From the NCBI RefSeq assembly GCF_002723955.1, contig NZ_BEWN01000003.1:434001-498000 (forward strand): a stretch of DNA of 64,000 nt, read 5' to 3'. Shown here one piece after another: positions 1 through 64,000 of this stretch (within the stretch, counting starts at the first letter, position 1; every line of letters begins with the position of its first letter). The stretch comes from Gluconobacter frateurii. Its GTDB lineage: Bacteria; Pseudomonadota; Alphaproteobacteria; Acetobacterales; Acetobacteraceae. The notes below the pieces were generated by a model. That model ran no database searches. It had not been told where the DNA came from and saw only the letters and a list, made by a program, of their open reading frames with translations. The position numbers were made by a program, and so were the translations under genes.

Positions 1-1157
1 CGGCTCTTCTGGGCGTTCTGGCGGGCGGCATGCTGGGTGGTGCGGTCTCGGATCGGCTGGGACGACGACCGCTCTTTACGCTAAATATTGCGGCATTTGT
101 GATCTTATCCCTGTTGCAGGGAGCATGTTCCGGTCTCCTGCTATTAGTGAGCCTCCGCTTCCTGCTCGGTGTGGCTGTGGGCGCGGATTATCCGATTGCG
201 ACGTCTTACGTCGCAGAGTTCATGCCGCGCAAACTCCGCGGCCCTGTCCTTTCGGGATTAATTCTCGCGTGGTGGGTAGGATATACCGCGAGCTATGCCG
301 TGGGCTATGGGCTTTCCTTTTTCCCGGACATCTCCTGGCGGATCATGCTGGTCTCCAGCGCCATTCCGTCAAGTGTGCTCTTCTGCCTGCGCCTGGGATT
401 ACCGGAATCTCCCCGTTGGCTGGTTCAGCAGGGACGAACCGAAGATGCGAGAAACGTTGTACGCGAGCACCTGAAGGCTGACAGTCTTCCCAGTGCAGAA
501 AGTCAGGGACACCTCTCCCTGCTTCAGATCATTCGATCCCCGTATAGGGGAGCACTTGTATTCGTCAGTGCGTTCTGGATCCTGCAAAGTGCTCCGGGGT
601 TTGCCATCCATACCCTTCAGGCTCAGCTCCTGCATCAGTATCACGTACAAAACGCGCTGCTTGGGTCGCTCTGCATTACGGGACTGACCATTTTGGGTAT
701 CCTGCCCGTCACACTGGGACTGATCAATCTGATGGGGCGGCGCCTCCTGCTGATCGGCACTTTCGCAATCAGTATGCTGGGCCTTCTGCTCCTTGGAATA
801 TCACCTGTCCCTGCCAACTGGATGATTTTTTCCGGATTCATTCTTTATTCCGTGTCCGAGGCAGCTGGAAGCGGTCTGCAGTTTGTCTATCCCAACGAGT
901 TGTTTCCAACTGCTATCCGGGCCAGTGCAGTCGGTATGGCCTGCTCCTTCAGCAGATTAGGCGCAGCACTGGGAACCTTTCTGCTTCCTTTGGGATACAC
1001 ACATTTTGGAATGCAACCCATGATGCTCATAGCCGCCGGCTTTATGCTGACAGGCCTGCTGATCAGCTGGATCTGGGCTCCAGAGACAAAAAATACGTCT
1101 TTGGGGGAACCTCCTTCTCTCTCCGAACCCTCCCCTTCTTCCATCTGTGCATCCTGA
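1..1157 (+). CDS. MFS transporter, sugar-porter-like (5' end outside window)
   Basis: A polytopic membrane transporter of the major facilitator superfamily. The frame is open from base 3, so the true start lies upstream. The first visible residues contain the conserved loop between helices 2 and 3 (GGAVSDRLGRR), and a PESPRWL motif follows the sixth helix, as in the sugar porter/aromatic acid symporter branch. About ten hydrophobic segments remain, which fits loss of only the first helix or so. The stop lies 13 bases before the start of a PuuB-like oxidase, so the two are probably co-transcribed and the transporter may import that enzyme's amine or amino-acid substrate. The substrate cannot be told from sequence. 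Confidence 0.85.
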   Translation, partial: ALLGVLAGGMLGGAVSDRLGRRPLFTLNIAAFVILSLLQGACSGLLLLVSLRFLLGVAVGADYPIATSYVAEFMPRKLRGPVLSGLILAWWVGYTASYAVGYGLSFFPDISWRIMLVSSAIPSSVLFCLRLGLPESPRWLVQQGRTEDARNVVREHLKADSLPSAESQGHLSLLQIIRSPYRGALVFVSAFWILQSAPGFAIHTLQAQLLHQYHVQNALLGSLCITGLTILGILPVTLGLINLMGRRLLLIGTFAISMLGLLLLGISPVPANWMIFSGFILYSVSEAAGSGLQFVYPNELFPTAIRASAVGMACSFSRLGAALGTFLLPLGYTHFGMQPMMLIAAGFMLTGLLISWIWAPETKNTSLGEPPSLSEPSPSSICAS

Positions 1158-1170
1158 CGGAGATCATTTT

Positions 1171-2445
1171 ATGAAACTTGTTCCCTACTGGCTGGACAGC
1201 ATTTCACCTGTATCAGGTACTGCTTTGTCTGAGTTCCCGGCGCGCGCGGATGTCGTGGTTGTAGGCGCTGGCTTCACTGGCCTTTCAGCGGCCCGAACAT
1301 TGGCCAAAGCTGGAAAGAATGTTGTCGTCCTGGAAGCAGACCAGATTGCATGCCACGCCTCCGGCCGAAATGGCGGACACGTCAACAACGGGACGGCAGG
1401 AAATTTTCAGACCATGGCAGGGAAATATGGCTTGGAACAGGCCGTTACACTCTACCGGTTTTTCGATGACGCTGTGGATACGGTCGAAGAAATCGTTACG
1501 ACCGAAGGCATCGACTGTGACTTCCGGCGATGCGGAAAGCTGAAAGTCGCCTGGACTGAAAAGCATCTTGCAGGTCTGCGTGCAGATCAGGAAGCAGTAA
1601 AGCAGCATGTTGACCCGGAAACTAATCTGCTGGACCGAGAGGCGGTTGCTGCAGAAATTGGTGGCTCGACAACATTCGAAGGCGGCATGCTGTATCGGAA
1701 AAGCGCCCAGATGCATGTGGGAAAATTTGGAAGTGCTCTTGCAGCCAAAGCCATGTCCGCAGGGGCGAAAATCTTTGAAAATACGCCCATGACGGCTCTT
1801 CGCCGTGCGGGCAATATGTTTGAAGTTGCATGTTCCGCTGGCGTTATTCAGGCACAAAATGTTCTGCTGGCCACCGGAACGAGCCGGAAAGCACCGAACT
1901 GGTTCCGCCGCCGCATCATGCCGGTTGGGAGTTTTATTGTCGCTACGGCACCCATGCCTGAAGACTTGTTCGCCCGCATTCTTCCCGGACGCCGCAATGT
2001 CGTCACGACCCGCAACATCCATAATTACTTTCGCACAACCGCAGACCGACGTTTGATCTTCGGCGGACGAGCCAATTTCTCCCAGTCCAGCGAGAAGTCG
2101 GACATTCAGTCAGGGCAGATCCTTCATGCCGCGCTGACTGAAATCTATCCCGAGCTTGAAAGCATCGAAATCGACTATTGCTGGGGCGGTAACGTGGACA
2201 TGAGCGTGGACCGCCTACCGCATGCCGGAGAGTGGCATGGCGTCACCTATGCCATGGGTTTGAGCGGACATGGTGTTCAGATGTCCGTGCATCTTGGGCA
2301 GCTCCTAGGCCGAAGATTAGCCGGGGAACAGGTTGATATTCCTGTGTGGAACCGTTCATGGCAGCCTATCCCCGCTTACGGACTTGCTACGCATTTCATG
2401 CCTGTCGTGGGGGCTTATTATCGTGCCAAGGACAGATATCTCTGA
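1171..2445 (+). CDS. FAD-dependent oxidoreductase, DAO family (gamma-glutamylputrescine oxidase PuuB-like)
   Basis: Predicted cytoplasmic flavoenzyme of about 424 residues that would oxidise an amine or amino acid. The Rossmann motif GAGFTG lies near residue 32, followed by an acidic strand end (VVVLEAD) and the ASGRNGGHVN segment typical of PuuB-type DAO proteins. The C-terminal GLSGHGVQMS motif is the second FAD contact. ATG at 1171 is chosen over an in-frame GTG at 1147 because a GGAG sits 8 bases before it and the GTG would overlap the transporter. It follows the MFS gene closely. A second PuuB-like protein is at 24837-26093. Known PuuB enzymes act on gamma-glutamyl-putrescine, but no PuuA ligase is seen here, so the real substrate is open. 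Confidence 0.85.
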   Translation: MKLVPYWLDSISPVSGTALSEFPARADVVVVGAGFTGLSAARTLAKAGKNVVVLEADQIACHASGRNGGHVNNGTAGNFQTMAGKYGLEQAVTLYRFFDDAVDTVEEIVTTEGIDCDFRRCGKLKVAWTEKHLAGLRADQEAVKQHVDPETNLLDREAVAAEIGGSTTFEGGMLYRKSAQMHVGKFGSALAAKAMSAGAKIFENTPMTALRRAGNMFEVACSAGVIQAQNVLLATGTSRKAPNWFRRRIMPVGSFIVATAPMPEDLFARILPGRRNVVTTRNIHNYFRTTADRRLIFGGRANFSQSSEKSDIQSGQILHAALTEIYPELESIEIDYCWGGNVDMSVDRLPHAGEWHGVTYAMGLSGHGVQMSVHLGQLLGRRLAGEQVDIPVWNRSWQPIPAYGLATHFMPVVGAYYRAKDRYL

Positions 2446-2458
2446 CTTTTCCAGAGCT

Positions 2459-2487
2459 GCCAGCAGGAGAGCGACCCTCCTGCTGGC
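2459..2487. terminator. Hairpin terminator between convergent genes
   Basis: An 11-bp perfect stem (GCCAGCAGGAG with CTCCTGCTGGC) and a 7-base loop are followed by a T-rich run on the + strand. It sits between the PuuB-like gene (+) and the HAD gene (-), so it could serve both. Confidence 0.75.
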
Positions 2488-2496
2488 TTCTTATCT

Positions 2497-3162
2497 TTAA
2501 AGACCAAATACGCCTGGAAGTCCGCTGATATCCTTGATTTCTTCGTATTCGTAAAAGGGGTTCGCCGGTTCATGACCGCGATTAACCCAGACTTTTGATC
2601 GGATACCCAAATCATAAGCGGTCATAAGGTCATAGCGGAAAGACGACGATACGTGCGTAATGTCTTCCGGCCCGCAGCCCAGCACATCCAGCATGTATTC
2701 AAAGCCGTTCATCTGAGGTTTGTAAGTGCCCGTTTCCTCAGCCGTAATGACCTTGTAAAATGGTGCGCCCAGTTTCTCGACATTTGACATGATCTGGCTG
2801 TTCATGGCGTTGGAAAGAATAACCAGTGGAATTTCCCTGGCGACTTTTGCAAGCCCCGCAGGCACATCAGGATGAGGCCCCCAGGTAGGAACCTCATTGT
2901 AAATTTGCAATGCGTCCTCTTCACGGAACGTCACGCCATTTTTCTTACAAGTGCGCTCCAGAGCGTTGTGCACGACTTCCGCATAAGGTTTCCATGCACT
3001 CAGCACCTCATCAAGCCGGTAAGCGGCAAAATTCTTGATGAAGAGTTGCATCGCCTGTTCAGATAGTGCTTCTCCGTAAATTCTGCGGGCTGCACCTGCC
3101 ATATCGAAAAATGTCAGCGTGCCGTAGCAGTCAAAGGTAATGAACTTGGGACGGAAGGTCAT
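2497..3162 (-). CDS. HAD superfamily hydrolase, haloacid dehalogenase type II-like
   Basis: A 221-residue HAD hydrolase. Motif I is DCYGTL at residues 11-16 with nucleophile Asp11, motif II is ILSNAM, and motif III Lys lies in TGTYKPQ. The last motif reads HVSSSFRYDL; in characterised L-2-haloacid dehalogenases this stretch carries a Ser-x-Asn-x-x-Asp pattern, and the Asn is not obvious here, so dehalogenase activity should not be assumed. It may be a phosphatase or act on another leaving group. An AAGGAA ribosome site lies about 9 bases before the start. It is divergent from the cupin gene and convergent with the PuuB-like gene, which suggests a role in the same small catabolic module. Confidence 0.8.
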   Translation of the reverse strand: MTFRPKFITFDCYGTLTFFDMAGAARRIYGEALSEQAMQLFIKNFAAYRLDEVLSAWKPYAEVVHNALERTCKKNGVTFREEDALQIYNEVPTWGPHPDVPAGLAKVAREIPLVILSNAMNSQIMSNVEKLGAPFYKVITAEETGTYKPQMNGFEYMLDVLGCGPEDITHVSSSFRYDLMTAYDLGIRSKVWVNRGHEPANPFYEYEEIKDISGLPGVFGL

Positions 3163-3194
3163 ACACGATTCCTTGTGAGGCCATTACTGTCTGG

Positions 3195-3207
3195 CATAAT
3201 CGTTATG
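3195..3207. promoter_or_regulatory. Candidate operator palindrome (CATAA-TCG-TTATG)
   Basis: A perfect 5-bp inverted repeat with a 3-base spacer, in the 217-base divergent region between the HAD gene (-) and the cupin gene (+), about 33 bases from the HAD start. The position suits a repressor site. No regulator gene is next to it and short palindromes are common by chance. Confidence 0.3.
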
Positions 3208-3379
3208 ATGCCGTCTTCAGGCCAACAGGCGTTATCAGGTTTTTATCGTTCGGCGCAGGAAATTTCATATTCAAACGAGGATGCAGCACGCTGTGCTATG
3301 CATACCTGAAAATCGGGATCAGAACCGGCGCAGAACGCGGCACATTAGGTCTGAAATTTTCACTACGTGAGATAGCCCC

Positions 3380-3733
3380 ATGAGCCTGATTCTCCCTATT
3401 CAGACGAACCCAGACTTCACACCTCGCGAATCTGTTTCAGCCCCAGAACGTCTCATCTCAGGCAATCCAGCTTTCAAAACATGGGCGTTAGATACGTCGC
3501 GTAGCGGAAATGTTCGTACCGGCATTTGGGAAGCTACTCCCGGAACAACCAAATCCATCAAAGGAGAAGCCTTCGAATTCTGTCATATCCTTGAAGGCCT
3601 TGTCAGAATCACGGAAAACGATGGAGAATCCCATCTCTTCAAAACCGGAGACAGCTTCATCATGAAACCCGGTTTTGTTGGAACCTGGGAGACGATCGAG
3701 ACGGTGAAAAAAATCTATGTCTTTGTGGAATAA
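3380..3733 (+). CDS. Cupin domain protein (Cupin_3/DUF861-like)
   Basis: A single-domain cupin of 117 residues. The C-terminal half shows the small beta-barrel pattern: FEFCHILEGLVRIT, then FKTGDSFIMKPGFVGTWE, with a short YVFVE ending typical of DUF861 proteins. This family is often found beside amine and amino-acid oxidoreductases, and here it lies between a HAD gene and a DAO-family flavoenzyme. Its substrate is unknown. The usual His-x-His metal pair is not evident; FEFCHILEG retains only a single His. It might bind a small ligand or act as an auxiliary isomerase. Confidence 0.75.
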   Translation: MSLILPIQTNPDFTPRESVSAPERLISGNPAFKTWALDTSRSGNVRTGIWEATPGTTKSIKGEAFEFCHILEGLVRITENDGESHLFKTGDSFIMKPGFVGTWETIETVKKIYVFVE

Positions 3734-3861
3734 CAACACCCTTTGGAAGCTGCTGAACCAGAGCTGAAATTCGCAATATTCTACCATTTATAACGTCGTT
3801 TGCAGCGGCAATATCCCGCAGACTGCCCCTACACTCCTCAGTACACAGCACGGAGACTTTC

Positions 3862-5187
3862 ATGCCTGCCCCACTGCACCTGATTCAGACGGAATCCAGC
3901 GTTCCAGCACAAGCGGATGTCGTTGTCGTAGGCGCTGGAATCGTGGGGGTTTCAACAGCCTACTGGCTGGCCAGGGCTGGAATAAAGGTCGTTCTCCTTG
4001 AGAAAGGCATGGTCGGCGCTGAGCAGTCCAGCAGAAACTGGGGGTGGTGCCGTCAACAAAACCGCGATGCACGTGAATTGCCTCTTTCCACCCGAAGTCT
4101 CTCTTTGTGGGAGGATATGACAGCCGATATTGGTGAAAGTCTTGGCTTCCGCCGTTGCGGGTTATTGTATCTGACAAACAATCAGACTGAACTGGACGGA
4201 TGGGCACGGTGGGGGAAATTCGCTCGAGGCGAAGGCGTTGACACCCGAATGCTCAACGCGACCGAAGCCGCACAGCGAGGAAACGCCACCCACCGCAAAT
4301 GGCTCGGTGGCGTATGGTCCCCAACCGATGGTATCGCCGATCCATCCATTGCAGCACCCGTGATTGCCAAAGGCGTCCTCAAACACGGTGGTCACGTCAT
4401 TCAAAACTGCGCTGCCCGCGGCGTCGAGCTCTCCGGGGGCGCTATCTGCGGCATTATAACGGAACGTGGAACCATTCGTACATCACAGGTTGTCATGGCG
4501 GGGGGCGTATGGGCGCGGTCTTTTCTTAATCAGGTCGGGGTTAGCCTTCCTCAGGCGGCCGTCCGTTCGTCAATTCTTTCCGTCAAACCAGGCGCATCTG
4601 GCCTTCCAGAGGCTCTCCATACGGAGGATGCCTCTGTCACAAGACGCGGTGACGGCGGTTACACGCTCGCTATTTCGGGCAATGGTCGTGTAGATCCTAC
4701 CCCCGGAATTCTGAAAAGTTCCCTGGAGTTTCTTCCAATGTTCGCACGGAGGTGGCGTCAGCTTGCGCCCGGTGACTTCCAAGGATGGCGTTATGGTTTT
4801 GACACCAACTCCAAGTGGAAACTGGATCGGCCGACACCCATGGAAAAAACCCGTATTCTCGATCCTCGACCAGATGCTGGAACAATTCATAAGACCCTTC
4901 AAAACGCCCAAGCGCTCCTTCCTGCCCTGAAAAACGTGACTGTTCAGGCTGAATGGGCAGGATACATTGATAGTACCCCAGATGGTGTTCCTGTTATTGA
5001 TCCGGAAAGTGGCGTTCCTGGTCTTTTCATTGCAGCCGGCTTTTCTGGACATGGTTTTGGCATTGGACCAGGTGCGGGGCATCTTGTCGCTGACATCCTG
5101 TTAGGGCGGGCGCCAATTACTGAGGTTGAGCAGTACAAGCTTTCTCGCTTTAGAAAATCTGCCTGGGGCAAAGTGTCGGATTTTTAA
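3862..5187 (+). CDS. FAD-dependent oxidoreductase, DAO family (D-amino-acid dehydrogenase-like)
   Basis: A 441-residue flavoprotein with the ADP-binding motif GAGIVG near residue 24, the acidic end VVLLEK, and an SSRNWGWCRQQ stretch in place of the usual SGRNGG segment. The C-terminal FSGHGFGIGPGAG motif is the second FAD contact. The pattern fits a DAO-family amino-acid or amine dehydrogenase, distinct from the PuuB subgroup. A GGAGAC ribosome site precedes ATG 3862. It follows the cupin gene on the same strand after 128 bases. The SRNWGWCRQQ variant suggests a narrow substrate group that I cannot name. Confidence 0.85.
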   Translation: MPAPLHLIQTESSVPAQADVVVVGAGIVGVSTAYWLARAGIKVVLLEKGMVGAEQSSRNWGWCRQQNRDARELPLSTRSLSLWEDMTADIGESLGFRRCGLLYLTNNQTELDGWARWGKFARGEGVDTRMLNATEAAQRGNATHRKWLGGVWSPTDGIADPSIAAPVIAKGVLKHGGHVIQNCAARGVELSGGAICGIITERGTIRTSQVVMAGGVWARSFLNQVGVSLPQAAVRSSILSVKPGASGLPEALHTEDASVTRRGDGGYTLAISGNGRVDPTPGILKSSLEFLPMFARRWRQLAPGDFQGWRYGFDTNSKWKLDRPTPMEKTRILDPRPDAGTIHKTLQNAQALLPALKNVTVQAEWAGYIDSTPDGVPVIDPESGVPGLFIAAGFSGHGFGIGPGAGHLVADILLGRAPITEVEQYKLSRFRKSAWGKVSDF

Positions 5188-5329
5188 CCCGGAGTGGGAG
5201 AATGGCGGGAAACACTCCCGCGGATGAAATCTCTCATTCTTAACGGTTCTGAGATCGTCATCGAACCAGTTAGCGCCCCGGACGCCGGGACGACTACCCC
5301 ACAATCTGACAGGCAATAACGCGGACAAA

Positions 5330-5463
5330 ACAAGCTGAAGGCTCTGGGTTTTGACCTCGACATCGTGCGTGGCAGCTCAGATCAGTCTGCGGACAACGGA
5401 TTTCCGTGAAATCATCAATGCGCTGCGTTATCTTGTCCGTTCCGGCTGCGCGGGGCAACTGTG
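5330..5463 (+). pseudogene. IS5-family transposase fragments, scrambled
   Basis: Two scraps of IS5-family transposase in the wrong order. Around 5333-5385 the + strand reads KALGFDLDIVRGS, like the C-terminal DDE region. Around 5397-5460 it reads TTDFREIINALRYLVRSGC, like the N-terminal helical domain of IS5-type transposases. Neither is complete and they are joined head to tail reversed, so this is debris from at least two insertions or deletions. Between 5188 and 5330 I see no gene. Confidence 0.6.
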
Positions 5464-5467
5464 TTGA

Positions 5468-6231
5468 TCAGGTGAGTTGCAAAGGCTGACGTTTCTGCAT
5501 CATGGCGTTGAGGATGACGAGAAGCTGGCGTACGACGGCGATGAGAATGGTTTTCGGCGCCTTGCCTTTGGCGCCCATCCTATCGCGCATGGCGATGAGC
5601 GCGGGCACGCGGCGGGACGCGAACAAGACTGCGATATAGAGGGCCTCTCGAACCTTGCGGCGACCGCCCCATATGCGCCGCCCGCCCTTCCATGTGCCGC
5701 TTTCGCGTGCGTGAGGTGCCAGACCCGCAAGAGACACGATCTTTCGGCGGCATAACGTGCCGAGTTCGGGCAGTTCACCTAGCAGAATGGCAAACACGGT
5801 CAGACCGATCCGGGGACGGCGCTCATCAAGGCGGCCTCCTCCGAACGCGTCCGGTCCTTGGCGAGCAGGGCCTTGATACGGTAGTCGAGGGCTGCGCCCA
5901 TCTGTGCCAGGACGCGGGCATCCACGCGGTCGGTCTTGTCCAAGACGCCGGTGGCACGGGCGAACTCACGAGCCTGACGCGGATTGATACTCGATAAGGG
6001 ATGCGCGCATTCGGTCAGGGCGGCGATGAGGGTGTTGTCGCAGCCGCTGGAGGCTTCGAAGACGGTGAGAGTTTCGGACGTGAGCGTTTCGGCCCAGTTG
6101 GCGATGGCGTCACGAGTGTTGGGAAGACGCTGCAGCCGGTCGGACGGCAGATCGCAGAGATCGAGGAAGGCGCGCGAAAGATCGCAGCCGACAATGAGGT
6201 GTCGCATGGTGAGGGTGCCTGTCCATGTCAT
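5468..6231 (-). pseudogene. IS110-family transposase, frameshifted
   Basis: An N-terminal DEDD domain (IVGCDLSRAFLDLCDLP, then INPRQAREFARATGVLDKTDRVDARVLAQMG) is encoded from about 6207 down to 5815, and the C-terminal Transposase_20 region (VFAILLGELPELGTL, then KIVSLAGLAPHARESG) from about 5813 down to 5468. The two are in different frames: near 5810-5815 one base appears to be missing, and restoring it gives a continuous SAVPGIGLTVFAILLG. The central segment between the domains also looks shorter than usual for the family. The likely natural start is the ATG at 6207. IS110 elements recombine DNA under guidance of a structured RNA from their non-coding end; this copy is probably inactive. 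Confidence 0.8.
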
Positions 6232-6510
6232 GCGGGATCCATAGTCCCAAGAAACTGTTTAGGGTCGAGCGAAGGTGGAAGGAACCCATGCTCCCAAACG
6301 GGTTCCAGACCCTTCGGGGGGAACGGGCGCCCTTCCGCCGGGCCTCCTCGCACATCACTAGCAGACAGGGGAGATGCTGCTGGTTCACTTCGGTCCATAG
6401 CAGACGGTTTACTGGTGGTTCCGAAAGCTAATGCGCCGTTTTCTGTTTCAGACCATTCATGATTTCTGTCTAATGCGGGATCGGGAGACAGTTGGAGGTG
6501 AGTGAGGCCA
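6232..6510. other. Non-coding stretch upstream of the IS110 transposase
   Basis: No convincing gene. Because the IS110 transposase reads leftward, this is where the element's 5' non-coding end, the usual source of bridge RNA in IS110-type members, would lie. The element boundary is not visible and it runs into IS5 debris. Confidence 0.35.
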
Positions 6511-6515
6511 GGCTC

Positions 6516-6997
6516 TGAGGCGTTGTTATCGACAGCCAAAGCATCAAGGCGCCGCATGCTAAGATACGTGGTTATGACGCAGACAAGAGGATTGTCGGTC
6601 GCAGAGGCCATATCATGGTTGATACGGATTGCCGACTGCTTCTGATCAGGCCCACTCCTGCCAATATTTCAGACAGCGCAGGCGGTCAGATGATCCTGGA
6701 TGCCATGCGTAAACGCTGACCACGGGTAAAACATCTGTTCGTAATGGGGACTATTATCGCTTTCGTTTGATGAAGAAGGCTACCTTTCTCGACTTCACAC
6801 TCGAAATCATCCGGCGGTCAGACACGGTAGAAGGGTTCGAAGCTCTTCCACGTCGATAAGTGGTTAAAAGGACATTCGGCTGGATGATCCGGTGGCGTCG
6901 CCTTGGAAGGGACTACGAGCAGCGGATCAACGTCGCAGAAGCCATAATCTACATCACTATGGGAAGCCTTCTGCTACGCAGAAATGCTCACCCATGA
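6516..6997 (+). pseudogene. IS5-family transposase remnant with several stops
   Basis: From 6522 the + strand reads VVIDSQSIKAPHAKIRGYD and then HIMVDTD, the first catalytic Asp region of an IS5-type DDE transposase. It breaks at stops near 6716 and 6770, then resumes in another frame from about 6770 as FLDFTLEIIRRSD...EALPRR. A stop then stands where a Trp would be expected, followed by TFGWMIRWRRLGRDYEQR to the natural end at 6997. An in-frame stop at 6516 cuts it off from any N-terminal part. Clearly dead. Confidence 0.8.
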
Positions 6998-7314
6998 ATT
7001 TCCCAAAAAGCTCTAAGAACTCCGCCCACCCATACTAAAATAGCACAGCATCCCACACCCAAATTAACTAAATGTCTTTGTTACTTTACTCAAGGAGATG
7101 TGAGCATAATTTATTTTTTTGAAATATCTTTAAAATGCTAACTAAGCATCCGATTATACGTTATGCCATTAACAAGTTATTTCTGAAAAATTCTAGTTTA
7201 CAGAAATAACAATTCTTAAAATAGATAATATCATATCTATACTCGGTATATATAAATATTATTCTATATAAATCTACCGGATTGCAGATATCTTCCAACT
7301 AAAGGAACCCTGAG
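6998..7314. other. AT-rich non-coding leader of the glucan synthase gene
   Basis: About 315 bases without a gene, strongly AT-rich from 7075 onward compared with the flanking IS debris. It must hold the promoter of the glucan synthase gene. Many TATAAT-like hexamers occur, so no single promoter can be picked by eye. Confidence 0.5.
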
Positions 7315-10300
7315 ATGGTCAGTTTTTTCAGCAGAGTTGCTGCCCATTCGTTTCAATTTCATGAGGGAGATATTATTCGCTCTGATCTTTTCAATGAAGA
7401 TCGGCTGTTAGAACATGCTCAGCCCTTGGCCGAAACTCATAAAAATACTCTTTTTGCCACACACAATAATAAATTGCTTACGCGACTAAATGAGAATGCG
7501 CAGGTTCTTCTGGAATCAAACATTCTTTTATCTCAAGCTTCTGAGAGAGGAGAACAGATTACGCCAGCTGGAAGCTGGCTGATCGACAATTATTATCTGA
7601 TGAACGCCCAGATACAGACTATTAAATTTGATCTCTCTTCAAGATATTACAAGGAACTACCTGAACTTTCCGACGGCTGCTTTTCAGGTTTACCAAGGGT
7701 ATTTGAAATTGCTTGGGCTCTCGTTGCCCATACAGACAGCCACATCGAGCCGAAAACAATATGCCAATTTTTAAGTGTCTATCAGAAAAGTAGCCCTCTC
7801 CTGATCCGAGAACTATGGGCCATTCCCTGTCAGATCAAACTTGTTCTGATTGAGAATCTCCGTAGAGTTGCCGACAAAATTTGCCAAAATCTGCAGAAAC
7901 AAAAACAGGCTGATAGTCTTGCAAATACTTTAACTATTAATAATAACTATAGTAATAAAAAAATGCTTGAAATACTATCTAAAGTTAATACTGAAACATT
8001 AGACTTAGCATTTTTGGTACAATTCTCGCATCGCATGAAAGGTCGTGATCCACAAAAAGATCCGGCACTTTTGTGGATAGAAGGAATATTACAGGAGAAA
8101 GGGACAGATTTTGATCAGGTTATTCATAAGGATCTACAGGAGCAAAGTTCATTAAACGCTACTATAAAAAATATCATCACAAGCATTAGGTTAATAACAA
8201 CTTTAGATTGGAATAATATTGTTGAAGAAATAAGTTCTGTAAGCCAAATATTTTATAGTCATAATGGCTTCTCAGAAATGGACCCCGCCACCCGCAATTT
8301 ATATAGCAAAGCGGTGGAGACACTTGCGAAAGGATCCGCCTATACAGAGTGTGAAATCGCCCAGAAGGTCGCATCTCTCGCTGCAATAGAGCGGGCTAAA
8401 ACAAGTTCTGATCTGCGCCGATCAGACCCCGGCTATTACCTCTTGGCGGAAGGGCGTCCATGGCTTGAAGCAGAGTTAAAATTTCACGCGCCTCTGCGTG
8501 TACAAATTGGTCAGGGCTGCCGTCGGCTTGGCATAACCGGGTACAGCCTGGCGGTAACTTTGCTAACTCTCTTGGTTCTGACAGCCTTTCTATCCCTCAT
8601 GAATGGCAATCTGTCAGATCGTGTAGTTTTTGCGCTGATTATTCTGGGATTTATCCCGGCAACTGATGCAGTGGTTGCCGGGATAAATCGCTTTCTGATG
8701 TGGGCTGTCCGAGTATCAGAACTTCCAGCGCTTGAACTCCGAGAGGGCGTCACAGCACCTCTCAGGACCATGGTTGTCGTCCCTACCCTCCTGACAAGAC
8801 GATCATCCATTGTGGAAATGGTAAAACGTCTAGAAAAACATTACCTTTCCAGCCGGGACGGCGAGATCTACTTCGCTCTCCTCACAGACTGGACGGACTC
8901 TCCCACAGAAAGCCGGAAAGATGATCAGGATCTTCTTGATGTAGCCACCCGAGAAATCGCACGCCTGAATCGGACATATGGCGCCGGCTCTGCCGGTACA
9001 AGATTCCTTCTTCTCCATCGCAAGCGTCTTTGGAGCATAAGCGAAGGAAAATGGATCGGATGGGAACGTAAACGTGGTAAATTACACGAACTGAACCGTC
9101 TTCTTCGTGGCGCAACCAATACCAGTTTTCTGAACCTCTCCGATCAGCGCATCCCCCAAGACGTACGGTATATCGTGACCGTGGATTCCGATACGCGCCT
9201 GCCACATGAGGTTGTCAGGCGTCTCGTCGGGAAGATTGCCCATCCCCTTAATAATGCCCGCTTCGATCCAAAGGAAGGACGCGTCACGGAAGGATACGCG
9301 GTTCTTCAGCCTCGCGTTACGCCTTCATTGCCCGAAGCGCGACAAAGCACTCTTTTCCAGAGAGTATTTTCAAGCCCCAATGGAATAGAGCCCTACACGG
9401 CTGCTGTATCAGACCTGTATCAGGACATGTTCGCAGAAGGGTCTTTTGCGGGCAAAGGCATTTACGAGATTGACACTTTTGAAGCGGCCCTAGCTGGCAG
9501 AGTTCCGGATGGGACACTTCTCAGCCATGATCTCTTCGAAGGCGTATTTGCGCGCGCTGGCTTGGTGACCGACATTGAGGTCATTGAAGAATATCCCACT
9601 GACTATCTGGTCTCTGTAACGCGGCTCAACCGCTGGGTTCGCGGAGATTGGCAGCTTCTTCCATGGATATTCTCATGGATGGGTCACTTTCCGACCATTG
9701 GAATAAAAACGCGCCCCCTTACAGGCATCGCGCGCTGGAAGATGCTAGATAATCTACGCCGCAGTCTTTCGGCCCCGATGGCTATTGGCGCCCTGTTCGT
9801 AGGCTGGTTTCTTGGACTTCATAACGCAGCGGTCTGGAGCCTCTGCATTGTCTCAACAATCGCCATCCCTGCAGCGTTGCCTCTCCTGGTTGATATTATC
9901 AGGCGCAGAAGAGGAGAAACATTTCGCAGTTATTTTTCTCTTTTGACAGTCGACCTTAAACGTACGGTGCTGACCACGGCTCTTTGCTTTGCGTTTCTCG
10001 CTGACCAGGCGTGCCTTATGGGGGACGCGATTATCCGAACATTGGGGCGGGTCTTCGTTACTCGGAAGCATCTTCTTCAATGGGTTACGGCCGCTCAGGC
10101 TACAGAAGCTCCTCGTGAGCAGATGCAGGGTTATTTCCGGCAGATGAGCGGAGCGGTCCTGACTGGCCTTTTGGCAGTGGGCGTTATGTTTGTGGCCGGG
10201 CCCTCGGTCTGGATCATCATTCTTCCGTTTGCAATAGCGTGGTGCCTGTCACCGGCGATTGCATGGAAGGCCAGTCAGTATCGTGCCTCTGCCCGCAGAC

Positions 10301-13300
10301 TTGAGGCGACGGACGCGGAAACCGTTTTTATGCGAATGCAGGCACGGCGGACGTGGCGATATTTTGAGACATTCGTCTCCGCCGCCGATCATATGCTGCC
10401 GCCAGATAATTTTCAGGAAACGCCTACCCCTCTTGTTGCGCACAGAACGTCCCCCACCAACATGGGACTTTACCTTCTGTCCGTTGTCGCCGCATGTGAC
10501 TTTGGATGGATCGGCGTAGCGGACGCGACGTCCCGTCTGAGTTCTACCCTCGGGACAATGCTGCAGCTTCCACGCTTCAGAGGCCATTTTTACAACTGGT
10601 ACAGCACGACTGATCTTTCCCCTCTTCCACCCATTTATGTGTCCACAGTGGATAGTGGCAATCTGGCTGGTCATCTGATTACTTTGGCGGGTGCCTGCGA
10701 GGAATGGGTTCAGAAAGGACGAAAATCCGACACCTGGCGCGAAGGTTTGCGAGATACCTTGAACCTGGCGCTTGAAGAAGCAGCCTCAGGAAATGGCATC
10801 TTCCGATCCGCTGAACTCCAGCAACTTATTGAAGCCCTTCTTCAGGACATGAAGGATGGCCATGCCAGTCAGATCACACTTGCCTACAGAGTACAGATGC
10901 TGGTGAGTCAGGCAGAAGAGCTGGCGCATCTCCTGCAAAGACGTGCCATGGCCGGAAATGCTGGAAAAGGGACGACCGCGACCGGGGCTGAGAACCTTCT
11001 TTTCTGGCTGCATGCTGCGCAGAATTGCATACAGAGTGAACGAAGGGATCTCGACGACAATCCTTTACTGCATGACGAGCTTCGTAAAATTGCACAAATC
11101 GCAAGGACCACGGCTCTGGAAATGGAGTTTGGTTTTCTCAGAAAATCCGACCGGAAATTACTTTCCATTGGGTTTGCCGTGAATGAAGGTACTCTGGACG
11201 ACAACTGTTACGACCTTTTGGCGTCAGAAGCTCGGCTCGCTGTCTTTTTTGCGATCGCAAAGGGCGACATTCCTGCCTGGGAATGGTTTCGTCTGGGAAG
11301 ACCCCTTGCCTCGGTCGCCCATGGAGAAGCTTTGGTTTCCTGGTCGGGGTCAATGTTTGAATATCTCATGCCCTCCCTGATCATGGCCGCGCCATTCGAT
11401 AGTCTTTTAGAAGAGACCAGCCGGCAGATTGTCCGTCGCCAGATTGAATATGGCCAGTTCTGCGGTGTGCCCTGGGGCATTTCGGAATCAGCCTATAACG
11501 CCCGCGATCTGGAGTATAATTATCAGTATTCCGATTTTGGCGTCCCTGGATTGGGGATGAAAAGAGGACTGGCGCAAAATCTGGTTATTGCACCCTATGC
11601 CACTGCCTTGGCTGCAATGGTTGATGCGCGGCTGGCCACGGAAAACTTCCGGGCCTTGCAGGCTGCGGGAGCCCAGGGAAATTATGGATTTTATGAAGCC
11701 CTGGACTACACAAAAGTGCGTCTGCAATCGAACCAGACCGTCGCAATCATTCATTCGTACATGGCCCACCATCAGGGCATGTCCATTCTCGCAATAGCTG
11801 ACACGGTGCTGAAAGGACTTATGCGAACCCGCTTTCATGCGGAGCCTATTATAGGAGCAGCGGAACTGCTTCTGCAGGAGCGTGCGCCAACAGGCGGCGC
11901 TATTACGACCCCCCTGAAGGAAGAAGAGTTTGCCCCTGCAGCGTTGACTGTACAGGTGCAGTCTGGCGGCCGTCATCTGCATACAGCGGACACGAATGCC
12001 CCTGTTACTCATCTCCTTTCAAATGGACGATACAGCGTGATGCTGACGGTCGCTGGATCCGGATACAGCAAGTGGGGCGATCAGGCTGTGACGAGGTGGA
12101 GGCAGGACTCTACGCTCGATAACTGGGGGACCTACATTTACCTTCAGACGGCAGGAAACAGTCACTTCTGGACCGCAGGTTTTCAGCCATCTGGATCCAA
12201 GGCTGAAAGCTACGACGTCGAATTCCGGGAAGATCGTGCAACCTTCACGCGTCAGGACAATAAGTTCACGACAACGATGGAAGTTCTGGTGTCAGCGGAA
12301 GACGATGCAGAACTTCGTCGTATTTCCGTCCGAAACGTCAGCACCTCAACCGCTGAGGTCAGCCTCATGTCCTACATGGAACTTGCGTTGTGCCCGCCTG
12401 GTATGGATATCAGCCATCCTGCCTTCGCCAAGATGTTTGTTCAGACAGAGTATCTTTCTTCATCCAGAGCAATCATTGCTACAAGACGGAAAAGAAATCC
12501 GTCTGATGCGGAGATCTGGGCAGCGCACCTGATCGTTGGTGGCGATGATCTCTCCATCGAAACTGATCGGGCGAGATTTATCGGCCGTGGGAGGGATTTA
12601 CGAGAGCCTATTGCAGCCATGGAGGCAGGTCCTCTCTCCGGCTCCACCGGGACCGTGCTTGATCCCGTTTTCTCTGCCCGGTGTAAGCTGACAATTCCCT
12701 CACGCTCCACTCGGCATGTGTCATTCTGGACAATTGTTGCATCAACGCGCGAAAAACTGATCCAGAGTATCGAGCGTCACCGGAATGATGCGGATCTTGA
12801 TCGTGCCCTGACCCTGGCCTGGACGCATGCTCAGGTTCATTTACGCCATCTCGATATCCAGCCCCTACAGGCAGACCTGTTTCAGAAACTGGCCGGATAT
12901 CTGCTGTTTCCCGGCGCCACCATGCGCTCCTCTGCTTCCCGTATCAAACGCGGCGCGGGTAAACAGTCAGATCTCTGGGGACAAGGCGTTTCTGGCGATT
13001 TGCCAATCCTGCTATTGATCATCACTGAGAACGAGGATTTCGACCTTGCCCGAAGCGTTCTCACGGCACACGAATACTTAAATTATAAAGGTTTGGCTTT
13101 TGATCTCGTCATTTTGAATGACCATCCGGCGTCTTACGCGCAGGATCTGCAACATGCTCTGGAAGCTCTTGTTCGTTCCGCCGGAAAAGCAGGCACTGTT
13201 CGTCTTCTGCGCGGATCGCTCATGTCAGACACGGTCAGGGACCTTCTGTTCTCCGTGGCTTATGTCGTGCTGACGGGTAAGGGAGGAAACCTGCAACATC

Positions 13301-15834
13301 AGCTGACCCAGATGGAAATGAGGCAACCCGCGAAAGTCGTGCAGTTCCCCATCCGTCCATGCCGGGTTTATCGTGGGCCGCAGGAAACTCTCCGAGCACC
13401 TGAGCTTGAGCTGCCAAATGGATATGGAGGCTTTACAGCCGAAGGGAAGGAATATGCCGTCATCATCCGTGGGAAAGTGCGTACCCCTGCCCCTTGGATC
13501 AATGTTATTTCCAGTCCTCATTTTGGTTTTCAGGTCTCCGCAGAAGGCAGCAGTTACACATGGTCTGAGAACAGCAAGGAAAACCAGCTGACGCCTTGGT
13601 CTAATGATCCGGTCATTAACCCAACTGGTGAAGCTTTTTATTTATGTGATGAGGAAAGCCGACAGTTCTGGTCGCCTGTGGCTGCCATTTGCTCTGATGA
13701 CAATGCAGTTTATGTTTGCCGACATGGGCGTGGATACAGTCAGTTTGATCGCCATGCGAACAATATTGCGACGACACTTCTCCAATATGTTCCGCTTGAA
13801 GATCCGGTAAAAATTTCCAGACTGAAACTGACCAACACGTCCTCTCGGACACGGACTTTGAGAGTTACAACCTACACGGAATGGGTATTGGGGCAGTCTC
13901 GCAACACGACCGCACCCTTTATTTTTACAGAACAGGATGCTGACAGTGGCGCTCTGTTCGTCAGGAACAAATGGGGCGAGACGTTTGGTGACCGGGTAGC
14001 GTTTGTGGATCTGGCCGGTCAGCAAACTTCGAGCACGGATGACAGAGGCACATTCCTTGGTCGAAATGGCACTCTTTCCGCCCCTAAAGCCATTGTTCAG
14101 GGGGGGCCCCTTGAAGGCATCGTCGGAGCAGGAATTGATCCATGTGCAGCCTTGCAGACTGTAGTTACCCTTGAACCGGGAGAAAGCACCGAAATTGTCT
14201 TTCTGCTAGGCCAGGGTCAAAACTCAGACCATGCCCGTCAGATTGTTCGCCGGTATAGAAGCGCAGATCTGGATACGGTTCTGGAGGAGGTGCATCGCAG
14301 ATGGGACACGATAACGGGGGTCGTTCAGGTCCATACGCCTGATCGCGCCATGGATCTCATGCTGAATGGCTGGCTGCTGTATCAGTCCCTTTCCAGTCGC
14401 ATCTGGGCACGGGCAGGCTTTTATCAGGCCAGCGGTGCTTATGGCTTTCGAGATCAGTTGCAAGACGGAATGTCGCTCGTTCTGGCCGCTCCTCAACTGG
14501 TGCGGGAGCACCTTCTTCGGGCGGCTTCCCGACAGTTTCCAGAGGGGGACGTTCAACACTGGTGGCTCCCTCAGAAAGGCAACGGTGTTCGCACAAGGAT
14601 TTCTGATGATTGCGCCTGGCTTGCCTATACAGTCGCGCATTACGTTCGCGTCAGTGGCGACATAACCGTTCTGGATGAGGAAATTCCGCTCCTTGAGGCG
14701 CCGGTTTTGGCTGAGGGAGAGCACGAACGCTTCCTTCAGCCCGCAATAACAGACGAGATGGCGTCTCTCTATTCTCACTGTGTCCTGGCTCTCGATCACA
14801 GTTTGCAAAGAGGAATTCATGGTCTTCCGCTCATGGGAACCGGTGACTGGAATGACGGAATGAACCGTGTCGGCGAAGCAGGCCGCGGGGAAAGTGTCTG
14901 GCTGGGCTGGTTCGTTCACGCCACCTTGTCGGCCTTCCTCCCACTCGCTCAGGCTCGACAGGATACTGATCACGTCGTGAAGTGGACACGGATCATGAAG
15001 GAACTTGAAGCCGCGCTGGACGCAGCCTGGGATGGGGCCTGGTATCGGCGTGCCTATTTTGATGACGGCAGCCCTCTGGGTAGTAATGCAAACAGTGAGG
15101 GCCGCATTGATGCCATAGCTCAGTCCTGGGCCGTGATTTCAGGAGCCGGATCTGCTGAACGGGCAAAGCAGGCCATGCAGGCCGTTCAGGAACAGCTTGT
15201 TGACCTGAACCGGGAGATCATCATGGTTTTGACGCCGCCTTTTGATACGTCAGAGCCCGACCCGGGCTATATTCGAGGCTACCCGCCAGGTATTCGGGAA
15301 AATGGCGGTCAATATACCCATGCAGCTCTATGGACAGTTATGGCAACTGCTCTTCTTGGGGAGGGCGATGCGGCGCATGACATGTTTTCAACGCTCAATC
15401 CCATTCATCACTCCCGGGATCAGGAGGCAGCAGACCGCTACAAGGTCGAACCCTATGTCGTCGTCGCGGACGTTTATTCCTCCAGTCCGCATGTCGGGCG
15501 TGGCGGATGGTCTTGGTACACAGGATCGGCAGGATGGATGCAACGCGTTGGAGTTGAGACGTTGCTAGGTGTCCACATCGAAGGGAATATGTTGTCACTC
15601 AAGCCGTGCATCCCTTCAGAATGGCCATCCTATGAAGTGCGGCTGAGGTGGAAAACATCGGAATATCATATTCAGATAGAAAATCCTGACCACGTCTGCG
15701 AAGGAAATCTCTTTATAATGGTCGATGGAAAGCAGGTTGAACTCAGACAACCGATCCACCTGGAAGACGACGGTCTTACGCATAGTATGAACATATTTCT
15801 TAAGAGACAGAGAGCTTCCTCTTCATCGGACTGA
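7315..15834 (+). CDS. ndvB: Cyclic beta-1,2-glucan synthase (NdvB/Cgs family)
   Basis: A giant membrane protein of 2839 residues, the usual size for NdvB/Cgs, which makes cyclic beta-1,2-glucans at the inner membrane for osmoadaptation and envelope function. The N-terminal 400 residues are hydrophilic. Membrane segments lie near residues 408-430, 440-465, 825-860 and 945-985. The GT84 glycosyltransferase core between them holds the VDSDTRLP motif near residue 624. The C-terminal half carries two GH94-like regions, with QASGAYGFRDQLQD and the catalytic GTGDWNDGMN motif near residue 2510, which set ring length and close the ring. ATG 7315 has an AAAGGAA site 8-14 bases upstream. Roughly the first 950 bases are much richer in A+T than the rest, a possible sign of recombination with a low-GC donor. 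No transporter partner (NdvA) is adjacent. Confidence 0.92.
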   Translation: MVSFFSRVAAHSFQFHEGDIIRSDLFNEDRLLEHAQPLAETHKNTLFATHNNKLLTRLNENAQVLLESNILLSQASERGEQITPAGSWLIDNYYLMNAQIQTIKFDLSSRYYKELPELSDGCFSGLPRVFEIAWALVAHTDSHIEPKTICQFLSVYQKSSPLLIRELWAIPCQIKLVLIENLRRVADKICQNLQKQKQADSLANTLTINNNYSNKKMLEILSKVNTETLDLAFLVQFSHRMKGRDPQKDPALLWIEGILQEKGTDFDQVIHKDLQEQSSLNATIKNIITSIRLITTLDWNNIVEEISSVSQIFYSHNGFSEMDPATRNLYSKAVETLAKGSAYTECEIAQKVASLAAIERAKTSSDLRRSDPGYYLLAEGRPWLEAELKFHAPLRVQIGQGCRRLGITGYSLAVTLLTLLVLTAFLSLMNGNLSDRVVFALIILGFIPATDAVVAGINRFLMWAVRVSELPALELREGVTAPLRTMVVVPTLLTRRSSIVEMVKRLEKHYLSSRDGEIYFALLTDWTDSPTESRKDDQDLLDVATREIARLNRTYGAGSAGTRFLLLHRKRLWSISEGKWIGWERKRGKLHELNRLLRGATNTSFLNLSDQRIPQDVRYIVTVDSDTRLPHEVVRRLVGKIAHPLNNARFDPKEGRVTEGYAVLQPRVTPSLPEARQSTLFQRVFSSPNGIEPYTAAVSDLYQDMFAEGSFAGKGIYEIDTFEAALAGRVPDGTLLSHDLFEGVFARAGLVTDIEVIEEYPTDYLVSVTRLNRWVRGDWQLLPWIFSWMGHFPTIGIKTRPLTGIARWKMLDNLRRSLSAPMAIGALFVGWFLGLHNAAVWSLCIVSTIAIPAALPLLVDIIRRRRGETFRSYFSLLTVDLKRTVLTTALCFAFLADQACLMGDAIIRTLGRVFVTRKHLLQWVTAAQATEAPREQMQGYFRQMSGAVLTGLLAVGVMFVAGPSVWIIILPFAIAWCLSPAIAWKASQYRASARRLEATDAETVFMRMQARRTWRYFETFVSAADHMLPPDNFQETPTPLVAHRTSPTNMGLYLLSVVAACDFGWIGVADATSRLSSTLGTMLQLPRFRGHFYNWYSTTDLSPLPPIYVSTVDSGNLAGHLITLAGACEEWVQKGRKSDTWREGLRDTLNLALEEAASGNGIFRSAELQQLIEALLQDMKDGHASQITLAYRVQMLVSQAEELAHLLQRRAMAGNAGKGTTATGAENLLFWLHAAQNCIQSERRDLDDNPLLHDELRKIAQIARTTALEMEFGFLRKSDRKLLSIGFAVNEGTLDDNCYDLLASEARLAVFFAIAKGDIPAWEWFRLGRPLASVAHGEALVSWSGSMFEYLMPSLIMAAPFDSLLEETSRQIVRRQIEYGQFCGVPWGISESAYNARDLEYNYQYSDFGVPGLGMKRGLAQNLVIAPYATALAAMVDARLATENFRALQAAGAQGNYGFYEALDYTKVRLQSNQTVAIIHSYMAHHQGMSILAIADTVLKGLMRTRFHAEPIIGAAELLLQERAPTGGAITTPLKEEEFAPAALTVQVQSGGRHLHTADTNAPVTHLLSNGRYSVMLTVAGSGYSKWGDQAVTRWRQDSTLDNWGTYIYLQTAGNSHFWTAGFQPSGSKAESYDVEFREDRATFTRQDNKFTTTMEVLVSAEDDAELRRISVRNVSTSTAEVSLMSYMELALCPPGMDISHPAFAKMFVQTEYLSSSRAIIATRRKRNPSDAEIWAAHLIVGGDDLSIETDRARFIGRGRDLREPIAAMEAGPLSGSTGTVLDPVFSARCKLTIPSRSTRHVSFWTIVASTREKLIQSIERHRNDADLDRALTLAWTHAQVHLRHLDIQPLQADLFQKLAGYLLFPGATMRSSASRIKRGAGKQSDLWGQGVSGDLPILLLIITENEDFDLARSVLTAHEYLNYKGLAFDLVILNDHPASYAQDLQHALEALVRSAGKAGTVRLLRGSLMSDTVRDLLFSVAYVVLTGKGGNLQHQLTQMEMRQPAKVVQFPIRPCRVYRGPQETLRAPELELPNGYGGFTAEGKEYAVIIRGKVRTPAPWINVISSPHFGFQVSAEGSSYTWSENSKENQLTPWSNDPVINPTGEAFYLCDEESRQFWSPVAAICSDDNAVYVCRHGRGYSQFDRHANNIATTLLQYVPLEDPVKISRLKLTNTSSRTRTLRVTTYTEWVLGQSRNTTAPFIFTEQDADSGALFVRNKWGETFGDRVAFVDLAGQQTSSTDDRGTFLGRNGTLSAPKAIVQGGPLEGIVGAGIDPCAALQTVVTLEPGESTEIVFLLGQGQNSDHARQIVRRYRSADLDTVLEEVHRRWDTITGVVQVHTPDRAMDLMLNGWLLYQSLSSRIWARAGFYQASGAYGFRDQLQDGMSLVLAAPQLVREHLLRAASRQFPEGDVQHWWLPQKGNGVRTRISDDCAWLAYTVAHYVRVSGDITVLDEEIPLLEAPVLAEGEHERFLQPAITDEMASLYSHCVLALDHSLQRGIHGLPLMGTGDWNDGMNRVGEAGRGESVWLGWFVHATLSAFLPLAQARQDTDHVVKWTRIMKELEAALDAAWDGAWYRRAYFDDGSPLGSNANSEGRIDAIAQSWAVISGAGSAERAKQAMQAVQEQLVDLNREIIMVLTPPFDTSEPDPGYIRGYPPGIRENGGQYTHAALWTVMATALLGEGDAAHDMFSTLNPIHHSRDQEAADRYKVEPYVVVADVYSSSPHVGRGGWSWYTGSAGWMQRVGVETLLGVHIEGNMLSLKPCIPSEWPSYEVRLRWKTSEYHIQIENPDHVCEGNLFIMVDGKQVELRQPIHLEDDGLTHSMNIFLKRQRASSSSD

Positions 15835-15839
15835 TGTCT

Positions 15840-16079
15840 TACCGTAAACTAACTCCTCTCCGAAAAGTATATGGAGTTCTAAAATCGTATTTATAATACA
15901 TTAATACCATTCGATTTCACTAAACGTGTTCCGATTCAGTGATGGGAGCGTTTCTCCTCAAACATCTGTCTTGTTCATTACATCCGAAAAGTCTGAATTT
16001 CATTCGGTCACACGACCGCCTTGAGGAAAGCGGCGTGTCCGGTTTGGGAGATGCAGGAGGAGAACCGCACGTCGATGAT
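15840..16079. other. Non-coding gap after ndvB
   Basis: A 245-base gap between ndvB (+) and the GST gene (-). It contains a weak inverted repeat, AACTCC...GGAGTT, near 15848-15876 that could contribute to termination. No gene is seen. Confidence 0.35.
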
Positions 16080-16958
16080 CTATGTCTTATCGACAAGACG
16101 ATCCTGCGTCTTCATTTCGAAATCAGAAGCGTCGTGACGTTCATGAAGCTGGCTTGAGAGGTCTCCGGATGTCCGGTTGACCATACGGCCACGCTGAACG
16201 GCTGGTCGTTCCAGAAGTCTGTCTGCCCATGCCCTGAGATGGGGATAGTCCTGAACGCTCAGGAACGTGGCCGCATCATTGTAGAGCCAACCCTCTACCA
16301 GGCCACCATACCACGGAAAAACGGCGATATCGGCAATTGTATACTCTTCGCCAGCTATGAAGGGGCTTTCCGCGAGACGCCGATCAAGCACATCCAGCTG
16401 GCGCTTGGCTTCCATGGCAAAACGATTAATCGCGTATTCGATTTTCTCTGGCGCGTAAGCATAGAAGTGTCCAAAACCGCCACCAATATAAGGTGCACTA
16501 CCTACCTGCCAGAATAGCCAGTTCAGGCATGCCGTCCGATGAGCGATATCCTTGGGGATGAAGGCACCAAATTTTTCAGCCAGATACAGCAGGATTGACC
16601 CGGACTCAAAAACGGCCAGAGGCTGATCGCCGCTGTGATCGACCAGGGCTGGAATCTTGGAATTCGGATTGATCTCCGTAAAGCCGGAGCCGAACTGATC
16701 CCCTTCGCCAATGCGAATAAGCCAAGCGTCGTATTCGGCCTGTGTATGACCGGCGGCAAGCAGTTCCTCAAGCAGGATCGTGACTTTGACGCCATTGGGT
16801 GTGCCAAGGGAATAGAGCTGAAGGGGGTGCCGTCCAACTGGCAGTGTCTGCTCATGGGTGGCCCCGGCAGTCGGGCGGTTCGTACTGGCGAATTTACCGC
16901 CACTTGGTGCCGTCCATGTCCAGACTTTGGGAGGTTTATAATCGGAGGGTCCGCTCAT
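16080..16958 (-). CDS. yghU: Glutathione-dependent disulfide-bond oxidoreductase (YghU family GST)
   Basis: A 292-residue glutathione transferase fold protein closely matching YghU, a nu-class GST with disulfide reductase activity towards organic hydroperoxides and disulfides. Family marks are the long N-terminal extension with TNRPTAGATHE, the thioredoxin-like domain start LQLYSLGTPNGVKVTILLEEL, the NPNSKIPALVDH glutathione-site loop with cis-Pro, and the C-terminal RPAVQRGRMVNRTSGD and LHERHDASDF tail. An AAAGGA ribosome site precedes the start. It stands alone, so it is likely a monocistronic stress gene. Cytoplasmic; no signal peptide. Confidence 0.93.
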   Translation of the reverse strand: MSGPSDYKPPKVWTWTAPSGGKFASTNRPTAGATHEQTLPVGRHPLQLYSLGTPNGVKVTILLEELLAAGHTQAEYDAWLIRIGEGDQFGSGFTEINPNSKIPALVDHSGDQPLAVFESGSILLYLAEKFGAFIPKDIAHRTACLNWLFWQVGSAPYIGGGFGHFYAYAPEKIEYAINRFAMEAKRQLDVLDRRLAESPFIAGEEYTIADIAVFPWYGGLVEGWLYNDAATFLSVQDYPHLRAWADRLLERPAVQRGRMVNRTSGDLSSQLHERHDASDFEMKTQDRLVDKT

Positions 16959-17375
16959 GACGCTGTTCCTTTTGACACTGGGGAGAAACTGGTCGGGTGC
17001 ATGGCTCGGCGCGCGTCTTGATCCATGATTACCTTGGACATATGTCCGGTCATGATTGCATGCATTTAGTCAGCCGCCAGACACAGGTTCATCACATTCA
17101 TGAGACGCGCCAGATTAAGACAATGTTCAAACGGGCCCATCTACGTTTTATCACCATGCTGCCCGGTCCAGCCAAGCCTATGCAAGCAATTTACCGATCG
17201 TATAACGATCATCAACAATGAAAGGTTGATCGTCCCGAGGATCGTTCAGGGCCAGATAAAGGTGCTTCCGAGACTTGTCCTGTTTTCTGGCCCACATAAG
17301 GGGGGAATGGCTTTGAAATCGAACAATGTTGCGATGCTGCGGTGTGGGCCTTCAGTCGCTACCTGTTTAGTCCCG
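16959..17375. other. Gap with no recognisable gene
   Basis: About 415 bases upstream of yghU. Open frames are short and none resembles a known family. The yghU promoter should lie at its left edge (minus strand). The right part may be further degraded sequence of the Hint pseudogene. Confidence 0.4.
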
Positions 17376-18060
17376 CGCTCTTCTGGGGACGCAGAAACAC
17401 TGCATGGTCTCCGAGGGCAAGCTTGTTTCGGCCCGTATGCTGGTCAATGGCATCTCGATCCTGATTGACCGCACGATCAGGGGCTATACCTGCTCTCATG
17501 TGGAACTGGAGAGCCATGCAGCCTGTGTAGGATGAAAACGCCCCGCACCGAGAGCTATCTGGGGACCGGTAACCGCAGCCAGCTCAACCACCTCACTTTG
17601 ACGGCTCTTTTTGGCGGTTCGAAAGCAAGGGGGTCGAAAATGCTTCCACGTAAGCCAGCCGGTGCGATTGTCTCACCGATCCATACCGGTTTTGCGCACA
17701 GGCTGCAGGCGCTGCGCCTCAACTGATCACGGATCCGGATCTGGTCACGAACTCTGGTAAGATCATCCACGCCGCTGCGTCAGACGAACAACCGGGCCAT
17801 GTTCATGATCCGCGCGAATGTTGCGACTGTGCGTGTGGTTTTGCGCACCAGCCGTTCGAGCGATAGGATCGGGATCCGGCGTGATCTCGGCGTTCTTGTC
17901 GGGGATGTGTCGCTCTTTAAGGCCAGTTGCCTGCCTCGGACCCAGCAGGACTGGGCGGTAACGGGCCAGCTTCTACCCTCTGAAAGCCAGAGGCGACCTG
18001 ACAAAATTTCCTGCTTCGAACCGCAGAGCCATGCAGGCCGAGCGAGATACAATGGCGGCT
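17376..18060 (+). pseudogene. Hint_2-domain protein remnant
   Basis: Fragments in shifting + frames align with the Hint_2 domain found in many Acetobacteraceae outer-surface proteins. They read, in order: LVSARMLVNGISILIDRTIRGYT followed by HVELESHA (about 17410-17520), then ESYLGTGNRSQL (about 17550-17585), then LITDPDLVTN (about 17720), and finally MFIRAN-like residues followed by RRDLGVLVGDVSLF (about 17799-17920). At least two frameshifts and one stop (near 17535) separate them, and no N-terminal region is visible. Hint_2 domains resemble the self-cleaving domain of Hedgehog proteins and inteins; this copy is dead. Confidence 0.65.
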
Positions 18061-18240
18061 GTTTTCGTCAGGCTCTGCAGATCCCCGGGGTTCATACCAG
18101 TCATTCCCTCACGTACAGCCCGCAACGCTCCCCAGAAAACAGATAGAGAGGCTATCACCGCCAGAACCGCATACCATGCATGCTCACCTCTCCTCAGTCT
18201 TGCAGGCGCGGCTCCGGGTCAGCGCTTTCGTCAACGCGTT

Positions 18241-18906
18241 CTAGGCAACACGGTTGATTTGGTCAGCCCCCCAGACATAGGCCGCAGATCCCTGGTGAAA
18301 CAGTGTGGCAAGAGCGGGATCAGAAATATCCAGGCCGCCGGTATATGAACCAAATGCTGGTAGAATAAGGCGGTCATTGCCTGTGATAAAGCAGGCACGG
18401 CGCATAACATGCCCCCTGATCCGTATTCTGACCTTCGGATGCAGATGGCCCGCCAGTTCCGCTTTACCAGCCGGAATTCTTGCAGAAGGAATATGGCGAA
18501 AGATCAGATTGCCAGACTGATATTCATTGAGCCATTCACCCCCAATGTTGGCAATCGGTGCCGCGTCATGGTTACCTGTAATCCATAAGATGGCTGCTTT
18601 TCGAAGCGTAGTATCAAGCAGGGCTTTTTCCTCATCGAGAAGGCGCTCTCCCGCTCCCGGATCATGAAAGCTGTCTCCCAGCGCTACCAGAAGCCGGGGG
18701 GAACAAGATTCTACAAGCCGCAATACCTTCTCAAGCGTCGAAATCGTATCGCCGGGCGGAAGCAATAATCCGCGAGACCGGGCCGAGGTTCCTTTCCCCA
18801 GGTGAAGATCAGCCACCACGAGTGTCTGCGTTGCCGGTAGGAAAACGGCCCCTCCGGGCAGAAGCCATATCTGCTCACCAGCCAGTATGATCTCGCGAAA
18901 ATTCAT
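18241..18906 (-). CDS. pdeM: Ligase-associated DNA damage response endonuclease PdeM
   Basis: A 221-residue calcineurin-like metallophosphoesterase. Metal-binding motifs are VVADLHLGKG, LLVALGDSFHD, WITGNHD and AELAGHLHPKV, in family order. PdeM belongs to a four-gene set with a DEXH helicase, an MBL-fold exonuclease and an ATP-dependent ligase, all present in the next 6 kb. Its start overlaps the helicase stop in an ATGA, so it is translationally coupled behind the helicase. Expected to be a cytoplasmic nuclease that trims DNA ends. Confidence 0.92.
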   Translation of the reverse strand: MNFREIILAGEQIWLLPGGAVFLPATQTLVVADLHLGKGTSARSRGLLLPPGDTISTLEKVLRLVESCSPRLLVALGDSFHDPGAGERLLDEEKALLDTTLRKAAILWITGNHDAAPIANIGGEWLNEYQSGNLIFRHIPSARIPAGKAELAGHLHPKVRIRIRGHVMRRACFITGNDRLILPAFGSYTGGLDISDPALATLFHQGSAAYVWGADQINRVA

Positions 18907-21320
18907 GCTTTCCCTGCCAAGGCATAGAGCTTGTCTGCCTCTGCCAGAAGGTAGTCTTCCCCTTCTCCTCCCCGGATTTTTTCGCGTCCCTGCTCAAGAA
19001 GCACGGGGACTGAAAGCGGCGAGACATGGGAAAGACTGACATGCTCGATATGCCCGTAAAGACGATCCAGCATTTGTGACAGACGCCCCAGATCGGTCAG
19101 ACCTTCCTCTGCCTGAAGGCGTGTCGCACGCAGGAGAATATGATCGGGATCGTATTTTCGAAGCACGTCATAAAGAAGGTCACTGCTAATCGTCATCTGG
19201 CGTCGGTTTTTCTCTCTTCCCGGATAATTGCGTTCTATCAGCCCGGCGATGATGGCAACGTCCCGAAAAGTACGGCGGAGCATGGCACTTTCGGATAGCC
19301 AGTCTGTCAGATTGCCTCCTAGCAGATCTCGGCTGAACAGGTCCGTCATGGAGCCTGTTGGGTGGACGCACCAGCACGCGACCACATAGTCGTTGGCCAC
19401 AAAGCCCAGAGGGCCTTTGCCAGTCTCCTCCAGCTTTTTTGTCAGGAGAAGCCCCAGAGTCTGATGCGCATTTCGCCCTTCAAAGGGGTACGCCACAATG
19501 TAATGCCACCCTCGATGAGGAAAAGTCTCGATCAGAAAGTTTTCCGGCCCGGGCAGATGTGAGCGCTTGGACTGCAGGGTGAGCCAGTCCTGCACAGACT
19601 TCGGCAGTACCGTCCATGCGGTTGGTGTATGCAGAATCTCACGAACATGTCTGGCCAGACCGGGTGAAATGGAAAGCTGATTGCCGCCATATACCGGCAC
19701 CCTCGGGTCCTTGCCTCGGCCACGGGCTGCCTGAACGGTCGTATCGTGCAGTCCCAGAAACTCCAGGAGCTCCCCGCCCAGCAGGAAGGTATCGCCCGGA
19801 ACGAGCGTCGAGGCGAAATACTCGTCTATCTCTCCATAGGCTTTTCCCCGTCGGGATTTGACGCGTAACATCGGAGTATCGACGATGGTGCCGATATTCA
19901 TTCGAAACTGTCGGATGATCTGCTCACTTCTAACCCACAGTTGCCCTAGTGAGTCCCTGAAAAGACGCTGATGACGTTCATAGGCCTGCAAGGCATAGCC
20001 ACCGTCTTCGACAAATCGAACGACCTCATCGAAATCTGTACGTGAAATCTGGCTATAGGGCGCAGTCTGACGAATTTCTTCATACAGAACGTCGGGGAAA
20101 AACGGTCCTGCGCAGGCTGTGACCAGCACATGCTGAGCGAGAACATCCAAGGCCCCGGCACGAGGCGGATCACCGTCGAGTTCATGCTGAAGAACCGCCT
20201 CTCTGGCTGCTTCACATTCCAGAACTTCAAACCGGTTGGCCGGAGCAAGAAGCGCACGCGATGGCTCGTCCATCCGGTGATTGGCCCGGCCGATCCGCTG
20301 TGTCAGGCGGGAGATCTGCTTCGGTGCCCCCACCTGAATGATCTGATCCACTGCCCCCCAATCCAGCCCCAGATCCAGCGAAGACGTAGCCACGACCGCC
20401 CGCAGAGCGCCTTGAGCCATGGCTTCTTCCACTTTTGCCCGACGCACTGCGTCCAGACTGCCATGATGAAGCCCGATGGGCAGATTGTCCGCATTGTCTT
20501 TCCACAGAGCCTGAAACAGCAGTTCTGCCTGCGCCCGGCTGTTGACGAACACGATCGTCAGGCGTGCACGGGCAATTTCCGTCAGGATCGCAGTGGCGCT
20601 TCCCAGCCCCATGCGGCCCGCCCAGGGAAGATAACCCCGCTTATCAGGCAAAAGCACATGAACGTCCGGCCGCACCCCGTCTTCCGCTTTGACAAGACGG
20701 ACGCCAGCGGCTTTGCCCGTCGGGGAAACCCAAGCCGCCATGGCGGAAGGGTGCGCTACGGTTGCGGATAAACCATTGATCCGGAGCGATGGCGAAAACA
20801 CCCTCAAACGGCTGGCACAGAGAGCGAGCTGGTCTCCCCTTTTTGTACCAGCAAGCGCATGAACCTCGTCGATGATCAGAACTCTGAGCGTGGAGAAATA
20901 CGCTCCCGCGTCCGGGTATGACAAAAGCAGCGCCAGACTCTCCGGTGTCGTCAGGAGAATATTCGGCGGGTTCTTCTGTTGCCGCTTCCGGCGTGCTCCG
21001 GACGTATCTCCACTGCGCACTTCAACACGAACCGGAAGGTCCATGTCCCTGATGGGGCGGGACAGATTTTCTGCAATATTGGTCGAAAGCGCCTTCAGCG
21101 GACTGACATAGAGTGTGTGCAGTCCAGAATATGAACCTTCTGCCAATTCGATGAGGCTGGGCAAAAAGCCTGCCAATGTCTTCCCCCCACCCGTTGGCGC
21201 GATGAGAAGGGCAGACACTCCCTCCTCTGCGGCCTGAAGCATCGCGAGCTGATGAGATCGGGGGGACCAACCCTGTCTGGAAAACCAGTCCTGAAAAGGT
21301 TCGGGAAGATGTTTGCTCAT
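18903..21320 (-). CDS. Ligase-associated DNA damage response DEXH box helicase (Lhr-like)
   Basis: A superfamily 2 DNA helicase of about 805 residues. It shows Walker A APTGGGKT, TTPESLALLLS (motif Ic region), the DEVH box in LIIDEVHALAGTKRG, SAT motif III, and QRIGRANHRMDEPSRA as motif VI, followed by a long Lhr-type C-terminal domain. ATG 21320 (MSKHLPEPFQDWF) is preferred over an upstream GTG/ATG extension that would run across the divergent exonuclease promoter. Operon partner: pdeM (ATGA overlap). It faces away from the exonuclease-ligase pair with about 70 bases between the starts, so the four genes probably share a bidirectional promoter region. Confidence 0.92.
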   Translation of the reverse strand: MSKHLPEPFQDWFSRQGWSPRSHQLAMLQAAEEGVSALLIAPTGGGKTLAGFLPSLIELAEGSYSGLHTLYVSPLKALSTNIAENLSRPIRDMDLPVRVEVRSGDTSGARRKRQQKNPPNILLTTPESLALLLSYPDAGAYFSTLRVLIIDEVHALAGTKRGDQLALCASRLRVFSPSLRINGLSATVAHPSAMAAWVSPTGKAAGVRLVKAEDGVRPDVHVLLPDKRGYLPWAGRMGLGSATAILTEIARARLTIVFVNSRAQAELLFQALWKDNADNLPIGLHHGSLDAVRRAKVEEAMAQGALRAVVATSSLDLGLDWGAVDQIIQVGAPKQISRLTQRIGRANHRMDEPSRALLAPANRFEVLECEAAREAVLQHELDGDPPRAGALDVLAQHVLVTACAGPFFPDVLYEEIRQTAPYSQISRTDFDEVVRFVEDGGYALQAYERHQRLFRDSLGQLWVRSEQIIRQFRMNIGTIVDTPMLRVKSRRGKAYGEIDEYFASTLVPGDTFLLGGELLEFLGLHDTTVQAARGRGKDPRVPVYGGNQLSISPGLARHVREILHTPTAWTVLPKSVQDWLTLQSKRSHLPGPENFLIETFPHRGWHYIVAYPFEGRNAHQTLGLLLTKKLEETGKGPLGFVANDYVVACWCVHPTGSMTDLFSRDLLGGNLTDWLSESAMLRRTFRDVAIIAGLIERNYPGREKNRRQMTISSDLLYDVLRKYDPDHILLRATRLQAEEGLTDLGRLSQMLDRLYGHIEHVSLSHVSPLSVPVLLEQGREKIRGGEGEDYLLAEADKLYALAGKA

Positions 21321-21390
21321 TAGCTCAAGGAACGCGCATGCGTTTCGCGGGTTCTTTCCCTGTTCTTGCACGACTGACGGAGAAGACTGG

Positions 21391-22413
21391 GTGGAGTGGC
21401 TTGAGTTAAAACCGGAAGGGCTCTTCTGTGCACCCGGTGCCTTCTATATCGACCCACTCCAGCCAGTGGCCCATGCCGTCATTACGCATGGTCATTCTGA
21501 TCATGCCCGACCCGGCCATGATCTTGTCACCGCAACACCCGAAACCCTGGCCATCATGCGTCTGAGGATGGGCGAAGACCGCGCCGGTCAGAGCCAGCAA
21601 GCACTTGGATATGGAGACGTCATATCCATTGGAGAGGTTCGGCTCTGGCTTGCACCTGCCGGACATGTTCTAGGAAGCGCGCAAGTTGTCATGGAATACC
21701 GTGGACAACGCGCCGTAGTCAGCGGCGACTACAAACGTGCCCTAGATCCAACATGTGAGCCCTTTGAAGTCGTGCCCTGTGATCTTTTCGTAACGGAAGC
21801 CACGTTTGGGCTGCCAGTCTTTCGCTTACCGGATCCCGCCCATGAGATTGCCAAACTGCTGCATGACGTATGCCTGTTTCCAGAGCGCACGCATGTCGTG
21901 GGCTGTTATGCGCTCGGCAAGTGCCAGCGTCTGATCGCATTACTTCGGGACGGTGGCTATCACGAACCTCTCTGGCTCCACGGCGCCCTCCTGCCGATGT
22001 GCAACCTCTACGAAAGTTTTGGTATCCCGTTAGGGGATCTGCGTTCAGCAACGGCTGCGGAGAAAGGTGAGATGCGCGGGGGTATTGTCCTCGCGCCTCC
22101 ATCGGCGATTGCAGACCGCTGGGCGCGTCGGTTGCCAGACCCTGTTGTCTGTCTGGCATCAGGCTGGATGCATGTCCGCCAGAGAGCAAAGGCGCATGGG
22201 GTCGAACTCCCTGTCGTCATCAGCGACCATGCCGACTGGGATGCCCTGCTGGAAACGTGTCAGGCAACGGGGGCAAAGGAAATCTGGGTCACCCACGGCC
22301 GCGAGGACGCGCTGATTTATGCGTTAGGCAAAATGCAGATCCGCGGCCGCGCGTTGCGGCTTCTGGGCTACGAGGAAGAGGATGAACAGGCGGAACAGGG
22401 AGCGTCGGCATGA
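21391..22413 (+). CDS. Ligase-associated DNA damage response exonuclease (MBL fold)
   Basis: About 340 residues with a metallo-beta-lactamase/beta-CASP fold related to SNM1/Pso2 nucleases. The metal-binding signature ITHGHSDHARPGH lies near the N-terminus, with later motifs GHVLGSAQV, VVSGDYKRALD, VTEATFG and VISDHADWD. GTG 21391 is chosen because GGAGAAG stands about 6 bases upstream and the family normally starts just before the LKPEGLFC segment; an upstream in-frame TTG at 21313 would overlap the helicase start. The stop overlaps the ligase start (ATGA), so the pair is coupled. Confidence 0.9.
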   Translation: MEWLELKPEGLFCAPGAFYIDPLQPVAHAVITHGHSDHARPGHDLVTATPETLAIMRLRMGEDRAGQSQQALGYGDVISIGEVRLWLAPAGHVLGSAQVVMEYRGQRAVVSGDYKRALDPTCEPFEVVPCDLFVTEATFGLPVFRLPDPAHEIAKLLHDVCLFPERTHVVGCYALGKCQRLIALLRDGGYHEPLWLHGALLPMCNLYESFGIPLGDLRSATAAEKGEMRGGIVLAPPSAIADRWARRLPDPVVCLASGWMHVRQRAKAHGVELPVVISDHADWDALLETCQATGAKEIWVTHGREDALIYALGKMQIRGRALRLLGYEEEDEQAEQGASA

Positions 22414-24005
22414 TCGAATTTGCCACCTTACTGGAACGTCTGGCCTTTACCCCCTCTCGGAATATGAAGCTCGCACTTCTTAAAGAATATTTCTCCATGG
22501 CGCCCGATCCTGACCGGGGATACGCATTGGCTGCGATGGCAGGAAGCCTGTCCTTCGCAGCAGCCAAGCCTGCCATGCTGCGGGCGCTGGCCATGGAACG
22601 CATCGATCCAGAACTCTTTACCTGGTCCTACGATTACGTCGGAGATCTTGCGGAGACAGTTGCGCTGATCTGGCGGCGGGAAACCCCTGATCAGGACACG
22701 CCTGCGGCACCCGGTCTGGCCGAGGTCGTTCACACACTGGAACGCCTTCCAAAAACGGACGTTCCAGATGTTGTAAGGGAATGGCTGGATGCATGCGATG
22801 CCTCCTCCCGGTATGCCCTCCTCAAGCTCATTACTGGCTCGCTTCGCGTTGGCGCGTCAGCCCGGTTGGCGAAGACGGCCCTTGCAGAGTTAGCGTCCGT
22901 GGCTGCGGATGACATTGAGGAAGTCTGGCACGGCCTTGAAGCGCCTTATGGGCCCCTCTTCGCATGGATAGAAGGAAAAGGGCCGAAACCCGATGCAAAG
23001 GATGCTCCGGTTTTCCGACCACCTATGCTGGCCCAGCCCTTGGAAAACGTTGACCTGACAGCATTCAATCCGGGGGAATGGCGCGCGGAATGGAAATGGG
23101 ACGGTATCCGAGTTCAGCTTGTTTCCACGCCTCAGGGGGAACGTGTCTACACGCGCACGGCAGAAGATATCGGAAAGGCTTTTCCGGACGTGCTTGCCAC
23201 GATGCAGGATCTGGGCAGCAGGGTCGTTCTGGATGGTGAGCTTCTGGTGGTCCAGGGAGGTATTGTCGCTCCATTTGCTGAGCTTCAACAGAGACTGAAC
23301 CGTAAGTCGCCAACAGCCTCCATGCTCCGGGACATGCCAGCAGGCATCCGGCTGTATGATATCCTGTTTGAAGATGGAGAAGACCTGCGCTCCCTGCCCT
23401 TCGACATCAGAAGGCAGCGGCTGGAAAGCTGGTTCTCACGGCTAAACCCACCAAGAATGGCCCTGTCAGAGCTCATTGCGTTCCAGAACTTCGACGACCT
23501 GGCCAAGCTTCGCGAGAATGCAAGGAGCGAGGGCATTGAAGGATTGATGCTGAAAAAGGCTGACAGTCCATATGTTCCGGGTCGTCCACGGGGCCCATGG
23601 TGGAAATGGAAACGTGAGCCACTCACGGTCGATGCCATTGTCATGTATGCACAACGCGGGCATGGCAAACGCAGCAGCTTCTATTCCGACTACACGTTTG
23701 GCTTATGGCGCACCGTGGACGGAGAACGCGAGCTTGTTCCGATCGGTAAAGCTTACTCAGGTTTTACCGATGAAGAGCTAAAATTCCTGGACAAGTGGGT
23801 CCGTGATCATACGACCAAGCGTTTTGGCCCGGTTCGGGAAGTAGCGCACGGGCTTGTTCTGGAAATTGCCTTCGATGCCGCTCAGTATTCCAAACGTCAC
23901 AAGAGCGGCGTAGCGCTCCGTTTTCCGCGTGTTGCGCGTATTCGCCGTGACAAGCCTGTGGAGGACGCTGACACCCTTGAAGCATTTATTCGGGCGTTTC
24001 TATGA
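22410..24005 (+). CDS. ATP-dependent DNA ligase (cisplatin-resistance/LigB-like bacterial type)
   Basis: A 531-residue ATP-dependent ligase. The nucleotidyltransferase motif I EWKWDGIRVQ carries the adenylated lysine near residue 229; further motifs are VVLDGELLV (III), GIEGLMLKK (IV region) and WWKWKREPLTVDAI (V). An N-terminal helical DNA-binding domain precedes this and an OB-fold domain follows. It seals nicks, probably after processing by the exonuclease, PdeM and helicase encoded here. No signal or primase domain, so it is not a LigD-type end-joining protein, and no Ku gene is seen in the window. Confidence 0.92.
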   Translation: MIEFATLLERLAFTPSRNMKLALLKEYFSMAPDPDRGYALAAMAGSLSFAAAKPAMLRALAMERIDPELFTWSYDYVGDLAETVALIWRRETPDQDTPAAPGLAEVVHTLERLPKTDVPDVVREWLDACDASSRYALLKLITGSLRVGASARLAKTALAELASVAADDIEEVWHGLEAPYGPLFAWIEGKGPKPDAKDAPVFRPPMLAQPLENVDLTAFNPGEWRAEWKWDGIRVQLVSTPQGERVYTRTAEDIGKAFPDVLATMQDLGSRVVLDGELLVVQGGIVAPFAELQQRLNRKSPTASMLRDMPAGIRLYDILFEDGEDLRSLPFDIRRQRLESWFSRLNPPRMALSELIAFQNFDDLAKLRENARSEGIEGLMLKKADSPYVPGRPRGPWWKWKREPLTVDAIVMYAQRGHGKRSSFYSDYTFGLWRTVDGERELVPIGKAYSGFTDEELKFLDKWVRDHTTKRFGPVREVAHGLVLEIAFDAAQYSKRHKSGVALRFPRVARIRRDKPVEDADTLEAFIRAFL

Positions 24006-24118
24006 GTGGAAAGCTGCTTCGGGTGGGTATGAAAAATCCGGAGACACAATGAGGCGTTAGTAAGAAGCCGGCCAGTACTGTCGCTGTCCCGGAAAGACTA
24101 CAGGGTTGAGAACAGACT

Positions 24119-24574
24119 ATGAGCAAGCGCATCTGGACCATGACCCTAGGGGGCGCACTCATGTCTTCTGGCGCCGTACTGGCCCTGAGCCGGATCAGAA
24201 CAGGATCGTATGGTCCGGGGGTAAACTGCACTGCGCATTGGCTACATGGCAAGCAAGCCGCCAAGGTCAAACAACTGGATTTTCGCCATTCTCTGCCAGG
24301 AATAGCTACCAATGCAGCAGCTGTTTTCTTCTGGAGCTGGTTCTACGACAAGGCCTTGGGCAAAAATCCAACCATAATTCGTGCGGTAACCGTCACGGTT
24401 CTTCTCGGCCCGGTTTCCTGTCTGATAGATTACAAGGCGACCCCCAAGCGCTTTACGCCGGGCTGGGAACTTGTCTTTTCCCGCGCGGATATGGCGACGA
24501 TCTATCTCTCCATGGTCATTGGCATGGCCTTGGGCCCAGGACTCATTCGAACGAAAACCCGAGCCTGCTTGTGA
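24119..24574 (+). CDS. Small conserved-looking membrane protein, unknown function
   Basis: A 151-residue hydrophobic protein with about four predicted membrane segments (near residues 8-25, 58-75, 88-105 and 125-142). No known motif is recognised. It follows the DNA ligase by 113 bases on the same strand and may be transcribed with it, but nothing ties it to repair. An overlapping frame starting at 24106 has ordinary soluble composition and looks like a shadow. The ribosome site is weak. Confidence 0.55.
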   Translation: MSKRIWTMTLGGALMSSGAVLALSRIRTGSYGPGVNCTAHWLHGKQAAKVKQLDFRHSLPGIATNAAAVFFWSWFYDKALGKNPTIIRAVTVTVLLGPVSCLIDYKATPKRFTPGWELVFSRADMATIYLSMVIGMALGPGLIRTKTRACL

Positions 24575-24750
24575 TCTGATGTTCTGCCGTGTTCACATCA
24601 CAAGCTCAGATGATTACGGGGGTGTGCAACTTCACAAAACTTCTGTCCGGAAGCGGGTTTGTCGCAAGCAGCTTCGCCTGCCTCCAGATAACTTTTCAAA
24701 GCCAACGATAGACCAATGATATCTGGAAAAACCCAGATCTCGCTATTATG

Positions 24751-24778
24751 GCAGCAAGGGAATAATTTCCCTTGCTGC
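24751..24778. terminator. Strong perfect hairpin between convergent genes
   Basis: A 12-bp perfect stem (GCAGCAAGGGAA with TTCCCTTGCTGC) and a 4-base loop, between the small membrane protein (+) and the PuuB-like gene (-). There is no clear T tract on either side, so it may be an RNA-stabilising 3' hairpin rather than a classic intrinsic terminator. Confidence 0.5.
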
Positions 24779-24836
24779 ATCGAAGGCCTACTGAAGTGTG
24801 GCGTAGAAGATACGATATGCGGTCTGTACACCGGCA

Positions 24837-26093
24837 TCACAAACCGAAGCGATCTTTCAGTCTTCCTCGTACGATCCCGGCAATCACGCCGGCTTTCCAG
24901 CCGAAGTGCAAGGGCACAGGCTTGATTGGCTGAGCCGGGAATAATGGCTCTCCACCTTGAAGCACATCGGCAAGGTTCTGGCCCATGAGCGTTGCCATGG
25001 CCACACCACGTCCGTTGTATCCCAGACAGGCCACCAGCCCCCGAGCTGGTTCGTGATAATGGGGATAGTGATCCAGTGTCATGGCTAACTGGCCATTCCA
25101 GCCAGAAGTCCATTGTATGGTTTTCAGTTCCGGCCAGAGCTTGAGCGCACGTGCTTTCAGATACGGAAAAGCGTCTGGCCCATGCAGGTCGTGAGAGGCG
25201 GACCGCCCTCCCATGAGGAAGCGCCCCTGAGCATCTACCCGATAATAGGTGGTGATTTCCCCCAGTTCATAAACCACTTCACGTTTGGCCAGAATTTTAG
25301 CGCGCAGAGCCCCAGGAAGGGGCTCAGTGGCAACAATGGCGCTGAATAGCGGAATGATGGATCGCCGCATTTTATCCAGAAGACGACCAGAATACCCGTT
25401 GGTCGCCATCACGACCGACTGGGCGACTACTTCGCCTCGATCGGTCGCAACGGCCCACCCCGTCCCACGGCGAACGACGGACCTCACTCTCGATTGATCA
25501 TGGATACGGGCCCCAGCGGATATCGCCGCTTTTGCGAGACCTCTGGTATAGGCCAGAGGGTCAATCTGCCCTCCCCGTGCATCAATCATTCCCCCCGCAT
25601 ACACAGATGCCCCCGTGCGCTGCATCATGTCGGCGGCGGTCAGCCACGTTGCCGGACCACTGTAATTTTCACACTGACGGGTCAGCTCTCTCAGAGCGTC
25701 AAGCTGGCTGCTTGCGGTTGCTGCGCGAATTGTTCCACCACGAGCCGCATCACAATCAATGCTATGACGGGCAATGAGGTCAAAGACCAGGTCAGGTGCA
25801 TTCCACGCATTGTCGACGAGGCGTGCACCAATTGTGGGACCAAAATCCTTCAAAACCTGTTCTGGCGGTGTTTTGAGGCCAGGATTAACCTGACCGCCAT
25901 TTCGACCCGACGCTCCCCAGCCGGGCTCGTGAGTATCCAGAACGACAACATCTTTCCCGACCTCAGCAAGATGCAGAGCGGTTGAAATTCCTGTAAGACC
26001 AGCCCCGATGACGACCGTCTCCGCACTTGTTTGCCCCGCGAGAGGCGCAAGAGACAAACCGGGTCCTTTCCGGGCATAGAGACTGGGAATCAT
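24837..26093 (-). CDS. FAD-dependent oxidoreductase, gamma-glutamylputrescine oxidase PuuB-like
   Basis: About 418 residues, DAO family. FAD motif GAGLTG near residue 30, then VVVLDTHEPGWGASGRNGGQVNPG, the PuuB hallmark, and a C-terminal LGYNGRGVAMATLMG. It would oxidise the primary amine of putrescine, a glutamylated polyamine or a related amine to an aldehyde with H2O2 formation. The ATG at 26093 is chosen for its upstream GAGAGG. It is the last gene of a leftward run: aminotransferase, tautomerase, permease, aldehyde dehydrogenase, PuuB; the aldehyde dehydrogenase directly upstream (22 bases) would take its product. It differs clearly from the copy at 1171-2445. Confidence 0.88.
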   Translation of the reverse strand: MIPSLYARKGPGLSLAPLAGQTSAETVVIGAGLTGISTALHLAEVGKDVVVLDTHEPGWGASGRNGGQVNPGLKTPPEQVLKDFGPTIGARLVDNAWNAPDLVFDLIARHSIDCDAARGGTIRAATASSQLDALRELTRQCENYSGPATWLTAADMMQRTGASVYAGGMIDARGGQIDPLAYTRGLAKAAISAGARIHDQSRVRSVVRRGTGWAVATDRGEVVAQSVVMATNGYSGRLLDKMRRSIIPLFSAIVATEPLPGALRAKILAKREVVYELGEITTYYRVDAQGRFLMGGRSASHDLHGPDAFPYLKARALKLWPELKTIQWTSGWNGQLAMTLDHYPHYHEPARGLVACLGYNGRGVAMATLMGQNLADVLQGGEPLFPAQPIKPVPLHFGWKAGVIAGIVRGRLKDRFGL

Positions 26094-26115
26094 CTGAAGG
26101 GTCCTCTCCCTATTT

Positions 26116-27543
26116 TCAGGCGCCGTAGCCGATGATGGCCTTGATTTCCACAAAGTCTGCCAGTCCCCAGCGAGAACATTCACGACCATTTCCCGACTGC
26201 CCATATCCGCCGAACGGCGCGGCTACAGTCCAGTCTGCACCGTTAATATTGACGTTTCCCGCCCTTAGCCGACGTGCAACCTTGCGGGCATGAGACAGAT
26301 CGCCAGACTGAACATACGCGGCCAGTCCGTAAGGGGTGTCATTGGCAATCCGGATCGCATGTTCTTCATCGTCATAGGCGATGATTGACAGAACAGGCCC
26401 AAAGATTTCCTCACGAGAGACGGTCATCTCCGGCTGGACGTTTCCGAACACGGTTGGACGCACATAGTAGCCCGTTTCAAGACCCGGTGGCTTACCCGTC
26501 CCTCCCGTTACCAGTGTAGCCCCCTCGTCAATCCCTTTTTGAATCAACGCCTGAATGCGTTTGTACTGGATTTCACTGACAACGGGGCCAAGCTGTGTGT
26601 CTTCTGAGGTTGGAGAACCCACCCTGAAAGAGTCTGCGGTCTCTTTGGCAATTTCCATAGCTTCGCCCATACGATTACGCGGGACGAGCAGGCGGGTCGG
26701 TGCATCACAGGATTGGCCGGAATTGCTGTAGCAGCCTTTCACGCCACGTCGGATTGCATCTGCAAAATCGGCGTCTGGCAGAACAATATTTGGGGATTTT
26801 CCGCCCAGTTCCTGATGCACGCGCTTGACTGTATCGGCCGCCAGCTTTGCAACGGCAATTCCTGCCCGCGTAGAACCTGTAATGGAGATCATATCGATAT
26901 CCGGGTGCTGGGCAAGCGCTTCCCCTACTACGGGCCCGTCACCGTTAACCATGTTAAACACGCCAGGCGGCACACCGGCCTCATCAAGGATTTCTGCAAA
27001 AACGAGCGCACTGAGCGGTGCTATTTCACTCGGCTTCAGAACCATTGTGCAGCCCGCTGCCAAAGCAGGCGCAACCTTGCAGACGATCTGGTTCATCGGC
27101 CAGTTCCACGGCGTTATGAGCCCACAGACACCAACCGGCTCGCGCGTGATGAGAATATCGCCCTGTAGCTCATCGAAAACAAAAGTTTTGAGCGCGGAGA
27201 TCATTTCCTCCAGATGCGCCATGCCAGCCCAACTCTGACTATCTCGGGCGCGTGCAATGGGCGACCCCATTTCAAGGGAAATTGCCTGCGCCATATCCTC
27301 GGTGCGGCGCTTGTAAATATGCAGGATGCGTTCAAGAACGGCCAGACGATCCTCTCGTGTGGATGTCGACCAAACTGGAAAGGCTGCGTGAGCCGCTTTG
27401 ACCGCCAGATCGACGTCTGTCGCATCTCCCAGCGCAATCTGGCTGCACGGCCGTTCTGTTGCCGGGTTAATGACGTCAATAACGTGTGTTCCGTGAGGCT
27501 TGACCCACTGACCGTTGATATAGAATTCGAGAGAGTGTGACAT
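26116..27543 (-). CDS. NAD(P)-dependent aldehyde dehydrogenase family protein
   Basis: About 475 residues, full-length ALDH. The catalytic Cys is in NSGQSCDAPTR, the general base Glu in HQELGGKSPN, the coenzyme loop in ITGSTRAGIAVA, and TPWNWPMNQ matches the usual substrate/coenzyme segment. The C-terminus has GGYGQSGNGRE. ATG 27543 has AAGGAG about 10 bases upstream. Placed between an amino-acid/amine permease and the PuuB-like oxidase, it most likely oxidises the aminoaldehyde made by that oxidase, as PuuC does. Cytoplasmic. Confidence 0.92.
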   Translation of the reverse strand: MSHSLEFYINGQWVKPHGTHVIDVINPATERPCSQIALGDATDVDLAVKAAHAAFPVWSTSTREDRLAVLERILHIYKRRTEDMAQAISLEMGSPIARARDSQSWAGMAHLEEMISALKTFVFDELQGDILITREPVGVCGLITPWNWPMNQIVCKVAPALAAGCTMVLKPSEIAPLSALVFAEILDEAGVPPGVFNMVNGDGPVVGEALAQHPDIDMISITGSTRAGIAVAKLAADTVKRVHQELGGKSPNIVLPDADFADAIRRGVKGCYSNSGQSCDAPTRLLVPRNRMGEAMEIAKETADSFRVGSPTSEDTQLGPVVSEIQYKRIQALIQKGIDEGATLVTGGTGKPPGLETGYYVRPTVFGNVQPEMTVSREEIFGPVLSIIAYDDEEHAIRIANDTPYGLAAYVQSGDLSHARKVARRLRAGNVNINGADWTVAAPFGGYGQSGNGRECSRWGLADFVEIKAIIGYGA

Positions 27544-27610
27544 GGACGCAGGAACTCCTTGTGGATCGTGATTCAAACCGGGTTTCAGCTTTGGGAAAAA
27601 ATATGCCTCA

Positions 27611-28912
27611 TCAGGCCCGACTGTGCGCTTTACTCACAAAATGGCGAACGATTGCAATCACAAGCATGATCCCCATCGTAAGCGTGCTGATGACCAGTTC
27701 GTGACGGGTATGGGGCACGAGCGCCATAGCGATCAGAGCGCCGAGCAAAAGTAGAAATGTGAGGATCGGAGTGATACCCAATCCACAGAGACGGACACGT
27801 GTGAAAACGATCAGAGCATTGTGAAAAATGACGAGGGCGCCCGTTGCACTGAGCAGAAACGCAAAGACCGCATTGGGCGACAATATGGCGACTGCCGCAA
27901 TTATGAGAGCCGCCGCCGAGCTGAAAAGAACGGCAATCCGGGGAGCCTGAGTGCTGGGATGCAGCCGCATGAACGCCTTGGGCGCATCATCAACATCGGC
28001 CAGTTCAAAAAGAATGCGGGACGTTGCGTACAGCCCTGAATTCAGCGTGGAGAGCATGGCAGAAACAATCACGACTTCCATGGCTGCACTGGCAAAAGGA
28101 ATGTGAAGCTGATTAAGAACGAACAGAAAGGGAGACTCTCCCGGTGTGAGAGAACTCCAGGGGACAAGACAGAGAATGAGTGCAACGGAAGTGAGATAAA
28201 AACCCACGATCCGTAGGCCAACCGAACGCGTCGCTTTTGCGATGTTTTTATCTGGAGTTTCAGACTCAAGAGCTGCGATCGTGATCACTTCGCTACCGGA
28301 CATGGAAAACATGATCGCCGGGATTGCCGCCAGAAGCGCCAGCCATCCATGCGGCAGAAGTCCGCCCCCAAAAACGTTCTGCCGAATGGGGATGTGGCCT
28401 TGAAAAAGGGTTACAACACCAATCAGAATGAAAGCAGCGATGGCGCCAACCTTCAGCATAGAAAACCAGTATTCAAACTCGCCATAAGCACGGACAGCCA
28501 TAAGATTGGCTCCCGTCATGACGGCCAGGATAATGCACTCAACCAGTGCATAAGGAAGATGGACAAGCGGCGTTAGAAGGGACGCTGCTGCCATGATCTC
28601 GATCCCGAGGGTCGTGACCCAGACGAGCCAGTAAGTCCATCCCGTCATGAAACCGGCGTGTCCTCCGAGCGCATGGCGTATCTGATTGACGAAAGACCCA
28701 TGTCCAGGGGCACTCAATGCAACATCCCGGAGCATGAGATTTACCAGATAGGTCATCAGCCCTGACAGGGCGTAAGACAGCAAGGCTCCTGGCCCTGCGA
28801 CCGAAATAGGAGCAGAAGCTCCAATGAAAAACCCGGCCCCGACCACGCCGCCGATCGAAATCATAGCGATGTGGCGTGGTTTCAGGCTTTGAGCAAGAAC
28901 TGTATCTTTCAT
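27611..28912 (-). CDS. APC-family amino acid/amine permease
   Basis: A 433-residue transporter with about 12 membrane helices. The N-terminal LKPRHIAMISIGGVVGAGFFIGAS is the conserved helix 1 of the amino acid transporter branch (GabP, AroP, PheP relatives). A central FSMSGSEVITIAALE segment is also typical. Likely proton-coupled import of an amino acid, GABA or amine for the enzymes encoded beside it. The upstream 180 bases to the tautomerase gene hold no gene but could hold an internal promoter. Confidence 0.88.
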   Translation of the reverse strand: MKDTVLAQSLKPRHIAMISIGGVVGAGFFIGASAPISVAGPGALLSYALSGLMTYLVNLMLRDVALSAPGHGSFVNQIRHALGGHAGFMTGWTYWLVWVTTLGIEIMAAASLLTPLVHLPYALVECIILAVMTGANLMAVRAYGEFEYWFSMLKVGAIAAFILIGVVTLFQGHIPIRQNVFGGGLLPHGWLALLAAIPAIMFSMSGSEVITIAALESETPDKNIAKATRSVGLRIVGFYLTSVALILCLVPWSSLTPGESPFLFVLNQLHIPFASAAMEVVIVSAMLSTLNSGLYATSRILFELADVDDAPKAFMRLHPSTQAPRIAVLFSSAAALIIAAVAILSPNAVFAFLLSATGALVIFHNALIVFTRVRLCGLGITPILTFLLLLGALIAMALVPHTRHELVISTLTMGIMLVIAIVRHFVSKAHSRA

Positions 28913-29093
28913 GCACAGACGGCCTTGTTACGGCAGCAATCTGTATAATCCGGAGACGGACGAAAAGGGCGTGAATCATTCGCCGGAAACATGATCAATT
29001 GCTGTTTCATGCACTTTTCCCTTTTTCAATCCGAATGATGCGCCTTGAGGTTTATGGATCTGCCAGAAAAGAGATTACCCCTGGAAGCCCGTC

Positions 29094-29501
29094 TTACGTT
29101 TTGGCAGGAAGAGGCAGCTCTCCTGTAAGGAACTGGCCCCGACCATGACCAAATGACCAATGAGCGTCCCCATTCTCAACAACGGATACCATCACGTCAG
29201 ATGGCAGAATTCCACATTCTGCTTCGAGACGTTCCGTCAGAAGACGATAAAAACCGGCAATCTGCTCCTCACCGCGTGGGCGGCTGAAAACCTGAAGAAG
29301 CACGACTTTTTCGGTACGAGGAATATCAAGTCCTGTATCCTCAACGATCATATGCGAAGGTTTATGTTCTGAGACGAGTTGATAACGGTCACGTCGAGGT
29401 ACTTGAAACGCTTCGAGCATGGCCTCGTGGGCGGCATCCAGAAGCGTCTTGACCTCGCTTTCTGACCGGCCTTCAAGAATATGGAAGTGAAGAAGCGGCA
29501 T
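29094..29501 (-). CDS. Tautomerase family protein (4-oxalocrotonate tautomerase-like, long form)
   Basis: About 135 residues. After removal of the start Met the protein begins with Pro (PLLHFHILEGRS), the catalytic proline of the tautomerase superfamily. The body shows the two-unit beta-alpha-beta pattern with VPRRDRYQLVSEH and a C-terminal WSFGHGRGQF ending found in the cis-CaaD/MSAD-like or DUF1904-like long forms. ATG 29501 has AGGAGA 8 bases before it. It lies between an aminotransferase and a permease; isomerisation of an enamine/imine or keto-enol intermediate of amine breakdown is plausible but inferred. Confidence 0.82.
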   Translation of the reverse strand: MPLLHFHILEGRSESEVKTLLDAAHEAMLEAFQVPRRDRYQLVSEHKPSHMIVEDTGLDIPRTEKVVLLQVFSRPRGEEQIAGFYRLLTERLEAECGILPSDVMVSVVENGDAHWSFGHGRGQFLTGELPLPAKT

Positions 29502-29539
29502 CGTTGTCTCCTGAGTGACGGAAAAGGACAGAATGCAGA

Positions 29540-30892
29540 TTACTGCGTAACAGAAACAATCAATCGACGAACCGTTTCGACCATGTCCTGCAATTGTTCT
29601 GTTGTCGAGATAAAGGGAGGACCAAAAGACACCGTATCCCCAGTACACCGTAAAAGAAGACCATTTTTCAGGCCTAGTTCAAAGAGCGGCAGCCCACGGG
29701 CACCCGGAGCGTCGGAGGCAGGAACCAGATCAATAGCTGCTGTCAGGCCGATATTGCGGATATCTTTGATACCCTCTAGATCAGCAAGGGAATGAATGGC
29801 CTCTTCCAGAATGATTTCTAGACTACGAGCCCGAGAAATCAGAGACTCTTCTTCCATAATGTCCAGAACGGCATGACCCACAGCCGCAGCCAGGGGATGT
29901 CCCGAATAGGTATAGCCGTGGGCAAATTCAACGGCATTTTTCGGACCAGTCATGAATGTGTCGTAAATGTCCGAGCTGACAATGACACCACCCATCGGGA
30001 CGATACCGTTGGTGACGGCTTTGGCAAATGTAATCATATCCGGCTTCACGTTAAAACGCTGGGATGCAAAATTGTCACCCATGCGACCAAAGCCAGTGAT
30101 GACTTCATCAAAAATCAGAAGAATACCGTGCTTAGTGCAAATTTCGCGTAACCGCTGAAGATACCCGACTGGAGGTACCAGAACGCCCGTTGATCCCTGA
30201 ACAGGTTCAACGATGACTGCGGCGATTGTTGAAGCATCATGGAGCCCGATCAGACGCTCCAGATCTTCAGCATACTCACCACCCCAGGCCGGCTGCCCTT
30301 TGGAGAACGCCATGTGCGCTGAATCGTAAGTGTGGCGCAAATGGTCAACGCCATTCATCATTCCATTAGCAAACATCTTGCGATTGGGAACAATGCCGCC
30401 AACCGACATGCCACCAAAGCCAACCCCGTGATAGCCACGTTCCCGACCGATCATGCGGAAACGGCCGCCTTCACCTCTGAGGCGATGATACCCAAGGGCA
30501 ATCTTGAGAGCCGTATCCACCGCTTCTGAGCCGGAATTGGCAAAGAAAACATGATCCAGACCATTTGGAGCCATACCCGCAATACGCTCAGCCAGGCGCA
30601 CGGTCACAGGATTGGCCATCTGGAAGGCCGTGCAATAATCCAAGGTCTCAGCTTGCGTCTTCAATGCCTCCACGATCCGCGGATGACCATGCCCCAGAGG
30701 GGTGCACCACAACCCGGACAGCGTATCAAATAGCGGCTTGCCTTCAGCCGTGTAGTAATAGGCTCCCTTCGCAGACGTGATGATGCGGGATGCCGGATGT
30801 TCCTTGACACGGCGGTTCGCCGTGAATGGCATCCAGTAAGTGCCATTTTTCAAGGTTCGCTCACAATCGAATTCATTGAGCAACTGTGCCAT
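29540..30892 (-). CDS. Class III aminotransferase (omega-amino acid/beta-alanine:pyruvate type)
   Basis: About 450 residues, PLP enzyme of the omega-transaminase group. Hallmarks: TYWMPFTANR near the start, LSGLWCTPLGHGHP, FANSGSEAVDTALK for phosphate binding, DEVITGFGRMG with the PLP Asp, and the Schiff-base Lys in MITFAKAVTNG. It would transfer the amino group of beta-alanine, GABA or a diamine to pyruvate. ATG 30892 has an AAAGG site; an in-frame ATG at 30952 would add 20 residues that look unconserved, so either is possible. It is divergent from a MocR-type regulator, a usual arrangement for controlled transaminase genes. Confidence 0.9.
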   Translation of the reverse strand: MAQLLNEFDCERTLKNGTYWMPFTANRRVKEHPASRIITSAKGAYYYTAEGKPLFDTLSGLWCTPLGHGHPRIVEALKTQAETLDYCTAFQMANPVTVRLAERIAGMAPNGLDHVFFANSGSEAVDTALKIALGYHRLRGEGGRFRMIGRERGYHGVGFGGMSVGGIVPNRKMFANGMMNGVDHLRHTYDSAHMAFSKGQPAWGGEYAEDLERLIGLHDASTIAAVIVEPVQGSTGVLVPPVGYLQRLREICTKHGILLIFDEVITGFGRMGDNFASQRFNVKPDMITFAKAVTNGIVPMGGVIVSSDIYDTFMTGPKNAVEFAHGYTYSGHPLAAAVGHAVLDIMEEESLISRARSLEIILEEAIHSLADLEGIKDIRNIGLTAAIDLVPASDAPGARGLPLFELGLKNGLLLRCTGDTVSFGPPFISTTEQLQDMVETVRRLIVSVTQ

Positions 30893-31007
30893 TCCGCAAC
30901 CTTTGTCATTAAACGCTGCCGCGCCCGGAGAGGTGGGAATGCGGCGTTTCATGAATATTCTTCGTTCGGAACGAGATTGCCTATATACAGTTCCCTGGTT
31001 TATGAGT

Positions 31008-31041
31008 GAACCTGTACCGGTCAATCGAGCAGTACAGGTTC
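31008..31041. promoter_or_regulatory. Inverted repeat, likely MocR operator
   Basis: A perfect 10-bp inverted repeat, GAACCTGTAC at 31008-31017 and GTACAGGTTC at 31032-31041, separated by 14 bases, in the divergent region between the aminotransferase operon (-) and the MocR gene (+). A partial match to the half site (TATACAGTTCC) lies at about 30985. Spacing of about 24 bases between half-site centres is near two and a quarter DNA turns. A TTGACT hexamer overlaps the right side and could be a -35 box. Confidence 0.55.
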
Positions 31042-31117
31042 TTTTGACTTGGAAAATAGCCATGACTGCCCTTTCGAGGGCACTGGTTTAAAAATTTTCA
31101 GTGGCTCGTGCATCGAT

Positions 31118-32518
31118 ATGCTCAAACTTTCTATGGCCTCCCACCAGCCGCTTGTTGCCCAGATTGTCACCCAGATTGCAGAGCGGATCCGCACTGGAGA
31201 CTGGCCGGAAGGCATGAGACTCCCTTCTATTCGACGGCTTTCTGCAGATTCCGGCGTCAGTCCCCTCACGGTTTCCAATGCCTACAACCGACTTGTTGCG
31301 GATGGCCTCCTGGAGGCTCGAAGAGCAAGTGGCTACTTTGTTACCCGGCAGGAAGACAGTGGGCGTGTGCTTCCTCAGCGAACCGTGGCGACATCCGTAG
31401 ATTCCCTTTGGCTCCTGCAACGCGCTTATGAAAGCACTCCGAATCATATTCAGGCGGGCTGTGGCTGGTTGCCTGACAGCTATCTGTTTGGCAGTGGCGT
31501 AAAGCAGGCTCTCAGCAGCCTCGGCCGCAAATCAGAACTGATAAATCTGGGATATGGAAATCCCTACGGGCATGAGGGCCTGCGGGAACAAATCTGTTTG
31601 ATGCTTTCCAGACAAGGAATTGCCTGCAACACGTCTTCGATCATTATGACGCATGGTGCCAGTCAGGCGCTTGAGCTTGCCGTTCGCTGTCTGGCCCAAA
31701 ATGGTGACACGATATTTGTCGAAGACCCGGGGTACTGCAACTTTTTCCCAGCGCTTCAGGCACTGGGGCTAAACATCGTTGGCATTCCTCGCCTGCAGGA
31801 CGGCCCGTGCCTGGAAACCCTTCAGAAACTGGCTCAGGTAAAAGCTCCCAAAGTTTTTATCATCAACACCAGACTCCATAATCCCACCGGAACAAGTTGC
31901 AGTGCGCCTGTTCTTCATCAGGTTCTGAAACTGGCTGAACTTTATGGATTTACCCTGATTGAGGATGACATCTTTGGAGATCTTGCTGCAGAGAAAACAC
32001 CAACACTGGCCTATCTGGGCCGACTGGAACAGGTCATACGTGTCAGCAGTTTTTCCAAGACAATCTCGCCAGGATTACGTGTTGGATATGTTGCGTGCTC
32101 ACCGAGCATGGCTCACCATATCCTTAAACTCAAAATGGCAAGCAGCCTGACAAGCAATGGTATTTCAGAGGCAATTGTGCATCACATTCTAGCGGATGGT
32201 CGCTACCGACTTCATCTCGCAAGACTACGCGAAGCACTTTCAGAATTACAGAAAAGCGCAGGAAAAAAATTTCAAAAGTGTGGCCTTATCCCGTTTGAAA
32301 AACCTGATGGTGGGATGTTTTGCTTGATGCGCTTTCCTCACGAGATCGACCTGCTGGCATTAACCAAAGAGGCCGCTCTCGCTGGCATCATGCTCGCGCC
32401 GGGAAGTTACTTTTCCCCTAACAATGCACCTTCTCCCTGGCTGCGTTTCAACATCACTCATACAAATTCTCCACGCCTGTTTTCCTTTCTGAATCAAAGG
32501 GTTTTCCAGAAGCCGTAA
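31118..32518 (+). CDS. MocR/GabR-type PLP-dependent GntR-family regulator
   Basis: About 466 residues: an N-terminal GntR winged helix (RIRTGDWPEGMRLPSIRRLSAD then GVSPLTVSNAYNRLVADGLL) joined to a class I aminotransferase fold. The PLP-binding Lys is in SSFSKTISPGLRVGY. Such fusion proteins (GabR, PdxR, TauR) sense an amine or PLP adduct and control the divergent transaminase operon. ATG 31118 is used because the winged-helix domain begins just after it; ATG 31133 is an alternative. No strong ribosome site precedes either. The perfect inverted repeat at 31008-31041 is the best candidate binding site. Confidence 0.88.
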   Translation: MLKLSMASHQPLVAQIVTQIAERIRTGDWPEGMRLPSIRRLSADSGVSPLTVSNAYNRLVADGLLEARRASGYFVTRQEDSGRVLPQRTVATSVDSLWLLQRAYESTPNHIQAGCGWLPDSYLFGSGVKQALSSLGRKSELINLGYGNPYGHEGLREQICLMLSRQGIACNTSSIIMTHGASQALELAVRCLAQNGDTIFVEDPGYCNFFPALQALGLNIVGIPRLQDGPCLETLQKLAQVKAPKVFIINTRLHNPTGTSCSAPVLHQVLKLAELYGFTLIEDDIFGDLAAEKTPTLAYLGRLEQVIRVSSFSKTISPGLRVGYVACSPSMAHHILKLKMASSLTSNGISEAIVHHILADGRYRLHLARLREALSELQKSAGKKFQKCGLIPFEKPDGGMFCLMRFPHEIDLLALTKEAALAGIMLAPGSYFSPNNAPSPWLRFNITHTNSPRLFSFLNQRVFQKP

Positions 32519-32876
32519 AACGCGATCCATTTGAGGCGCAACAAAAGCTGCAACCGGAGTGATGTCGAAAGTTCGACGAGTCTACTGAAATTGAGGTGTT
32601 TTAAATCCTAAACACCCCTAGGCGTTTTATCAGCCTACTCAAGGACTTTTCAATCACCGAACAAAACCGTTGCGACTTCGATTTTATATTCATACACTTT
32701 GCAAAATGACGGCTATTGAAGCTCTCCAATGAGAAATTCCTTCTCTCGAAACGCTTTAATGATGCCTCAAGGAAAATGTGCTCTGGCGTCGATTGGCAAC
32801 ACCCTCGTCTCTTTGAGAGACTGATCGGGGGTCCGCAGTGGTTGTTACAGACACCCAAAGAGATGGAACAGAACTT
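32519..32876. other. Gap between MocR gene and TonB receptor
   Basis: About 350 bases without a recognisable gene. A 7-bp inverted repeat GGTGTTT...AAACACC at about 32595-32616 could be the MocR terminator. The receptor's promoter should lie in the right half. Confidence 0.4.
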
Positions 32877-35294
32877 GTGAGCAAAAGAACACCCCTCTCG
32901 GTCCATGTGAAGTGTCCTTCTCAGCGTCTTTCCTTTCAGAAAACCCTTTCATTATCCGCCCTTCTCTGCGTTCTTCCAGGCCAACTCTATGCTGCAGAAA
33001 GCTTGCCATCTTCCAGAAAAGCCGTCGCTCACTCAGCGCGAAAAGCATCCAACCCGGTAAAAAGAACGACGCATCGCGCCCCAACATCCGTTACTGGCGG
33101 CAACGAAACGATGAAGGTCAGCGCAAGCCGAGCAGTGTCACGGGGGGCTGAAAACGTTGTTTCAAAGGCGGTCATGGCGCAGTTCACGCCGGGAACAAGC
33201 GTCCTGAAAGCTGTAGACCGCCTGCCCGGCGTCAGCTTCAGTTCCACAGACCCCTTAGGTATCGATACATGGGGCAGTAGCATCTACGTTCGTGGATTTT
33301 TCATGGATCAGATCGGCGTAACGCTGGATGGTATCCCTCTGAATGATCAGACCTACGAGAGCAACAATGGACTGAACGTCATTCAGGCCTCGATTTCCGA
33401 TGATATCGAGCGCTCTGTCCTGTCGGAGGGACCAGGAGGCGTAGACGTTCCATCTACCTCTACACTGGGCGCTACTCTTCAGTTTGAAACGTCCGATCCC
33501 AAGGATAAGGCTGGCGGAAAGATTTCTCAGGGTTTCGGCAGCTACAGTTCCTATCGTACCTATATCCGGGCGGATACCGGCAAGCTGAATGCCTCGGGAA
33601 CCAAGGCTTATGTCGCTTATTCCCGAAGCCAGGAAGGCAAGTGGATGGGCGGCGGGGACCAGTTCCAGCAGCAGGTAGACGCAAAAATCGTTCAACCCAT
33701 CGGCCATGACAGCGTTATCAAAGCTTTCTTTAACTGGAGCGACATGCAGGAATGGGGATATCAGGACACGTCCCTTGCAATGCTCAAGACACTTGGCTGG
33801 CGTGTTCCGCATCTTTATCCAAACTACGGTTTGGCAACGGCCTATGCCGCTGGAGAAGTCTCCCTTCCAACCTCTGATGCGATTGAGGCCAACGGTGATG
33901 AACCTTACCTGTACGATGGCGGCCAGGCAGAAGTTGATTACACGGGTGGCCTGAACCTGGATCTGGTGCTGACGGATCGGCTTCGCTGGAGAAGCACGAT
34001 TTATGGAACAAGTCAGACGGGTTATTACACCTATTCCGATTATGAAACGCCATCAGCGGACACCGGCGCCCCCTTCTCGGAAGAGGTCTGGCAGAACCGG
34101 CAGGAGCGCTATGGTTTCACGACGTCCCTGAACTATCATATTGCCCATCATACAATCGACACAGGCGTCTGGTTCGAAAACAACAACCAGCAGGCAGATC
34201 TTTTCTGGTATAATGAGCCACTTCTTGGAACAGGTGCACCACTAAAAACTGTTGGCCCGTACAATACTTATGGAAAAGCCTTCATGCAGGGCTATGGTTT
34301 CGTATGGCATACCAACAACTTCACATATCATCTTGAAGATACGTGGCGTCCGTTGGAAAACGTCCGCATTTCTGCTGGCTTCAAGTCCATGATTTCCACT
34401 ACGGCAGGTGGTGCGAACTACAACAACTCGGATTATACTGGCGCGGATGCTCTTCCAAACGGCAGTATGACCGCTTCGGCTGCATTCCTTCCACATGTGG
34501 GAGGAAGCTGGCACTTCCTTAGCCATCATGAGCTTTATTTTGATCTTGCCGAGAATATGCGTTCTTATCAGGTGCTCCCGAATGGTGTGGGCAACTCCTT
34601 ATGGTCCGTTCAGGATCAGGAAACTTTTCAGCAACTTCGCCATACTGTGAAGCCGGAGCGTGACTGGGTTTATGCGGTTGGATATCGCTACACGGACAAA
34701 TATGTTCAGGCCAGCCTAGCAGGCTACCATGCCGACGCCAGCCACCGCCTCCAGTCTGCGACGGAAGGTACAATTACGAACCCGGTTTCAAGTGTAACAC
34801 AGACAAGCGTTCATACGAACGGAGTTGATGCCTCTCTGACACTCACTCCCTTCAAAGGACTGACACTCTATAACAGCGTCAGTTACAACCATTCGACTTA
34901 TGGCGGGAACATTACAACAGCCGATGGCATTTATTACACCAAAGGGAAGAAAGTCGTGAACTATCCTCAGTTCATGTACAAGGCGAATCTTTCCTATCGC
35001 TGGAAAGGCCTCGAAACACACTTCGATGTTCATTACTACTCAAAAAGGTACTTCAGCTACACGAACGACACGTCGGTTCCAGGCTACTGGCTAGCCAGCG
35101 CAGGTGCGAGATACAATGCCGGAAACTGGGGACTTGCCAAGAACATCACTTTTGACTTCAACGTCTATAACCTCTTCAATTCAAAATATATTTCCATGAT
35201 GGGTGAAAACGGCAACCCGATGTCCGGCGATTATCAGTCGCTTGAGCGCGGCTCGCCACGCCAGTTCTTTGGCACTGTCAGCACGGAATTCTGA
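32877..35294 (+). CDS. TonB-dependent outer-membrane receptor
   Basis: About 805 residues. An N-terminal signal sequence (hydrophobic stretch KTLSLSALLCVLPGQLYA) precedes a basic linker and a plug domain: SVLKAVDRLPGVSFSSTDPLG, SSIYVRGFFMDQIGVTLDGIPL. A long beta-barrel follows and the protein ends in Phe (GTVSTEF), the outer-membrane sorting residue. The start is uncertain: GTG 32877 has GAGATGG upstream, GTG 32838 and GTG 32907 are alternatives. It lies between two amine gene groups and could import a metal complex or cofactor for the periplasmic amine-oxidising enzymes, but this is only positional inference. A related receptor is at 57073. Confidence 0.88.
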   Translation: MSKRTPLSVHVKCPSQRLSFQKTLSLSALLCVLPGQLYAAESLPSSRKAVAHSARKASNPVKRTTHRAPTSVTGGNETMKVSASRAVSRGAENVVSKAVMAQFTPGTSVLKAVDRLPGVSFSSTDPLGIDTWGSSIYVRGFFMDQIGVTLDGIPLNDQTYESNNGLNVIQASISDDIERSVLSEGPGGVDVPSTSTLGATLQFETSDPKDKAGGKISQGFGSYSSYRTYIRADTGKLNASGTKAYVAYSRSQEGKWMGGGDQFQQQVDAKIVQPIGHDSVIKAFFNWSDMQEWGYQDTSLAMLKTLGWRVPHLYPNYGLATAYAAGEVSLPTSDAIEANGDEPYLYDGGQAEVDYTGGLNLDLVLTDRLRWRSTIYGTSQTGYYTYSDYETPSADTGAPFSEEVWQNRQERYGFTTSLNYHIAHHTIDTGVWFENNNQQADLFWYNEPLLGTGAPLKTVGPYNTYGKAFMQGYGFVWHTNNFTYHLEDTWRPLENVRISAGFKSMISTTAGGANYNNSDYTGADALPNGSMTASAAFLPHVGGSWHFLSHHELYFDLAENMRSYQVLPNGVGNSLWSVQDQETFQQLRHTVKPERDWVYAVGYRYTDKYVQASLAGYHADASHRLQSATEGTITNPVSSVTQTSVHTNGVDASLTLTPFKGLTLYNSVSYNHSTYGGNITTADGIYYTKGKKVVNYPQFMYKANLSYRWKGLETHFDVHYYSKRYFSYTNDTSVPGYWLASAGARYNAGNWGLAKNITFDFNVYNLFNSKYISMMGENGNPMSGDYQSLERGSPRQFFGTVSTEF

Positions 35295-35538
35295 AGACAT
35301 GCTGGAATCGTGCCTGTCGCATGATAATAGCCGGACAATGGAGAGGGCGCTTCCGCTCTCACCCATCCTCCTCGTGCAAATGCCGTATGAATATTCAGGA
35401 TGACCGCTCTCCCCGCAGATCTTTACATTGACACCACACGCATCCCGCAAGGATCAATCAAAACGGAAATGGATCTTTGCGAAACCATAACAAAATGCCA
35501 TCATCCTTTTCCATATTGCTCATAAGGATATGAATTAT

Positions 35539-36732
35539 ATGCGTAAACTCCCAACGACATTAGCGACCATGACAGCGTTTCTGCTGGCAACCGTCGCTTC
35601 AGGAGCGTGTGGGAACGCATATGCCGACGATCCTGTCCTTCAGACGGAGGAGAGCGATATTATCAAGCTTTCCCCAGTGACCGATCATCGCATCCTAGTT
35701 CAGGATGCCGTCGGACATCATGCAAAAGACGGGCGTGTCTATGTTGTGGATGCAGACAAGGGCAAGCTCCTTGGCATGGTCCAGGCTGCCTACAACGGAA
35801 ACGTTGTACAGGACCCAAAAGGACGGGCGTTCTATGTGGGTGAAACGGTCTGGTCCCGCGGCAACCGTGGGGACCGCGCTGATCTGTTGGCGTCCTACGA
35901 TCCGCAAACCCTTGAGATCGTGAATGACCACCTCCTTCCTGGACGGGCACTCGTTACACCCAAGAAAAATGATCTGACCATCAGCAGCGATGGCAGCCGC
36001 GTGTATGTCTATGACATGGTACCCACCAATGCGGTGCATGTCATAGATACTGCAAGCCACAAGCTCAGTCTGAATGTTGATCTTCCAGGCTGTGCCCTGA
36101 CTTATCCATGGGGCAACGCCGGGTTCACGTCCATCTGTGCCGATGGCAGTCTTGCCAATGTCAGTCTCAATGCTGGGAAGGCAGACGTCACCCACACGAA
36201 GCCGTTCTTTGACCCGGAGAAGGATGCTGTCTTCGAACACAGTCCAACACGCCGGACTGACGGCAAAACCTGGTTCATTTCCTATAGTGGCCTCGTTTAC
36301 CCTACGGCACTGTCTGCACAAACGAAGATCGACACAGCCTGGTCCATTCAGGAAGCCGCCGGAATGAAAGCTGCTCCAGCGGCTGACAGTCCTTTCACGG
36401 TAACCTGGCGCCCCGGCGGTTGGCAGCTCTCAGCCTTGCATTACGCAACAGGGCATCTCTTCGTAGCGATGCATCAGGGCACGTTCTGGACGCACAAGAC
36501 AGCCGGAACGGAAGTCTGGGAACTTGATGTAGCAACCCACAAGCTGATCCGGCGCATCAAACTGCCGAAGCCAAGCTCCATGGTCGGTGTAACGCAGGAT
36601 GCCAAGCCACTGATGTTCACCTCGGATGAAGCCGGAGATCTCTTCATCTGGGATGCAACAACCGGGAAGATGTTACGCAAGATGCCTCATCTGGGTGACG
36701 ACCTGTATTTTACAGTCGCGCTGGGGGAATAA
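35539..36732 (+). CDS. mauB: Amine dehydrogenase large subunit (MauB/AauB-type)
   Basis: About 397 residues with an N-terminal signal sequence (LATMTAFLLATVASGACGNAYA). The rest is a seven-bladed propeller pattern with repeated short strands, e.g. GRVYVVDADKGKLLG, SRVYVYDMVPTNAVHVIDT and FIWDATTGKML, as in the heavy chain of methylamine or aromatic amine dehydrogenase. It would form a periplasmic heterotetramer with the TTQ-bearing small subunit encoded at 37833. ATG 35539 is preferred over ATG 35530 because AGGA lies about 11 bases before it but only 2 before the other. It opens a tightly overlapped operon: B, E, D, A, then two cytochromes. Whether the substrate is methylamine, an aromatic amine or another primary amine cannot be fixed here. 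Confidence 0.88.
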   Translation: MRKLPTTLATMTAFLLATVASGACGNAYADDPVLQTEESDIIKLSPVTDHRILVQDAVGHHAKDGRVYVVDADKGKLLGMVQAAYNGNVVQDPKGRAFYVGETVWSRGNRGDRADLLASYDPQTLEIVNDHLLPGRALVTPKKNDLTISSDGSRVYVYDMVPTNAVHVIDTASHKLSLNVDLPGCALTYPWGNAGFTSICADGSLANVSLNAGKADVTHTKPFFDPEKDAVFEHSPTRRTDGKTWFISYSGLVYPTALSAQTKIDTAWSIQEAAGMKAAPAADSPFTVTWRPGGWQLSALHYATGHLFVAMHQGTFWTHKTAGTEVWELDVATHKLIRRIKLPKPSSMVGVTQDAKPLMFTSDEAGDLFIWDATTGKMLRKMPHLGDDLYFTVALGE

Positions 36733-37250
36733 TGACCAGTTTCGTCATGCAAATGGCTGGTGCAGTGACTGCCGACACAACAGGTGTTCTGTTTCTGGCA
36801 TCCGCAGGGTCCAAGGCTTTGGATATCCCACGGTTTGCATCCGATATTGCTGCATATCGTCTCATCCCGCTCGATCTGGCCTTCCCGGTTGCCTATGGGC
36901 TGATTGCTATTCAGGCTGCTTTGGGTGCGTGGCTATGGAGTGGCTGGCTTGCGGCTATGGCAGGAATTGTAGCGTCGCTCCTGCTGTTATTCTTTGCCTT
37001 CGTGATGGGCATCAATGTCGCGCGAGGACGTACAACCCTATCATGCGGATGCCTTCCGGGAAGCAACAGCCAACTCTCATGGAGAGCTGTGGGGCGGAAT
37101 ATCGGCTTGGCCCTCATGGTGCTTCTCACTGGTTTTCTACCAAGGCCCAGTGGTGCTTTCCTGAACGCTGAGGCTCTCCTTGCAGGCATCAGCATTCTGT
37201 TGATTGCACTGGCTTCTGTTCATCTACGCCAGCCGGAACAGCACATATGA
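36732..37250 (+). CDS. mauE: MauE-like integral membrane protein
   Basis: A 172-residue protein with about four to five membrane segments and a C-G-C motif in TTLSCGCLPGS. It matches MauE, an inner-membrane factor (DoxX/VKOR-like fold) needed with MauD for correct disulfide formation in the amine dehydrogenase small subunit. The start overlaps the mauB stop (TAATG), implying translational coupling. Confidence 0.85.
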   Translation: MTSFVMQMAGAVTADTTGVLFLASAGSKALDIPRFASDIAAYRLIPLDLAFPVAYGLIAIQAALGAWLWSGWLAAMAGIVASLLLLFFAFVMGINVARGRTTLSCGCLPGSNSQLSWRAVGRNIGLALMVLLTGFLPRPSGAFLNAEALLAGISILLIALASVHLRQPEQHI

Positions 37251-37846
37251 TGCTCCTCCTCACGATCTCCACTATTCTGCTGACCTGCCTGACGGTCGGG
37301 CTGGCAGTGATCGTCTTTGCGTTGGCACGTCAGATCGGCGTTCTCCATGAGCGGACAGCTCCCATCGGGCAGCAGCCTGTTCTTGCAGGGTTGCAGGTTG
37401 GTCAGGCTCTTCCCCGCATTACGGCACGGCTGTTGGATGATAGCCCCTTCCCGCTTGGAGGAATGCATACGACCGACCGATCAAACGTGCTGATGTTCAT
37501 GTCCGCAGATTGTCCCGTCTGCAAAAAAACGCTGCCTCTCGTACAGGCCCTGGCGGTGGCTCATGACGTTGACCTGACCCTTATAGGAGAAGGAGATATT
37601 GCTGCACTGCGGGCGATGACTGACAGGATGCACCTTGGACACACACCGCTTGTGACCAGTCAGGAATTGCTGCTGCTCCTTCAGGTTGGTCGCTTGCCAA
37701 CACTCGTTGCACTCGACAGCCGCGGTGTCATTACGGCGCGGGATGTCGCCAGCACACGCGCACAGGTCGAAGCCATTCTTGGCACCCTGCCTGTCCCAGT
37801 TTCTTCTTCCTTTGAAACCAAGGAGCTTCTGCATGACGCAGTCTGA
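37247..37846 (+). CDS. mauD: MauD-like thioredoxin-fold protein
   Basis: A 199-residue protein with an N-terminal membrane anchor (LLLTISTILLTCLTVGLAVIVFALA) and a periplasmic thioredoxin fold holding the redox pair in FMSADCPVCKKTLP. It fits MauD, the disulfide oxidoreductase/isomerase for the cysteine-rich small subunit. It starts inside the mauE stop (ATGA) and overlaps mauA by 14 bases. A second, Cys-altered relative is at 39296-39901. Confidence 0.88.
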   Translation: MMLLLTISTILLTCLTVGLAVIVFALARQIGVLHERTAPIGQQPVLAGLQVGQALPRITARLLDDSPFPLGGMHTTDRSNVLMFMSADCPVCKKTLPLVQALAVAHDVDLTLIGEGDIAALRAMTDRMHLGHTPLVTSQELLLLLQVGRLPTLVALDSRGVITARDVASTRAQVEAILGTLPVPVSSSFETKELLHDAV

Positions 37847-38420
37847 TCCCACTTCTGGACGCGAGATGCGTGCCAATCCGCTGGATCGCGTCACGGAACG
37901 CCTGATCCGACATGTTGCCGGTCATAGCTCTCGGCGAAGCCTGCTCGGCCGTCTGGGAGCATGGGCAACATTTGGCGCACTGGTGCCAGTTCTCCCAATA
38001 GAACGCGTGTCTGCCGCAACGCCGGCGAAGGCAGCATCGCTTCCAAAGGCGCCCTCGCCTTTTGCTGCGAAAGCACAGACTACCGATCCTACAGTATGCA
38101 ATTACTGGCGGTATTGCGCGATCGATGGGTTCCTTTGCGCGTCCTGTGGAGGAGGCATCCATAGCTGCCCCCCGGGAACACGTCCTTCTCCTACATCCTG
38201 GATTGGAACCTGTTTCAATCCAGGTTACGGTCAATCCTACCTTGTCGCCTATCGCGATTGCTGTGGTCAGGATGCCTGTAGCCAACCTGCCTGCCTTGGA
38301 ACTGACGGAGATCAGCCAAGCTATCGTCCGCAGGCCAATAACGACATCATCTGGTGCTTCGGGACAGGTGCCCTTGTCTATAACTGTTCAACATCCGTTA
38401 TCGTCGGGAATGCTTCATGA
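37833..38420 (+). CDS. mauA: Amine dehydrogenase small subunit with TTQ cofactor (MauA/AauA-type)
   Basis: 195 residues. A long Tat-type leader contains SSRRSLLGRLGAW and a hydrophobic core. The mature domain has 12 cysteines, consistent with the six disulfides known in this family, and the two tryptophans that form tryptophan tryptophylquinone: Trp in TSWIGTC and Trp in NDIIWCFG. The catalytic-region Asp is in YRDCCG and the biogenesis Asp in AIDGF. The CNYWRYCAIDGFLC opening and PSPTSWIGTC resemble aromatic amine dehydrogenase, while NDIIWCFG resembles methylamine dehydrogenase. ATG 37833 has AAGGAG 7 bases upstream. Oxidises a primary amine to aldehyde and ammonia in the periplasm. Confidence 0.92.
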   Translation: MTQSDPTSGREMRANPLDRVTERLIRHVAGHSSRRSLLGRLGAWATFGALVPVLPIERVSAATPAKAASLPKAPSPFAAKAQTTDPTVCNYWRYCAIDGFLCASCGGGIHSCPPGTRPSPTSWIGTCFNPGYGQSYLVAYRDCCGQDACSQPACLGTDGDQPSYRPQANNDIIWCFGTGALVYNCSTSVIVGNAS

Positions 38421-38872
38421 TCAAACGTACAGCTTTTCTTTTCACCTGCATCCTGGCCGCGACACCCGTAGCCTATGCTGAAGATGGCCAGTCTGTTTAC
38501 AATAGCAACTGCAGCGTCTGCCATCAAGCTGGCGGAATTGGTTCCCCGGGCCAGTTTCCACCCCTTACTGGACGCGTTGGCAAGATTGCAGCCTCCCCGG
38601 AAGGCAAGACCTATATTGCGGATGTTCTGTTGAATGGGCTGCATGGCGCCATTCAGGTCTCCGGCGCGAGCTATATGGGCTTCATGCCGTCTTTCAAGGC
38701 ACTCAGCGACGATCAGATTGCCGCAGTCCTGAGCTATGTGTCGTCCCTGAACACGCCGGGAGCACCGGCTTTTACGGCTGATGACATCAAGACTGCCCGG
38801 GCAACGCCCAAAAAGGCGAAGGATCTCATTGCTGAACGGAAAGCCCTTGATGCCGCGCACCCCCTTCCCTGA
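38417..38872 (+). CDS. Periplasmic c-type cytochrome (mono-heme)
   Basis: 151 residues with a cleavable signal peptide (IKRTAFLFTCILAATPVAYA) and one heme site, CSVCH. A late Met in GFMPSF could be the axial ligand. Its start overlaps the mauA stop (ATGA), so it is made with the amine dehydrogenase and is the likely electron acceptor in place of amicyanin or azurin, neither of which is encoded in the window. Confidence 0.88.
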   Translation: MIKRTAFLFTCILAATPVAYAEDGQSVYNSNCSVCHQAGGIGSPGQFPPLTGRVGKIAASPEGKTYIADVLLNGLHGAIQVSGASYMGFMPSFKALSDDQIAAVLSYVSSLNTPGAPAFTADDIKTARATPKKAKDLIAERKALDAAHPLP

Positions 38873-39299
38873 GATCCTTGCAACCCTGGCTCTGACATTG
38901 TGTGGAACGTCAGCGGCCCAGGCGGCCGTGCAGACCCATACCGTGACCAATTACCTGACTCACTGCGGGGGATGTCACGGTATTGAAGGCATCTCTGGGC
39001 GGACGTTTATCCCGGTACTGCGCGATCAGGTCGGTATCTTTACCTGCTCCGCAGAAGGGCGAGCCTATCTTGCCCGTGTGCCGGGCATTTCAATGTCCCT
39101 GATCCGGGATGATCAGGAACTGGCGGATGTCCTCAATTTCGTTCTGTTCCAGCTTGGAGGAAAGAGCACTCCGGCTGGAACAACTCGCTATTCAGCGTCC
39201 GAAGTGCATGAATTAAGAGCTCATCCCATTTCAACGACAGATCTTTTATCCCTAAGAGCGGAAGTTCTAAGCCGGGCTCAGGCGAGCTGCCCTCACTAG
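38850..39299 (+). CDS. Second periplasmic c-type cytochrome (mono-heme)
   Basis: 149 residues, signal peptide (EILATLALTLCGTSAAQA) and heme site CGGCH, with two further Cys (TCSAEG and a C-terminal ASCPH). Overlaps the preceding cytochrome gene by 23 bases, so co-translated. Probably a second carrier in the same chain. The stop overlaps the convergent MauD-like gene by 4 bases. Confidence 0.85.
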   Translation: MPRTPFPEILATLALTLCGTSAAQAAVQTHTVTNYLTHCGGCHGIEGISGRTFIPVLRDQVGIFTCSAEGRAYLARVPGISMSLIRDDQELADVLNFVLFQLGGKSTPAGTTRYSASEVHELRAHPISTTDLLSLRAEVLSRAQASCPH

Positions 39300-39901
39300 G
39301 ATGCAAGGGCGCCCGGATTTGCAGTCATGAAGGATTGCAAAGACGAATGGCCCGTTTCCTGAACTCTTAGCAAACTTTCCAGATGCTCAAGACTGTTGAC
39401 CAGTCCGCGTACTACGACATGCCCATTGGCATTTAGCAGGACCGCAAAAGGCACACGGTCCACGCCCAGCTGCCGCCCGATCGTGGCTTCGTTGACGAAC
39501 GAGCGTGCCGGAATACCCAGCATGGAAATCGCGCTCTTCTGGGCATCCAAAGCGTCGTCCCCGCAAAAAAGCAGCTCCAGCTTTTCCCGACGGGTGAAGT
39601 CCACGGCGATAGGAACCATCTTGCGTGAGATGGGGCATGAGCCCGAGACAAACAGTAAAAGCTGGCTTTTCCCGTTAGAATTCATACCGCCGATAGAAAT
39701 GAGATCTCCTGAGAGGGTCTCCAACTCGGTCGCGTCGAGCTCATTAACTGCGGACAGGGTCGGCGCGAGGGCCCCTAAAGGGGCAATACGCCGGTAAAAA
39801 TATCGCACCTGGCCGAGTAAGGCGATCACCACACAGACCATTGCAATCAGTACGAGCCATAGAAGCGCCTGAGCGCCCAATAATGCAGATGGATCAACCA
39901 T
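39296..39901 (-). CDS. Second MauD-like thioredoxin-fold protein with altered redox motif
   Basis: 201 residues with an N-terminal membrane helix (LLWLVLIAMVCVVIALLG) and a thioredoxin-like domain. The position of the CxxC pair reads SGSCPISRKM, so the second Cys is Ser. A further Cys occurs in LLFCGDD. It follows petC by 68 bases on the same strand and looks like the last gene of the cytochrome bc1 operon. It may be a chaperone or a single-Cys disulfide isomerase rather than an oxidant. Compare MauD at 37247. Confidence 0.8.
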   Translation of the reverse strand: MVDPSALLGAQALLWLVLIAMVCVVIALLGQVRYFYRRIAPLGALAPTLSAVNELDATELETLSGDLISIGGMNSNGKSQLLLFVSGSCPISRKMVPIAVDFTRREKLELLFCGDDALDAQKSAISMLGIPARSFVNEATIGRQLGVDRVPFAVLLNANGHVVVRGLVNSLEHLESLLRVQETGHSSLQSFMTANPGALAS

Positions 39902-39969
39902 ATTATTCGTCCCGCTCAGGAAAATATTGGAACACTAACTTTGCATCTGATCGCTTAAGATCGAAAAGA

Positions 39970-40662
39970 TTATTCAGGGGACTTCAATCGTTTCCAGACA
40001 CGGCGCTTCAGTATCCCGAGCAACACCGCAAGACCGGCAAGATAAGCCAGAACGAAGATCCCCGTCTGATGTCTGGCCTTAAGGTGAGGTCGTGCTGTCC
40101 AGTTAAGGAACGCCGTGACGTCATTGGCCATCTGGGGGATCGTTGCAGTGGTGCCGTCGGCATATTTCACCTGTCCGTCATGCAGCGGTTGTGGCATGGC
40201 GATATGGAGGTGTGGCATGGCCGTATTGTAGAATGCGCCCAGTGGTAATTTGGTGCCTGCAGGAGGCGCCGTATAAGACTTCAGAATGTGAATGATCCTC
40301 TGAGGACCACCCTCCTGTGTCAGGGCCAGCCTGGAGAAATCAGGCGGAAGACCACCATGATTGGCCATCCGCGCCATGCTCTCGCTGGGATATGGCGAAC
40401 CGATATGATCTGACGGATGCGCAGGGCGTGTCTTTGGATCGCCATCCTCATCCAGACCATCGGGCACCTGATGCTGACTGGCATAGCTCTTGATATCCGG
40501 CACGGATACGCCGAGGCCCGTCAGATCCGAATACGTCACGTAATTCAAGCTATGGCATGAGCTACAGATCTGTCGAAAAACCTGAAACCCGCGCTGCTCC
40601 GGCGTCGAGGCATGGGCTGAGCCCCCTGCCAGAAGAAGCGTAGCGATGAAGAAACGTTTCAT
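39970..40662 (-). CDS. petC: Cytochrome c1 of the bc1 complex
   Basis: About 230 residues. Signal peptide (KRFFIATLLLAGGSAHA), heme site ICSSCHSLNYVTY, and a C-terminal membrane anchor (IFVLAYLAGLAVLLGIL) as in cytochrome c1. Conserved DYV-like and GGLPPDFSRLA, GAFYNTAMPHLHIAMP segments support the call, with the Met ligand in the last. The start overlaps petB (ATGA). Confidence 0.93.
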   Translation of the reverse strand: MKRFFIATLLLAGGSAHASTPEQRGFQVFRQICSSCHSLNYVTYSDLTGLGVSVPDIKSYASQHQVPDGLDEDGDPKTRPAHPSDHIGSPYPSESMARMANHGGLPPDFSRLALTQEGGPQRIIHILKSYTAPPAGTKLPLGAFYNTAMPHLHIAMPQPLHDGQVKYADGTTATIPQMANDVTAFLNWTARPHLKARHQTGIFVLAYLAGLAVLLGILKRRVWKRLKSPE

Positions 40663-41858
40663 CCCCTGGGCTCCTGCAAGCTTGAGGGAAGAGGTTTCGG
40701 AATTTCCACGCGGGGAAGATAGGGAAGCAGGATCAGAAAATAGAGATACCAATATGTTACTGCGATCCGGCTAATCCAGAGCCAGAAACCCGTGGGAGGA
40801 TGCATTCCTGCCGCTCCAAGCGCGATGAACGCCAGAAAGAGAATGGGCAGTGCAATGCGCAGAATAGGTCTGTAACGGGCAGAGCGCACTGGCGATGCGT
40901 CCAGCCAAGGTACGGCGAAGAGAACACCAAGACTTCCTGCCGCCAGCAGAAGGCCACCAAGCTTTGAAGGGACGGCGCGCAGAATTGCGTAGAACGGCGC
41001 GAAGTACCATTCGGGCGTAATATCCCTTGGCGTTACAAGAGGGTTAGCCTGAGCATAATTGTCGGCCAGCGTCAGGATATCAGGCGCGAAGAAAATCAGC
41101 CCGGCATAAACCATCAGAAAGAGGCAAAGGCCCAGCCCGTCCTTGGTTGTGTAATACGGATGAAAAGGAACCGTATCATCGGGCTTGGCTGGCTCGATAC
41201 CTGTTGGATTGTTGGAACCCGCGACATGTAAGGCCGCGACGTGCAAAACGACAAACCCGACAATGGAAAAAGCCGTCACGAAATGCAGGACATAAATACG
41301 ATGAAGCGCTGTGTTTCCCAGCCCTTCTCCCCCTAACAGCCATGCAGCGAGGGGTTTTCCGATCACTGGAAGGGAGTTCAGTGCGTTGATGACGACTGTT
41401 GCCCCCCAATACGACATCTGCCCCCATGGAAGGATATAGCCTGCAAAAGCTGTCGTCATAACGAGCAGGAGCAGGCCGAGCCCCGTTAGCCAAAGCAGTT
41501 CACGGGGGGCTTTGTAAGAGCCATAGTAGAGGCCACGCCCGATATGCACATACAGAGATGCGAACAACATGGAGACACCCCCCATGTGAATTGCCCGGAC
41601 AAGCCATCCTGACGAAACCTGACGATCGATCATCTCGATACTGGCAAAGGCCTCTGTCACGGTCGGGGTATAATTCAGCGCAAGAAAGATGCCGCTCAGG
41701 ATCAGAAGACCCAAGGCAATCGTCGCGAAAGCACCGAAATTCCAGAGATAATTGAGATTCCGCGGCATCGCGAAATCAACATATTCCCGCCGGAAAGCCG
41801 AGATCACAGGCAGCCGGGCTTCAAGCCATTCTGACAGAGAATTGGAGCGTTCAGTCAT
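40659..41858 (-). CDS. petB: Cytochrome b of the bc1 complex
   Basis: A 399-residue, eight-helix protein. Motifs include LNYLWNFGAFA, GGVSMLFASLYVHIGRGLYYGSY and LPWGQMSYWGATVV with heme-binding His residues, and TPEWYFAPFYAILR, the PEWY quinol-oxidation loop. It lies 9 bases after petA and overlaps petC. Confidence 0.95.
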   Translation of the reverse strand: MTERSNSLSEWLEARLPVISAFRREYVDFAMPRNLNYLWNFGAFATIALGLLILSGIFLALNYTPTVTEAFASIEMIDRQVSSGWLVRAIHMGGVSMLFASLYVHIGRGLYYGSYKAPRELLWLTGLGLLLLVMTTAFAGYILPWGQMSYWGATVVINALNSLPVIGKPLAAWLLGGEGLGNTALHRIYVLHFVTAFSIVGFVVLHVAALHVAGSNNPTGIEPAKPDDTVPFHPYYTTKDGLGLCLFLMVYAGLIFFAPDILTLADNYAQANPLVTPRDITPEWYFAPFYAILRAVPSKLGGLLLAAGSLGVLFAVPWLDASPVRSARYRPILRIALPILFLAFIALGAAGMHPPTGFWLWISRIAVTYWYLYFLILLPYLPRVEIPKPLPSSLQEPRG

Positions 41859-41867
41859 AGTGGCCGC

Positions 41868-42524
41868 TCAGATCTGCTGGATGTTGGCAATATCGAAATC
41901 GGGATCACCTTTGCTCAGCCCGATACGAAGATGGGTTTCCGAAACCATGGTGACAGGCGGAACCGGTAGGTTATACGGCGCGGGAGCATTCTTGTAGGCC
42001 CGTCCGGCAATATCAAACTGCGATCCGTGACAGGGACAGGCATATTTCCCCGACTGATCCGCTGGGGATGGCGTATCGTAGGAAGGCACACAGCCCAGAT
42101 GGGTACATATTCCAATCAGCACACCAATTTCAGGCACGACAGACCGATGCCAGTTGGTTGCATCCTTGGGCTGCTGAAGGATTTTAGACTCCGGGTCCCG
42201 CAAACGTTGCGCTGCGCCAGGAGCCTGCAAAGACGCAAGCATAGCGGCCGTTCGGCGTTGCACAAAAACAGGCCAGCCCCGCCATGTCACGACGGTCTGC
42301 TGTCCAGGCGGAATTGCAGAAAGATCAACATCGACCGTGTCATCTTCCCCTACCCGACTGTTCCGCGTTCCGTTCAGACTATCCAGAAAGGGATAGGCCA
42401 GAGCACAGGCACCCGCACATCCCACTCCTGCTGTCACGGTCGCAAGTACGTCACGTCGGCGGGTCCCGCCTTTGCCTGATGAACACTGAGTACTGGAAGA
42501 AGTCGGTGCGCCGTCCTGGGTCAT
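41868..42524 (-). CDS. petA: Rieske iron-sulfur protein of the bc1 complex
   Basis: 218 residues. A twin-arginine leader (TRRRDVLATVTAGVGCAGACALAYP) also serves as membrane anchor. The 2Fe-2S ligands are in CTHLGCVP and CPCHGSQFD. First gene of petA-petB-petC-MauD-like. It is divergent from the aldehyde dehydrogenase genes with 181 bases between starts, so promoters of both operons lie there. Confidence 0.95.
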   Translation of the reverse strand: MTQDGAPTSSSTQCSSGKGGTRRRDVLATVTAGVGCAGACALAYPFLDSLNGTRNSRVGEDDTVDVDLSAIPPGQQTVVTWRGWPVFVQRRTAAMLASLQAPGAAQRLRDPESKILQQPKDATNWHRSVVPEIGVLIGICTHLGCVPSYDTPSPADQSGKYACPCHGSQFDIAGRAYKNAPAPYNLPVPPVTMVSETHLRIGLSKGDPDFDIANIQQI

Positions 42525-42705
42525 CGGATCCTACTCGAATAAGCTGTTATGATCATCCAAGGGCAACGAAATGGTGTCAATCTTAAACAACTGTTTTATT
42601 CGCCTCCCAGCAATGTTCTTGCAATCCGATCATTTGCTGGGGATGGTAGGAAAGTCATATCTGTTCAGAATCAATTGAAATTCACGGAACGGGGATTGGG
42701 TCAAG

Positions 42706-43161
42706 ATGATAACGATCCGGATTAACAACGAGTCACATCAGCTTGATGTGACCGATGACATGCCCCTTCTCTGGGTACTACGGGACATCCTCGGTCTGAC
42801 AGGCACCAAATATGGATGCGGTGTCGCTCAATGCGGAGCGTGCACGATCCACATCGATGGAATTCCGACCAGAGCATGCCAGCTTCCCGTCTCGCTGATT
42901 GGTGACCGTCACATCACGACAATTGAAGCTATTGGCAACACACGGGAAGGAGCCCGCATACAGGCAGTCTGGTTACAGAATCAGGTTATCCAGTGCGGCT
43001 ACTGCCAGTCCGGACAGATCATGGCGGCTACAGCGCTGCTTCGGGACAACCCGAACCCTACAGACGACGATATTGACGATGCCATGTCCGGGAATATCTG
43101 CCGGTGCGGGACTTATGTCCGTATTCGGGAAGCCATCCATCAGGCCGCCAACAATGCGTAA
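42706..43161 (+). CDS. 2Fe-2S subunit of a periplasmic molybdenum hydroxylase/aldehyde dehydrogenase
   Basis: 151 residues: an N-terminal plant-type ferredoxin domain with GTKYGCGVAQCGACTIHID, and a C-terminal helical 2Fe-2S domain with CGYCQSGQI and NICRCGTY, the xanthine-dehydrogenase-family pattern (IorA-like, AldG-like). No signal peptide, so it is probably exported with the Tat-targeted catalytic subunit encoded next. Confidence 0.92.
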   Translation: MITIRINNESHQLDVTDDMPLLWVLRDILGLTGTKYGCGVAQCGACTIHIDGIPTRACQLPVSLIGDRHITTIEAIGNTREGARIQAVWLQNQVIQCGYCQSGQIMAATALLRDNPNPTDDDIDDAMSGNICRCGTYVRIREAIHQAANNA

Positions 43162-45325
43162 GCCACGCGATATCGGAGCGATATTGAACCGCCGTGCTTT
43201 TTTCCGAGGGACGCTTGCTTTTGGCGGAGGAATGCTTCTCTCCGGAATGATCCCAGGGTTGCCTGGTGCGCAGGCTGATACAAAGGGCGTTTTCATTCCC
43301 AACGCATTCATTCGGATTGATCGTAGTGGTGGGATCACTCTCATCATGCGTCATGCCGAAATGGGACAGGGCATTTACACCGGGATCGCGATGCTCATCG
43401 CGGAAGAACTGGAAGTCGACCTAGAACAGGTCACACTTGAAGCCGCCCCTGCCGATCCTTCCCGTTATACGGACAGTGCCGCGGGCGAGGAAGTAACGGG
43501 AGGATCAGCCTCTACACGGGATAGCTGGCTCCCCTTGAGGCAGGCAGGCGCCGCCGCACGGATCATGCTGGTGGCAGCGGCTGCGTCACGCTGGAACGTT
43601 CCACCTGAGAGTTGTGCCGCGCAGCACGGACAGATCATTCACGTGCCAACCGGCCGGACCTTATCTTACGGAGATCTGGCGGAGGAAGCCGCCCTTCAAA
43701 AGGTGCCTGAAAAAATCATTTTGAAAGATCCTTCAACATTCCGCCTTATTGGAACAAGCCCTCAAAGACTTGATACCAAGCCAAAAAGTAATGGCACTGC
43801 CATTTTCGGGATGGACGTGCGCGTTCCCGGTATGAAGATCGGCCGCATCATGGCCAGCCCGATTCAGAGAGGACGGCTGATCAGTTATGACAGCGTCGCA
43901 GCACGCGCTATCCCGGGAGTTGTGGATATCATAACGCTTCAAGATGTTATTGCGGTCATTGGTGATCATAGCTGGGCTGCGATCAAAGGTCTGGAAGCAG
44001 CAAATCCGCAATGGGATTCCGGCCCGCACGCTGCGGTCTCTACAAAAACTCTCATGGATGACCTGCGAAGGGCTTCAGACAGAACGGGACTGGTTGCGAA
44101 GAATACCGGAGACGTTGACGCTGCGTTAGCAGCCTGTTCGCACCGAATTGACGCCGTCTATGAACTCCCATTCCTCGCTCATGCGGCACTGGAACCTATC
44201 AATACAACCCTTCATATCCGGCCAAACGGCGCAGATGTATGGGTTGGGACACAGGTTCCTGTTCGGGCACGGCAGGAAGTTGCTAACGCGACCGGCTTGC
44301 CTCCAGAAAAAATCGCCATTCATAACCACGTTATTGGTGGAGGGTTCGGGCGCAGACTGGATTCAGGATCGATTGGCCAAGCTGCCAGGCTCGCGAAGCA
44401 GATGCCCTACCCCGTAAAACTGTTCTGGACACGTGAAGAAGACATCCAGCAGGACCAGTTTCGCCCTTTTTACTACGACCGAATTTCTGCGGGGTTAAAC
44501 AAACAGGGGCGCATCGCAGCCTGGAAACACCGCACAACCGGGTCATACGTAACGGCAAGATGGGCACCGGAGGGACTTCAAAACGGGCTTGATACAGATA
44601 CGGTCGATGGAGCTGTTGAAACGCCCTACGACATTCCCGTCCAGAGAAATGAGTCCGTTCAGTGCGAACCTGAAGGTCTGACGACCTTATGGTGGCGCGG
44701 CGTTGGCCCGACGCATAACGTATTCGTTGTGGAAAGCATGATGGATGAACTGGCGCATCTTGCCGAAAACGACCCTCTTGATTTCCGCCGGTCCATGCTT
44801 GGCCATTCACCACGAGGCCTGAAAGTTCTGAACGAAGCAGCAAGAAAATCGGGTTGGGGCACGCCACTTCCTTCTGGTCATGGGCGAGGAATTGCCCTGC
44901 ATTATTCATTTCAGACCTGGGCAGCGACGGTACTGGAAGTGCAAGTTACAGATGATAATGCAATCCGCTTGGTCCGGGCCGATACGGCTGTAGATTGCGG
45001 CCCAGTCGTTTTTCCAGATGCTGTTAGAGCTCAGATCCAGGGTGGACTGATCTTTGGCCTGACAATGGCCCTTTACAACGAGATTACTGTAACAAATGGC
45101 CGGGTAGATCAGAGTAATTTTCACGACTATCGCATGATGCGCATCAATGAGGCACCCGATATCAGAGTGCATCTGGTACCAGACCTCTCGGCTGACATTG
45201 GAGGTATCGGAGAAGTCGGCACAGTGGCCGCAGCTCCAGCATTGGCTAACGCTATTTTTGCCGCCACCGGCCATCGTCTGCGTAAAATTCCGTTTCTTTC
45301 TCAGATGGCTGGGAAGAGCGCATGA
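43154..45325 (+). CDS. Molybdopterin-binding subunit of an aldehyde dehydrogenase/isoquinoline-1-oxidoreductase-like enzyme
   Basis: About 723 residues with a twin-arginine signal (NRRAFFRGTLAFGGG) and the molybdopterin cytosine-dinucleotide-binding fold in two tandem halves. Visible motifs include MRHAEMGQGIYTGIAMLIAEEL, IGGGFGRRLDSG and GIGEVGTVAAAPALANAI with the catalytic Glu near the C-terminus. The architecture is that of IorB and of the membrane-bound aldehyde dehydrogenase of acetic acid bacteria. Its start overlaps the 2Fe-2S gene by 8 bases and its stop overlaps the triheme cytochrome (ATGA). Likely oxidises aldehyde to carboxylic acid in the periplasm; the neighbouring amine dehydrogenase supplies a plausible aldehyde. 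Confidence 0.9.
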   Translation: MRKPRDIGAILNRRAFFRGTLAFGGGMLLSGMIPGLPGAQADTKGVFIPNAFIRIDRSGGITLIMRHAEMGQGIYTGIAMLIAEELEVDLEQVTLEAAPADPSRYTDSAAGEEVTGGSASTRDSWLPLRQAGAAARIMLVAAAASRWNVPPESCAAQHGQIIHVPTGRTLSYGDLAEEAALQKVPEKIILKDPSTFRLIGTSPQRLDTKPKSNGTAIFGMDVRVPGMKIGRIMASPIQRGRLISYDSVAARAIPGVVDIITLQDVIAVIGDHSWAAIKGLEAANPQWDSGPHAAVSTKTLMDDLRRASDRTGLVAKNTGDVDAALAACSHRIDAVYELPFLAHAALEPINTTLHIRPNGADVWVGTQVPVRARQEVANATGLPPEKIAIHNHVIGGGFGRRLDSGSIGQAARLAKQMPYPVKLFWTREEDIQQDQFRPFYYDRISAGLNKQGRIAAWKHRTTGSYVTARWAPEGLQNGLDTDTVDGAVETPYDIPVQRNESVQCEPEGLTTLWWRGVGPTHNVFVVESMMDELAHLAENDPLDFRRSMLGHSPRGLKVLNEAARKSGWGTPLPSGHGRGIALHYSFQTWAATVLEVQVTDDNAIRLVRADTAVDCGPVVFPDAVRAQIQGGLIFGLTMALYNEITVTNGRVDQSNFHDYRMMRINEAPDIRVHLVPDLSADIGGIGEVGTVAAAPALANAIFAATGHRLRKIPFLSQMAGKSA

Positions 45326-46512
45326 AGTACTTTCTGCTTGTCTTCGCAGTCATTATGGCAATCTCCGCTCGATCAGCACAGGCACAAACTGACCTGATTG
45401 AACGGGGAAAAACTCTGTTTCGGGCGGCTGACTGTGCGGCCTGTCACCTTTCCAGCGATGGTCAGACCTTGTCAGGAGGAAAGGCTTTTCCTCTCCCTTT
45501 CGGCACAGTTTATGCCGTGAATATTACGCCTGATCGCGAGACAGGCATCGGGGCTTATACGGACGAGCAATGGCTTAGAATGATGCGCACCGGTGTCGAT
45601 CGGAACGGGCGGCATCTCTATCCCGTCATGCCTTACACATCTTATACATTCCTGAACGACGCTGACACGTTGGCAATCAAGGCCTATCTCTTCACTCTCA
45701 AGCCCGTTCAGGCCAAGGCACCAGAAAACCGCTTACCCTTTCCTTTCAACCAACGTTGGGTAATGACTTTCTGGAATTGGTTCAACAATCCAGACCGAAG
45801 GATGACTACGGATCCGCACCGAACGCCGGAATGGAACCGAGGGGCCTATCTTGTGGAAGCACTCGGGCATTGCGATCAATGCCATACGCCGCGCAACTTC
45901 ATGTTCGGACTGAGCGGCAAGGCTTATGCCGGAACAGTCCAGGTCGGGTGGAGAGCCTATAATCTGACATCAGATACCGAACACGGGCTTGGTGGTTGGA
46001 GCGACAGTGAGCTTTTCGAATATCTTTCTACGGGTTATGCCCCTCACCGCGGACCGGCCTCCGGTCCGATGGCCGAAGCAATCGAAAATAGCCTGCGATA
46101 TCTGCCTGCAGAAGATATCCGTGCCATGATTGTTTACCTGCGAAGCATCCCTGCCCGTCCCAACGGACCACAACGTGGAAAACGCGTGCCAGGTGCAAGC
46201 GGCGAGAATGAGGACGTGGGCCGGCATATTTTTCAACAGGCGTGCATGGGATGCCATCTTGAAAATGGGGCCGGGCGACAGTCTGACTGGGGAGCTTTGA
46301 AAGGTGCGCACAGTTTGAGCGATCCTGCGGCCACCAACATCATAGGTGTTCTTCGAACTGGCACATCAATCAAGACTGAACATGGGAAAATGGCAATGCC
46401 CTCGTTTACAAAGGCTTATACACCCCAGGAATTGGCGGCAATATCAGAGTACGTACTCGGCCATTTCGGAGGCGTTAAAGCTCAGATCGAACCTGACAGG
46501 TTCAAAAACTAG
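45322..46512 (+). CDS. Triheme c-type cytochrome subunit of the aldehyde dehydrogenase
   Basis: 396 residues, signal peptide (FLLVFAVIMAISARSAQA) and three heme sites CAACH, CDQCH and CMGCH, spaced as in cytochrome subunits of alcohol and aldehyde dehydrogenases of acetic acid bacteria. It carries electrons from the molybdenum enzyme to ubiquinone at the membrane. ATGA overlap with the preceding gene. Its 3' end overlaps the convergent regulator gene by 11 bases. Confidence 0.92.
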   Translation: MKYFLLVFAVIMAISARSAQAQTDLIERGKTLFRAADCAACHLSSDGQTLSGGKAFPLPFGTVYAVNITPDRETGIGAYTDEQWLRMMRTGVDRNGRHLYPVMPYTSYTFLNDADTLAIKAYLFTLKPVQAKAPENRLPFPFNQRWVMTFWNWFNNPDRRMTTDPHRTPEWNRGAYLVEALGHCDQCHTPRNFMFGLSGKAYAGTVQVGWRAYNLTSDTEHGLGGWSDSELFEYLSTGYAPHRGPASGPMAEAIENSLRYLPAEDIRAMIVYLRSIPARPNGPQRGKRVPGASGENEDVGRHIFQQACMGCHLENGAGRQSDWGALKGAHSLSDPAATNIIGVLRTGTSIKTEHGKMAMPSFTKAYTPQELAAISEYVLGHFGGVKAQIEPDRFKN

Positions 46513-47044
46513 GGGGCGTAGACGCACTTATCAAGTGACAGGGCTCGTTGCCTATGTTCCGGAAACGATGGGGGATGTTGCTGTCAAAATAGTAAGCATC
46601 TCCTGGCCCGAGGATCGCGCGCTGATCTCCCGCCGTGACTTCCAGCTCCCCGCGGACAATCACGCCCCCTTCTTCACCTTTATGCTGAAGCATGGTCTTT
46701 CCGGTGTCCGTCCGAGGCGCATAGGTCTCGTTTAAAATCTGCAATGCACGATTGTTCATGGAGGTTCCGACCTGCCGCAACGAAATGCCTCGACCACCAA
46801 TATCCCGCAATTCGACGGCCTTGTAGAAAAGCTTACGCTCTTCTGCCTGCTCGAAGGCAAAAAATTCTGAAAGTGACATTGGAAATGCATCGACGATCTG
46901 TCGCAGCAACCCGACTGATGGATTTATTGCATTCGATTCAATGAGAGAAATTGTTCCATTTGCGACACCACACCGCCGGGCCAACTCGCGCTGGGAAAGG
47001 CCGCGTCGCGTTCGAAGCTCATAGAGCGTTCCGCCAATATCCAT
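46502..47044 (-). CDS. XRE-family regulator with cupin domain (PuuR-like)
   Basis: 180 residues. N-terminal helix-turn-helix (LRTRRGLSQRELARRCGVANGTISLIE) and C-terminal cupin (MLQHKGEEGGVIVRGELEVTAG, GDAYYFDSNIPHRFRN). PuuR, the putrescine-responsive repressor, has the same architecture and its LLRQIVDAFPMSLSEFF region is similar. It closes the amine island and is the best candidate for putrescine- or amine-dependent control of it. No clear operator can be named. Confidence 0.87.
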   Translation of the reverse strand: MDIGGTLYELRTRRGLSQRELARRCGVANGTISLIESNAINPSVGLLRQIVDAFPMSLSEFFAFEQAEERKLFYKAVELRDIGGRGISLRQVGTSMNNRALQILNETYAPRTDTGKTMLQHKGEEGGVIVRGELEVTAGDQRAILGPGDAYYFDSNIPHRFRNIGNEPCHLISASTPPSF

Positions 47045-47429
47045 TGCATACCATCACTTATATCGTGTGCACTATCTTAAACAGGATATCATTTTCAATG
47101 CACCAGAAAATTGGACCGCTTTGTTAACAGGGTTTGTGCCCAATTTTTGAGCGAGTATAACATTCCCCGAGGCGAAATTCCGACAGGATGCGATTGATTG
47201 ATGGAAAGCTGAAGCCGGATGCACTGGCATAGAAGCTCTATATGCTTCAGACCATGAAGGCAGCAGGCGCTTAAAAAGAGGGTAATGACCTTTTTCCAGG
47301 AAGGTGATGGTTGTTGCCCCAGTCAGCAGATTTCTGATGAAAGAGGATTTTTTGACTGCCAGTGTTCGGTTGGGCCTAATCAGCAGCACATTAAGGGACG
47401 AAAAACCGTTAATCGATCCTTTCCACTGC
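47045..47429. other. Gap between PuuR-like gene and LysR pseudogene
   Basis: About 385 bases with no supported gene. The regulator's promoter lies at the left edge. Open frames on both strands are short and match nothing recognised. Confidence 0.4.
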
Positions 47430-48168
47430 TGTGCGTGCGGGCAATCGCCGGGCCCGGCAATGTCCATGGCGCGGCGCGTTTCCTGAACACAAGGCAGTTT
47501 GCCGTCAACCGCTCTCCGGTTGGCGCTGGCCCGACCGTGTTCGGCCGGGAATTCGTTGTCTGGACCCAGACGATTCTGGATAACGTGGCTGGCATTAACG
47601 CTCGCATGGGTGACCGGGCAAAGGCGAGAATGGCCAGATCTCCATTGGCATCCAGACCTGCATCCGTCTGGACGCCTCTCGGCCTTCACGGCGGAGTTCC
47701 GTGCTACACATCCCGATATCATCTTTCGCTCCTCCGAAGGCACAGAAAAAAGACTGCTGCGTCGGCTCCAGCGGGGGCAAATTGAACTCACGGTCGCCAG
47801 CCGCCGCAATCCGGTAACTGCCTTGCAGGTCACGCCTCTGTGGCGCAACCGCATCGTGGCGGCGCTCTCCACCGATCACCCTCTGGCGACATGACGGGAA
47901 GCCTTATGGCAAGATTTGCGTCATGAAACATTCCTGGTCGGACGTGATAATGCCGGTCAGGATTTCAAGGAACTTATCCAGAGAAAACTCGGTGAAACCA
48001 ATATCCATCACCTGGCCCTGCCCGGTCGTGAATCCGCGGCCATCCCAAACATGGCGCCCCATGAGGTCAGCAAGGGCCGGATCGTGCTCTGGCACGATTA
48101 ACAGCGACCGCCAGTCCGCCCGCAAGGCTCTGACCGCCACGAAGCCGCTTGCGGCTCCGCAGTCGTGA
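47430..48168 (+). pseudogene. LysR-family regulator remnant
   Basis: Pieces in shifting + frames read as a LysR protein: VRAIAGPGNVHGAARFLNT and VNRSPVGAGPTVFGREF (helix-turn-helix region with an internal deletion), INARMGD, then RLSAFTAEFRATHPDIIFRSSEGTEKRLL and a stop at 47892, and lastly RHETFLVGRDNAGQDFKELI. Three or more frameshifts are needed to join them. Confidence 0.7.
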
Positions 48169-48212
48169 CCTGACACATACCCCTTTGACTAACCATCCCA
48201 AGAAAAACTGAC

Positions 48213-49078
48213 ATGCACGCTATCGTAATGCACGAACCCGGTGCCCCGAGGTTCTTGAACTGGTGGAAAGGCCCGACCCGATGCCGGGTCCCGGCGAGGT
48301 TCTGGTCGATATGGCCGCGGTCGGCGTCAACTTCATGAATACCGGCGTCCGGCGCGGGATGTTCTGAACGGAAGCCGATCCTCGGCGTCGAAGGCGCGGG
48401 CCGTGTCCTGTCCGTCGGCGAAGGTGTCGAAGACTTCCAGGCGGGCGAACGCGTAGTCTGGGTTTACGCCCCCGGCAGCTATGCCAGCCGGGCCGTCATT
48501 CCGCCGGCGGCACTCGTGCCCGTTCCTGATGCGATTGACGACCGGACAGCCGCGTCTGTCATGATGCAAGGCCTGACGGCCAGCCATTTTGCGACGGATT
48601 TCCACCCCGTCCAACCGGGCGAGTTTGCCCTCGTCCACGCGGCAGCTGGCGGGCTCGGCCTGCTTCTGACGCAGATCATCAAGATCCGGGGCAGCAAGGT
48701 TATCGGCCCGGTATCCTCGCAGGAGAAGGTCGGGATCGCGCGTGAGGCCGGTGCCAATCATGTCATCGTGGATGCTGGCAGCAATTTTGCCGAAGAAGTC
48801 GTGCGCCTGGCTGACGGCGAAGGCGTGCATGTCGCCTATGACGGCACGGGTCCCGTGTCGTGGAAGGCATCGCTCGATGCGCTGCGTCGTTGCGGCACAC
48901 TCTGCTGGTTCGGCCCGATACTGGGCGGCCCCGGCCCGGTCGAGATCACCAGCATCCCGAAGAGCATCAAGATCGGCTATGCGGTCTTCGCGGCATCTAC
49001 GCGCTGGCCGACATCGCCCGTGCCCATGCCGACATGGAAAGCCGCAAGACGACCGGTAAACTCCTGCTGATTTCCTAA
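48213..49078 (+). pseudogene. Zinc-type alcohol dehydrogenase/quinone oxidoreductase, frameshifted
   Basis: ATG 48213 opens MHAIVMHEPGA, then one base is lost near 48244 and the frame resumes as EVLELVERPDPMPGPGEVLVDMAAVGVNF. A TGA stop near 48366 stands where a Trp is usual and a further shift follows. From about 48380 the frame is open through ALVHAAAGGLGLLLTQIIK (NADPH-binding) to near 48990, and the last 30 residues (IYALADIARAHADMESRKTTGKL) are in another frame. Four lesions make it non-functional. Confidence 0.82.
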
Positions 49079-49133
49079 AAAAACCGGAAATCCGGGATTG
49101 CCCGGGGCACGCAGCCGTGCAGCCCATAACCAA

Positions 49134-49170
49134 TTTTTGCGGGTTTGTGCATTATATTGCTTATTTGTGC
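49134..49170 (+). promoter_or_regulatory. Direct repeats upstream of DeoR gene
   Basis: TTTGTGC occurs at 49144-49150 and again at 49164-49170, exactly 20 bases apart (about two helical turns), with a similar TTTTTGC at 49134-49140. They lie 22-58 bases before the DeoR start and could be its autoregulatory site. Confidence 0.35.
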
Positions 49171-49191
49171 GGTATTTGTTAGAGACCGTAC

Positions 49192-49921
49192 ATGAGCAAA
49201 CTTTCACGGCAACATCGCCTTCTCGCCATGCTGACCGACACGGGCGAACTGCTCGTATCAGAAGCTGCGGCGGCTCTGGGCGTGTCGGATGACACCATCC
49301 GGCGCGACCTGTGTGCGTTGGAAAAGCAAGGCTGCCTTCACAAGACACACGGCGGGGCCGTGTCGATTGATCTTGGCGGCATGGCCCGCACGACACGCTC
49401 CAGCCTGCTTCCCGAGCAGAAAAAACGGATTGGTGAAGCTGCGGCTGCGGCGGTTCCGGCGGGGGCCACGCTGTTCCTTGACGCTGGCAGCACGACGCTT
49501 GCAATGGCAGAAGCTCTGGCAGTACCGGCAACGGTCATCACCAATTCGCTCGACATTGCCAACCGGATAGAGGGACGGCCAGCACTCCGGTTGATCCTGG
49601 CAGGTGGGGAATGGGATTCCCGACAACGGCTGTTCTCCGGTGCAGCAGCCCGGTCCGTTCTGCGCCTGTATCGCGCCGACATTGCCATCCTCGGGGCCCC
49701 GCGGAGCGGTGACAGCAGGCGAGGAACGCGACGCCGACATGAAACGGAGCATGATGGACACTGCCAGCGAAGCCTGGCTGCTCGCCGATCATCTCAAATT
49801 CGGCCACATCGAACCGCATCACGTAGCAGACCTGGCGCAATTCTGCCGTGTCTATTCGGAGCGCTCCCATGTTGGCCCCGACATGGAGCACGCGGGACCA
49901 GAATTCATCGTAGCATCCTGA
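49192..49921 (+). pseudogene. DeoR-family regulator, frameshifted in the C-terminal third
   Basis: The N-terminal part is intact: SRQHRLLAMLTDTGELLVSEAAAALGVSDDTIRRDLCALE is a DeoR helix-turn-helix, followed by TLFLDAGSTTLAMAEAL of the sugar-phosphate sensor domain. Near 49700 the frame breaks after ADIAILGA; the rest (VTAGEERDADMKR, then AWLLADHLKFGH) is in the +1/+2 frame and ends at 49921. The shifted frame stays open into the next gene, giving a 604-codon fused reading frame. It may still yield a truncated DNA-binding protein. Confidence 0.75.
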
Positions 49922-49935
49922 AGGGGCATCGGATC

Positions 49936-51006
49936 ATGAACCAGTTTCCTCCCGTCATCCGCGTCGGCCTGATTGGCTACGGATTTGCGGGTAAGACATT
50001 CCACAAGCCCCTGCTGATGGCCGAACCGCGCATGCGGATTACCCGTGTCGCATCAAGCGACAGCGGGAAGGTGCATGCTGATCTGCCTGACGTTGCGGTT
50101 GACGCCGAGCCTGCAGCCCTCCTGACGAACGAGGATGTCGATCTTGTCGTTATCGCAACGCCGAACGAGTACCATGCCCCCCTGGCACGACAGGCGCTGC
50201 TTGCTGGCAGGAACGTCGTCGTGGACAAACCCTTCACGCTAACCCTGGCGCAGGCGCGTGAACTGGTGGCGCTGGCAGCCCGGCAGGACAGATTGCTGTC
50301 CGTCTTCCATAACCGGCGCTGGGATAGTGATTTCCTGAGCGTGAAGAATGCGATTGCAGGCGGACTGATCGGCCGGGTGACGCATTTTGAATCCCATTTC
50401 GACCGCTTCCGACCCGTGGTTCGCAAACGCTGGCGCGAAGGCAACGAGCCGGGGGCCGGCCTGTGGTTCGACCTTGGCCCGCATCTGGTCGATCAGGCGC
50501 TGTGCCTGTTTGGCCTGCCCCGCTCCGTGCATGGCGACCTGATGATGCAGCGTGAAGGCGCCCTATCGGACGACTGGGCGCATGTCGCGCTGGAATATGA
50601 CCGGCATCGCGTGATCCTGCACGGCAGTATGCTGGTTGCAGGCGGGGTGCCGCGTTTCCTCGTACATGGCGAGAGAGGCAGCATCCTCAAACGCAGGCCG
50701 GACGGTCAGGAAGCCCAGCTTCTTGCAGGCATGACCCCTGGCGATGCTGGCTGGGGGCATGATCCCGACCCGCTTCTTGCCTATGACGGAAATGGATCGG
50801 AGCAAGAGATTCCGGCACTCATGGGCGATCAGCGACGTTACTACGCCGGCATCGTGGACGCACTGACAGGTATTGGTCCGAACCCTGTCCCGCCGATTCA
50901 GGCACTGGCCGTGATGGCCGTGATCGAAGCTGCAAACCGGTCCGCCCGTGAGAAAGCATCTGTAGGGCTGGATCTCACCAATGAGGAAATCGCCGCATGG
51001 CCATAG
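49936..51006 (+). CDS. Gfo/Idh/MocA family oxidoreductase
   Basis: About 356 residues. N-terminal Rossmann motif GLIGYGFAGKTFHKPLL, then VVIATPNEYHAPLARQALLAGRNVVVDKPF with the EKP-like Lys-Pro, and the C-terminal beta-sheet domain. The FAGKTFHKPL signature is that of the YdgJ/YvaA (scyllo-inositol or sugar dehydrogenase) subgroup. ATG 49936 has AAGGGG about 10 bases upstream. Overlaps UPF0303 by 10 bases. NADP-dependent oxidation or reduction of a sugar or cyclitol is likely. Confidence 0.88.
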   Translation: MNQFPPVIRVGLIGYGFAGKTFHKPLLMAEPRMRITRVASSDSGKVHADLPDVAVDAEPAALLTNEDVDLVVIATPNEYHAPLARQALLAGRNVVVDKPFTLTLAQARELVALAARQDRLLSVFHNRRWDSDFLSVKNAIAGGLIGRVTHFESHFDRFRPVVRKRWREGNEPGAGLWFDLGPHLVDQALCLFGLPRSVHGDLMMQREGALSDDWAHVALEYDRHRVILHGSMLVAGGVPRFLVHGERGSILKRRPDGQEAQLLAGMTPGDAGWGHDPDPLLAYDGNGSEQEIPALMGDQRRYYAGIVDALTGIGPNPVPPIQALAVMAVIEAANRSAREKASVGLDLTNEEIAAWP

Positions 51007-51500
51007 CAGATGACCTGCGCATGATCGCGCAGCAGGAGCGCGAACTTGCCTTTGCAAAATTCGATGAGGCCGATGCATGGCAACTGGGCCAGTTCCTGCG
51101 GGAATGGGGACAGACGAACCGGGCGCCGATCGCCATAGATGTCCGGACCTTCAACCGTCCTCTGTTCTTTGCCGCCCTACCCGGATCGACGCCGGACAAT
51201 ACCGACTGGATCCGGCGCAAATGCAACGTGGTCGATCGTTATCGGCGGAGCAGTTACGCAATCGGGCTTGAAATGAAAGCGAAGGGCGCGACGCTTGAGG
51301 AACGCTATGGTCTGCCGCTCCTTGATTATGCCCCTTATGGCGGCGCCTTCCCGATCGTGCTGGACAAAACCGGCGTGATTGGCTCCGTGACCGTCTCGGG
51401 ACTGGATCAGCGCGAGGACCATATGCTAGTTGTCACGGCGCTCTGCACGGTTCTCGGGCTGGCCGCGAAGGAATACACCTTCGAAGCAGTCACGACCTGA
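50997..51500 (+). CDS. UPF0303/heme-degrading-domain (HbpS/DUF336-like) protein
   Basis: 167 residues matching the UPF0303 family (YBR137W/GlcG-HbpS fold): DAWQLGQFLREWG, APIAIDVRTFNRPLFFAALPG, DNTDWIRRKCNVV, GGAFPIVLDKTGVIGSVTVSGL. The family's role is unsettled; it is often found next to Gfo/Idh/MocA oxidoreductases as here, with a 10-base overlap. Confidence 0.85.
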   Translation: MAIADDLRMIAQQERELAFAKFDEADAWQLGQFLREWGQTNRAPIAIDVRTFNRPLFFAALPGSTPDNTDWIRRKCNVVDRYRRSSYAIGLEMKAKGATLEERYGLPLLDYAPYGGAFPIVLDKTGVIGSVTVSGLDQREDHMLVVTALCTVLGLAAKEYTFEAVTT

Positions 51501-51656
51501 CTACTTATCACTCCAAATATGGGCATCCATGATGCCGGTCCCATTTTTTTCGGGTGGCCGCTCCCCTGACGGCATCAGTCCGTCATGAGCGCGGCATATG
51601 TCATCTCAGAACCGATCCAAAAGAAATGAGCCGGGTGCCTCCGGTTTGCACCCCAT

Positions 51657-53000
51657 TCATTCGGCGACGTTACCGGAAACACGCCACACAACACCGCCCA
51701 CATCGTCTGCCACCAGCAATGCGCCCGAACTGTCAATCGCGAGGCCGACCGGTCGACCATGCACATGCGCTTCGTCGGCCGTCAGGAAACCCGTCAGCAC
51801 ATCAACCGGCGGCCCGGACGGCTTCCCATCAGCGAACGGCACATAGATGACCTTGTAGCCGCTTTTGGGGCGGCGGTTCCATGATCCATGCTGTGCGACG
51901 AACAGTCCATGACGCCAGGCATCCGGAAGCCGGGTGGCATCCTGGGAAAACGCAATGCCGAGGGAGGCCGTATGCGGGCCAAGCGCGTAATCCGGCGCAA
52001 TGGCCTGCGCGACGAGATCTGGTCGCTGCGGCGAGACCCGTGCATCAACATGCTGGCCATAATAGCTGTAAGGCCAGCCGTAGAATGCGCCTTCCTTGAC
52101 CGAAGTAATGTAGTCGGGGACGAGATCACTACCGATTTCATCGCGCTCGTTGACCACCACCCACAGGGCACCGCTCTCCGGCTCAAAAGCCAGACCGTTC
52201 GGATTACGCAGCCCCGTCGCATAGGGCGTCAGCTTTCCCGTGTTCAGATCAAGCCTGTCGATCCGCGCCCGCCCTTCCTCGACATTCATCCCGTTGTCAG
52301 CGACGTTGCTGTTGGACCCGACGGTCACATACAGGAAACGTCCGTCCGGGCTGGCGAGCAGGTTTTTCGTCCAGTGATGATTGTAGCCGGCCGGCAGATC
52401 CGCGACCTTGGTTCCCGGCGTATCAATCCGCGTGTCCCCTTCATGATAGGAAAAGCGCAAGATTGCATTGGCGTTGGCAACGTAGAGATCATTGCCTACC
52501 AGCGCCATTCCAAACGGCGAATAGAGATGATCGAGGAACACCATGCGGGTATCTGCGATCCCCTTGCCGGTAGTATCGCGCAGAAGAATGATCTGGTTCG
52601 GGCTGTCTCCGCCTGCGCCAACCTCTCCCATCACCAGTCCTGCGACGCGATTTTTGAGGGTCGAAATATCCGTTTTCGGCGAATTGCTCTCAGCCACCAG
52701 AATATCGCCATTGGGTAACCGATAAAGCCATCGGGGATGATCGAGACCTTTTGCATAGGGCGTAACCGCGAGCCCCTGAGCGGGTGTGGGTACCTTCCCC
52801 TGCGCCCAGCCCACAGGCGTCGCAATATTTACGGTCGGAAACAGGGTATGGTTTGGCTGCGGCAGATCGGGATGGGAGCCTGTTCCGGCCGTCACGGGAA
52901 GAGAAGCGGCTTCGGGATGCAGGACAATCCTCCATGTCACTGTACCAAGCACAGCCAGTCCGATTATTCCGACACTCCCCAAACGTATCCACGTTTTCAT
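51657..53000 (-). CDS. PQQ-dependent sugar dehydrogenase, L-sorbosone dehydrogenase-like
   Basis: About 447 residues, close to the size of the L-sorbosone dehydrogenase of acetic acid bacteria. A single N-terminal membrane anchor/signal ([21 protein letters not shown]) is followed by a soluble glucose/sorbosone dehydrogenase propeller: [52 protein letters not shown], and [18 protein letters not shown]. It would oxidise a sugar aldehyde in the periplasm using pyrroloquinoline quinone. ATG 53000 has GAGAG upstream. Convergent with UPF0303. Confidence 0.88.
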
Positions 53001-53046
53001 ACTATTCTCTCGGTTCGATGTTGCCCGGAAGATCCTGCAATTCCCA

Positions 53047-53658
53047 TTACGATTCAACGCCACCCTTCGGTCGGACGAAGCCCAGAACCTCGGCCAGATG
53101 GTCGCGATAGCGCGCGATCGTCTCGTCAACGTGCGGCTCCTTGATGACGTTCGTCGCGAGATATGTTGGAAGCGGTGCCATACCGAGGAACTCGTTGGCC
53201 TTATGGAAGGGGAAGTAAACCCCGTCGATGCCCTTGCCTTCGAAGAACTGCGCCGGATCGACAAAGGCCTCTTCCGGGGCGTTCCATGTCAGGGAGAGCA
53301 TGTAATGCTTTCCTTCCAGCAGGCCACCTGAACCATATTTACGTTCAGGATGGACGCGGCTACGCCCGTCATTGGCGTAAAGCGAGCCATGACCGGCTGT
53401 GAAGACTTCATCCACATACTTTTTGACGGTCCACGGTGCACCCATCCACCAGCCCGGCATCTGATAGATGACCAGGTCAGCCCACTGAATATTTTCGACT
53501 TCCGTCTCAATATCGTACCCTGCGTCGATCTTTGTCTGCCGCGTGTGGAAACCCGCGTTCGACAGGAGTTCAAAAGCGACGCCGTGCAGCGTATCGTTCA
53601 GACGACCATGAGAATGGGCGAAAGCCTTTCCGCCGTTCAGAAGAAGAATGTTTTTCAT
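53047..53658 (-). CDS. mdaB: NADPH-dependent quinone reductase (MdaB)
   Basis: About 203 residues, flavodoxin-like fold. [66 protein letters not shown] and [15 protein letters not shown] match MdaB closely. Two-electron reduction of quinones in the cytoplasm, protecting from redox stress. AGGAC ribosome site before ATG 53658. Same strand as dkgB upstream. Confidence 0.92.
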
Positions 53659-53842
53659 CGCAATAGTGTCCTGCAAAAAGCATCCTGGATAAGCCTGACC
53701 AGAATTCAGAGCCTTGTCCGGAAGCATTTTCAATATGAGAATGTCTCGGCGCATCAGCGGCGCGAGCGGCAAAACAGACCATGGCTACAATCCCTCGTGT
53801 CCCTTACGAAGATTTTCATGCCTTGGTCTTGTTCGCAGGCCC

Positions 53843-54664
53843 CTAGTCCCAAGCGGGCGCAAGACCTGCCGGACTGACAAGACGCCCATCTGGCCGAACC
53901 AGCGCCGCAATCTGGGCAAGTTCAGTGTCACTCAGGACAAAATCAAAAATCGCGATATTCTCCTGAAGTCGTTCCGGCGTACTGGTCTTGCTGAGCACAA
54001 TGGCACCCTGCTGTAGCAACCAGCGCAGGGTTACTTGCGCTGCCGTCTTTCCATGCCTGCGACCAATTTCCTGAAGCACCGGATCGTGAACAACCTTTCC
54101 ATCTGCCATCCCATAATAGGCCGTAAGTGGAATGCCGAGATCCCGAGCGGCAGCAAAGAGCGCCGACTGGTTGAGATAGGGATGAAGTTCGACCTGATTG
54201 GTCACGATCGGCGCAGTGCTCAACCGTGCAGACTCCCGCATCTGGGCAATATTCTGGTTACTGACCCCAATATGGCGGGTCTTACCTGTGTCTTTCACAG
54301 CATCCAGCCACTCGATCTGCTGAGACATCGGCACGGTGTCACCGGGCCAATGCAGCAAAAGCAGATCAACGTAATCCAGCTTCAGCTTTTCGAGGCTTTC
54401 CTCAACCGAGCGTGCGAAACGTTCCGGCGTATAATTATCCACCCAGACTTTGGTGGTCAGGAAGAAGTCGTTGCGGCTTATGCCGCTGGCCTGGAGCGCA
54501 TCCCCAAGAACTGCCTCATTGCCATAAATCTGCGCCGTGTCGAAATGACGAAACCCCGCCTCCAGAGCCGCCGGCACGATGCGCGCAACCTGTTCGTTGT
54601 TCATACGGAAAATACCAAGACCCAGGGCCGGTATCGACGCGCCGCCTGTTTCAATCGTCAGCAT
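53843..54664 (-). CDS. dkgB: Aldo/keto reductase, 2,5-diketo-D-gluconate reductase B-like
   Basis: About 273 residues. AKR motifs: FRHFDTAQIYGNEAVLG with catalytic Asp and Tyr, LKLDYVDLLLLHWPG with His, HIGVSNQNIAQM, and the C-terminal VLSKTSTPERLQENI NADPH site. The end GRLVSPAGLAPAWD matches DkgB. ATG 54664 has AAGGG 8 bases upstream and is preferred over ATG 54670. Reduces diketogluconate or other carbonyls. It is divergent from the LysR gene at 54771. Confidence 0.92.
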   Translation of the reverse strand: MLTIETGGASIPALGLGIFRMNNEQVARIVPAALEAGFRHFDTAQIYGNEAVLGDALQASGISRNDFFLTTKVWVDNYTPERFARSVEESLEKLKLDYVDLLLLHWPGDTVPMSQQIEWLDAVKDTGKTRHIGVSNQNIAQMRESARLSTAPIVTNQVELHPYLNQSALFAAARDLGIPLTAYYGMADGKVVHDPVLQEIGRRHGKTAAQVTLRWLLQQGAIVLSKTSTPERLQENIAIFDFVLSDTELAQIAALVRPDGRLVSPAGLAPAWD

Positions 54665-54770
54665 ATTCATTTCCCTTCTGTTCCCTACGGAACATGATGA
54701 ACTTGACAGGCTTTGATAATCCGTCGCTTCTCCATGGAACTTGTGAACCTGTTTCATTAAAGGGGCGCTG

Positions 54771-55673
54771 ATGGATAACCGGATTGGCGAAATGCAGATG
54801 TTTCTGCGTGTCGTGGAAAGCGGCAGTTTTTCGGAAGCGGCTCGCCTGTCGATGACAACGCCCTCAACGATAAGCAAACTGATCGCCCGCGTTGAGACAC
54901 GGCTTGGCGTACGCCTGCTCGAACGTTCGACACGCCGCCTTTCCGTCACGCCGGAAGGGCAGCTTTACTACGAACGCGCTCAGGCACTGATCGGCGATCT
55001 TGACGACATGGAGCATGTGCTTACGACAGGATCGGTTCGGCCAGGCGGCATTATTCGCATCAACGCTTCGGTGGCCTTTGGAGCGCTGGCGGTCGAGCCT
55101 CTCCTTCCAGAATTCTGGTATGCCTATCCGGATATCGTCGTTGATCTGTCGCTCTCCGATGAACTGACGGATCTTTACCTTGATCGTACGGATATCGCTT
55201 TTCGGGTCGGAGCATTACAAGACTCGAATCTGACAGCCCGGCATATCGGCACGGCACGACGTAAGATTGTCGGATCGCCAGATTACCTGAGCCGGTTCGG
55301 CACGCCGCAAAGCATTGATGATCTGGACCGCCACAAATGCCTCGGCTTCAATTTCCGGCGTGCCGCCCCTGTCTGGCCGCTACAGGAGAAAGGCCGCATC
55401 GCCGATCGTATCGTCCGAGGCCCCCTGCTCGCCAATAACGGCGAAACAGTAAGACGCCTGACGCTGCGGGGTGCGGGACTGGCGAGGCTTGGCGATTACC
55501 ATGTGCGCAATGACATCAAGGCCGGCCGCCTTGTTGAGGTTCTGGCTCAAACGGACGCGCAGGACGAAGAAGAGATCCATGCGCTCTATCTGGGCAGCAA
55601 ACAAACGCCCCAGCGCGTGAAGGTATTTCTTGACTTCATCATCCCACGCCTCCAGGCATATATGCGTGCCTAA
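54771..55673 (+). CDS. LysR-family transcriptional regulator
   Basis: 300 residues. N-terminal winged helix (MQMFLRVVESGSFSEAARLSMTTPSTISKLIARVETRLGVRLLERSTRRLSVTPEG shortened here to key parts) and an effector domain with VDLSLSDELTDLYLDRTDIAFRVG. Faces dkgB with about 105 bases between starts; together with mdaB it forms a plausible LysR-controlled redox unit. Confidence 0.9.
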   Translation: MDNRIGEMQMFLRVVESGSFSEAARLSMTTPSTISKLIARVETRLGVRLLERSTRRLSVTPEGQLYYERAQALIGDLDDMEHVLTTGSVRPGGIIRINASVAFGALAVEPLLPEFWYAYPDIVVDLSLSDELTDLYLDRTDIAFRVGALQDSNLTARHIGTARRKIVGSPDYLSRFGTPQSIDDLDRHKCLGFNFRRAAPVWPLQEKGRIADRIVRGPLLANNGETVRRLTLRGAGLARLGDYHVRNDIKAGRLVEVLAQTDAQDEEEIHALYLGSKQTPQRVKVFLDFIIPRLQAYMRA

Positions 55674-55752
55674 CCTACGTTGGTTCACTTAATTTCGGCT
55701 GTTCTGGGCTCCAAAAGCCGACTTGTCCACGTCGCCTTTTCTTCTTTCGGAA

Positions 55753-55770
55753 ATAGGAATTTTTTCCTAT
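55753..55770 (+). terminator. Hairpin after the LysR gene
   Basis: Perfect 7-bp stem ATAGGAA/TTCCTAT with loop TTTT, about 80 bases after the LysR stop. No T tract follows, so termination is weakly supported. Confidence 0.3.
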
Positions 55771-56022
55771 CCAGATCAACATAACATCAGGTGAAGAAAA
55801 TAGTTTATCAGTATGGGTCGCTGGAAGATGTCATGCAGCTTATTCACTTAGGCAATTTTGCATCATGCGCCGAACGACAGATCAAGACGTAGCTTAGACA
55901 TCAGAAATGGTTGCAAGCCTGCATGAGTTGAAATGCCTCTCGCAGAGAGCGCCAGAGATGATCGGACTGTCTTTCCCGGAGGCGCCTTTATACGTGGACG
56001 AGTGCCTGCGGTACATGCCTCG

Positions 56023-56046
56023 AAAAGACCTTTGCGGGTCTTTTTT
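56023..56046 (+). terminator. Intrinsic terminator with no upstream gene
   Basis: Stem AAAAGACC/GGTCTTTT with a 6-base loop and a run of Ts on the + strand. It lies 350 bases after the LysR stop; the transcript it ends is unclear. Confidence 0.65.
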
Positions 56047-57072
56047 GTACCCCTCTCCTATGTCCGATAATAAGAATTAACGGGCATAGGGTGCGATTTT
56101 TAGGAAAAGACAAAGAGTTACCTTTTCACAAATATAAGGTAAAATCCTCAATGAGAGCTGTCGAACCTCCACGTTAGCAAGAGTTCCTGTATATTTAGCC
56201 GTCGCTCCATCGCCATTGTTCTCGCGATCATCAGCACGGTACCCCAGAACACCGTTTCGCAGCCTTGCAGACAAACATAGTGCGTCTCATGCGGTCTATT
56301 AGGCTCTTGGAGCACCGCGGGCCCGAATGACACCTCTTGGCCAGGATGAGAGCGCGAGAATTCGAAACCAGCTGAACTGGCAGCGCGACATTCCTCAAGT
56401 CACAGTAAAACGTGCTATGGTTAGCCTTTAAAAAGACGACCTGTCATCACTCAGGCCCATATCCAGAATGCTTTTGCAGCAAGGCTCCCACACGCCTTGT
56501 TCAACCTAACGGCGAAACCGGACATAGACGGAGTTTCATTTGACGAAGCGCTAATGCATGCCCCGCCAGGAACCACCCGTCCGGAGGAAATGTAGCATGC
56601 CGTTACGGAATCGGAGATTGTCTTCAGACCGACGGGCCCAACGCCCGCGCTCAGAAGGAAGAACCGGGCCAATGATTGCCTATTCCTGATCGAGTGTATT
56701 TTTGACAACTCGGCATAGAAGATAGTTATTATATTCTTTTCGGAAAATAGGAAATTACCATATTACTTACTTTGTAGGTCCTTTATTTTCTTATATTCTA
56801 AAATATTAATCAATACATACCTTGGTATAATAGCCTTATTTTAGGTTGTCAGGATAATGCATCGTCGGTCTCTACACGTCGACACCGATCGTAGGCGGCG
56901 TAAACCAAGCGTATTGTGAAGACGATGATATCTGCTTCGGCCGATCATACGCCATCAGGTTTGCATCAGGCCAGGCCGCTAGATTATTGCAGGCTCCTTT
57001 TCAGACGGATTGGGGGCGGCTTCAGACACGATTAAACAAAGCTCGTTCAACCTGAATAGAACCCTTGTCCCG

Positions 57073-59493
57073 ATGAAGCGTCTTATACTTTCTACCGTGA
57101 TGACCTTTTTTATCATAGATATAGCCCGCCTGCCCCGAGCAATTGCGCAGGCCACATCGCATACAGTGGAAACACGAAAGGCATCGGGTGCACCATCCAT
57201 TGTTCCGGTGCTGAAACATCCGATGCTGCGAAATCGGCACACACACTTGGCGCCTCCACCAACACCTGCAGAAAATATTATTGTTAAAATACACCGACGG
57301 CGTTCGGCTGACGGCGTCACCGGCCTGCAGCCTGGAGGGGGACTGATCAAACCCGAAACAGCAGCAAAATCTGTCAGCACAGTGAGCCGTGACTTCATTC
57401 AGAAACAGTCACCAGCTCAAAATCCACTTCAACTTGTTGAACTTCTCCCCGGTGTTGTCGTCGGCTCTGCCGACCCCTTCGGTCTAACGGGAGGCACAAT
57501 CTCAATACGTGGGCTTGATCAATCCGAGATGGCCATGACCTGGGAAGGCGCACCGGCAACTGATATCGGGATATACACGATCGACACATCTGAATTCGCG
57601 AGCAATGAAGATCTGGAGGATGTGAGCGTTCAACAGGGATCACCAAATTCAGACACACCGACGATCAACGGGTCTGGGGGATTGGTATCGTTTCGTGACC
57701 GCGACCCATCGCGCAAAATGGGTGGGTTGGTGGCACTCGGCTATGGCTCGTTCAACTATCATCGCGAATTCGCACGATTTGATACAGGCGAGATCGGCCA
57801 TAGCGGCATCCGAACCTACGTTTCATACGCCAACCAAAGGGATAATGCGTGGCGCGGCCCGGGGCACGACTCAATCTGGAATCTGGACTGGAAGGCAATC
57901 AAGGAGTGGGGTGCCAACAACAGGATCAGCTTGGTCGGTGCGTACCGCCATTCTATCGAGAATACATGGCCTTCTATGACAATGACTGACTGGAAGACCT
58001 ATGGCCGTAGCTTCACGTGGGACCGTCGATACGCCTTCGGATCCGAAGGCGAGAATTACTGGCGTCTCAACCGCAATCCCTATGACAACATGCTGCTAAG
58101 CGCGCCATCACATTTTACTCTGACAGATCGCTGGCACGTTGATTTCACTCCTTATTTCTGGCACGGCGAAGGCAACAATTCGACCGGTGCCTTCGTAAAT
58201 AATACAAACGGAAATTTCCTGGGAAACGAACCCCTCACACCGGTCCTTACCCTTCCTTACGCGCAACCAGCCAGCGACGGGACCGAAAACGCCATGACCC
58301 TTATGGCCTACCGGAACATACAGTACCGAGGCGGTTTCACGGCCAAAACAGACTACAGGATTGGCAATCATCATGATGTCTATCTTGGATGGTGGTTTGA
58401 TTATTCAAATGACCACGACTCTGCAGTTCTTTCGCCAGTAAACTATAACGGTACGCCACTGGATATTTTCGGGACCACAGACAATATCAAGCTCTCTGAC
58501 GGCCAGCTTCTGGCTTATCAGAACATTTCCACCATTACGACAGTCAATGCTCTTTTCGCTGGCGACCATGCGACTTTCCTCAAAGGAAAGCTGGTGATGG
58601 ATGCGGGGATCAAACTTGCAATGATCAACCGGAACGGCACCAACGAGCTTCCCGGGCCGCAATACAAGGTGGTTCTCAACGATTTCCAACCGCTTCCGGC
58701 CCTCTCGATGCGCTATCAATTCAACAAGAGACATCAGATATTTGCAAGCGTTTCGACCAGCTTTCGCTCCCCCTCAACCCCTACACTTTACGATGCATAT
58801 TATGGTCAGGGTATCTCGTACCAAGGCGTGAAAAACCCCAAGGACGAATATTCCATATCCGAAGAAATTGGATATCGTTATAATGGTCCAATTCTTGTCG
58901 CCAGCGCGACTTACTTCCATTATAATTTCACGAATAGGCAGATCCAAAGTGCAGTGACCGGCACGAATGGAGGCGTTACCGTCGATCTTAACGCTGGTGG
59001 CCAGAACTCCAACGGGGTGTCAGTCGAGCTAGGAACCCGACCAATTAACCACTTTCGACCCTATCTGTCTGGTCAGTATTTGCATGCCACGATCGACAAT
59101 AATATTTCTGGTTTGCCAACGGCTGGGATGACTGCAGTACGATCCCCGCGCTGGACAGGGGCGCTCGGTGTCGACTGGGACAACGGAACGTTCTTCTGGA
59201 ACTACAATATCAGGTATGTCTCGCATCAATATTCGACGCTGATAAACGACGAATATATGCCCGCTTATTATGATATGAATGCCGCTATCGGCGCACGACT
59301 TCCAAGTTACGGTCCCTTGAAAAGCTCCACAATCCAAGTGAATTTCATTAATCTGACCAACAATCATTACCTCTCTGGCATTCAGACCGTAACAACAAAT
59401 GCCACCACGACCCATGGTGTTACGGGCACTGCACCAGACTATTTGGTAGCACCGGGACTTGCTGTGATCGCGACCCTGAAGGCAGGTTTCTGA
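57073..59493 (+). CDS. TonB-dependent outer-membrane receptor
   Basis: About 806 residues. Signal sequence (KRLILSTVMTFFIIDIARLPRAIAQA), plug domain with LQLVELLPGVVVGSADPFGLTGGTISIRGLDQSEMAMTWEGAP, and a beta-barrel ending in Phe (TLKAGF). ATG 57073 is chosen as it begins the signal peptide; an upstream GTG/ATG at 57010 would add an uncharged leader. The LPGV..S.DPFG plug pattern is shared with the receptor at 32877, so the two are distant paralogues. Ligand unknown. Confidence 0.88.
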   Translation: MKRLILSTVMTFFIIDIARLPRAIAQATSHTVETRKASGAPSIVPVLKHPMLRNRHTHLAPPPTPAENIIVKIHRRRSADGVTGLQPGGGLIKPETAAKSVSTVSRDFIQKQSPAQNPLQLVELLPGVVVGSADPFGLTGGTISIRGLDQSEMAMTWEGAPATDIGIYTIDTSEFASNEDLEDVSVQQGSPNSDTPTINGSGGLVSFRDRDPSRKMGGLVALGYGSFNYHREFARFDTGEIGHSGIRTYVSYANQRDNAWRGPGHDSIWNLDWKAIKEWGANNRISLVGAYRHSIENTWPSMTMTDWKTYGRSFTWDRRYAFGSEGENYWRLNRNPYDNMLLSAPSHFTLTDRWHVDFTPYFWHGEGNNSTGAFVNNTNGNFLGNEPLTPVLTLPYAQPASDGTENAMTLMAYRNIQYRGGFTAKTDYRIGNHHDVYLGWWFDYSNDHDSAVLSPVNYNGTPLDIFGTTDNIKLSDGQLLAYQNISTITTVNALFAGDHATFLKGKLVMDAGIKLAMINRNGTNELPGPQYKVVLNDFQPLPALSMRYQFNKRHQIFASVSTSFRSPSTPTLYDAYYGQGISYQGVKNPKDEYSISEEIGYRYNGPILVASATYFHYNFTNRQIQSAVTGTNGGVTVDLNAGGQNSNGVSVELGTRPINHFRPYLSGQYLHATIDNNISGLPTAGMTAVRSPRWTGALGVDWDNGTFFWNYNIRYVSHQYSTLINDEYMPAYYDMNAAIGARLPSYGPLKSSTIQVNFINLTNNHYLSGIQTVTTNATTTHGVTGTAPDYLVAPGLAVIATLKAGF

Positions 59494-59818
59494 GACCCAG
59501 CACCTCGAGCCGAACAATAACACTGATGGAGGTTCTAACTGTAAAGAACCATGCTCTTCCTGGTTAGGAAACGACGAACGCTTTGTAATAGGTAATCTAT
59601 GTTTCCCCCTGGATGGGTCGAACAGAAGAAAGCGGCGCACTGCTCTTGGGTCCACCAGTATCAACGCACGGTTCCTGACTTGGCTGCGGCCATGATCGTC
59701 GGGGAGGCGGTCGGGCTCCTAGCGCTGATGACTATATGGTCAAGCAGATTGATCCTGTCGAACTGACCACGCTCGATCTGAATTAAAATTAGAAATCACT
59801 GCACCGGGAGCGTTCACT
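59494..59818. other. Gap with a short response-regulator scrap
   Basis: About 325 bases without an intact gene. It contains the receiver-domain fragment at 59724-59786, annotated separately; otherwise nothing is recognised. Confidence 0.45.
59724..59786 (+). pseudogene. Response-regulator receiver-domain fragment
   Basis: Twenty codons and a stop reading ADDYMVKQIDPVELTTLD, like the end of a receiver domain (GADDYMVKP.DPVEL) with its conserved Lys. Nothing of the rest of the domain is visible upstream. Confidence 0.45.
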
Positions 59819-60484
59819 GTGAGACAAGCCGGGACCACATATTTATCCTTTCTCGTACGTGAGCTCGTGCACCTTGTCTGTATTACTCTGGCGTGCGCGA
59901 TCACGGAGGTCGTCTGCTATCATGATGCTTCGCACGTCTATGCTGCCATTATGACCGGGAATACCATTGAGTTGGGTTGGGCTCTGGCAGAAGGAAACCT
60001 GTGTAGGGTGTTGCTCATTGCCATCGCACTCAGCTCTTTCTTTGTTGGGTGTATCATCGCCAGCATCTTTCGCAGTCAGTTAAAATCCGTCAGGCGTGTT
60101 TATTGGTTGATGGTATTATTACTTGCCGCGGCCATAGCGGCTCGCACCAACGCATCGTTGCGCATTCCGCTCGAACTTCCCCTGCTTGCCTTTGCCCTGG
60201 CCTTACAGGCAGAGGGCATTTCGCATTTTGCCAACGTTAATCTGCAAACAGTTGTCGTTACAAACAACCTCGTGAAATTCGCGAAAACCTTTACAGCGCG
60301 ATATATTAATCCATCACAGGATATCTCCAGGATCCCGTCGCGCGAAGAAGTCCTTATTCCGGGAATTTGCTGGGTTGCGTTTTGTGCTGGTGCTGCCCTT
60401 GGAGGCTTACTGATTGTCCATCTTGCGTATCCATTGATTGTACCGCTTGGCCTCTTAATCTTCCTTGCCCTGAGGCCGGGCTAA
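59819..60484 (+). CDS. YoaK/DUF1275 family membrane protein
   Basis: 221 residues, about six membrane helices. The MTGNTIELGWALAEG and FANVNLQTVVVTNNLVKFA segments are the DUF1275 signature. GTG 59819 has GGGAG about 9 bases upstream. Function of the family is unknown. The next gene downstream, oxalate decarboxylase, lies about 300 bases away. Confidence 0.85.
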   Translation: MRQAGTTYLSFLVRELVHLVCITLACAITEVVCYHDASHVYAAIMTGNTIELGWALAEGNLCRVLLIAIALSSFFVGCIIASIFRSQLKSVRRVYWLMVLLLAAAIAARTNASLRIPLELPLLAFALALQAEGISHFANVNLQTVVVTNNLVKFAKTFTARYINPSQDISRIPSREEVLIPGICWVAFCAGAALGGLLIVHLAYPLIVPLGLLIFLALRPG

Positions 60485-60782
60485 ACCCGATTAAACGAGA
60501 ATTCCGACGCAAATACTTTGATACCCACAATGGTCAATACAATGCATCTGCACTTAATCAGTTAATTATAATCTTATAATAAACTATATATGAATCATTT
60601 TTATTATATATACATAGTTATAATACATATCCATCGTAATTATATAAGATATTTAAAGCGATCATACCAAAGTATGATCGCCGATAACGATGATTTATTC
60701 TATTCATTGTTGTTAATCTACCGTGATCGTCCAATTTCGGAGTATCGGTATCAATCGCGGTTATGAAAAAGGAGGGCATATA
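60485..60782. other. AT-rich intergenic region before oxalate decarboxylase
   Basis: About 300 bases, very AT-rich between 60530 and 60720, without a gene. Contains the hairpin at 60658-60681 and should contain the oxalate decarboxylase promoter. Confidence 0.5.
60658..60681. promoter_or_regulatory. Perfect 10-bp inverted repeat
   Basis: GCGATCATAC and GTATGATCGC around a CAAA loop, about 100 bases before the oxalate decarboxylase start. No T tract follows. Could be a regulator site or an RNA hairpin in the leader. Confidence 0.4.
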
Positions 60783-61958
60783 ATGACTGATGACCTACCA
60801 TGGGGTGTCTCTTCAGCCGACGAAAATCCGCAGCCACGCCGTGACAACCGTGGTGGCACGATACAGGGGCCACGCAATCTATCCCTGGAGCGCGAAAATC
60901 CTGACCTCCTAGCCTCTCCCGACACAGATGCCGGAACTATCCCGAATTTGAAATTTTCCTATGCGATGGCACGAAATCGCCTCGGAACAGGGGGATGGGC
61001 ACGGGAAATCACGGTTCGTGAACTTCCAATAGCCACGACGTTGGCGGCAGTAAATATGCGTCTTAATCGGGGCGGATACCGCGAGCTTCATTATCACAAA
61101 GAAGCCGAATGGGGGCTGATGCTTTCGGGGCGAGCGCGCGTTACGGCGATTGACCCCCAAGGGCGTAACTTCATGGATGACGTCGAAGCGGGTGATATCT
61201 GGAATTTTCCCGCTGGAATTCCCCATTCCATCCAGGGGCTGGATGATGATGGCTGTGAATTCCTTCTGGTCTTCGATGACGGAAGTTTTTCCGAGAACGA
61301 GACTTTTCTCATAAGCGACTGGCTCGTTCATACGCCGCCTCACATTCTGGCCAAGAATTTCGGAGTACCGGAGAGCAAATTCAAAGATTTGCCTCGCGAC
61401 GTAGAACATACGCGCTGGATTTTTTCTGGAAAAGTTCCCGGTCCTATCGAGCAGGATAAAGTGCATGCGCCGCAAGGGGAAACGCCAGTCAGGTATACCC
61501 ACAAATTCATGCAACAGATACCCATCCGCACAGCAGGCGGAAAGGTCAGAATCGTTGACTCCAGAAATTTCCCGGCAGCAAGCACGATTGCTGCGGCGCT
61601 TGTTGTTGTTGAACCGGGCAAACTTCGCGAGCTTCACTGGCATAGCAGCAACGATGAGTGGCAATATTTTATCCGCGGAAAAGCCAGGATGACCGTCTTC
61701 GCTTCCGGGGGAAAGGCGAGGACCTTCGATTATAGCGCCGGAGATGTTGGCTATGTGCCTTTTGGCATGGGCCATTATCTTGAAAATATTGGGAACGAGC
61801 CTCTTGTCTTTCTGGAAGCCTTTAAAAGTTCTGTTTTCACGGACTTTTCTGCCAACCAGTGGCTTGCTCTCTCTCCTCCCGAGATGGTGAAGGCGCATCT
61901 CAATGTTGATGATGAAACGGTGGAAGCACTTTCAAAGGCGAAGCCTCTGATCGTTTGA
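60783..61958 (+). CDS. oxdC: Oxalate decarboxylase (bicupin)
   Basis: About 391 residues, the usual length of OxdC. Two cupin domains each carry a manganese site: LHYHKEAEWGLML with RVTAI in the first, and LHWHSSNDEWQYF with ARMTV in the second. The lid loop reads SENETF; its Glu matches the residue that favours decarboxylase over oxidase activity. Converts oxalate to formate and CO2, consuming a proton, which aids acid tolerance. AAGGAGGG lies just upstream of ATG 60783. No signal peptide. Confidence 0.92.
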   Translation: MTDDLPWGVSSADENPQPRRDNRGGTIQGPRNLSLERENPDLLASPDTDAGTIPNLKFSYAMARNRLGTGGWAREITVRELPIATTLAAVNMRLNRGGYRELHYHKEAEWGLMLSGRARVTAIDPQGRNFMDDVEAGDIWNFPAGIPHSIQGLDDDGCEFLLVFDDGSFSENETFLISDWLVHTPPHILAKNFGVPESKFKDLPRDVEHTRWIFSGKVPGPIEQDKVHAPQGETPVRYTHKFMQQIPIRTAGGKVRIVDSRNFPAASTIAAALVVVEPGKLRELHWHSSNDEWQYFIRGKARMTVFASGGKARTFDYSAGDVGYVPFGMGHYLENIGNEPLVFLEAFKSSVFTDFSANQWLALSPPEMVKAHLNVDDETVEALSKAKPLIV

Positions 61959-62099
61959 TGCCAGCTAAAGATCTCAGGGGAAATGGCTGCTACAAAGCGT
62001 CCTGCATGATAGCATAATGACGTCCCATTCGTCGGCAGTCCCTCCTCTGCATCCGCGCAGGTCGATAAAAAGGGAAAAGGCGAACTGAAAGGAACGACC

Positions 62100-64000
62100 G
62101 TGCCTGTATTGATACGTGGCAACGAGCCGGGACAGTTTCAAATGTACTGGCTTCGACTGGCAGCCGGGGGCATCGCGTTATTCATTTTTTTGATAAACAC
62201 GATGACACCGCTACGCGATGCGTTCGCCGTGCTCTATGTACTAGTCGTTCTCCTGATCGCCAATACCTGTGGTTTACGCACCATAATCATTACTGGGTGT
62301 GCCTGCATTGTCCTGACCTTCGTTTCCTTTTTGATCAAACATTTTGGCGAGCCGTTTAATGGCGCCTATCTACGGCTCGCGGTCAGTATCACTGCGATCG
62401 GGGTGGCAACGATGCTCTCCGTGCGAGATCGACGGACACGCGACGCGTTGTCCGAACAGGTTCGTATGTTGGCGTTTACCCATGATACAGTTATCGTGCG
62501 TGATGCTGAAGATACTATTATCGGCTGGAATGATGGTGCTACCAAACTGTATGGCTGGCGCTCTGACGAAGCAATCGGAAGCAAAGGTGCAGTTCTTCTT
62601 CATGGCAGGAATATTTCCTCGCGTGCGACAGAAGAACTCCAGGCTACCGGCCAGTGGAGTGGCGAAATTACAAGAAAACGCCGCGACGGACAGTGGATCG
62701 TCCTCGATGCCCGCTGGATTGCGCGGCTCGATAGCAGCGGCAGGGCCTGCGGTGTCATAGAATTCGGCGCGGACTTAACAGAACAGAAGCAGGCAACTGC
62801 CGAGCGGGAGCGTTCTGAGCAGCAATATAGCGCAATTTTTCAGGCTGTCGGGTTTGCTATTTATGAAGTTGACTGCTCGATCATCAATATTCTGGCACAT
62901 GATGCAACCGGATTGTCCGTAGATACCCTTCAGAAACGTCTCGAACAGCTTTCCGACAAGCCTTATATCCGCGATGCAAACCATGCGGGGGCAGAACTGG
63001 CAGGTCAGCCCACCCCGCGCGATATGGCAGGAAAATCGATATCCGCACTGTTCATCGATCAGAAAGTCTGGATCGACATTCTATGCAGCATCGTAAGGGG
63101 GAAGATCGATTACACAGTTGAAACAACATTTACCGGTCCTGAAGGGCGTCAGGTTGATGTGGTCCTGCGTGTCACACGTCCAACGGCCGACATTGGGTTT
63201 CGCAGGATCCTCGTCATGGCACTCGACGTAACGGAGCGTAACGATGTGCAGATGAAACTACGGGCTGCCCACGCTGAACTGGCACATGCCGACCGAATTA
63301 CAACGCTTGGACAACTGGCTGTCTCGATTGCACATGAGGTGAACCAGCCCTTATCCGCCATTACAACCTTCGCAAATTCAGGGCAACGCTGGCTGTCTCG
63401 AACCCCGCCAAATATCAGCGAAGCTCTCGCCTGCTTCGATCAGATCGCAGCTAACAGCAGCCGGGCGGCAGAAGTCATTACACGCGTACGTGCCCTGACC
63501 ACAAAGGAAACAAGCTTTCACACGGAGTTGGATCTCGGAGACTTGGCAAAAGAAGTGACGCTTCTTCTTCGCCAGGAAAGTGCCGGAAAGCAGGTTGAGA
63601 TCAGAACATATTATGACCCGGCCACCTCTCTGGTTTCGGGAGATCGGATACAACTCCAGCAGATTATCATGAACGTCATGATGAACGCCATCCAGGCAAT
63701 GAGTGCTATCACGGATCGGGCACGGATTCTTGAAATCCACATCAAGCCAGCCCTTTTTCCCAAGACTGGTGCGCTGATGAGTTTCCAAGACACAGGGCCA
63801 GGATTCAACAGTTCCACCGAAGCGGATCTTTTCGAACCTTTTGTAACGACAAAGGCACAAGGGATGGGCATGGGACTTTCGATCTGCCGTGAGATAGCCT
63901 GTATGCACGGCGGAGCCATCGAGGCGGCAAACCACCTTCCGTACGGAGCTGTAGTAACGGTTACTCTCCCCCTCCCCGCGACATCCAATGACAGGCCAAA
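62100..64000 (+). CDS. PAS-domain sensor histidine kinase (FixL/NtrB-like), 3' end outside window
   Basis: At least 633 residues, open to the window end. GTG 62100 has AAAGGAAC 3-4 bases upstream. The first 110 residues contain about four membrane helices. A PAS domain follows (AFTHDTVIVRDAEDTIIGWNDGATKLYGW), then a second PAS-like region. The kinase core has H box SIAHEVNQPLSAI with phospho-accepting His at residue 412, N box QQIIMNVMMNAIQAM, G1 DTGPGF, F box FEPFVTTK and G2 GMGMGLSI. It resembles the FixL/DctB class. The cognate regulator is presumably just outside the window; only a receiver fragment (59724) is inside. Confidence 0.92.
   Translation, partial: MPVLIRGNEPGQFQMYWLRLAAGGIALFIFLINTMTPLRDAFAVLYVLVVLLIANTCGLRTIIITGCACIVLTFVSFLIKHFGEPFNGAYLRLAVSITAIGVATMLSVRDRRTRDALSEQVRMLAFTHDTVIVRDAEDTIIGWNDGATKLYGWRSDEAIGSKGAVLLHGRNISSRATEELQATGQWSGEITRKRRDGQWIVLDARWIARLDSSGRACGVIEFGADLTEQKQATAERERSEQQYSAIFQAVGFAIYEVDCSIINILAHDATGLSVDTLQKRLEQLSDKPYIRDANHAGAELAGQPTPRDMAGKSISALFIDQKVWIDILCSIVRGKIDYTVETTFTGPEGRQVDVVLRVTRPTADIGFRRILVMALDVTERNDVQMKLRAAHAELAHADRITTLGQLAVSIAHEVNQPLSAITTFANSGQRWLSRTPPNISEALACFDQIAANSSRAAEVITRVRALTTKETSFHTELDLGDLAKEVTLLLRQESAGKQVEIRTYYDPATSLVSGDRIQLQQIIMNVMMNAIQAMSAITDRARILEIHIKPALFPKTGALMSFQDTGPGFNSSTEADLFEPFVTTKAQGMGMGLSICREIACMHGGAIEAANHLPYGAVVTVTLPLPATSNDRP

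Follow-up and report, generated by a model that had tools for sequence, protein, structure and literature searches.

Why genes for an amine dehydrogenase, a molybdenum aldehyde dehydrogenase and a bc1 complex should lie together in Gluconobacter frateurii, and whether they serve one pathway, is the question raised by a core island at 35530-47044 of the window (the whole 64,000-nucleotide stretch of DNA that was analysed). The island comprises mauBEDA, genes for two monoheme cytochromes, mauD2, petABC, a molybdenum aldehyde dehydrogenase with a triheme cytochrome, and a PuuR-like regulator. Comparisons of sequence and gene order favor, with moderate confidence, a catabolic island that would oxidize an amine to an aldehyde and then to an acid in the periplasm, followed by uptake and transamination, with a bc1 complex that came with the island and replaces the native copy.

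Gene content of the island and its left flank

All elements named by the earlier note (mauBEDA, two cytochromes, bc1, molybdenum aldehyde dehydrogenase, and regulator) were recovered by Pfam and NCBIfam matches and by motifs, as were the overlaps between them; only its start, 35539, needs to be moved, since mauB begins at 35530. A second MauD-like gene, a TonB receptor, a block of genes to the left, and the lack of mauF/mauG in the cluster were absent from its list. Within the mau-cyt group, neighboring genes overlap by 1-26 bases (23 if cytB begins at ATG 38850, the start suggested by translation), and within pet and ald the genes either overlap or have 9 bases between them; the remaining gaps are 68 and 181 bases. 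Export leaders and several motifs were judged by eye from translations; N-termini that resemble Sec or twin-arginine leaders agree with the earlier suggestion that the enzymes would act outside the cytoplasm.

The heavy-chain gene mauB (35530..36732, + strand; PF06433, Me-amine-dh_H, 6.9e-51) does not pass the methylamine dehydrogenase equivalog cut-off (TIGR02658, 177.3 of 454.45 bits). It is followed on the same strand by mauE for a membrane accessory protein (36732..37250; PF07291, MauE, 2.4e-22), mauD for a thioredoxin-like protein with CPVC in its translation (37247..37846; TIGR02661, 119 bits, cut-off 188.6), and mauA for the TTQ light chain with a twin-arginine-like leader (37833..38420; PF02975, Me-amine-dh_L, 8.5e-48; TIGR02659, 201.8 bits, cut-off 196.85). 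W123 and W174 of MauA lie at the TTQ positions and are invariant in 15/15 aligned chains; we take them to be the TTQ-forming Trp pair, an assignment transferred through the light-chain alignment. With a light chain carrying both Trp residues, a heavy chain, and MauE and MauD genes, MauBA is predicted to be a TTQ amine dehydrogenase of the MADH/AADH superfamily. Among PDB chains, mauB matches MADH heavy chains at 138-144 bits (one distorted record, 58) and AADH at 123-126 bits; for mauA, the values are mostly 133-135 bits for MADH light chains (range 107-183) and 123-125 for AADH. No mauF, mauG, or mauC (amicyanin) gene was found in 35530-47044, where all genes are accounted for.

Downstream lie genes for two monoheme cytochromes c, each with one CxxCH, cytA (38417..38872, +; PF00034, 3.3e-13) and cytB (38850..39299, +; no Pfam match), and the MauD-like gene mauD2 (39296..39901, −; TIGR02661, 116.6 bits, cut-off 188.6), in which CPIS replaces CPVC, as it also does in relatives. 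CytB is a near-constant partner of mauA (77/80 named mau loci); its AlphaFold2 model (mean pLDDT 85.6) has Thermus cytochrome c552 as the closest PDB fold (E 0.0028), indicating a c552-like fold and nothing more. Homologues of cytA adjoin bc1 genes without mau in three Gluconobacter. The PF03150 proteins of the genome occupy three loci, all outside the island. A 453-aa open frame (C3:179111) is similar to MauG and to a diheme enzyme from Burkholderia, with Tyr at the aligned FY position; it was rejected as the MauG of this system, with orthology assigned by length and score, since mau-negative Gluconobacter also encode proteins with comparable scores and mau-positive G169 has only the ~480-aa PF03150 kind. 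G169, an Acetobacter genome rated 100% complete, encodes one PF03150 protein, which is peroxidase-like in length and score. The mau loci provide natural, putative TTQ enzymes whose clusters contain no mauG, one of them in G169, and the small cytochrome that nearly always accompanies them is a candidate partner.

The aldehyde dehydrogenase genes, all on the + strand, are aldS for the 2Fe-2S subunit (42706..43161; PF01799, Fer2_2, 6.8e-29), aldL for the molybdopterin subunit with a twin-arginine-like leader and a GGIGE motif (43154..45325; MoCoBD_1, 4.4e-35), and aldC for the triheme cytochrome c subunit (45322..46512; three CxxCH; PF00034, 1.2e-21). The top PDB match of aldL is 8gy3_C, an aldehyde dehydrogenase large subunit, and the combination of 2Fe-2S, Moco and triheme subunits with GxGE and a twin-arginine leader suggests an AldFGH-type molybdenum aldehyde dehydrogenase. 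A second large-subunit gene in the genome (C1:159566) is 33% identical to aldL; judged by sequence, the island AldSLC is a separate paralogue. Beyond acetic acid bacteria, aldL relatives show 32-45% identity, within a large family. The island closes with the XRE-cupin, PuuR-like regulator (46502..47044, −), which scores under the cut-off of the PuuR model (141 of 211 bits).

The unit is wider than this core: a TonB-dependent receptor (32838..35294, +; PF00593, PF07715) and the AptA, permease, NAD aldehyde dehydrogenase, FAD oxidoreductase, and MocR genes of the left block (24840-32515) also recur beside mau elsewhere. The left block came to notice through comparison with locus L036, in which its DAO/aldehyde dehydrogenase pair also matched. 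It contains, on the − strand, a FAD-dependent oxidoreductase of the DAO family (24837..26204; PF01266, 4.1e-68; best NCBIfam model L-pipecolate oxidase, under cut-off), an NAD aldehyde dehydrogenase with no export leader noted (26116..27576; PF00171, 3.5e-158), an amino-acid permease (27611..28912; PF00324, 1e-74), a tautomerase-family protein (29094..29648; PF14552, 4.5e-26), and the omega-aminotransferase AptA (29540..31063, start uncertain; NF052567 equivalog, 637.6 bits, cut-off 500), followed by a MocR-type regulator recognized by GntR and aminotransferase domain matches (31049..32518, +). The permease resembles GABA permeases and scores 316 bits against a cut-off of 678 (TIGR01773), and is therefore no equivalog. 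Relatives of the DAO gene adjoin mau in L036, L046, L051, L058, L061, L124-L126, L173, L180, L184, L186, L187, L189, and others, and those of the NAD aldehyde dehydrogenase (71-86% identical) in L036, L046, L051, L058, and L124-L126; AptA relatives do so at 59-61% identity in L173, L180, L184, and L189 and at 71-73% in Komagataeibacter L058-L061.

Recurrence across genomes

Synteny of mau, pet, and molybdenum aldehyde dehydrogenase genes within Acetobacteraceae, which the earlier note had proposed to look for, was found in several genera. The order from the TonB receptor to aldC is kept in G. thailandicus (L037; 83-98% protein identity per gene), and TonB-mauBEDA-cytAB-mauD2-petABC-aldSLC also occurs in four Asaia-group genomes (L038, L040, L041, and L043; 49-87% identity). 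Acetobacter loci L039, L245, and L256 have another contiguous order, mau-mauD2-ald-pet; in Komagataeibacter (L058/L061) mau faces ald; in Novosphingobium loci (e.g., L163-L165) ald lies upstream on the opposite strand; and in L159, L173, L180, L186, L187, and L189 cytB is directly followed by ald. Three of the latter (L173, L180, and L189) bring together mocR, AptA, a MauD-like gene, DAO, mauB, mauA, cytB, aldS, and aldL. The amine and aldehyde dehydrogenase genes are thus adjacent in acetic acid bacteria, Novosphingobium (Sphingomonadales), and gammaproteobacterial MAGs, so that the tie to acetic acid bacteria drawn earlier holds for synteny there and is too narrow for the pair.

Among 80 named mau loci, aldL was present in 28/80, aldS in 25/80, and AptA in 11/80 (locus flanks extended at most 9 kb, so more distant partners were missed), and a TonB receptor relative accompanies 20/40 retrieved Acetobacteraceae mau loci. 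None of aldS, aldL, aldC, AptA, DAO, permease, or MocR was found in 20 control Acetobacteraceae bc1 regions not beside mau, a non-random set that includes one region of just 8.5 kb and is lax for genes such as ald. At the genome level, 17/18 of the mau-positive genomes searched encode a relative of aldL with 48% identity or more; of 11 mau-negative Gluconobacter, a single genome has such a relative at 45%, and the other ten have matches of at most 34% or none. The pairing is recurrent and not obligatory, given that the mau-positive Gluconobacter G390 has no aldL relative at E <= 1e-30. Chance neighborhood of mau and ald was rejected on the basis of the synteny, the controls, and the genome-level co-occurrence. 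The right flank, which contains a repeated element, gave only scattered matches and no collinearity when compared with five Gluconobacter genomes, marking the region as a variable one; the island appears to be a catabolic gene set moving horizontally.

Origin of the bc1 complex and the electron route

The bc1 genes lie on the − strand as petC for cytochrome c1 (39970..40662; PF02167, Cytochrom_C1, 8e-69; CxxCH), petB for cytochrome b (40659..41858; Cytochrome_B, 3.2e-58; PEWY), and petA for the Rieske protein (41868..42524; TIGR01416, 174.4 bits, cut-off 97.4; Rieske Pfam, 1.3e-7; CTHLGC and CPCHGS), with the Rieske cluster motifs, PEWY and the c1 heme motif all present and heme b ligands inspected by eye. 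The earlier note gave bc1 no role. A genome search returned petB as the sole match. The island petB is 96% identical to that of G. thailandicus, 80-82% to three Asaia copies, and 78-79% to that of mau-negative G323, even though CyoB of G323 is 98.8% identical to that of this genome. In this genome and in G. thailandicus, the site that is collinear with the bc1 region of G323 has lost petABC, and in G. thailandicus petC residues 134-229 and a petA start (the latter recognized by eye) remain there; between this genome and G. thailandicus, DNA identity is 92% in the island and 82-85% in the native-site region. Because the island copy is the only one in the genome and the native site has decayed in both species, the island bc1 seems to be cargo that arrived with the island and replaced the lost native copy. 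A plain housekeeping neighbor, as suggested by the cytA homologue beside bc1 in mau-negative Gluconobacter, was dropped for this genome on the strength of the decayed site. Fast divergence in place may be a residual alternative to transfer, because petB is strongly divergent within Gluconobacter (G323 is 75% identical to G378 and 66% to G302) and the tree node relating the island copy to Asaia, G323, and G378 is weakly supported (84/60).

A dedicated bc1 is not needed by mau, since pet genes occur in 4-5/80 named mau loci and 7/37 mau-positive genomes of the Acetobacter group carry only the other bc1 type. In that group, the contiguous petBCA type is present in 30/37 mau-positive versus 4/12 mau-negative genomes (p = 0.0036) and the other type in 35/37 versus 10/12 (p = 0.25), both uncorrected for shared ancestry, with about half of the 30 petBCA-type genomes placed by tree and the others assigned from identity and copy number. 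Typing petB by identity alone (>=53%) had given 37/37 versus 5/12 (Fisher 9e-6), an invalid p value since the tree shows that this threshold mixes clades; the corresponding 28/37 versus 9/12 (p = 1) for the other type was likewise superseded by tree-based typing.

A PF00115 search of the genome, with motifs read by eye, revealed no standard cytochrome c oxidase: the domain occurs in one 667-aa bo3-like protein and in one 419-aa protein without HH and HPEVY motifs. A cbb3-like oxidase does occur in some mau-positive Acetobacter, G169 among them. Electrons would leave TTQ via cytB/cytA and reach the quinone pool via AldC or the bc1 of the island; given the lack of a standard cytochrome c oxidase, a bo3-type ubiquinol oxidase would be their final user. 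Cytochrome subunits of acetic-acid-bacterial dehydrogenases pass electrons to quinone, and AldC alone could do so here. It is possible, if rather unlikely, that bc1 runs in reverse, with cytA/cytB passing TTQ electrons to c1 and ubiquinone being reduced for bo3 at the expense of the acid-outside proton gradient. The missing oxidase is consistent with this, as are a bc1 that seems to travel with the amine genes, adjoining them in two bc1 clades, and the island Rieske sequence CPCHGSQFD, whose QFD presumably corresponds to the Tyr165 position. According to one study, the Rieske proteins of acetous species as a rule carry Phe instead of Tyr165 and have lower activity (PMC10715153), and the petI bc1 of Acidithiobacillus ferrooxidans provides a precedent (PMC2754497). 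Against it, AldC alone might suffice, as noted above, sequence does not reveal the direction of electron flow, and a peroxidase could be what bc1 supplies instead, the genome having three PF03150 loci. The bolder proposal of a self-contained periplasmic amine respiratory module that dispenses with cytochrome c oxidase, in which the TTQ enzyme and the molybdenum aldehyde dehydrogenase feed small cytochromes, cargo bc1 works backwards as a cytochrome c:quinone reductase, and TTQ maturation needs no MauG, its candidate replacements being cytB and the CPxS protein MauD2, is unlikely as a whole. If true, a backward-running cargo bc1 would explain bc1 retention in some acetic acid bacteria; the island gives the bc1 complex of these bacteria a testable role.

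Proposed pathway and known systems

In the catabolic reading that we favor, exported MauBA, placed by family, would oxidize a primary amine in the periplasm, giving ammonia and an aldehyde, and AldSLC, linked to it by gene position, would oxidize that aldehyde to the acid outside the cytoplasm. The recurring neighbors suggest that the acid may be an omega-amino acid (beta-alanine, less surely GABA) derived from a diamine or polyamine fragment, which would enter through the permease, be transaminated by AptA, and yield a semialdehyde for the NAD aldehyde dehydrogenase. The low frequency of AptA among the named loci indicates that an omega-amino substrate is not general. This points to a route in which the breakdown of diamines or polyamines would begin in the periplasm, distributed across both Alpha- and Gammaproteobacteria.

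In acetic acid bacteria, the acids made by periplasmic oxidation of alcohols and sugars are released. An analogous amine oxidation for nitrogen supply or biogenic-amine detoxification, with the acid released, is the 'oxidative fermentation' proposed earlier; it is unsupported and considered unlikely, because the unit is repeatedly accompanied by the permease, AptA, the NAD aldehyde dehydrogenase, and the FAD oxidoreductase. The first three of these would take up and degrade an amino acid. That the two dehydrogenases are mere neighbors with different substrates could be argued from the variability of the region and from L036, which has mau and pet without ald, but it is made improbable by the several gene arrangements that link the two in Alpha- and Gammaproteobacteria, by the empty control regions, and by the genome-level co-occurrence. 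An aromatic amine dehydrogenase unit converting tyramine or phenethylamine to arylacetic acids would accord with the BEDA order without mauF/mauG, as in the aau cluster, and with the AADH heavy-chain matches; it is nonetheless doubtful, as most MADH chains score somewhat above AADH and the AptA of Caulobacter has a preference for short beta-amino acids and alpha-methylbenzylamine (PMC3281772).

In the open-access subset of the literature, among the matches listed, no account of this unit was found. The canonical methylotroph mau cluster has the gene order mauB-E-D-A, which the island shares together with the TTQ light chain, MauE, and MauD; in contrast, the island heavy chain, at 177 of 454 bits, falls far short of the MADH equivalog cut-off, and two small cytochromes, bc1, and a molybdenum aldehyde dehydrogenase stand in place of mauF, mauC, and mauG. 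The aau cluster of Alcaligenes faecalis has the BEDA order and is not known to include mauF/mauG, both features being shared by the island, which is about as distant in sequence from AADH as from MADH and adds a linked aldehyde dehydrogenase, bc1, the TonB receptor, and the AptA block. With the membrane-bound aldehyde dehydrogenase of acetic acid bacteria (PDB 8gy3) the island enzyme shares 2Fe-2S, Moco, and triheme subunits, yet it is a paralogue distinct from the other large subunit of the genome. The petI operon of A. ferrooxidans, an organism whose outside is acidic, likewise joins bc1 to a cytochrome and a dedicated donor pathway (PMC2754497), whereas the donor in the island would be an amine dehydrogenase. 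The unit is a new combination built from known enzyme families.

Composition and conservation of the probable amine oxidation island

The gene content of 35530-47044 in the Gluconobacter frateurii window is as previously listed, namely mauBEDA (TTQ amine dehydrogenase), cytA and cytB (monoheme cytochromes), petABC (bc1 complex), aldSLC (molybdenum aldehyde dehydrogenase), and a PuuR-like regulator, thereby confirming the observation of an island and adding to it a second MauD-like gene. Genes overlap inside each group, except petB and petA (9 bases apart), and the groups are separated by 68 and 181 bases. The gene unit extends past this interval to the left, where a TonB receptor precedes the mau genes and a block at 24840-32515 encodes an FAD-dependent oxidoreductase (DAO), an NAD aldehyde dehydrogenase, a GABA-permease-like transporter, a tautomerase, an omega-aminotransferase scoring above the AptA equivalog cut-off, and a MocR regulator. 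The receptor and the five left-block genes counted (all but the tautomerase) recur beside mau in other loci. Elsewhere in the window are an open reading frame of 2839 codons (7315-15834), a single open frame fusing a DeoR-type regulator to a Gfo/Idh/MocA oxidoreductase (49192-51006), and a short stretch (~56440-56691), probably a mobile element, with many copies in genome G339 and two in the mau-negative Gluconobacter G323.

Among the 397 Acetobacteraceae genomes sampled, mauA was detected in 37, including one weak, interrupted match (G122); it is present in 3/26 Gluconobacter and 37/49 Acetobacter-group genomes. GTDB contigs were scanned for relatives, giving at least 590 coding stretches within and beyond the family, of which the best 80 were compared with 20 control regions (Acetobacteraceae bc1 regions away from mau) at E ≤ 1e-10. 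Among these best 80 loci, the neighbors were cytB (77), cytA (36), aldL (28), aldS (25), NAD aldehyde dehydrogenase (13), AptA (11), aldC (10), DAO (10), permease (9), TonB receptor (7), MocR (6), PuuR (5), and pet genes (4 to 5). Of the same genes, ald, AptA, DAO, permease, and MocR were found in none of the 20 controls, which contained cytA (3), TonB receptor (2), NAD aldehyde dehydrogenase (1), and PuuR (1).

G. thailandicus and four Asaia-group genomes share the full block in identical order; two of the Asaia-group loci matched piecewise, L040 for some ald genes, pet, and cytB and L043 for some ald genes, reflecting sequencing error or decay. In other lineages the arrangement varies: Acetobacter loci L039, L245, and L256 have mau and mauD2 followed by ald and petBCA on the opposite strand; L046, L051, and L125 carry, successively, ald, PuuR, TonB receptor, permease, mau, mauD2, NAD aldehyde dehydrogenase, and DAO; mau and ald face each other in Komagataeibacter (L058); aldS/aldL lie upstream of mau on the opposite strand in Novosphingobium (e.g., L163-L165) and follow cytB in Sphingomonas oleivorans and proteobacterial MAGs (L159, L173, L180, L186, L187, L189). 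At the genome level, 17 of 18 mau-positive genomes searched have an aldL relative of ≥48% identity (G390 has none at E ≤ 1e-30), versus a best relative of 45% in one and ≤34% or no match in ten of 11 mau-negative Gluconobacter, a comparison confounded by kinship, since the mau-positive set is mostly from other genera. A two-step periplasmic route from amine through aldehyde to acid, as the earlier note proposed, has good comparative support; its description as an "oxidative fermentation" of amines received none.

Origin of the bc1 complex

The 3.3-Mb G. frateurii genome has a single petB match, inside the island. Seven of the 11 mau-negative Gluconobacter have one petB and four have none; in the three mau-negative genomes inspected, petABC adjoins a cytA homolog. 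Two sites align collinearly with the G323 bc1 region, 115-138 kb of the G. frateurii contig C3 and G. thailandicus contig C146, and petABC is missing at both. At this native site, G. thailandicus retains petC residues 134-229 and, by eye, the petA start; G. frateurii retains faint petC traces (E 0.003-0.008) and a second cytA. Where G323 has bc1, G. frateurii has beside that cytA a 299-aa diheme protein (L234:12204-13103), which is MbnH-like (214.8 bits; cut-off, 362.85) and less like MauG. CyoB is 98.8% identical between G323 and G. frateurii, versus only 78-79% for petB; three Asaia copies share 80-82% identity with the G. frateurii petB. The most parsimonious interpretation is that a bc1 complex arrived with the island and the native copy decayed. 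Against this stand the strong divergence of bc1 among Gluconobacter and a petB tree that does not separate G. frateurii, Asaia, G323, and G378 (another Gluconobacter).

Copies from Asaia and Gluconobacter fall in one well-supported clade and the petBCA copies of Acetobacter in another, so the link to amine genes arose on two or more occasions or underwent deep rearrangement. Among Acetobacter-group genomes, 30/37 mau-positive versus 4/12 mau-negative have the petBCA type (p = 0.0036, uncorrected for kinship), 35/37 versus 10/12 have other bc1, and 9 of the 37 mau-positive carry a petB no more than 15 kb from mauA. Separately, in genomes G169, G333, G272, G402, and G432, a non-petBCA bc1 and a peroxidase-like PF03150 gene (the ~480-aa kind) are ~3.6-4 kb apart (L217, L218, L248, L252), which suggests a peroxidase-linked bc1.

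Cofactor maturation, electron transfer, and substrate

Neither mauG nor mauF was found within the cluster. The mau-positive Acetobacter G169, rated 100% complete, has a single PF03150 protein, peroxidase-like in length and score; G. frateurii has three PF03150 loci that could encode peroxidases. Lying beside mauA in 77 of the best 80 of at least 590 loci, cytB is the best candidate for a partner that accepts electrons or serves in maturation. The second MauD (39296-39901) and its relatives have CP[VI]S in place of CPVC, with loss of the second Cys, in 13 of the 14 distinct loci inspected from acetic acid bacteria; L126 has CLVS in the aligned part, and L159, L163, and L180, from other groups, have the CPxC form only.

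Electrons from TTQ must end at quinone or a peroxidase. Within the island, the candidate carriers are AldC and bc1, and sequence favors neither. In G. frateurii PF00115 matches two proteins. One, of 667 aa, is bo3-like in both length and sequence; the other, of 419 aa, lacks the HH and HPEVY motifs and resembles a COX1-like protein described for Acetobacter (PMC10715153). A 43-kb contig of G169 carries CcoN-like and CcoO-like genes, identified by eye (L224, G169:C4:19500-23500), indicating that a cytochrome c oxidase is present in some relatives.

Caulobacter AptA has its highest activity on beta-alanine, beta-aminobutyrate, and alpha-methylbenzylamine, with no GABA value in the portion consulted (PMC3281772). 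This preference, together with the permease and PuuR-like regulator, tentatively points to diamines or polyamine fragments as substrates. The combination of island parts was not met in the open-access subset of literature searched, and each part belongs to a known family.
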